Of a stretch of 27,118 bases of DNA, positions 1 to 27,118 are shown piece after piece. The stretch lies in the IMG/VR virus record IMGVR_UViG_3300025652_000431, positions 1 through 27,118 of that record; one strand, written 5' to 3'. The first letter of the stretch is position 1. Each line of letters opens with the position of its first letter. The notes under the pieces are model-generated. The model saw only the letters and a list, made by a program, of their open reading frames with translations, was not told the origin of the DNA and ran no database searches. The stretch comes from a virus. The translations under genes and the position numbers were made by a program.

Positions 1-90
1 AAGTTTGTACCAATCCTAGTTAAAGCAATACAAGAACAGAACGCATTAATTGAAGCACTCACCGCAAGAGTAGCCACACTAGAAGGGTGA
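1..90 (+). CDS. C-terminal end of a tail-fibre-type protein, possibly with an S74 chaperone domain (partial)
   Basis: An open frame enters from the left edge and ends at TGA 88-90, giving 29 residues. They read as an amphipathic helix with the pattern VPILVKAIQEQN...LTARVATLEG. Intramolecular-chaperone (peptidase S74) domains of phage tail fibres typically end this way, with a VPLLVKAIQEL-like helix that trimerises as a coiled coil. The catalytic part of such a domain would lie outside the window, so the assignment rests on the tail alone. Its place before other tail genes fits. Any other coiled-coil-ended structural protein is possible. Confidence 0.6.
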   Translation, partial: KFVPILVKAIQEQNALIEALTARVATLEG

Positions 91-92
91 TC

Positions 93-731
93 ATGGAACT
101 AATACCAAGACACTTTCCAAATGTAGGAGTGGTTGAGGCTCAACTACAAGAGGACGTTGTTGCAAACATTTGGACAGTGATCAATGAAGCAAGGAAACAA
201 CCAGAGGATATGAAACCTGAGTTGGCTGGTAACATCAGTTCTTCCATCAGGTTAGACTCTAGCTCTCCCTTGCTTGAAGAGTTTGTCACTAAAACAATAC
301 CGGCTTTCATGGACAGTCATATGCAAAACTATGGCGCACCTTGGAGAGCCGTTATGAAAGAGGGCCAAGGGTTTAGTTTAGAAAGCCTATGGGTAAACTT
401 TCAAAAGCAGCATGAGTTTAACCCACCTCACGATCACAGTGGTGTGTACAGCTTTGTTATATGGATGCAGATACCTACGTCTTATGCAGAGCAGAAGCAG
501 CTTCCTATTTGTGCCAACTCAAATGCAGATAACCACATATCTAACTTTGCATTTAGCTACACAAATACTCTAGGCAGGGTATCAACCTTTGCCTACAATA
601 TGGAGAAAGAAGCAGAAGGTTACATGGTTATGTTTCCGTCAACAATGCTTCATCAGGTCTTCCCGTTCTACGACAACGATGGGGAACGTATATCCATCTC
701 AGGCAACATTAATATAGGAGAACTACAATGA
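93..731 (+). CDS. 2OG-Fe(II) oxygenase-like protein
   Basis: This 212-aa protein resembles the 2-oxoglutarate/Fe(II)-dependent oxygenases found in many marine phages. The segment WVNFQKQHEFNPPHDHSG holds the proximal metal-ligand region (H113 and H115). The distal part FPSTMLHQVFPF...GERISISGNI supplies H187 and R199, the usual third Fe ligand and 2OG-binding arginine. Such enzymes hydroxylate or oxidise protein, nucleic-acid or sugar substrates; the substrate here cannot be read from sequence. I chose ATG 93 over the in-frame GTG at 87 because GAAGGG at 82-87 lies five bases before it. The gene follows the upstream fibre end almost directly and overlaps the next gene by four bases. Its position among tail genes suggests virion or host-surface modification, which is inference. 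Confidence 0.75.
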   Translation: MELIPRHFPNVGVVEAQLQEDVVANIWTVINEARKQPEDMKPELAGNISSSIRLDSSSPLLEEFVTKTIPAFMDSHMQNYGAPWRAVMKEGQGFSLESLWVNFQKQHEFNPPHDHSGVYSFVIWMQIPTSYAEQKQLPICANSNADNHISNFAFSYTNTLGRVSTFAYNMEKEAEGYMVMFPSTMLHQVFPFYDNDGERISISGNINIGELQ

Positions 732-1000
732 CCCGTACAGCAGATGAAATCACACAAGCACATGCAGCTTGTTTAGGCGGGGCAAGCACAATTAATAGTG
801 TTATTGCTACTCACGCTAAAGGTGATAGTGCAACAGACGAAGATTTTGGATATGACCTAACGCACGATGAAAAGAAAGCCCGTGTGACACGTAGCGTAGG
901 CTATTTGAAGCATCAGAAAGACACATACAGTGATTGGGGCAGCAAGAGCTTTACTGAAATCGACGCGGCTATTACAGCAGCCGATAGTTTTACAGGATAA
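728..1000 (+). CDS. Small hypothetical phage protein (90 aa)
   Basis: I do not recognise this family. The start ATG overlaps the oxygenase stop (ATGA), and AGGAG at 716-720 lies seven bases upstream, so translation is probably coupled. The protein is polar, with an acidic middle (DEDFGYDLTHDEKK) and a lysine-rich helix-prone segment (RVTRSVGYLKHQKD). It has no signal peptide, membrane segment or cysteine cluster. Position between the oxygenase and a repeat-rich structural protein suggests a minor virion or assembly role, but nothing in the sequence proves this. Confidence 0.7.
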   Translation: MTRTADEITQAHAACLGGASTINSVIATHAKGDSATDEDFGYDLTHDEKKARVTRSVGYLKHQKDTYSDWGSKSFTEIDAAITAADSFTG

Positions 1001-1037
1001 GTTGTTGATATCAATAGTGACAACGGAGATTATTTAA

Positions 1038-1403
1038 ATGCTTGGTTTCTCCCCACTCGCAGACAATTCCATAGCGGGTTTTGGCAACGCTCCAAGTGAT
1101 GTTACTGTTACAGGAGTTTCTGGCACTGGTGCCGTTGGAACTGTAACATTAACGTGTTTCTCCAATATATCTGTTACAGGTATAGCCGCCACAAGCGCAG
1201 TTGGTTCTGTTACGATTGATGCAAAAGCTAATGTGTCCGTAACGGGTGTAGCCGCTACAAGCGCGGTTGGTTCTGTAGTCGTTTGGGGGCCTATAATCCC
1301 CAACCAGACGCCAAGTTATTCTGTAATCACACCCTCTCAGTCTTCAACCTTCTCTGCTATAACTCCTTCGCAAACTCCAAGCTGGGGGGAGATCGCTGCA
1401 TAG
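1038..1403 (+). CDS. Repeat-rich structural protein, probably tail or fibre associated (121 aa)
   Basis: The protein is made almost wholly of repeats. Residues 22-87 hold three 22-residue beta-rich units built on (V/I)xVTG(V/I)xxTxAVGxV. Residues 90-121 hold three 11-residue units starting at Q90, Q101 and Q112 (QTPSYSVITPS, QSSTFSAITPS, QTPSWGEIAA). Proteins with MLGFSPLAD-like starts and TPSWxxIAA-like ends occur in marine phage tail modules as I remember them. GGAG at 1025-1028 lies nine bases before the ATG. The Thr/Val/Gly/Ser composition and the neighbouring fibre-like gene point to a beta-structured virion component. Exact function unknown. Confidence 0.75.
   Translation: MLGFSPLADNSIAGFGNAPSDVTVTGVSGTGAVGTVTLTCFSNISVTGIAATSAVGSVTIDAKANVSVTGVAATSAVGSVVVWGPIIPNQTPSYSVITPSQSSTFSAITPSQTPSWGEIAA
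1101..1298 (+). repeat. Three tandem 66-bp coding repeats (3 x 22 aa)
   Basis: The units lie at 1101-1166, 1167-1232 and 1233-1298 inside the 121-aa structural gene. Units 2 and 3 are most alike (SVTGxAATSAVGSV in both), while unit 1 has diverged (TVTGVSGTGAVGTV). The DNA of units 2 and 3 is also similar, which fits a fairly recent duplication. Confidence 0.85.
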
Positions 1404-1432
1404 TTGCTTAGAAGCAGAAACAGGGGTATAGT
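1404..1432 (+). promoter_or_regulatory. Possible sigma70-type promoter before the fibre-like gene
   Basis: TTGCTT at 1404-1409 is separated by exactly 17 bases from TATAGT at 1427-1432, a five-of-six match to the -10 consensus. The -35 box matches only three of six. It lies in one of the few real gaps (58 bp) of the structural module, about 30 bp before the next gene's ATG. Weak prediction from sequence alone. Confidence 0.35.
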
Positions 1433-1461
1433 CTATTTAAATTTATAGCTGAGGTCACATC

Positions 1462-2802
1462 ATGGCTACATACACTAGCGCTAACGCAATTAAAAAAATA
1501 TCTACTGGTGATGAGTCGGGTACATGGGGCGACAGCACCAACAACAACTTTGATATCATAGACCGTGCAGCCAATGGTTTTGTTTCGATTGCTTTATCTG
1601 GCACGTCTTACACGTTGTCGTTGTCCACTACGGCGGTTTTGTCTGACGGTCATTACAAGGCTATAAATTTTACAGGAACTCCGGGTGGAACTTGCACGGT
1701 TACTTTAGAGCAAAACGACAAAGCCCGACTTTACATGATCTTGAACAGCACAGATCAAAGCTTGTCTATAACACAAGGTTCTGGGGCCAATGTCACAATA
1801 GCCACTACAAAGTCGGCTATTGTTCTAGCTGACGGAGCAGGTTCTGGGGCCGCAGTCACAGATTTTACAGCGGTTCTTAGTTCGCTAACGGAGCTTGATG
1901 TAACTGCGGGTACAGTTAGTGCCAGCAAAGCGGTTGTTGTTGACAGTAACAAGGACATTACAGGCTTTAGAAACGTCACAATGACGGGTGAGTTGGACGC
2001 AGCAACGTTAGACATTAGTGGTGCCGTGGACATAGATGGCGCAGTAAGCATTGCGGCTGCTACAACGATAGCTACCGATAATAAAATACAGTTTCGTGAT
2101 GCGGCTATATATGTTCAATCCAGCGCGGACGGTCAGTTAGATATTGTTGCGGACACTGAGGTGCAGATTGCAGCAACCACGATTGATATAAACGGTGCGG
2201 TTGCTTTAAACGGCGCGATTACAGGGGCTACTAACATTACCCTGTCAGGAGAACTAGACGCCGCCACATTAGACATATCGGGTAACGCGGACATTGACGG
2301 CACTCTTGAGACTGATGCCCTGTCCCTTAACGGCACCGCAGTTACTAGCACGGCGGCAGAGCTTAACATCATGGACGGCGGCACATCTGCTTCTGCCGTT
2401 ACGGTGGTTGATGCGGACCAGATCGTTTTGAACGACAACGGAACGATGAAGCAGATCACAGTCAGTTCTTTAAAAACATATTCGGATGGTGAAACGGCTT
2501 GGGTGAACTTTAATGGCACTGGTACTGTCGCCATTCGTGCTAACGCAAATGTTAGTGGAATTACTGATAATGGCACAGGAGATTATACTTTAGCTTTTAG
2601 CCCCGTTTTTTCAGATGAGGACTATATTGGCACTTGCGGCACTTCTTTCCTCGGTGCGGGTGTTAATCTCATGGTTGAATCAACAGACGTAACTGATGGA
2701 ACTCCTGTTTTAAAAAGCACCTCAGAAATAAACGTTAGTTCTGTTTCAGATAGCAATAATCACATTGATTTGGATAACCAATACTGGAACTTTATCAGAT
2801 GA
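1462..2802 (+). CDS. Tail-fibre-like structural protein (446 aa)
   Basis: The N-terminus (ISTGDESGTWGDSTNNNFDIID) is of the kind seen at the start of phage fibre or baseplate-attached proteins. The middle is a series of short beta-rich repeats; SGELDAATLDISG-type units recur near residues 176-190 and 263-277, followed by the common phage segment STAAELNIMDGG. The C-terminus (about 340-446) has no repeats and may be a knob or receptor-binding domain. There are no cysteine clusters or membrane segments. GAGGT at 1451-1455 lies seven bases before ATG 1462. It probably forms a trimeric beta-helical fibre that contacts the host surface; the trimer and receptor role are inferred from family style. 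Confidence 0.75.
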   Translation: MATYTSANAIKKISTGDESGTWGDSTNNNFDIIDRAANGFVSIALSGTSYTLSLSTTAVLSDGHYKAINFTGTPGGTCTVTLEQNDKARLYMILNSTDQSLSITQGSGANVTIATTKSAIVLADGAGSGAAVTDFTAVLSSLTELDVTAGTVSASKAVVVDSNKDITGFRNVTMTGELDAATLDISGAVDIDGAVSIAAATTIATDNKIQFRDAAIYVQSSADGQLDIVADTEVQIAATTIDINGAVALNGAITGATNITLSGELDAATLDISGNADIDGTLETDALSLNGTAVTSTAAELNIMDGGTSASAVTVVDADQIVLNDNGTMKQITVSSLKTYSDGETAWVNFNGTGTVAIRANANVSGITDNGTGDYTLAFSPVFSDEDYIGTCGTSFLGAGVNLMVESTDVTDGTPVLKSTSEINVSSVSDSNNHIDLDNQYWNFIR

Positions 2803-3200
2803 TAAAACACACTAAATATCGTGTGATCTTTGAAGACCCAGACGATCTGGACGCCCCAGTGAAGGTTTTGATACCGTCTCAAAGCTGGCTGGATGAAGCA
2901 ATGTCAGGAAAGCTGCCACCGATTTGGGTTTACTGGCAGTTACAAGATGACGAGCAACAGGCCATAGATGAGGGTCGGCATAAATCGTTTAAACATGACT
3001 CAGAAAAACATGCTTTACAATGGTCTGCTCCTCGCATTGACCCTTTGACGGAAGAAGAAGCAATGGAGTATTTGTGTATGAAAGACCTGCCACGCCGCGT
3101 TTGGTCTAAGGAACACAACCGCCCTATGTTTTGGATTGTTCGCACGGAGCAAGTACCATCTGACAGGAACTTTAGAAATGCTTGGAGAATGGCGGCATGA
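2799..3200 (+). CDS. Hypothetical phage protein ending in a DRNFRNAW motif (133 aa)
   Basis: The start overlaps the fibre gene's stop (ATGA at 2799-2802), a layout typical of a fibre gene followed by its small accessory gene. The N-terminal half is acidic (FEDPDDLDAPVKVL) and the middle is charged and helical. The last fifteen residues carry VPSDRNFRNAW, nearly identical to VPADRTFRNAW near the start of the next protein. A fibre-assembly or adaptor role is possible from position but not shown. No known catalytic motif is visible. Confidence 0.7.
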   Translation: MIKHTKYRVIFEDPDDLDAPVKVLIPSQSWLDEAMSGKLPPIWVYWQLQDDEQQAIDEGRHKSFKHDSEKHALQWSAPRIDPLTEEEAMEYLCMKDLPRRVWSKEHNRPMFWIVRTEQVPSDRNFRNAWRMAA

Positions 3201-3562
3201 CCACATTTGTAAAAATAGGTGCTACATCTTATAAAGCTGCAGATTATACGGTCCCAGCGGATCGCACGTTTCGTAACGCTTGGTCTGCTCCTGCGGCAGA
3301 CACCACCGTTATACAGATCGACATGGTAGCTGCCAGAAAGATTTGGCAAGATAAGATAAGAGCGGCTCGTAAAACAGAGTTTGAAAAACTTGATACTCTA
3401 TACATGAGGGCTTTAGAGGCTGGTAATACATCAGATCAAGCTACTATCGCCGCGCAAAAGCAAGCGTTAAGGGATGCTCCAACTAACTCTGGAATAGCAG
3501 CGGCAACAACACCAGATGAATTAAAAGCTGTTCAGCCTATTCCTAACGTAACGGTGGTTTGA
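3197..3562 (+). CDS. DRTFRNAW-motif phage protein (121 aa)
   Basis: The family pattern is VPADRTFRNAW followed by IDMxxARKIWxDKIRAARK and a FEKLDxxYMRALE helix. I have seen this architecture as a small protein in tail regions of alphaproteobacterial and marine phages, always without a proven function. I chose ATG 3197 because it forms an ATGA overlap with the previous stop and GGAG at 3184-3187 precedes it; an in-frame TTG at 3182 is less likely. After the motif the protein is mostly helical and ends in a Pro/Val-rich tail. It shares its motif with its upstream neighbour. Confidence 0.75.
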   Translation: MTTFVKIGATSYKAADYTVPADRTFRNAWSAPAADTTVIQIDMVAARKIWQDKIRAARKTEFEKLDTLYMRALEAGNTSDQATIAAQKQALRDAPTNSGIAAATTPDELKAVQPIPNVTVV

Positions 3563-3564
3563 TA

Positions 3565-5772
3565 ATGCCGCTTACAGACCTTAAATTTAAACCCGGAATA
3601 AACAAAGAGATTACGCCGTATTCTGAAGAAAACGGTTGGGTTGATTGTGATAAGGTGCGGTTTCGGTTTGGTTATCCTGAAAAGCTAAACGGCTGGGAAA
3701 AAAACACCAACAATCCTTTCTTGGGGTTATGCCGTGGATTGCATGAGTTTGTTGCTTTAAGCGGCGAAAAGTTTTTGGGCGTTGGAACTGAAGAAAAGTT
3801 TTACATTAAACAGGGTACAGCATTTAAAGACGTTACCCCCATTCGCCTTACTACTAGCGCAGGAGACGTTACATTTGCTGCAACAGATGGATCGCCTGTC
3901 CTCACTGTAACAGACACAAATCACGGCTGTATAGTAAACGACTTTGTAACTTTTTCTGGTGCGGCAACATTGGGCGGAACAATTACAGCAAACGTCTTGA
4001 ATCAAGAGTATCAAGTTACAGAAGTTGTAAATGGAAACACGTACAAAGTATCGGCTAGAACCGTTAGCACAATAGAAAGTATTACGGTATCTGGTGGGAT
4101 AAGCGCCACAGCGGTCAATGCGAATAGCAGTGATACGGGCAACGGCGGCGGTAGTGTTGTCGGCACTTATCAGATTGGATCAGGGTTAAACTCTTCTGTG
4201 CAAGGCGGTGTTGGTTGGGGCGCTGGTCTTTGGGGCGGCACAACAGATGGTGCATTGGTTGGTCAGCTTAACGAAGCCTTAGACGCTAGTGAAACTACAA
4301 TTACCCTAGATAGCACAACGGGCATTGTGGCTAATGACGTTATAATTGTAGACTCTGAGTTAATAAAAGTGGGTGGAATTAGCAGTAACGATTTAACTGG
4401 CTGTACTCGCGGTCACTTAGGCACCACTGCCGCTACTCACGCCGATAATAGTGTCGTTCTTTTAGCTGTTGGCAACGCGGCAAGTTCAAACGATTTTGTT
4501 GGTTGGGGTGAGGCAATAAACACAGATTCAGTAAGTGCCGCAAGCACCCTGCGTATTTGGAATCAAGATAACTTTGGTGAGGACTTAATTCTTAATGACC
4601 GTAACGGCTCAATCTATTATTGGGATAAAACAAACGGCGTAGGAACAAGGGCCAAGGCTCTAACAGATAGCGGTTTGGGCCTCGGAACGCGGACCTCCGT
4701 TCCCACTGTGGCTTTACAGGTATTGCTTTCCGACAGGGATCGTCACGTTATTGCGTTTGGTGCGGATGGCCTTGGTGCATCTTCAACGGCTACAGATGGT
4801 AGTGGGACTCAAGACCCTTTGCTTATACGATTTAGTAGTCAGGAAAACCCTGTTCAATGGTATCCAACAGCCAGTAATACAGCGGGTGATTTGCGTATAA
4901 GTTCTGGCTCCACTATTATTCAAGCCGTTGAAACACGGCAACAGATACTTGTGTTTACGGATGTATCTATTCACGCAATGCAGTTTATTGGGCCACCGTT
5001 TACTTTTGGCATTAACCTAATCTCTGAAAACATTACAATCGCTAGTCCCAAAGCTGCAATCGCGGTTGATGACCAAGTATTTTGGATGGGGGACGCAGAG
5101 TTTTACGCCTACTCAGGTGCAGTGCAGCGAATACCTTGCACAGTCAGAGACTTTGTGTTTGACGGCATGAACAGGGACCAAAAAGAAAAAGTTATAGCTG
5201 GGGCTAATGTCTCCTTCTCGGAGGTGTGGTGGTTTTACCCATCTAACGATGCTGGAAATACCGAGAATGACCGTTATGTAGTATATAACTACATGGAAAA
5301 GCTTTGGTTTATAGGAACTTTGGGACGCACTGCGTGGTTAGATCGCGGCATCTCTGCCTTTCCGATTGCTACATCTACAGATAACTTTTTGCTTGATCAT
5401 GAAAAAGGAACTGAGGACGATGGATCAGCCATGTCCACGTTTATTGAGTCTGGTGACATGCGTATATCACAAGGCAATCAGTTTTCATTCATCAGTCGTG
5501 TGATTCCTGACGTTAATTTCAGGGAAACTACTGACACATCTACGATGAATTTTATCTTAGAAACAAAGAACTTTCCGGGCCAAGTAGATCAGAACTCTTC
5601 TACAAACGCGGTTGCAAAAACGGCTGCAACGCCCATAGACCAGTACACAAACCAGTACTTTACGCGGTTGCGAGGCCGCAGCTTTACGTTAAAGGTGCAG
5701 TCCACTACGCAAAACGTGCTTTGGCGCTTGGGTGTGCCTCGTATTGAAATAAGACCAGACGGGAGGCGCTGA
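3565..5772 (+). CDS. Large tail/hub-type structural protein, gp10-stabilisation-like (735 aa)
   Basis: The N-terminus reads LKFKPGINKEITPYSEENGW then CDKVRFRFGYPEKLNGWEK. This signature marks a family of marine podovirus-like structural proteins, comparable in general layout to P22 gp10-type stabilisation or hub proteins. Residues about 260-295 hold the segment VDSELIKVGG...TGCTRGHLGTTAATHA, a beta-structured motif widespread in phage tail proteins. The rest is beta-rich with many aromatic and Gly/Thr residues, consistent with a propeller or tail-tube hub. I chose ATG 3565 although an in-frame TTG lies at 3559; no strong ribosome site separates them. It ends in a TGATG overlap with the next gene. 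The gp10 comparison is by architecture, not by alignment. Confidence 0.7.
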   Translation: MPLTDLKFKPGINKEITPYSEENGWVDCDKVRFRFGYPEKLNGWEKNTNNPFLGLCRGLHEFVALSGEKFLGVGTEEKFYIKQGTAFKDVTPIRLTTSAGDVTFAATDGSPVLTVTDTNHGCIVNDFVTFSGAATLGGTITANVLNQEYQVTEVVNGNTYKVSARTVSTIESITVSGGISATAVNANSSDTGNGGGSVVGTYQIGSGLNSSVQGGVGWGAGLWGGTTDGALVGQLNEALDASETTITLDSTTGIVANDVIIVDSELIKVGGISSNDLTGCTRGHLGTTAATHADNSVVLLAVGNAASSNDFVGWGEAINTDSVSAASTLRIWNQDNFGEDLILNDRNGSIYYWDKTNGVGTRAKALTDSGLGLGTRTSVPTVALQVLLSDRDRHVIAFGADGLGASSTATDGSGTQDPLLIRFSSQENPVQWYPTASNTAGDLRISSGSTIIQAVETRQQILVFTDVSIHAMQFIGPPFTFGINLISENITIASPKAAIAVDDQVFWMGDAEFYAYSGAVQRIPCTVRDFVFDGMNRDQKEKVIAGANVSFSEVWWFYPSNDAGNTENDRYVVYNYMEKLWFIGTLGRTAWLDRGISAFPIATSTDNFLLDHEKGTEDDGSAMSTFIESGDMRISQGNQFSFISRVIPDVNFRETTDTSTMNFILETKNFPGQVDQNSSTNAVAKTAATPIDQYTNQYFTRLRGRSFTLKVQSTTQNVLWRLGVPRIEIRPDGRR

Positions 5773-5942
5773 TGGCTACACCTACTCCACTTCCGTTTTT
5801 CCCTGTTGCGCCTTTGGACTATGACCAACGTTATCTTAACGAAGTTGTGCGGTCTTTCTCTACTTTTCTAGCGCAGTACAATGCGTCTCAACAGGACAGT
5901 GACGAGAACAAAGCTACCGCAGTAGGGTGGTTTATGGGCTAA
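5772..5942 (+). CDS. Small phage protein (56 aa), LPFFPVAPxxYD type
   Basis: This short gene sits exactly between two neighbours: its ATG overlaps the upstream stop (TGATG) and its TAA overlaps the next ATG (TAATG). GGGAGG at 5761-5766 is a strong ribosome site five bases before the ATG. The protein has a Pro/Phe-rich start (PLPFFPVAPLDYDQRY) and then an amphipathic helix (NEVVRSFSTFLAQYN). Similar short proteins with a Pro-rich start and a YFAEVVRAF-like helix occur in marine phage structural modules. Probably a minor virion protein. Confidence 0.75.
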   Translation: MATPTPLPFFPVAPLDYDQRYLNEVVRSFSTFLAQYNASQQDSDENKATAVGWFMG

Positions 5943-6262
5943 TGGCAAATGTTTATGTAAACGCAAAGGTTGACCTTACGACAACGGACGTGACAACGCT
6001 CTACACTTGTGGTCAGTTTGCTACCGCGATTGTAAAATCTATTCTTGTATCAGAGGATAGCAACAACGCGGACACGTTGACGCTAACATTAACCAGCGGG
6101 TCGGATGTGTTTAGTTTATACAAGGACAAGGCTGTTGGGGCCAAGGGTACAGTTGAGTTATTAACGGCTCCGCTCGTGGTTCAGGCAGATGAAATCTTAA
6201 AAGTCACGGCAGGGACAGCAAACAGGTTGCATGTTGTAGCTAGTATTTTGGAGATATCGTGA
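5942..6262 (+). CDS. Beta-rich virion-associated protein (106 aa)
   Basis: This is a compact, regular series of beta strands (VYVNAKVDLTT...TLTLTSGSDVFSLYKD...LHVVASILEIS). It looks like a single beta-sandwich domain of the kind used as fibre, knob or head-decoration protein. Start ATG 5942 overlaps the previous stop by one base (TAATG); an upstream in-frame GTG at 5927 would add five poorly suited residues. It has a single cysteine and no membrane segment. It lies between a small Pro-rich protein and the first internal-virion candidate. Confidence 0.7.
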   Translation: MANVYVNAKVDLTTTDVTTLYTCGQFATAIVKSILVSEDSNNADTLTLTLTSGSDVFSLYKDKAVGAKGTVELLTAPLVVQADEILKVTAGTANRLHVVASILEIS

Positions 6263-6295
6263 TAATGTGCGGTCAATTCATAGTGGTGGTTTGGT

Positions 6296-7123
6296 ATGGG
6301 CATTAACTTTGGCGGCATTCTAGGCGGCATTGCTGGGCTTTTAGTCCCCGGAGCAGGAACCTTCTTGGCTCCTGCTATTGGTGCAGGGTTAGGCACGTTG
6401 GCTGGTGGCGGAAGTTTTAAGAACGCTATTAAGTACGGGCTTCTGGCTGGCGGTGCTAACACAGCCTTCGGGGGTGGTATTGGTACTGCCCTTCAAAACT
6501 CACCAATGGGTAAACCACTTAGCGCTCAGTTAGAAAAGTTAGGTTTCATTGGAAAGCCTATGAGCACAATAGCGGGTCCAGAGAAGAAAGGTATTCTTTC
6601 AAATCCTTTTGCTCAAGCGGCTATTCTATCGTCAATAGTACAAGAACCAAAGCCGTCTCCTTTAAGCACTGAAGGATACGATGGGACGAGTATAACTGAT
6701 GAGGAAAAGAAGGCTCGTTTAGACAATCTTTTTTCAAGTCGGTTCGATGGTACGAGGTTTAGCACTCCCGAAGAACGGGACGAGTATGATGATGGCCTCG
6801 AATCGTCCATGCAAGTTGAGGGCATGGGGGTTGGTGGGTTATACGCAAGGGGTGGTCAAATCGAAGGACTCGGTGGTCTGATCGAAGGCCCCGGAACAGG
6901 GACCAGTGATGATATCCCTGCAATGATCTATCAGGACGGCAACCCTGTTCAGGAAGCAATGCTTTCAAACGGGGAGGTTGTTCTGTCTCTAAAGGACTTG
7001 AGAAATATAGGTGGCGGAGATGCTGAGATGGCAGGCAAGATGATTGGGGATGCGCCCAACGGCACCCGAGGAGCCGTAGCCGCTAAGTTATTTAGAAACA
7101 TGCAGGAATTTAAAAATGGCTGA
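6296..7123 (+). CDS. Glycine-zipper internal virion / ejection-type protein (275 aa)
   Basis: Residues 1-70 are hydrophobic and glycine-rich (GGILGGIAGLLVPGAG...GAGLGTLAGGG), able to pack as helices or insert in a membrane. Residues about 185-230 contain GPGTGTSDDIPAMIYQDG and LSNGEVVLSLKDL. Related phage proteins usually carry GPGTGTSDSIPAxLSDGEFV without the extra ten or so residues found here. The motif is common in internal or ejection proteins of podovirus-like phages, with unknown chemistry. It is the first of four genes that I read as an ejection-protein set, and overlaps the next by eight bases. The ribosome site is weak (GGTGG). Confidence 0.65.
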   Translation: MGINFGGILGGIAGLLVPGAGTFLAPAIGAGLGTLAGGGSFKNAIKYGLLAGGANTAFGGGIGTALQNSPMGKPLSAQLEKLGFIGKPMSTIAGPEKKGILSNPFAQAAILSSIVQEPKPSPLSTEGYDGTSITDEEKKARLDNLFSSRFDGTRFSTPEERDEYDDGLESSMQVEGMGVGGLYARGGQIEGLGGLIEGPGTGTSDDIPAMIYQDGNPVQEAMLSNGEVVLSLKDLRNIGGGDAEMAGKMIGDAPNGTRGAVAAKLFRNMQEFKNG

Positions 7124-8183
7124 TACAATAACACAGATTAGCAGGACCGAGATTCCTGACTACCTTCGCAAGTTTCAAGAAGAAATACTGGAACGAGCGC
7201 AGGCTTTGGGTAAGGACGCTGGGTTTGTTTTGCCAGAGTATAATGTTGCGAGTCGAAGTCCTTTGCAGCAACAAGCCTCGGATCTTACGGCTTCCGGTTT
7301 AGGCGCGTATGCTCCTATGTTGCAGTCCGCATCAGATACACTGGGCGCAGGCATCGGTACAATGTATGGGGGCGCAGGCGCGCTTGGTCAAACCAACCAA
7401 GCAATCAGCGGTGTTCAAGGCGCTGTTGGTCAGGGGTACTCGGACCTTGCAGGAACGGGCGCACAGTTTGATCCAAGCGGCATTCAACAATTCATGGACC
7501 CATATGAGGACGCGGCTGTTCAGCAAGCCATGACGGACATTCGCCGTCAGGGTGAGCAGCAACGTGCTGGCATTGACGCTCAGGCTACTGCGGCTGGAGC
7601 AATGGGCGGGTCACGACAGGCTGTTCGTCAGGGCCAGTTGGACGAGAGTATTCTAAACCAGCAGGGCCGCACTGCGGCTGGCATGCGACAGGCAGGTTAC
7701 GAGAGTGCTGCAAAACGTGCGCAAGGGGCGTATGAACAGGCTATGGGCCGTCAACAACGCGCAGCTTTGGGTGGCGCACAGATGGGTATACAGGGCGGTC
7801 AGGCTTCAGGGCAGTTGGGTCTTGGCATGGCTGGTCAATACGGTTCCTTGGGCCGTGGTCTTGGTTCCTTGGGCATGCAGCAAGCGCAGCTTGGCGAGGC
7901 GGCTCAGGGTCTTGGGTTTAAAGACATCAACATGCTTAGTACGATGGGCGGTCAAGAGCAGGCGCAACAACAGGCTATGCTGGACGCACAGCGTCAGAAC
8001 CAGTACCAGAATGTTATGGCTCCGTATCAGCAGCTTGGGTTCTACTCGGACATTTATCAGGGCATGCCCACGGCGCAGCAGACATTCTCGCAGCAACAGC
8101 AACCAAGCCCGAGTGCGATCTCTCAAATCGGTGGTCTTGGCATGGGTCTGTACGGTTTGCAAAAATCAGGCCTGTTTAACTAG
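7116..8183 (+). CDS. Gln/Ala/Gly-rich DNA-injection-type internal protein (355 aa)
   Basis: The protein is rich in Gln, Gly and Ala and mostly helical. Its core (FMDPYEDAAVQQAMTDIRR, then a helix, then ATAAGAMGGSRQAV) matches the FMNPY...AxAAGAFGGSR signature that I associate with internal/DNA-transfer proteins of many podovirus-like phages. The N-terminal part (LPEYNVASRSPLQQQA) and the long QQ-rich helical middle fit a protein packed in the capsid and ejected through the tail. Its ATG lies inside the end of the upstream gene (8-bp overlap). A 5-bp spaced AGGAGG for the next gene overlaps its stop. No enzymatic motif is seen. Confidence 0.7.
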   Translation: MADTITQISRTEIPDYLRKFQEEILERAQALGKDAGFVLPEYNVASRSPLQQQASDLTASGLGAYAPMLQSASDTLGAGIGTMYGGAGALGQTNQAISGVQGAVGQGYSDLAGTGAQFDPSGIQQFMDPYEDAAVQQAMTDIRRQGEQQRAGIDAQATAAGAMGGSRQAVRQGQLDESILNQQGRTAAGMRQAGYESAAKRAQGAYEQAMGRQQRAALGGAQMGIQGGQASGQLGLGMAGQYGSLGRGLGSLGMQQAQLGEAAQGLGFKDINMLSTMGGQEQAQQQAMLDAQRQNQYQNVMAPYQQLGFYSDIYQGMPTAQQTFSQQQQPSPSAISQIGGLGMGLYGLQKSGLFN

Positions 8184-8192
8184 GAGGTTGAG

Positions 8193-10706
8193 ATGTTTAA
8201 TCCGCTACAAAACTTTAATAATTTGAACAAGAACAGTAGTGGCATAGATCAGTACGGCGAGTATATAGAGCAGACTTATGGTGATCCTGAGTTTGATCAA
8301 AAGCGAGATGATTTTTTGCAGACCGTTTCTCAGCAGGAACAGCAGACATTTGGCGGTGGCATGAACAGTTTTGCACCAAGCATTACCCGCCAACCGTTTA
8401 TGGGGCGTCCTATGTTTCAAAATACTGGCTCACCGTTTGGAGGTTTTTCTGGTAATCCATTAGCTAATCAGCAAGGACCTCGGATTTTTGATGTTATGCG
8501 CCAGCCCCCTGCGTTTGGTGAAATGGTATTATTTCAAGAAGGAGGTTCCGTGTCAGGTCCTCCCCCGACACACGGCCCTGACGCAAACGGTGTTTCAAAC
8601 AGGCGCATGTTCAGGAACCGCGACTCTCGAAAAAAGCTGGCGCAGATGGGTGGTATTCTTAGCTCGTCACCGGAGCTACAGGAAACAGCCATGACGTTTG
8701 CGAACGGTGGTGGTGCTGATTTACCGGATTACATTATTAATGTTCCGGGTCTTACGGATGTAGGTGAGTATCTGCGGATTAGTTCCGCCACTCTTGAGAA
8801 ACTAAACAACGCTGTGCCTGAGATCATGGCTAACGCTAGTATGGTTTCTCCTGTTGAGATGGTTATTTCTGAGGGCTTTAGCAGTCTTGTAGCTAACGCA
8901 CGACCCGGAGATGCGTTGGTTGGAACTCGGGTTAATAGACTTCGGGAGCAACGCGCAGCATCCGATCCCTCTCGTGTGCCTATTCCTCCTGAGACAGCGC
9001 AGATTAGTTCCGCTGCAGATGAGTTTGCAAAGTCCAAAACTGTTCGTGACGCTATACGTGAGCAGCTTGCTGGAACGTATTCTAAAAACCTTGCTGGCGG
9101 CACTGGTGAGTCGAGTCTTGAGACTTTAATTCGAGAAAGCATACCAGCTTCTCAAGCAACAGAAATGTCGGGAGACCCTTACGCTGGGGATATTTTTTCC
9201 GATGACCGTATTAGGTTTAGACCCCGTGAGAATATCGGCGGTGGTATAGAAGCACAAGACGCGGCTAACTTTGCACTAGAGTCGGGCATAGCGAAGGCTG
9301 TTGTTCCAAAAAGTGTGTTGAGTAGTGAACAAAACGCTGTCCTTAACGCCATTGATGAGTTTAGTTTCCCGTCCAGTACTAAGCAGGTGGTTGAATCTCC
9401 TGCTGAAGAATTGATTAATGTTTCTGGTCCGTTGCCCGAAGCATTTACTGGGACTGAAACAGGAAACAAGATTGCTGATGCTGCGAACGCTACTGCTGTA
9501 TTAACTGGAACGGCAGAGCCTGAAGTGGTTGTTCCAAAGTCTGTTCCAACTACTGAAAGCAAATTATCCGATGTTGAAAATGCAACAGCAATTAGAGGTG
9601 CGGCATTGGATGTTCCCGCAGGGGTCGTAGGGGCAAAGGTTGAAACAGCCCCTGATGATCCAGATTACTCCGGTCAAGTTGAGTCTGGAACATCCAAAGA
9701 AAGTTCACCTCGTCCTCCAAGCTTTCGTCGTAATGCCGATGGCGTATTCATCACTGATGATACGCAAGACTCGGCTGTTGAAACAATGGAGCCGCCAATC
9801 TTACCTCAAGAAATTCCTAAAGAAGTATCTGATGCTCCCGGTAAGGGTGACGATAATGAGCAGGACGGAACCTTTGAAACGATTGAAAAGTTTGATACTT
9901 CAGATACGCTTCTGGAAGAAATCAAACGCACTTCTGGACAGCTTGACGACCCAACTACTAAACTCCCACAAATTCCCGAAACGGTTACAGAAAAAATTGA
10001 CTCGTTGGGTGATGACTCAGGCATGGGCAATAACATTGCTGGTGACGGCGGCATTGCAGACTTAACCAAGGGTTATGTGAAAGTTCTCAAGAGCCTGCTT
10101 GGAGAGTCGGATGAGGACAAGGCTGCGCGTAAGGGCGAGTTGTTCATGCTTATGGGTGCGGCGTTGATGTCGGGCAAGTCTTCGAATGCTATAACTAATA
10201 TCGGTGATGCCTTGCAGATCGGTGCTAAGGCCGCGATCCAAGACCGCGCCACCCGCAAGAAGCGTGATGACACCATCGGTCTCAAAGGCTTTGAGATGGC
10301 TGCAGACCGCATTGCAAAACGTGATGCGCAGCAGTTAGCTCTTGATAAAGAGGGTCGAGATAAAAAAACTCAACTTGAGTTAATTGATGCACGGTTGGTC
10401 GCTACTAACGATGCAGCGCAATTTAGATTTGATTTAGATAACTTAGGTTATAAGAAAATGGGAGAGTATAGGGGGTTAGGAAGAATCTTTGAAACTGCTC
10501 AAGACGGCTTTTCAAACGAAGGGATTAAAAAACCAAAGGGCATCACTCTCTTGGAGTACTTTGAAAAATTAGCAAGAGAGAACAATTACAGTCAGGCTCA
10601 AATTGATAGGTATAATACTTATTTTGGTATAAGTCCTTCTGCTGTTAAAGATGATAAATCAGGGCCGAGTAAAGCTGAAAAAGACTTGTATGAGGGCCTG
10701 AAGTGA
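8193..10706 (+). CDS. Large internal virion protein candidate (837 aa)
   Basis: A full AGGAGG at 8182-8187, overlapping the previous TAG, lies five bases before ATG 8193, so high expression is likely. The N-terminal 130 residues are Gln/Gly/Phe-rich with an EGGSVSGPPPTHGPDANG segment; FANGGG near residue 169 recalls phage internal-protein linkers. Residues about 380-620 are low-complexity Pro/Glu/Thr/Val, apparently disordered. The C-terminal 190 residues form charged helices (RKGELFMLMGAALMSGKSSNAITNIG, then DAAQFRFDLDNLGYKK). This layout fits a capsid-internal or ejection protein, as does its place between two others. I recognise no catalytic domain. Confidence 0.6.
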   Translation: MFNPLQNFNNLNKNSSGIDQYGEYIEQTYGDPEFDQKRDDFLQTVSQQEQQTFGGGMNSFAPSITRQPFMGRPMFQNTGSPFGGFSGNPLANQQGPRIFDVMRQPPAFGEMVLFQEGGSVSGPPPTHGPDANGVSNRRMFRNRDSRKKLAQMGGILSSSPELQETAMTFANGGGADLPDYIINVPGLTDVGEYLRISSATLEKLNNAVPEIMANASMVSPVEMVISEGFSSLVANARPGDALVGTRVNRLREQRAASDPSRVPIPPETAQISSAADEFAKSKTVRDAIREQLAGTYSKNLAGGTGESSLETLIRESIPASQATEMSGDPYAGDIFSDDRIRFRPRENIGGGIEAQDAANFALESGIAKAVVPKSVLSSEQNAVLNAIDEFSFPSSTKQVVESPAEELINVSGPLPEAFTGTETGNKIADAANATAVLTGTAEPEVVVPKSVPTTESKLSDVENATAIRGAALDVPAGVVGAKVETAPDDPDYSGQVESGTSKESSPRPPSFRRNADGVFITDDTQDSAVETMEPPILPQEIPKEVSDAPGKGDDNEQDGTFETIEKFDTSDTLLEEIKRTSGQLDDPTTKLPQIPETVTEKIDSLGDDSGMGNNIAGDGGIADLTKGYVKVLKSLLGESDEDKAARKGELFMLMGAALMSGKSSNAITNIGDALQIGAKAAIQDRATRKKRDDTIGLKGFEMAADRIAKRDAQQLALDKEGRDKKTQLELIDARLVATNDAAQFRFDLDNLGYKKMGEYRGLGRIFETAQDGFSNEGIKKPKGITLLEYFEKLARENNYSQAQIDRYNTYFGISPSAVKDDKSGPSKAEKDLYEGLK

Positions 10707-13700
10707 TGCTCAGTTTCTCTGAATTAAAAGATGCTTCTATTGAGGCGTATGAAGCAGGAGACAAGGAACGTGCTTTTAAAATAAGAGATGACGCTCTTGA
10801 AGCTAAGAAGTTTGAGGAGTTAAAAGCTCAAGCTATTGCTGCATATGAAGCAGGGGACAAAGAGTTAGCTTTTGATTTAAGAGATCAGTCTTTAGCCATT
10901 GAAAAAGGCATGACCGAATCTGCCTTTACTGGAATAGGTCGGGGCATTAAGGCTGCGCCTGTCTTGATGGCTGAAGGTATTTCTGAAGATGCGGCTTTGG
11001 TTTTTGATTTTGCTTTTGATACAAACTCCGCGCCTGAAGTTACTAGATTTTTTAAAGAGTTTAGAGATGAAAATGATTTAAACCCTTATACCTCTTCGGG
11101 AAAAATAACTGAAGAATTAGTAGCGTTTGGGATAGGTGTATTGCCACCTTTGATAGTGTTAGGCCGGATCAATCAAGGTGTGAAACTATTAAAAGCAGGG
11201 AAAAAAATACCGGTTCCAAAAAGTGGTCTTTTTAAATCCGCTGATAAACTTGCTAATACTAAAACAGCGAAAGCTTTGCTTGGAAGTAAAAAGAAACTAG
11301 CTGCAGCTACCGCAGGAACCGTTTTAGCATATGAGACTTTAATCACACCATCTAACAGAGCAACATTATCGGACACCTATGATGTGTTGCCAGATTTCTT
11401 GCGAACAGAATCTGACGTTGGATTAGAAGGACGCGAAGAAGCCTCTCGTCGGTTACGCAACAAGTTACGTCGAGGCACAGAAAGCGGAATCTTGAGCCTA
11501 GCTTTTGATACTGCTCTTCCTGTGGTTGGCGCAACCGTTCGAGGAGTGGGTTCTCTTCCTGTGGTTGGTGATGCCGTGTCTGCAGTGGGTCGAGCTACAA
11601 CAAATGCTTTTACGATGGCTTCTAATTATCTAGGAAGCACCCGTATTGGTGAGGGAATTGGCAAAGGGTTTAACAAATATCTTAAGGCCAGCGGTGGTGC
11701 CGACAGCCAGATTTTTGAAAACCTGCAAGATGAAATATCTACTAGCGACGAAGCCCGTAGACAAGCGGTTCAATACTTTAACGCATTTGATAAAGAGACA
11801 TCAAGTTTCATCAACGCCTTGAAGCTTCCTAAGTTTAGAAAACAAAAGGCTCTGGAAGCAAGGTCCTCTTTGGAGAGTTTTTTAAACGGAAACTCAACCG
11901 CCTTAGATGGTTTTTCCAAACAAGCTCAACGGGCTGGTGAAAAACTATTAGACCTTAATCTTCGCATGCAAGATGATATGCTGTTTGATATAGAACGCAG
12001 TCTGCGATCCATTCCTATTAGGATGGGTGGACAACAATCCACGGCTGCAATGCAAGCTAAGAAAGAGTCTTTGGAAATAGCTCGTGACGAAATATTAAAA
12101 AATCAAAAAGCACAGAAGGTTTACTTGCGTAGACGATTTGATGTTCATGAGAACCCTGTTAGCTTTTATTCCAAGGGTATTGATCCTGACAGTGCCGTAT
12201 ACAAAGAAGCTTTAACCGAGATTAAAACAAATCTTCGAAACCAAAATTTGGGGTTGAGCGAACAAGGGTTGGAGCAAGAGGCGCGTAAAACCCTGTTTAG
12301 TTCCCTTGGTATGGAGTCCGTTTATCACGGGATGGACCCCAAGGCAGCGGCTAAAGTTATGGTTGAGTCCTTAAAGAAAGGCCGTGCAGACAACGTAAGG
12401 TTGGGCGGTCCTCTTCTTGATGTGGCTGATGATATGTTTATTAAACGTAAGCCTCTGATGGATGCGTCCCCTAACCTACAAAAGTTAATGGGTGTACGAG
12501 ACGATCTCAAAGAGAACTTTATTTTTACAATAGACAACCTTGCTCAAACAAGCGGGGGCCTACGGTTCTATCGTCAGATGGCACAAGACCCTGCTCTAAC
12601 AAAGTCTCAGGCAGTGGGACTTGATTTACTTCGCAGTGGAGGTAGGCCCTCAGTCATAAAGCTAGATGAACTCGGAGAGATGCAATCGACCACCGCACCT
12701 AGCAGCTTTGGAAGCATGGCAACCAAAGAAAGTATTGAGGGTGCCGAAACAGAACTGCAGACTTTGGGATATGTTAAACTAGGAGAGTTTGACAACGCTG
12801 CTACATTTAACGGGTCGTATGGCGATCTGTCAGGATCGTATGTTGCGCCTGAAATAGCAGATGCAATATCTGTTGGCGCTCGTATGGGTCAAAGCCCGAT
12901 GAATGAGGCGGCTGCTTTAGCCGTTCAAGCCAAGGGTCTCGTGCAGAAGTTGGCTATTATTCCCAACCCTCTCTCACAAGTAAGAAACATCTTGGGCAAC
13001 ATGCAGATGCTTGCTGCAAACGGTTTGTTTGGACGGGACATGGATTTTGTAGATGCGGCACGAATGCATTCTGGAAATCTAGCAACTTTGGACGAGGAGG
13101 GTGTTCAAAGTATGGCTCGTATGATGGGCGAGATGGGAGTTCGGGACTCTAGCCTCTTGGTTAAAGCTGTAAAAGAGTTGCAATCGGTTGGTAAAGACTT
13201 GAGTGTTGCTGGTAAGGTTGGAGAATTTTCAACCAAACTTTTTGACAGCATCCCTTTAATGAAGTTTTTTGAAAAGACTTATTCTGAATCTGATTCTTTC
13301 TTTAAAGTCATGAGTGTTTTGGGTGAGCGATCTCGCTATGCTACAGCTATTTCAAAGGCTGTGGATATTGAGGACGCAGCAATGATGTCTGCTGTTCAAC
13401 GGGAATTGATAGATCAAGGTATTGCTAAACGCACCACAAACTCTCGTGGCGACATGTTGTTTTTAGATGTTCTTGCGGCTGACGCTGTTAAGGACACGAT
13501 GCCAATATATTCTCGTGTTGGTTCAGCGGTGAAAGCTTTGGACAAAGTTCCCTTCTTGGGTAGCTTTACTTCGTTCGCGTCAGAAAACATTCGCAACTCT
13601 GTAAACACCATGACAAGGGGCTTAAAGGAACTAAGTTTTAAAGCGTCTGACCAGTTAAAACGAGAGATAGGTGAGCAGCAAGCCCGACAGCTTGAACGTT

Positions 13701-15022
13701 CTATGAGGGCTATTGGATCACAGAGATTGACCTCATACATCTCTGTTGCTGGTATTGCTCCGTATGCTGCAACCCAAGCATCCATGAAAGCAACAGGCAC
13801 AACTCAAGAGCAGATGGACGCGGCTCAAACTCAGATGGCTCCATACACTGCGGGTCATCAGTTCATTGTTTTGAACAACGACCAACGCGGCAAAATGCAG
13901 CTTGTAGATCAGAGTTACGTTGCTCCGTATTCGTTTGTTTACGATCCTGTTCGTGCGGCTCTTAGAGAATATTCTGAGAAGGGTGAGCTAGACAAGGGTG
14001 CAGCGGAGCGTATTGCATCGGGAGCATGGGCTGGTTTGACATCCTATGCAGAGCCGTTTGGAACTGAGTCTATGGCTTTCGAACGTCTGCGTGATTCCCT
14101 ACCCTCTGATAACCCAATCGGTCGTGGTGGTAAAACTTCATTGGGAACTCCAATATGGAGAGACAGTGATCCCTTGGGGGATAAGGTAGCTAAGGGCGTA
14201 GCTCATGTTCTTGGAGGATTTATACCTGCATATGTTAAGATGTTTGGCGAAGAGCGTAAGGGTGAGTTAGAAGAAGGGCGTTTAGTTCGTTCTATTACTG
14301 GCACCCCCACTTCGCAGGGACTTCAATACACATCTGAAGAGGAGTTGGCCCGTATAATATCAGGGTTTACGCCCATCACTCTTGATCTCCGAAAGGATTT
14401 TAATTTCAAGGGCAAAGAGTATTTGAGCCTGCGTTCTAGCGCCAAGACTGCAGCTTCTCGCGCCATCAGGGACAACGATACAACGTCCCAAGAGATGATA
14501 AGTTCGTGGAACTCTTACTTAAATAATTTGTATCGGGATCAAAGCAAGCTTTATGCCGACATAAAAGCGGCTAAAAAGATTGGTCTGTCTGATTATGAAA
14601 TACGAAAGAACTTAGTGCGGGTAGCGGGGCTTGGCAGCAAAGAAGCCGCTATAATCATGCGAGGAGAGTTTGCTCCGGGTCTTGCAAGCAAAGAATTAAT
14701 AAGAGACATTAATCTTGAGGTTCAAGAAGGACAAGCAAGGGTGACTGATGATCCTCCATATGCAGAGTTTAACGCGCTGTCGAATGAAAGAAGATTTATG
14801 CCTTTGGCTGAACGCACAGAGGAGCCTGTAGAAGTGCCTGTAGAAGCCGCTCCTGTAGAATTGCAGGTTACCCCTCCTGTTGCAGCTAACCCCGCTCCTA
14901 CGGCCCCTGCAGCGGCTCCAGTGCAGCAAACGGATACAGGCTTGCGTCAGTTCATTCCATCCACACTACTCGGGGACTTCCGCAATATCGACATCGCTCG
15001 AAGACTTGGGATGGGACAGTAG
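10706..15022 (+). CDS. Giant internal virion / ejection protein candidate (1438 aa)
   Basis: At 1438 residues this is the largest protein here, the size class of T7 gp16-like ejection proteins. Residues 4-63 hold two 32-residue helical-hairpin repeats with AYEAGDKExAFxxRDxxL, resembling TPR-like units. A hydrophobic stretch near 140-160 (AFGIGVLPPLIVLG) could cross or touch a membrane. The body is long and helical with no lysozyme or transglycosylase motif that I can identify. The C-terminus is a Pro/Val/Ala-rich linker (about 1370-1410) followed by a short tail (FIPSTLLGDFRNIDIARRLG). ATG 10706 forms a TGATG overlap with the previous stop; GAGG at 10692-10695 precedes it. Role inferred from size, order and composition. 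Confidence 0.6.
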   Translation: MLSFSELKDASIEAYEAGDKERAFKIRDDALEAKKFEELKAQAIAAYEAGDKELAFDLRDQSLAIEKGMTESAFTGIGRGIKAAPVLMAEGISEDAALVFDFAFDTNSAPEVTRFFKEFRDENDLNPYTSSGKITEELVAFGIGVLPPLIVLGRINQGVKLLKAGKKIPVPKSGLFKSADKLANTKTAKALLGSKKKLAAATAGTVLAYETLITPSNRATLSDTYDVLPDFLRTESDVGLEGREEASRRLRNKLRRGTESGILSLAFDTALPVVGATVRGVGSLPVVGDAVSAVGRATTNAFTMASNYLGSTRIGEGIGKGFNKYLKASGGADSQIFENLQDEISTSDEARRQAVQYFNAFDKETSSFINALKLPKFRKQKALEARSSLESFLNGNSTALDGFSKQAQRAGEKLLDLNLRMQDDMLFDIERSLRSIPIRMGGQQSTAAMQAKKESLEIARDEILKNQKAQKVYLRRRFDVHENPVSFYSKGIDPDSAVYKEALTEIKTNLRNQNLGLSEQGLEQEARKTLFSSLGMESVYHGMDPKAAAKVMVESLKKGRADNVRLGGPLLDVADDMFIKRKPLMDASPNLQKLMGVRDDLKENFIFTIDNLAQTSGGLRFYRQMAQDPALTKSQAVGLDLLRSGGRPSVIKLDELGEMQSTTAPSSFGSMATKESIEGAETELQTLGYVKLGEFDNAATFNGSYGDLSGSYVAPEIADAISVGARMGQSPMNEAAALAVQAKGLVQKLAIIPNPLSQVRNILGNMQMLAANGLFGRDMDFVDAARMHSGNLATLDEEGVQSMARMMGEMGVRDSSLLVKAVKELQSVGKDLSVAGKVGEFSTKLFDSIPLMKFFEKTYSESDSFFKVMSVLGERSRYATAISKAVDIEDAAMMSAVQRELIDQGIAKRTTNSRGDMLFLDVLAADAVKDTMPIYSRVGSAVKALDKVPFLGSFTSFASENIRNSVNTMTRGLKELSFKASDQLKREIGEQQARQLERSMRAIGSQRLTSYISVAGIAPYAATQASMKATGTTQEQMDAAQTQMAPYTAGHQFIVLNNDQRGKMQLVDQSYVAPYSFVYDPVRAALREYSEKGELDKGAAERIASGAWAGLTSYAEPFGTESMAFERLRDSLPSDNPIGRGGKTSLGTPIWRDSDPLGDKVAKGVAHVLGGFIPAYVKMFGEERKGELEEGRLVRSITGTPTSQGLQYTSEEELARIISGFTPITLDLRKDFNFKGKEYLSLRSSAKTAASRAIRDNDTTSQEMISSWNSYLNNLYRDQSKLYADIKAAKKIGLSDYEIRKNLVRVAGLGSKEAAIIMRGEFAPGLASKELIRDINLEVQEGQARVTDDPPYAEFNALSNERRFMPLAERTEEPVEVPVEAAPVELQVTPPVAANPAPTAPAAAPVQQTDTGLRQFIPSTLLGDFRNIDIARRLGMGQ

Positions 15023-15024
15023 GT

Positions 15025-16926
15025 TTACCCTACCTCGCCCCAGTTACTACCCAACTCCTCATCCACCTTGGATGGTACTTTCAGAACGTCATCAAGACCA
15101 TGCTCCATGATCTCGGTAATGCGTGACGCCTGCTTCTGATCCTGTACCGAAAAGCACAGTTCGTCATGCACCGTGAGCGATGGAACCAGACCCTCGTTAT
15201 AGCAATCCAACATCGCCCGTTTGGTTTGGTCGGCGGCTGATCCTTGGATCAACTTGTTGAGTGCCTTGTATGTAAACGCCCTGCGTAAATTCATGCCGTG
15301 CTTTTTCTGTGCATCCTCCAACGGGAGCGGCTGCTCATACCCGTAGGTGCGCGGCTCCCATAGATGGAAGCGGCACCGCCTACCAAGCAACGTGCGTATC
15401 GAACCATGCTTGGATGCCTGTACACTTGCCAGTTCCGCAAGCCCCTTAACAAACGGCACCTTCGAATGGTGCGTAGCCAGCAATGCCTTGGCCTCGTCCG
15501 GCGTGATCGATAACTGAGCAGCCAGCTTTGCAACTCCCATGCCATACATGATCCCAAGGTTCACAGTCTTAGCTTGCTTGCGTGTAATCCCTGCGAAGTC
15601 TGCCACCATCTGGTGCAGATCGACATCGCCCGAATGGTACTCTTTGACAATCTGATCCACCATGTCATGCCTATGCACACCGGACACGCTTGCAGCAAAG
15701 TGAACCAAGAGCCTTGGCTCCTGACTAGCATAGTCAAACGAACCCCACTGGCACCCGTCCTCCGGAATGAACAAGCCTCGTATCAGCTTCTTGATGTCTG
15801 GATCACGCGCAGGGATTTGCTGCAGGTTTGGGTTTGAGGACGAGAACCGTCCAGTTACCGTGCCTCCGTCATCGCTCCGTAGCTGGTGGAACTCGCAGTG
15901 TATGCGTCCGTTATGACTGTGCCGCTGTATGGTTTCAATAAACGTACCGTCTGCCTTGTCAAACTCGCGTAGCTTTACGATAGCCTGAGCCACTTCGTTC
16001 GGGTGAGAGGACAGGTACTGTTTGGTAAAGGACGGTGCGCCAGTTTCCGTGCTTGGATAAGATAGGTCCAAAGCCTCAAAGACTTTCTTCACTGACTCTG
16101 CAGCCCACGGTTCTATCTTCACCCCGCTCTTGTGTTTGATAAACTCCTTGAGCGTCTTGACTTGCTTGCGTAACCCGTCCCTAGCTTGATCCGCCTTGTC
16201 CAGATCAACACGCACCCCTTTCTTACGCATCTCCAACATCAAAGGTATGAGGCCCGTTTCGAGATCAAAGATTGCACCCAAGTCTTGTTCGCTGATCTCT
16301 ATCTTGAGCCGATGCCAAAGCTTCAATGTCATGATTGCGTCCTGCTCTGCATACGCACCAACGTACATCGGAGGCAGACGCCACATCTCTGACTTAGGAT
16401 CAAGGCCAAAGTCCTTTGCCGCAGCGCGTAACATCTTCTCGTTCTTACGCATGTCAATCCAATCGCGGCCTAGATTGTTGAGGCTGTAAGAAAACCTGTT
16501 CTCGTCTATCAAAGGAGCGGCAACCATCGTGTCGATGATCCGGCCCTGTACCTCTATGCCCTCCGCGTATAGCCAACCTGCGTCATAGGTTGCATTGTGC
16601 ATGATCTTATCAATCCGAGGTGTAGCCATCTGCTTTTTAAACCAACGCAGCGTCATCTTAGGATCAAGATTGTGTCCGTTCTGGTGACGAATAGGAAAGT
16701 AGCCAGCGTAATCCCCCGCTGCTACCGCAATGCCCACGATATTCCCGTCACCCCTAGCCCATCCGGGGCCAAGGGTGGTAAGGTTTGGGTCTCTTGTCTC
16801 AAGGTCCACGGCTATTTCTTTGTAGCCTGTCAGATCAGGGAACTCGAACGGGATGTTCCAATCGGGGTCCAAGTTATCCATTTCCATTCGCTCAAGAAAG
16901 CTTATGGTCTTATCTTTTTTCGCCAT
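15025..16926 (-). CDS. polA: Family A DNA polymerase with 3'-5' exonuclease
   Basis: This is a complete 633-aa replicative polymerase. The proofreading exonuclease is intact: D41/E43 (VDLETRD), N111/D115 (HNATYDAGW) and Y192/D196 (YAEQDA). Polymerase motif A is FDYASQEPR (D398, steric-gate E403), motif B RKQAKTVNLGIMYG (R449, K453, Y461) and motif C LTVHDEL (H587-E589). There is no 5' nuclease domain. Position 457 of motif B is leucine, equivalent to Phe762 of E. coli Pol I, a substitution known from marine phages. The gene's start lies 17 bases inside the end of the DUF6378-like gene, in an operon with helicase and primase. Its 3' end faces the giant structural gene with a two-base gap. Confidence 0.97.
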   Translation of the reverse strand: MAKKDKTISFLERMEMDNLDPDWNIPFEFPDLTGYKEIAVDLETRDPNLTTLGPGWARGDGNIVGIAVAAGDYAGYFPIRHQNGHNLDPKMTLRWFKKQMATPRIDKIMHNATYDAGWLYAEGIEVQGRIIDTMVAAPLIDENRFSYSLNNLGRDWIDMRKNEKMLRAAAKDFGLDPKSEMWRLPPMYVGAYAEQDAIMTLKLWHRLKIEISEQDLGAIFDLETGLIPLMLEMRKKGVRVDLDKADQARDGLRKQVKTLKEFIKHKSGVKIEPWAAESVKKVFEALDLSYPSTETGAPSFTKQYLSSHPNEVAQAIVKLREFDKADGTFIETIQRHSHNGRIHCEFHQLRSDDGGTVTGRFSSSNPNLQQIPARDPDIKKLIRGLFIPEDGCQWGSFDYASQEPRLLVHFAASVSGVHRHDMVDQIVKEYHSGDVDLHQMVADFAGITRKQAKTVNLGIMYGMGVAKLAAQLSITPDEAKALLATHHSKVPFVKGLAELASVQASKHGSIRTLLGRRCRFHLWEPRTYGYEQPLPLEDAQKKHGMNLRRAFTYKALNKLIQGSAADQTKRAMLDCYNEGLVPSLTVHDELCFSVQDQKQASRITEIMEHGLDDVLKVPSKVDEELGSNWGEVG

Positions 16927-17215
16927 TTGATAAACCTATTTCTGCGCCCAGTGCGCTGTAACCTGCCTTGTCCACCCACGAGTCTTGATGCGATGTATCG
17001 TTGAGCAGCCGTGTTGTCTTTAACCAATCCATCATCAACGCTACATGCGTGGGAGTAATAGGGGAAAATGTCCCGTTCTGTTTAATGGCCCTAGAAACAA
17101 TGACGTTCCACCCATCTGCAATGTCCCTGAACGATTGTGTTGCATCCCCGTAGTCCTCCTGCCTGTCACCAGATATCAGAGACTTGGCTTTGTCTAGCAC
17201 CTCATCTCTTTTCAC
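16910..17215 (-). CDS. DUF6378-like phage protein (101 aa)
   Basis: The protein matches my memory of the phage DUF6378 family: an N-terminal LDKAKSLISGDRQEDYGDATQSF helix region, IADGWNVIV, then VALMMDWLKTTRLL and DSWVDKAGYSALGAEI. The conserved Asp/Gly/Tyr pattern (GDRxxDYGD, DSWVDxAGY) and its size agree with that family. The function is unproven; because it sits with replication genes, a role in nucleotide or DNA metabolism is possible. It overlaps the helicase stop by four bases and the polymerase start by 17 bases, so the three are probably translated together. Confidence 0.75.
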   Translation of the reverse strand: MKRDEVLDKAKSLISGDRQEDYGDATQSFRDIADGWNVIVSRAIKQNGTFSPITPTHVALMMDWLKTTRLLNDTSHQDSWVDKAGYSALGAEIGLSNGEKR

Positions 17216-18741
17216 AACATATACCTGTATCGCTTATCGGATTCCAGAATGTGCAGGTTCTCTTTGGTCCTAGTCACGGCAACATAAAACACCCTATGCT
17301 CCGCGTCTGGGTTCTTCCCTTCCAGACAAGCCTTCGTGGACCCTAGATACACCAAGCAATTCTCGTCCTCCCCACCCTTCATAGCATGGATGGTTGAGAT
17401 TTTAATGCGAGGCGTGTCAGTAATTCTTTCGCCTCGTGCCTCAATCGACTGTATGTATAACCTGTCCTCCGTCCCGAGGTTCATTACGTCCGTGGCAGGG
17501 CGATCTATCGGAGCAACCAAGCCAAACTCAGAAACAAGTTCGTCGTATGAAAGCATAGCGTCATCCGCTGCAGCATCCAACAACCCAGTAGCACCCCGCT
17601 TAACAACCCGATAGTCCCCCATCTTCGGAACGTTCTTATACAACTCCTTAACCCGCATGCGACTGACACGCTCTCCAGCTTGCAGCTTCCGCCATACGTC
17701 AATGCCATCGGCTACCGCTTCGCTCACACTTGACCGACCGCGAAAGCTATACAGGTATCCATACGCCCTGACCTGCTTTGCCATTTCCCAAGCATAGGAG
17801 TTGGTACGTGCCATCAAGGTCCACGACCCCTCATACATAGGAACCGTCTCAAAGTTCATGTGGTACGTGACCTTGCCCTCTCGCTCCGTTGGCTCGAACT
17901 CCTTGGAGATGCGATTGTCTATGCGCTTTACAATACGTTGGGACAAATCATGCACTACCCGTGGCATACGGTGCGACTGACTCAACACAGTCTGCTTCTT
18001 AGATGCTGACAAAAACTTGTTTACATCAACGCCTGTCCATTCGTGGATAGCCTGATCGTCATCCCCTGCAATGATGATTCGCTTGGCATGCTCCGACATC
18101 TTTGAAACCATCTGCCATTGTGACGGCGTTAAGTCTTGGGCCTCGTCAACAATCAATACGTCTAGCTCCGGAGGAATAACAAGCTCTACATACCGAGAAA
18201 TAAAATCCCCAAAGTCTAGCTTGGCTTCCTGCGTCTTGTACTTGGTTAGTGTGGCCTCGACATTCTCCAGCTTGGAGAAGGCAAGACTATGGTTGCCCGA
18301 GTCATTGAACTCCTGCTCAAGAGAAACCAAACGCGACCGCGCCCTGTCGATTATGTTTAAGTACTGAGCGCCGGACCCCGAGAGTGTTGTCTTAGGCAGA
18401 CCGTCTGCCACATCAATCCCGTCCTTCGCCAAGAGATCAAGACGCAAGATACCTGATAGCTTCCTGTAGTCATCAGCCCCCATAACATCAGCAGTCTGCA
18501 GACCAAGCCCGTGAAACGCCGTGGCATGCAACGTCCTGCAATGCGGCAACTCCTTTGGCTTGAGGTTAAACTTCAGGCAAGCCCGTTCCATCGCTTCCTG
18601 AATTGACTTGCGAGTGAAAGAAACAAACGCAAATCTATGGGGCGCACCGCCCTCCTCAAAGTAATCGTTCACCCGCTCCATCAACGTGTATGTCTTCCCA
18701 GTTCCGGGCGGTCCCAGTATCAGTTCACTATTCGTAATCAT
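17212..18741 (-). CDS. UvrD/PcrA-like superfamily 1 DNA helicase
   Basis: This 509-aa ATPase shows SF1A helicase motifs in order: Walker A GPPGTGKT (10-17), motif Ia region FVSFTRKS (39-46), Walker B DEAQD (199-203), motif III GDDDQAIHEWTG (226-237), motif IV LSQSHRMP (253-260), motif V STIHAMKGGE and motif VI YVAVTRTKENLHIL (486-499). It is clearly shorter than UvrD or PcrA (about 720 aa), so the accessory subdomains must be reduced. It would translocate 3'-5' on single-stranded DNA, in replication or recombination. It starts inside the end of the AlpA-like gene (14-bp overlap) and ends four bases into the DUF6378-like gene. It may act as the fork helicase, since no hexameric helicase is visible. 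Confidence 0.92.
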   Translation of the reverse strand: MITNSELILGPPGTGKTYTLMERVNDYFEEGGAPHRFAFVSFTRKSIQEAMERACLKFNLKPKELPHCRTLHATAFHGLGLQTADVMGADDYRKLSGILRLDLLAKDGIDVADGLPKTTLSGSGAQYLNIIDRARSRLVSLEQEFNDSGNHSLAFSKLENVEATLTKYKTQEAKLDFGDFISRYVELVIPPELDVLIVDEAQDLTPSQWQMVSKMSEHAKRIIIAGDDDQAIHEWTGVDVNKFLSASKKQTVLSQSHRMPRVVHDLSQRIVKRIDNRISKEFEPTEREGKVTYHMNFETVPMYEGSWTLMARTNSYAWEMAKQVRAYGYLYSFRGRSSVSEAVADGIDVWRKLQAGERVSRMRVKELYKNVPKMGDYRVVKRGATGLLDAAADDAMLSYDELVSEFGLVAPIDRPATDVMNLGTEDRLYIQSIEARGERITDTPRIKISTIHAMKGGEDENCLVYLGSTKACLEGKNPDAEHRVFYVAVTRTKENLHILESDKRYRYML

Positions 18742-18946
18742 CTTCCCTAGCCCTTTCGTTTACCCATTCTTCCACTTCGCTCAGAACCCAACGCTTGGTC
18801 TGTCGCTGCTTGGGGTTCATAGGCCCAAGCATTATGGGCCGTGGAAACTGGCCCATTTTTACCCACTTGTAGAGAGTTGAGGTCGATACTCCCAAAAGCT
18901 TTGCAACCTCAGACACCCTTAACAAACGGTTAGAAGGGGATGTCAT
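18728..18946 (-). CDS. AlpA / excisionase-like helix-turn-helix protein (72 aa)
   Basis: The sequence LLRVSEVAKLLGVSTSTLYKWVKMGQFPRPIML (residues 8-40; written here as one known pattern: SEVAKLLGVS...LYKWVKMGQFP) is the classic MerR-like winged helix of AlpA and excisionase proteins. It ends in WVLSEVEEWVNERA. Such proteins bind DNA as transcription regulators or bend it as recombination directionality factors. No integrase lies in the window, so a regulator is more likely than an excisionase. The start codon lies inside the last codons of the primase gene (17-bp overlap), and its end overlaps the helicase start, so it is made with the replication proteins. Confidence 0.88.
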   Translation of the reverse strand: MTSPSNRLLRVSEVAKLLGVSTSTLYKWVKMGQFPRPIMLGPMNPKQRQTKRWVLSEVEEWVNERAREDDYE

Positions 18947-20459
18947 TTGGAATCTCCTTTACATCTAATTCTACATCCGTTTCCTCGAACGCAGGCACAC
19001 GCCAAACACGCGCCGTTGTTCTCTTTCCATCAGCCTTGCGATAGTTCAGCTTGTACTCTGCATCCTTGCCACCGTTCAGCTTCTTTAACGCTTCCGTAAC
19101 CTCGGCCCTTGTGTAGTGAGTGAAGTTTCGATTGCGCAAATACTCCATGAGACCCGCGATCATGAACGAGGTAAACCCGTCCTCGGTCCACGGCTTCCCA
19201 TGCGTAACCTCTTCTGCCTGTACCGCCCGTATCCTACTGGTGCAGTACATGCGTAGATGATCTTTAAACTGTCCCGAGTAAGTTAGCTCCTCCGGAACCT
19301 CTATGCGTGTGGAGTTCACCATCAACGCAGAGATCAACATCTGCCACTTGGCAGGCCGCATAGTGGGCGGCATAATACTAAGCTGATCCATGCATGCCCG
19401 TTGGAATAGCGTCTGGTTCTGTAGCTGCTCTGTTGATAGCTGCACCCTACGCCCTGTCACATCCAAGAAATGCAGGCGAGGCTCCGACAACATGGTTACA
19501 AGACCGCCCAACTTGGGCGCGTCCGGCATGTCGTCCCCCACACCATACTTTCTGGTACGGCATACGTCCGGATCACAATAGCTTTTGATTGGCTCTTGCT
19601 TGCAAGTGTAGAAATAATCTTTCTTGCCTACCGATTTCTGCAGCGCAGACATCTCAGAAGCAGGAAGAGGTTGGTCTGTTAGCTCCCTGTTCATCTGTTC
19701 TAGCTTCTGAGGCCAATCATCAGCCCATTTCTTACGGCAGTACACCCCACAGTTGAAGAGGGTTGTGTTCCTATCACTTGAGATTGCACCCTGAGAACAC
19801 ATGTGCTGCAAGCATGGTGGCCCGTCAAAGAAATCTTCCTTGCCCCCAAGTCTCAAGGCTTCCAGAGTATCTATCGTGGTGACAGACTTCTCTGCGTGAT
19901 CCAAGAAATCGTCTAACTCCAACGCCTCGACCTTGCTATCGAAGCAGTATCGAACCGTCTCCTCTGCCTTGAAGTACGGCAGGTTAATAAAGTTACCAAC
20001 ATCCCCTTGCTCAGATAATATCGTGTCTTGTTTGGGAAAAATCTCTGACCCAGAGAAGCCCAACGCAATAGACATCTCGGTCAGGAACTCTCGCACCACT
20101 GCCGCTGGCTCCCGCTGCTCAAGAAACAAATACAAATGCGCCCCGCCCGACTTCGAACGGCAGTGAGACAATGGGAACTTTAACTTAGTAATCTTTTGCT
20201 GAAGCTGCTTGTGATCCAGATCGTAGACGTCAACATCAATGCAACCAAAGCGGCATGCGTTGTCCTCGTCTATCGGTATGGACCCAACACCTAATGAGCC
20301 ATCTAAATGCTCCTGCATAGCCTCCTCGGTAATCGGATCACGCACAATCCAACTATCGGCTTCGGTCTTACCGTTCCGTCCCACACGTTTTATTTTTGTA
20401 GAGCCATACGCCACCCGCGAACCCGCGAAGATAGCCAGCATCCTACTAGCTTGTGTCAT
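18930..20459 (-). CDS. Archaeo-eukaryotic primase (AEP, TOTE-type) with cysteine-rich domain and DIPF tip
   Basis: This 509-aa protein has an AEP primase core: D75/D77 in CIDVDVYD (metal binding), SKSGGAHLYLFL (S104, H108) and FPKQD...GNFINLPYF, as in TOTE-type primases. A metal-binding region follows: C216, C221, C237, C241, then C286, C295, C300 in YTCKQEP...YCDPDVCRTRKYG, probably Zn or Fe-S. The C-terminal third is helical. The last residues (DVELDVKEIPNDIPF) are acidic and end like bacterial SSB tails. It would make primers for the phage polymerase. Start ATG 20457-20459 follows AAGGA on the minus strand. A strong hairpin lies just upstream of the start. Confidence 0.85.
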   Translation of the reverse strand: MTQASRMLAIFAGSRVAYGSTKIKRVGRNGKTEADSWIVRDPITEEAMQEHLDGSLGVGSIPIDEDNACRFGCIDVDVYDLDHKQLQQKITKLKFPLSHCRSKSGGAHLYLFLEQREPAAVVREFLTEMSIALGFSGSEIFPKQDTILSEQGDVGNFINLPYFKAEETVRYCFDSKVEALELDDFLDHAEKSVTTIDTLEALRLGGKEDFFDGPPCLQHMCSQGAISSDRNTTLFNCGVYCRKKWADDWPQKLEQMNRELTDQPLPASEMSALQKSVGKKDYFYTCKQEPIKSYCDPDVCRTRKYGVGDDMPDAPKLGGLVTMLSEPRLHFLDVTGRRVQLSTEQLQNQTLFQRACMDQLSIMPPTMRPAKWQMLISALMVNSTRIEVPEELTYSGQFKDHLRMYCTSRIRAVQAEEVTHGKPWTEDGFTSFMIAGLMEYLRNRNFTHYTRAEVTEALKKLNGGKDAEYKLNYRKADGKRTTARVWRVPAFEETDVELDVKEIPNDIPF

Positions 20460-20480
20460 TGCGATAATCCTTGAGAAAGT

Positions 20481-20520
20481 GAGGGGCGTTTCGCAGTGCG
20501 AATCCTAGCCCACGCCCCTC
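20481..20520. repeat. Hairpin with 9-bp perfect stem in the primase leader
   Basis: GAGGGGCGT at 20481-20489 pairs with ACGCCCCTC at 20512-20520. Inside the loop a second small stem, TTCGC/GCGAA (20490-20502), can form. The structure fills most of the 70-bp gap between the SSB-like stop and the primase ATG (20459), so in the minus-strand transcript it sits about 20 bases before the primase start. No T-run follows it. It may be a processing site, attenuator or translation control element. Confidence 0.6.
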
Positions 20521-20529
20521 TAAAGCAGC

Positions 20530-21327
20530 CTAAAACGGGATGTCTTTGTCCCGTTTATCGGAAGGCGGAGTTGCGGAGGTTTCACCCTCCGGTGCTGCTT
20601 TAACTTCACCCGCTGCAACGGACTGTCTAAACAGCCTTGCCTCCTGCAACAGATCACGCTCTTTAACCAAGCCTTCTTTCTCAACGGCCCAGTTATTCCA
20701 AGTCCCTTGGTCATTGCTCTCCTCGACAGAGCGTAGACGCCAAACCGTGGCAAAGACCGCCGGAGTAACCATCGCACCCGACTTGGGATGCTTGACTTTC
20801 TGCATGGCGATCTGCGTTTTCCAACGACGGCTTACCTTGAGTTGAGTAGACTTCATGTCTACCACCGCAGGTTGGTAAGAGCCGTCATCATCTACAATCA
20901 ACACGAAATGCTGGTCAGACTTCACCAGTTCATTGCCGCTTGGCAACATCTCCTTGGACCCCGACCGTGTTGTTTGCGTCAGGACAGGATCATTCGCGGC
21001 AATCTCACCTTGAAAACCACCGCCCAACTCTCGCGGCACAAACTCAAGGTACTTGGTGCATTGGTAACAAGGGATCACACGTATCCCCTCCTCCCCGTTC
21101 CACACCTGAGATGTGACATTGTTAAACGCATCACCTTGCTGCGCACCCTCAATGTGTTCAGCATTGCGCTTGTTTAACTGTGGAGACATAGCCTGAAGCA
21201 ACCGGACAAACGGTATCTGCATCTCGCTACTGTCAAATGAAGCACCTTCACCCGCAGTGTCAAAGATATCGTCCATTACATCTGTGCTTAACTCTGCACT
21301 TTTTTTATTTGCTACCGCGTTACCCAT
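20530..21327 (-). CDS. SSB-like single-stranded-DNA-binding protein candidate (265 aa)
   Basis: The C-terminus is an extended Glu/Pro/Ser-rich tail ending in SDKRDKDIPF, the hallmark tip of bacterial SSB proteins. The middle is beta-rich with aromatic residues (IRVIPCYQCTKYLEFVPREL, then QHFVLIVDDDGSYQPAVVDM and TVWRLRSVEE), suggesting an OB-fold-like core. The N-terminus (MQIPFVRLLQAMSPQLNKRN...IEGAQQGDAFN) matches a phage family I recall without a firm name. It stands immediately upstream of the primase gene, as expected for a fork component. ATG 21327 is preceded by a G-run (GGGGGG) seven bases away. The ssDNA-binding role is inference from tail, composition and context. Confidence 0.6.
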   Translation of the reverse strand: MGNAVANKKSAELSTDVMDDIFDTAGEGASFDSSEMQIPFVRLLQAMSPQLNKRNAEHIEGAQQGDAFNNVTSQVWNGEEGIRVIPCYQCTKYLEFVPRELGGGFQGEIAANDPVLTQTTRSGSKEMLPSGNELVKSDQHFVLIVDDDGSYQPAVVDMKSTQLKVSRRWKTQIAMQKVKHPKSGAMVTPAVFATVWRLRSVEESNDQGTWNNWAVEKEGLVKERDLLQEARLFRQSVAAGEVKAAPEGETSATPPSDKRDKDIPF

Positions 21328-21329
21328 AT

Positions 21330-21605
21330 TTATGCCCCCCCAAGAATAGATTTAATCAAAGAGATGCGTTCCTTCGCCATCTTCTTCTCAACCTTCATAC
21401 TATTGTATAAAGCTTTTTGCTGCCCGTTAAGATCAGCCTCAAGTTCCAAGAGAGTTTGAAGCTCTTCGTCAATCTGTCTCTCAATCAACTGATCTTCCAT
21501 GCGCTCTTCGAAATCTGTTTCGTCGTTGTCCATGAAGCCACCATACTCATCAGTGTGGTCTTCATCATCCATTTCTTCCAGCATTTTATTCTTATACGCA
21601 CCCAT
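21330..21605 (-). CDS. Acidic coiled-coil protein (91 aa), unknown function
   Basis: The first half is very acidic (EEMDDEDHTDEYGG...NDETDFEERMED) and the second half is a heptad-like helix (QTLLELEADLNGQQKALYNSMKVEKKMAKERI). The start overlaps the stop of the upstream gene by one base (TAATG), and the stop lies two bases from the SSB-like start, so these three are one unit. Acidic small proteins in phage early regions can mimic DNA or act as adaptors; nothing specific is shown here. I recognise no family. Confidence 0.7.
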   Translation of the reverse strand: MGAYKNKMLEEMDDEDHTDEYGGFMDNDETDFEERMEDQLIERQIDEELQTLLELEADLNGQQKALYNSMKVEKKMAKERISLIKSILGGA

Positions 21606-22165
21606 TATGCTTTCCTCCGGATTTCTGCTGCGTTTGCGATGAATGCCCCAAACATGTCGAGGTCAATAGGCTTCCCGTCCGTCACGCGCTCTTTAATAAA
21701 CGCCTTCAATGTAGAGGGATGAACGTGGGTCTTGGTGTTCGGTTCGAAACCACGATCATTTAAGATGCCAACAACATCCTTTGCCATGTTGTCTTGGCCC
21801 TTGCCAAACGAGCATATGACATCGTTCTTTATAATGTCATCAAGCCCCTGCTCCCGAAGCCACGTATAGGCTTCCTCTCTTCGCGCAACTGGGATGCTGG
21901 CGTGAACCATCATCTTACGCTGCACAGTCAAGCCGTCTACATCAAGACGCTCAACGCCCATCTCATCCATGAGTGATGGTATTTGTTCGACCGATAGCTT
22001 GTGCTTCTCAGCCTTCAATGCTTTCAAGTGCGCCTCGGCATCGACCATCTGGTCTTCGATCCCGCGCATTGTACGCACTAGATCACTGAGGTTTTTCCCA
22101 GTGTTCGTGTCAACTCCAGCCAACGCTTGGCCTTCGTCAAACATGTCATCAAAAATATCGTTCAT
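21605..22165 (-). CDS. Phage early protein with N-terminal coiled coil (186 aa), unknown
   Basis: This is the first gene of the - strand replication operon, starting from the divergent region at 22166-22258. Residues about 25-60 form a coiled coil (LSDLVRTMRGIEDQMVDAEAHLKALKAEKHKL), followed by a small alpha/beta domain (DVDGLTVQRKMMVHASIP) and a C-terminal helical region (HPSTLKAFIKERVTDGKPIDLDMFGAF). The layout resembles other phage early proteins I have seen next to SSB- or recombination-type genes, some compared to Gam, but I cannot confirm that. AGAGGA precedes ATG 22165 on the minus strand. Its end overlaps the next gene by one base. Confidence 0.7.
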   Translation of the reverse strand: MNDIFDDMFDEGQALAGVDTNTGKNLSDLVRTMRGIEDQMVDAEAHLKALKAEKHKLSVEQIPSLMDEMGVERLDVDGLTVQRKMMVHASIPVARREEAYTWLREQGLDDIIKNDVICSFGKGQDNMAKDVVGILNDRGFEPNTKTHVHPSTLKAFIKERVTDGKPIDLDMFGAFIANAAEIRRKA

Positions 22166-22190
22166 AAGTTCATCCTCTTCAGGGTTGTGG

Positions 22191-22219
22191 TTGACGGGTC
22201 AGACTATTATCTGTAAAAC
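22191..22219 (+). promoter_or_regulatory. Sigma70-like promoter for the SNF2 helicase island
   Basis: TTGACG at 22191-22196 (five of six matches) is followed after exactly 17 bases by TAAAAC at 22214-22219 (four of six). It lies in the only divergent gap of the window and points toward the SNF2-type helicase gene, giving a short leader of roughly 30 bases. I could not find an equally good box pair for the opposite strand. Confidence 0.5.
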
Positions 22220-22247
22220 AATAACCAATCCGTAAAATAGACAATAA
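22213..22247. repeat. Imperfect direct repeat in the divergent promoter region
   Basis: GTAAAACAATAA at 22213-22224 and GTAAAATAGACAATAA at 22232-22247 share GTAAAA and ACAATAA, the second with a four-base spacer. They start 19 bases apart, overlap the predicted -10 box and reach the gene start. Such spacing suits binding of a small phage repressor, but no binding protein is known. Confidence 0.4.
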
Positions 22248-22258
22248 TGGAGGACGTC

Positions 22259-23710
22259 ATGGATTTCAAGTACAATTTTAAAAAAAATCCGTTCGACCAT
22301 CAAAGGGATGCGTTGACGGTTGGGCTTACCCGCCCAGAGTTCGGGTACTTTATGGAGATGGGAACCGGAAAGTCTAAGGTTCTCATAGATAATATGGGCA
22401 TGCTGTTTCTAAGGCAGGACATAGACTTCGCCTTGGTCATCGCACCAAAGGGCGTATATCGAAACTGGGTAGAGAAAGAAATACCTGAGCACATGTCCGA
22501 TAGCGTGGACTATCGCATAATACGCTGGGTTACAGGCGGCAACAAAAAGCAACAGGAAGAAATGAGATCGGTCCAAGAACCGTTCGAGGGCCTGACGATC
22601 TTCGTTATGAACGTCGAGGCTTTCAGTTCCGTCAAAGGCAGAACCGCAGGGGAATGGTTTGCTAAACGCTTCGGGTCCCGTGGTCTCATAGCCGTGGATG
22701 AAAGCACCACCATCAAAAACCCCAAGGCCAAACGAACCAAGGCCCTGCTCAAGATAGCGCAGGAGTTTAGATTCAGGCGTCTGCTCACCGGATCACCCGT
22801 TACCAAAAGCCCGATGGATATCTGGTCACAAGCGGAGTTCCTACGGTCGGGACTCATGGGCTTCGAATCATACTGGGGTTTCCAAAGCCGATATGCCGTC
22901 ATGCAAAAGGTTAAGATGGGTGCCGCTGCTTTCACGCAGATACTAGGCTATAAAAACTTAGATGAACTAACCGACCGGATTGATTCGTTCTCCTTTCGGG
23001 TACTCAAGAAAGACTGCCTCGACTTGCCCGAGAAAATATACACGGTGCGTAACGTAAGCATGACCCCTGAGCAACGCCGCATGTATGAAGAGATACGAGC
23101 AAACGCTATGGTCCTATTTGAAAACGGCGATATGACCACGGCCCCCGCCGTAATCACCCAACTCCTGCGCATGCAGCAAGTTATGTCAGGGCATCTCAAA
23201 ACAGATGATGGTGACATGATAACCTTTCCCTCAACCAGACTAGATGCGCTGCTTGAAATAGTAGAAGAGCACCAAGGCAAAGCCATAATCTGGTCACGGT
23301 TTCGACACGATATCAAAGCTATCACCGAGGCCCTCAACAAAAGATTCGGGGATGGTTGTGCCGCTGCATACTTCGGTGACACGTCCGACGATAAGCGAAG
23401 TCAAATCGTCAGGGACTTTCAACACGGTGACACGATTAGGTTCTTCGTAGGCAATCCCGCAACCGCAGGGTACGGTCTGACATTGACCGAAGCTAACCTC
23501 GTGGTCTACTATGCTAACGACTTCAACCTCGAAACTCGGATACAATCAGAAGACCGCGCTCACCGTATCGGGCAACATAACCCAGTAACATACGTCGATC
23601 TAATCACAGAGAAAACGATTGATGAAAAGATCGTTAAATCCTTGAGAAGCAAGATCGATATCGGTGCCGTGGTCCTTGGAGAAAAAGCAAGAGAATGGCT
23701 GACCGTATAA
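22259..23710 (+). CDS. SNF2-type superfamily 2 DNA helicase/translocase
   Basis: The 483-aa protein has FDHQRDAL near the N-terminus, Walker A MEMGTGKSK (32-40), Walker B variant DEST (147-150, instead of DEAH/DEAD), TGSP motif III (177-180) and motif VI QSEDRAHRIGQ (429-439), the SNF2 signature. Such proteins translocate on double-stranded DNA and can remodel forks or nucleoprotein. The length equals the bare two-lobe engine, with no nuclease, HIRAN or zinc domain attached. I chose ATG 22259 because GGAGG at 22249-22253 lies five bases before it; ATG 22247 would itself overlap that site. It is on the opposite strand to the other replication genes, with its own promoter. Confidence 0.9.
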   Translation: MDFKYNFKKNPFDHQRDALTVGLTRPEFGYFMEMGTGKSKVLIDNMGMLFLRQDIDFALVIAPKGVYRNWVEKEIPEHMSDSVDYRIIRWVTGGNKKQQEEMRSVQEPFEGLTIFVMNVEAFSSVKGRTAGEWFAKRFGSRGLIAVDESTTIKNPKAKRTKALLKIAQEFRFRRLLTGSPVTKSPMDIWSQAEFLRSGLMGFESYWGFQSRYAVMQKVKMGAAAFTQILGYKNLDELTDRIDSFSFRVLKKDCLDLPEKIYTVRNVSMTPEQRRMYEEIRANAMVLFENGDMTTAPAVITQLLRMQQVMSGHLKTDDGDMITFPSTRLDALLEIVEEHQGKAIIWSRFRHDIKAITEALNKRFGDGCAAAYFGDTSDDKRSQIVRDFQHGDTIRFFVGNPATAGYGLTLTEANLVVYYANDFNLETRIQSEDRAHRIGQHNPVTYVDLITEKTIDEKIVKSLRSKIDIGAVVLGEKAREWLTV

Positions 23711-23955
23711 AAAAACCCGCAACCCATGAAGACGTCATCGAAACAATGGTGGACTTTAAAAAAGGATTGCGGACCCTCGACACTGGAGCCACGGTCCTGT
23801 CGGAACAAACAGGCTTGACCGAAGATATCGCAAGGGCTTATCTAAAAGGGTTAAAGAAATCTAGCCTCAACGTCACACAGATACGAGGTTACAGTAAAGA
23901 AAAACCAGAAGCCCTTGCTGGTAAGAAGGGCAAATGGAACGAGGCCCGACGATAA
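23695..23955 (+). CDS. Small partner of the SNF2-type helicase (86 aa), unknown
   Basis: The gene overlaps the helicase end by 16 bases, so the two are almost surely co-expressed. The protein is basic and helical, with THEDVIETMVDFKKGLRTLD, then a segment that could be an HTH (ATVLSEQTGLTEDIARAYLKGLKK), then a lysine-rich tail (KEKPEALAGKKGKWNEARR). A DNA-binding adaptor for the helicase is plausible but unproven. The coding end forms the left arm of the terminator-like hairpin, and the TAA lies in its loop. Confidence 0.7.
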   Translation: MADRIKKPATHEDVIETMVDFKKGLRTLDTGATVLSEQTGLTEDIARAYLKGLKKSSLNVTQIRGYSKEKPEALAGKKGKWNEARR

Positions 23956-23967
23956 AATCGGGCCTCG
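23940..23967. terminator. Bidirectional terminator-like hairpin between convergent units
   Basis: CGAGGCCCGA at 23940-23949 pairs perfectly with TCGGGCCTCG at 23958-23967, a 10-bp GC-rich stem with an eight-base loop. It lies exactly where the + strand SNF2 unit meets the end of the - strand operon. Neither side has a strong T-run (CTCTGTCGTTTAT on +, TTCCATTTG on -), so termination may be partial or the hairpin may protect both mRNA ends. Confidence 0.55.
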
Positions 23968-23993
23968 CTCTGTCGTTTATAGAAGAAAAAAAC

Positions 23994-24143
23994 TTACGCA
24001 GCTTCTTCCTTAAACTTATTTATAATCAACGATAACTGCTGAAGCATGGACCGCCGCTCTTGTGCAGCAATCCGCCTGAGAATCTCCAAGTCTTTCGCCA
24101 TGATCGTCACCGTTGCGTATTTTTTATCTTCAGCCTTCTTCAA
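23994..24143 (-). CDS. Small ribbon-helix-helix DNA-binding protein with TTG start (49 aa)
   Basis: This gene is short and easily missed. Reading from TTG 24143, it gives a lysine-rich start, a beta strand (KKYATVTIMAKD) and two helices (LEILRRIAAQERRSML and LQQLSLIINKFKEEA), the pattern of CopG/Arc-type ribbon-helix-helix repressors (strand, helix, turn with a small residue, helix). GGAG lies seven bases before the TTG, and the start overlaps the previous gene's end by 14 bases, as other genes here do. From the inner ATG 24101 only 35 residues and no beta strand would remain, so the TTG is preferred. It probably acts as a dimeric repressor, perhaps of a nearby promoter. Confidence 0.6.
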   Translation of the reverse strand: MKKAEDKKYATVTIMAKDLEILRRIAAQERRSMLQQLSLIINKFKEEAA

Positions 24144-24717
24144 TCGACTTCTCCATGTCTATTACTTCCTTTGATGTCGGAGGAAAGAACGGCGCAGAGG
24201 TCAAGGCCCATCGAACAAACGACCCCCTAGCAGAAAGCCCCGGACGTTGGTGCGTAATGCTCTTCACAACCCTGCCTTGGTTAAACAAACGGTGTAAAGA
24301 ATTGCTCACCATCTGACCATCTATTTCATGGTCCTCCTGCAGTTCATACGCTACCTCCCCACACAACCAAGCGTCCTCGTTCACATCGTCGTGCGTCTCA
24401 CTTAGTATATCTAGCACCAAGCGATCAACCTCGTCTGAGTCCATAACACGCCTTGCGGGTTCCTGTACTGGGGCAGGAGCCGTGCCGTTTGCTCCTGATC
24501 CAACTGCCCTCCAAGGAGTTCGGTCCCTCTGCTCATGGGCGTTTGGTACAACCACAAACGTTTGAAACGAACCCTCCTCTAAGCTATGCTTCTTGGCAAA
24601 TATAGGATCAAAGAAAACGCTTTCGCCCTCTGTATTAACCCCAAAGCCATGCCCCTGCGGAAACATCTTCTCCACATAAACGTCCTGATATTCTATTAAG
24701 CCTTTTAATTGTTGCAT
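24130..24717 (-). CDS. Possible OB-like plus winged-helix protein (195 aa)
   Basis: Residues about 10-60 (VYVEKMFPQGHGFGV...ESVFFDPIFAKKHSL...FQTFVVVPN) resemble a cold-shock/OB-type barrel with a GFG element. Residues about 70-95 are a Pro/Ala-rich linker. Residues about 95-170 form helices and a wing-like hairpin (VDRLVLDILSE, LCGEVAYELQEDHEIDGQMVSNSLHRLFNQGRVVKSI), suggesting a winged-helix domain. Together this would be a nucleic-acid-binding protein. A strong AGGAGG (24727-24722 on the minus strand) overlaps the preceding stop and lies five bases before ATG 24717. Domain assignment is by pattern only. Confidence 0.55.
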   Translation of the reverse strand: MQQLKGLIEYQDVYVEKMFPQGHGFGVNTEGESVFFDPIFAKKHSLEEGSFQTFVVVPNAHEQRDRTPWRAVGSGANGTAPAPVQEPARRVMDSDEVDRLVLDILSETHDDVNEDAWLCGEVAYELQEDHEIDGQMVSNSLHRLFNQGRVVKSITHQRPGLSARGSFVRWALTSAPFFPPTSKEVIDMEKSIEEG

Positions 24718-24725
24718 TGTTCCTC

Positions 24726-24980
24726 CTAATGCATTGTTGTTGCGTCACCAGACGCTCTCCTACACTGAGACATTACGTTAAGACCCATCATCTCACGGGC
24801 GTCCTCCGGCCCGTGAACATCAATCATCATCTCAACCAATATCCCAAACATAATCGGAACCATCAGTTCCGGATCACGCTGCTCTCCGTGAAGCTCCGAT
24901 AAAAACTCCTCGAACCTCTCAACACAGTCCCTAAACTCTTCTTCGGACCATTTTCTCTTGTCTATAAAAACACTCACCAT
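24726..24980 (-). CDS. Hypothetical acidic helical protein (84 aa)
   Basis: The protein is a helix-rich small orphan (WSEEEFRDCVERFEEFLSEL, then LMVPIMFGILVEMMIDVHG). The second segment is fairly hydrophobic but broken by charged residues, so a membrane helix is uncertain. The start overlaps the previous gene's TAA by one base (TAATG). Its TAG overlaps the ribosome site of the next gene. No family recognised. Confidence 0.65.
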   Translation of the reverse strand: MVSVFIDKRKWSEEEFRDCVERFEEFLSELHGEQRDPELMVPIMFGILVEMMIDVHGPEDAREMMGLNVMSQCRRASGDATTMH

Positions 24981-25234
24981 TATTCTCTCCTTCGTCGTAA
25001 GATGTCTCGGGCTTGCCGTATGGTTAGCCCCGCCGCTCTTGCGGCTTCCTGTATCTCAACACCCTCATCCACCAAAGAAAGGAAAGCAACTGTCTCACGC
25101 CTCGGTTGCCTTCCCGAATGCGCAGAAATAGATTTCTGCCCATACTTCTGACTGCCCCCGTTGTGATCCATCATGCGCTTGTTATCCGCCGCCGCTATGG
25201 TGAGGTACTGTATTCGCCGCTCGTGTGGGGTCAT
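24980..25234 (-). CDS. Putative helix-turn-helix protein (84 aa)
   Basis: Residues about 50-83 (AFLSLVDEGVEIQEAARAAGLTIRQARDILRRRR, pattern VEIQEAARAAGLTIRQARDI) form a good helix-turn-helix like those of homeodomain-like or sigma region-4-type regulators, with an Arg-rich end. The N-terminal half is basic and polar (RRIQYLTIAAADNKRMM) and probably flexible. The ATG overlaps the previous stop (ATGA). It may regulate the early region or bind phage DNA; the target is unknown. Confidence 0.65.
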   Translation of the reverse strand: MTPHERRIQYLTIAAADNKRMMDHNGGSQKYGQKSISAHSGRQPRRETVAFLSLVDEGVEIQEAARAAGLTIRQARDILRRRRE

Positions 25235-25578
25235 TCAATTACCTCCACAATCTCTTCTAATGCCGCCGCTACTCGCACCACGGCACCTATCTTATCATCA
25301 TACTCAATCGTTACTACGTCCCCCGCCGTGGCCCGTTTTGACAAGCCCTTGATGGATAGAAGCTTATCGCCACGAGGACGCCGATACAGCCTGATCTCGG
25401 TCTCAGTATATCCAGACCCGTCATCATAAACCGCCCTAACAACCTGCTTCGCACCGTTGTCTATGTTCACGTAGCCTCGGTGCGCCAAGTTGCGTGAGAA
25501 CAATTCTACAACGCTCTTATTGGCGTCTATGATGCTCTTGTTAAGCATCCTTTGTGTGATCGTGATCGTGGCTTTCAT
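25231..25578 (-). CDS. Hypothetical protein with beta-barrel-like half (115 aa)
   Basis: The N-terminal helix (MKATITITQRMLNKSI) is followed by a beta-rich part (YTETEIRLYRRPRGDKLLSIKGL, then GDVVTIEYDDKIGAVVRVA). That last part faintly recalls B3/EcoRII-N-type DNA-binding barrels, in which a conserved strand precedes GDLLVI, but this is speculation. I chose ATG 25578 over the upstream in-frame ATG at 25596 because it overlaps the previous stop (TAATG) and AAGGAAAG lies before it. Function unknown. Confidence 0.6.
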   Translation of the reverse strand: MKATITITQRMLNKSIIDANKSVVELFSRNLAHRGYVNIDNGAKQVVRAVYDDGSGYTETEIRLYRRPRGDKLLSIKGLSKRATAGDVVTIEYDDKIGAVVRVAAALEEIVEVIE

Positions 25579-25763
25579 TACTTTCCTTCCTTCCATGCAC
25601 TGTGGGCATCAACGCCCATGTTAAAAATAATCTCATGCCGTAAATCCTCGACCACAACGTCAGAAAATATATCAGCATCAGGGTTTAACTTTATGTCCTC
25701 CTCAATCTTTTTGGATATCTCATCCAACCTATCCACAATGTAATGAGCACATACCTTAGTCAT
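25578..25763 (-). CDS. Hypothetical small protein (61 aa)
   Basis: A short charged helical orphan (VDRLDEISKKIEEDIKL, then DIFSDVVVEDLRHEIIFNMG). ATG 25763 has a GGGGAGG site seven bases upstream on the minus strand, and the end overlaps the next gene by one base (TAATG). Overlaps the previous gene by eight bases. Not recognised. Confidence 0.65.
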   Translation of the reverse strand: MTKVCAHYIVDRLDEISKKIEEDIKLNPDADIFSDVVVEDLRHEIIFNMGVDAHSAWKEGK

Positions 25764-26097
25764 GAAATATCCTCCCCAATTTCATCGTCGCTTCCTTTCT
25801 ATCCCGCGTGTAATACTTACACGCCAACATCAAAGCATTCTGCAACGTCTCGTACTCCAACTCAGTCAAAACCTCCCGCGCCTTGGCCCTCAATAACTTA
25901 TAATCCCAGTATAAATCAGGCTCCGGACGTGTCTCCTGAATCAAAGATACATTACTATCAAACGTCCTCGCATAGTCCTTGATCATGGACTTAACCAACA
26001 TTAAAGCATGGTCCCCGCTCAATGCCTCAACCTCTCGAAACATCTCCCTCGTGTCTTGGCCCCTCGTGCCATAACGTAACCAAACCTTGTACTTCAT
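25756..26097 (-). CDS. Hypothetical alpha/beta protein (113 aa)
   Basis: The N-terminus is beta-alpha-beta-like (KYKVWLRYGTRGQDTREMFREVEALSGDHALMLVKSMIKDY, of which KVWLRYGT and SLIQET could be strands), and the C-terminus helical (LRAKAREVLTELEYETLQNALML). ATG 26097 forms an ATGA overlap with the previous stop, so I prefer it to ATG 26103 two codons upstream. No known family; no catalytic motif seen. Confidence 0.6.
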   Translation of the reverse strand: MKYKVWLRYGTRGQDTREMFREVEALSGDHALMLVKSMIKDYARTFDSNVSLIQETRPEPDLYWDYKLLRAKAREVLTELEYETLQNALMLACKYYTRDRKEATMKLGRIFHD

Positions 26098-26276
26098 TCC
26101 CATTCCTTCCTGTCCTCCTCCTGCTCATAGCCACGATAGTATTCCGCAACCTGCTCCTCGGTCATGTCAGTAACCCTCGGACCCGTAACCATGCCCTCCG
26201 GATACCAATGCGGGTCCGGACGCCGCCAATAATAAGCGTCCGCACTGCCACGATCATACGGTGACTTAGGGGTCAT
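26094..26276 (-). CDS. Small phage protein, DRGSADAYYWR family (60 aa)
   Basis: The protein starts SPYDRGSADAYYWRRPDPHWYPEG and ends MTEEQVAEYYRGYEQEEDRKEW. I recall this pattern (GSADxYYxRxPxPH ... EExxxYxxGY) from small proteins in many tailed phages, without known function; the Tyr/Arg-rich GY end slightly resembles ribosome-modulation-factor-like proteins. It overlaps both neighbours by four bases (ATGA). Confidence 0.7.
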   Translation of the reverse strand: MTPKSPYDRGSADAYYWRRPDPHWYPEGMVTGPRVTDMTEEQVAEYYRGYEQEEDRKEWE

Positions 26277-26422
26277 GCGCTGGCCTCTTCCTGCTCAACC
26301 ACCAAATCACCGCCTTTGTTTAAAAAATGACGCCACAAATCAGCTTCGGCCTCTTTTCGCGTGGCGTACCTTTCATCAAATACACCATAGCCTCGGCTCT
26401 TGTCCCGAATGATATACCTCAT
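26273..26422 (-). CDS. Small phage protein (49 aa), unknown
   Basis: Translation from ATG 26422 gives MRYIIRDKSRGYGVFDERYA, TRKEAEADLWRHFLNKGGDL and an acidic end (VVEQEEASA). The strand-turn-strand-helix layout with GYGVFDERY is a pattern I have seen in small phage proteins. The ATG overlaps the previous stop and its own stop overlaps the next ATG (both ATGA), which strongly supports this short reading frame. Confidence 0.65.
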   Translation of the reverse strand: MRYIIRDKSRGYGVFDERYATRKEAEADLWRHFLNKGGDLVVEQEEASA

Positions 26423-26583
26423 GTCGCTTCGCCTTTTTCGTCGAACAAGTCATCAATGTCATCTTCGTCGTTGGGAAATCCGATAACAACATATCCGTAA
26501 TCGTCGCGGGTAATTTTCCACTTGTCTGATGGGCAGGTATCTAACCACTCAAATAATTCTGATCTTTTTATTAAATCCCTCAT
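26419..26583 (-). CDS. Small acidic protein (54 aa), unknown
   Basis: From ATG 26583 the frame reads MRDLIKRSELFEWLDTCPSD, KWKITRDDYGYVVIGFP and an Asp/Glu-rich end (NDEDDIDDLFDEKGEAT). Both ends overlap neighbours by four bases (ATGA), matching the architecture of the whole cluster. The acidic C-terminus may mimic DNA, which is speculation. Not recognised. Confidence 0.65.
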   Translation of the reverse strand: MRDLIKRSELFEWLDTCPSDKWKITRDDYGYVVIGFPNDEDDIDDLFDEKGEAT

Positions 26584-26981
26584 GCGCTGGACCCCTTCGG
26601 ATCAAAGCGTAGGTGATGCTTGGTGGCTACCTTGTCTAAAGCGTCAACAATGCTGTTAGGCCACTCCCACCCCCTAGACGTTTCGTCATGGGCCGTCTGT
26701 AAATCGTGCAACAACAACAACTGATCAGGACGTAAAACATCTTGATCCCACGACTTTGCTACAGCGTCAGAAACATCCCGATTAGACATACCCGCACCCT
26801 CTAATTCGGGGCTGTAATGCTCGTCAGCAATAAACAAGCCAACCGCGCACTTCTGACCGTTGAACTCGCAATCATCGTCCATGCCACGATAGACGCAAGC
26901 GTCACCGTCTGCATCCAATGACGGGCCATCCATGCTCATTAAATGAGCCGATGCCTTGTTAAATATATCCTGTAGTTTCAT
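26580..26981 (-). CDS. Hypothetical phage protein, CAVGLFIxDExY type (133 aa)
   Basis: The central segment CVYRGMDDDCEFNGQKCAVG, then LFIADEHYSPELEGAG, with three cysteines, and the later LLLLHDLQTAHDE are a pattern I know from many phage genomes without assigned function. GGGGAGG lies five bases before ATG 26981 on the minus strand. The end overlaps the next gene by four bases. The cysteines could bind metal, but there is no fourth conserved ligand that I can name. Confidence 0.7.
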   Translation of the reverse strand: MKLQDIFNKASAHLMSMDGPSLDADGDACVYRGMDDDCEFNGQKCAVGLFIADEHYSPELEGAGMSNRDVSDAVAKSWDQDVLRPDQLLLLHDLQTAHDETSRGWEWPNSIVDALDKVATKHHLRFDPKGSSA

Positions 26982-26995
26982 GATATCCTCCCCTC

Positions 26996-27118
26996 TCAGG
27001 CCGCTTGCGCGACCTGAGCATTAGATGATTGCAAGATGTACTCAGATGCCTTCTGAGCAGCGGACGTGGCCTTGATGATAGCGTTGGGATGATCCCCCAA
27101 CATGCGTATCCAATTATT
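26996..27118 (-). CDS. C-terminal end of an ArdC/DUF1738-type antirestriction protein (partial)
   Basis: The frame enters from the right edge and ends at TGA (26998-26996), giving 40 residues. The segment NNWIRMLGDHPNAIIKATSA followed by AQKASEYIL closely matches the end of ArdC-like proteins (ssDNA-binding N-terminal domain plus zincin-like metallopeptidase domain), whose last helix reads like NWLKxLxxDxxxIxxAASKAQKAADYIL. These proteins protect incoming DNA from restriction. The metallopeptidase HExxH motif and the ssDNA-binding domain would lie beyond the window, so they cannot be checked. Confidence 0.6.
   Translation of the reverse strand, partial: NNWIRMLGDHPNAIIKATSAAQKASEYILQSSNAQVAQAA

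Follow-up and report, generated by a model that had tools for sequence, protein, structure and literature searches.

The two rightward genes at 22259-23955 of the window (the complete 27,118-base record of a marine bacteriophage that we analysed, a fragment judging by gene content) are a conserved and ordinary replication helicase unit, combined with a partner family that is absent from the libraries searched and with a predicted promoter embedded in the helicase gene. To judge from the comparison of related loci, they are resident in the replication module, where they are transcribed divergently, and not a recent acquisition.

The + strand genes up to 15022 are structural, judging by position and size. 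They are followed by a - strand block that runs leftward from 22165 to 15025. This block begins with a gp33-like gene (21605-22165; DUF7307, Pam3 gp33-like, from a Pfam-type domain match), the first of the leftward replication operon, and continues with a gp34-like gene (20530-21327; domain match to Pam3_Gp34), an AEP-type primase (18930-20459; domain and PHROG matches), an AlpA-type HTH gene, a UvrD-like helicase (17212-18741; domain and PHROG matches), a DUF6378 gene and, as the operon's last gene, a Family A DNA polymerase (15025-16926; match to phage polymerases). The nearest polymerase match is 52.6% identical, and the polymerase comparison found no close named member of this phage group. 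A second leftward group, of small genes, extends from 23994 to the right end of the window, and the two-gene unit lies between the two leftward blocks. An earlier note on this DNA had described the unit as an independently controlled cassette; our analysis supports a transcription unit of its own, opposed to its neighbours and flanked by a structured region on either side. GC skew followed gene direction and located no replication origin in the window, where no Rfam match was found either. At the left end of the window, a 2OG-Fe(II) oxygenase gene (87-731, + strand; PF13759, E 5.7e-11) lies beside structural-type genes, and the + strand gene at 10703-15022 encodes a 1439-aa protein with matches in 3 of 50,697 phage records, one of which carries an ADP-ribosyltransferase annotation.

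The SNF2-type helicase and its place among relatives

The first gene of the unit (22259-23710, + strand) encodes a SNF2-type (SF2) DNA helicase/translocase of 483 aa. Its Pfam matches are above the curated cut-offs (SNF2-rel_dom, E 4.8e-19; Helicase_C, E 5.8e-14), and it falls into PHROG 62, DNA helicase (E 2.7e-124). The reading frame is open from 22247, a position that is without a start codon in most relatives, and comparison makes the ATG at 22259 the most likely and conserved start, with a Shine-Dalgarno sequence GGAGG at 22249-22253 (+ strand) assigned from comparison and sequence. The earlier description of two overlapping + strand genes between - strand blocks holds (the overlap is 16 nt, and the neighbouring genes are bounded at 22165 and 24130), with the helicase start corrected from 22247 to 22259.

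The model of the helicase (pLDDT 82.7) has two lobes that explain the whole protein, since structural matches cover residues 1-477 of 483; the absence of an extra domain, remarked on earlier, is thereby borne out. The Walker A residues G35-T36-G37-K38 (GTGK) and residues D147-E148 of motif II are invariant in the alignment. The DEST variant of the Walker B motif that had been singled out is present, but it is a family rule and no peculiarity of the window's helicase: motif II reads DEST in 53 of the 56 nonredundant relatives, and likewise in Pbunavirus SL1, Xanthomonas phage FoX7, DSL-LC04 and HTVC027P. The nearest solved sequence is the SNF2/Rad54-family ATPase of Sulfolobus solfataricus, 1z63 (E 5.1e-32), which we take to be the product of locus SSO1653; it is also the top Foldseek match of the model (E 6.8e-23) and differs in being a cellular enzyme. 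SNF2-type helicase matches occurred in 3204 of 50,697 phage records, with at least 80% of the query covered in 1974 of them.

The earlier note had taken the unit for an island, perhaps acquired, and had proposed comparing related phages for its presence or absence. We asked this question with the neighbouring genes, gp33 and primase, as IMG/VR queries rather than with the helicase itself. Eighty loci were fetched with gp33, and after removal of 20 duplicates and seven that were too short, the helicase was divergent and in the same place, at most 700 bases away, in all 53 usable loci. With primase, 79 loci were taken (the eightieth was already in the gp33 set); 18 without gp33, 18 that were too short and 12 duplicates were dropped, and the helicase had the same place and orientation in 31 of 31 usable loci. 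The two sets share contigs, and their counts are not additive. Gene order was uniform among the relatives listed. In a comparison of 56 nonredundant loci out of 163, helicase distances correlated with those of UvrD (rho 0.70) and of primase (rho 0.66); for comparison, rho was 0.78 between UvrD and primase and lower, 0.26, between gp33 and primase. Fixed place and congruent distances give no sign of separate acquisition and indicate that the unit resides in the replication module. Related phages thus keep the unit, its place and its gene order, which is the outcome that the note itself had named as speaking against an island, and its proposal of acquisition is not supported.

A cassette acquired for anti-restriction, counter-defence or superinfection exclusion is accordingly extremely improbable. 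The opposite strand, the unit's own boundaries and the occurrence of SNF2 motors in defence proteins would suit such a cassette, but no usable locus lacks the helicase, and its distances are congruent with those of the neighbours; on these two results an acquired island was rejected. In PADLOC, the much longer profiles of ZorD, DpdE and DrmD matched the helicase over the motor part only, their defence-specific domains remaining unmatched; the NCBIfam ZorD model scored 79.6 bits, against a cut-off of 1500. The partner gave no PADLOC match. We therefore found nothing for the anti-restriction or exclusion functions that had been offered, the PADLOC and NCBIfam matches covering the shared SNF2 motor only.

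Among named phages, the PHROG 62 helicases of Yuavirus, Pbunavirus and Carpasinavirus are of the same kind as that of the window, and a gp34-like gene lies near the helicase in Ab18 and SL1, as it does here. In these three genera, unlike in the window, the helicase shares its strand with the replication genes beside it; in Pseudomonas phage Ab18 it (514-2073, + strand) is upstream of the gp34-like gene (3200-3955, + strand). DSL-LC04 (OR003939) and the HTVC023P-type pelagiphages resemble the window in having a divergent helicase, 45-50% identical to ours, beside gp33, gp34, primase, UvrD and polymerase. Among 80 HTVC023P-type loci, gp33 was divergent in 71 and missing in nine. A published study of these phages includes the HTVC027P helicase (QGZ17868.1) among the five conserved proteins of the HTVC023P-type multigene tree (PMC9599517).

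The term "inverted", applied earlier to the unit, is thus apt only relative to Ab18; the arrangement is divergent in this clade, DSL-LC04, 023Pt_psg01 and HTVC027P. The orientation could be the by-product of an old inversion, without regulatory meaning, as the contrast with Ab18 and the otherwise retained neighbours might suggest. We regard this as quite unlikely, given that DNA-level constraint on the codons bearing the -35 box and the kept hairpin (both described below) point to junctions that are in use.

The partner protein p86 and the right boundary

The second gene (23695-23955, + strand) encodes p86, a protein of 86 aa that is recognized from its family in relatives, their alignment and a three-helix model. 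It is basic, as previously noted, with a pI of 9.74, and the family alignment has Gly40, Arg64-Gly65-Tyr66 and Lys68 conserved. Every one of the 96 distinct helicase loci whose stop is readable has a + strand reading frame of 60-130 aa that overlaps the end of the helicase gene. Some of these loci were fetched via p86 itself; those fetched via the helicase give the same result. The 65 distinct partner sequences from these loci make up one family.

The p86 family is missing from the libraries searched. No relatives were found in Pfam, PHROGs, NCBIfam or PADLOC at the limits used, in the 50,697 annotated phage records (two members as queries), which include the PHROG 62 phages, or in bacterial and archaeal genomes (one member, L034, as query; 68 pattern matches). 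The best Pfam value of the family (Sp-DndD, E 0.0054, in one of 41 members) was taken as chance, as were the three PDB sequences matched by the p86 profile (best E 0.037). In the AlphaFold model of p86 (pLDDT 84.7), three helices form a bundle and two further short ones are present. The earlier description of the protein as HTH-like agrees with this model to the extent of its three helices, but fold matches were weak (Z at most 4.5, and about 3.6 for homeodomains; Foldseek, best E 1.8; viral models, best E 0.4), and in the 41 members searched no domain family came up with a convincing E-value.

In the DSL-LC04-like loci, the place of p86 is held by a nuclease in 10 of 10 cases (PD-(D/E)XK by the depositors' label, without a Pfam match), and in the HTVC023P-type loci by small or unrelated reading frames or by none. 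A relationship of p86 to the nuclease or to the other proteins in this place was considered and rejected, the p86 profile having given no significant match. Since p86 is absent from its place in both of these groups, it would not be essential to every such helicase.

The perfect 10-bp hairpin reported earlier on this side of the unit was confirmed. It is GC-rich, with an 8-nt loop, and lies across the p86 stop between the converging genes (23940-23967; folding, -24.2 kcal/mol, z -3.85). No intrinsic-terminator T-run follows it on either strand of the window. In relatives, we looked for stems of at least six pairs, with at least five G-C, near the p86 stop. Of 59 nonredundant loci, 32 had such a hairpin, where shuffled sequences would give 0.77, and none was found in the other 27; a control at uvrD stops gave 0 of 36. 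A T-run followed the hairpin on the - strand in 23 loci and on the + strand in eight, and on either strand in 27 of the 59. In several lineages the - strand T-run lies, by eye, opposite the lysine codons with which p86 ends. Judged by its sequence, the hairpin of the relatives is often a terminator.

Between the hairpin and the gene boundary at 24130 there is an additional small - strand reading frame (23994-24146, about 50 aa), which is ribbon-helix-helix-like by eye and has no Pfam match. Related reading frames hold the same position in many of the relatives listed.

A predicted leftward promoter reaching into the helicase gene, and its leader

The consensus hexamers of sigma-70-type promoters are TTGACA and TATAAT. 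We scanned 31 nonredundant regions, out of 59 distinct regions between gp33 and the helicase, for box pairs of this type, scored out of 12. A leftward pair scoring at least 9 was present in 29 of the 31 regions (4.2 expected), and one scoring at least 10 in 20 (0.47 expected). The pair was at the same place in 28 of 31, its -35 box covering positions +10 to +5 relative to the start of the helicase. In the window, the -35 box TTGAAA (TTGACA in most relatives) occupies helicase codons 2-4 (22264-22269, - strand), and the -10 box TATTGT is at 22241-22246 (- strand), where it would serve the operon that runs from gp33 to polymerase. By this measure the best-conserved predicted promoter of the region is not the helicase's own; it points left, toward gp33, primase, UvrD and polymerase.

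The codons under the -35 box are constrained beyond the needs of the protein. We compared 71 nonredundant helicase genes out of 236; these loci are related by descent, so that the codon counts below are not independent events. TGTCAA stands at the -35 place in 53 of the 71 genes. In all 53, the valine of codon 3 is encoded by GTC (28.9% of valine codons, 0.289, elsewhere in the genes), and codon 2 ends in T (background 0.202) whether its residue is T, D, V, S, N or G. In the other 18 genes, codon 3 encodes Cys, Tyr, Phe or Asp; the window is among the genes with TTC there, and its box reads TTGAAA. This bias among synonymous codons at codons 2 and 3 means that protein constraint does not explain the conserved -35 box. 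The first codons of the helicase thus appear, from their sequence, to double as an on-switch of the adjoining replication genes. Sigma-70-like boxes would be expected if the phages use host RNA polymerase, and HTVC027P has no RNA polymerase of its own (PMC12753301).

The promoter-like box pair that the earlier note had assigned to the helicase, TTGACG (22191-22196)-N17-TAAAAC (22214-22219), is present in the window on the + strand (22191-22219) as a possible helicase promoter, its spacing judged by eye. It fails the box scan, TAAAAC being without the final T, and over the family the rightward pairs scoring at least 9 of 12 were not above chance (6 of 31 regions, 4.2 expected). A rightward pair is recognizable in the window and in some lineages, where it points against the leftward promoter. 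The imperfect repeats mentioned alongside it correspond to a single 10-nt direct repeat, ATCTGTAAAA/ATCCGTAAAA, spaced 19 nt. Upstream of the 023Pt_psg01 helicase (L155, 1-70), facing TTGACA and TGTCAA hexamers around TATAAT were seen by eye. From these hexamers, the arrangement of opposed promoters may predate this clade.

The leftward transcript would begin with a leader (22166-22234, - strand; from folding and covariation) in which a stem-loop is followed by a ribosome-binding motif, CAACCCTGAAGAGGA (22173-22187, - strand; from comparison), containing the gp33 ribosome-binding site. The start was assumed to be 7 nt past the -10 box. Twenty-three nonredundant leaders out of 64 folded better than shuffled sequences (mean z -2.68; p<0.05 in 19 of 23), and 20 of 23 were more stable on the leader strand than on the complementary one (Wilcoxon p 0.0035). 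Covariation was measured without gaps on 21 leaders, all 42 nt long; of the 26 with this length, five that belong to other sequence types were omitted. The score was 0.131, versus 0.094 when shuffled; it was reached by none of 500 shuffles and exceeded all slid versions. Pair types were no higher than in shuffles (6 vs 6.6), and double changes occurred at two pairs, as many as in 155 of 500 shuffles. As the sequences are related, the covariation is support and not proof. A dyad is present at the promoter in every lineage, its sequence varying while dyad and place are kept. On this comparative evidence, the stem-loop of the leader has been retained while its sequence diverged.

The core motif CTGAAGAG, adjoining the gp33 start, was absent from no region in the first set examined; a second set was built on regions holding CTGAAGAG, and invariance there is partly by construction. 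Exact CAACCCTGAAGAGGA occurs once in the window, with two sites at three mismatches (0.82 matches expected in all), and no window-wide regulon through this motif was seen. In two loci (L018 and L110), about 620 bp are inserted between leader and gp33, with a reading frame of 183-201 aa that is 2OG-Fe(II)-oxygenase-like by eye, and in a third (L042) the insertion is 276 bp, with a 70-aa reading frame that is AlpA-like by eye. The leader stays put in all three despite the insertions just downstream.

The dyad could instead act at the DNA level, as an operator or as part of an origin. Its position immediately past the -10 box is common for operators, and its sequence differs among lineages while dyad and place are constant. 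The asymmetry between strands (lower free energy on the leader strand in 20 of 23) and the tolerance of bulges and G-U pairs in the stem make us doubt this interpretation and prefer an RNA stem-loop. Somewhat less probable still is that p86 is a DNA-binding regulator that acts at the dyad of the shared promoter and switches between transcription of the replication operon and of the helicase, the unit being regulatory first. Its basic character, its three-helix model with weak homeodomain-like matches, the dyads at the promoter in every lineage and the opposed boxes of the window and some lineages are compatible with such a protein. An accessory, however, would account at least equally well for the fixed overlap with the helicase gene in 96 of 96 loci, the helix that would have to recognize DNA begins with acidic residues in many members (by eye), and the greater stability of the dyad on the leader strand points to RNA.

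Proposed role of the unit

Of the functions offered earlier, replication, or recombination with it, fits the neighbouring genes and the phage family. We consider it probable that the unit is a resident replication unit of this uncultured phage group, with a fork-remodelling helicase, an accessory p86 and overlapping opposed promoters. The comparison shows the helicase and its overlapping partner gene in a constant position, divergent from the gp33-gp34-primase-UvrD-polymerase operon and convergent with the second leftward early unit; the GC hairpin would end that second unit, the helicase unit or both. The promoter-like boxes of the leftward operon are spread over the intergenic stretch and the beginning of the helicase reading frame, and the operon's transcript would start with the stem-loop leader. 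With promoters that would overlap and point at each other, the helicase and the replication operon may be transcribed at mutually exclusive times.

Judging from its sequence and by analogy, the helicase would translocate on dsDNA and remodel replication intermediates that are branched or stalled. Its tasks may include fork regression, branch migration and R-loop removal, as for T4 UvsW. The p86 protein, its translation coupled to that of the helicase on a shared transcript, would be its accessory and may supply what a motor of two lobes alone is missing, a surface for contacts with DNA or protein.

In T4, UvsW.1 reportedly resembles, by NMR, a nucleic-acid-binding module of RecQ. A RecQ-type helical domain was absent among the viral-model matches listed for p86, which excludes nothing. 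Homology of p86 to UvsW.1 was considered, but hhalign detected no profile similarity (probability 0.1, one column). The likeness to T4 is one of arrangement. The gene of UvsW, an SF2 helicase, is followed by a small separate reading frame of 76 aa and unassigned function, UvsW.1, and then by a conserved terminator that works in both directions and precedes an oppositely oriented gene (PMC1524935); UvsW is made late and acts on branched DNA, forks and R-loops (PMC3016281). Helicase, small reading frame and terminator-like boundary recur in the window, where, unlike in T4, the helicase is matched by SNF2 models and the neighbouring genes differ. This layout, together with the fork, branch and R-loop work of UvsW as presented there, makes a fork and R-loop remodeller our best guess for the window's helicase; the analogy is of function and layout and not of family membership.

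A more specific scheme, which we hold to be a long shot, is a switch of replication mode: the leftward leader transcript would also prime early replication at an R-loop origin, the helicase, read against it from an overlapping promoter, would later unwind the R-loop and stop origin firing, and p86 would be a loader or a repressor. If this were true, the first helicase codons would be bound both by the needs of the protein and by those of the promoter, and p86 would be a new small-protein family.

For the mapping of transcripts this region supplies primary targets, and the promoter embedded in the coding sequence would be a clear example, across many phage lineages, of DNA-level constraint on synonymous codons. 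As a compact and conserved two-protein version of the SNF2 enzyme, the unit would offer a testable accessory factor for a very common type of phage helicase.
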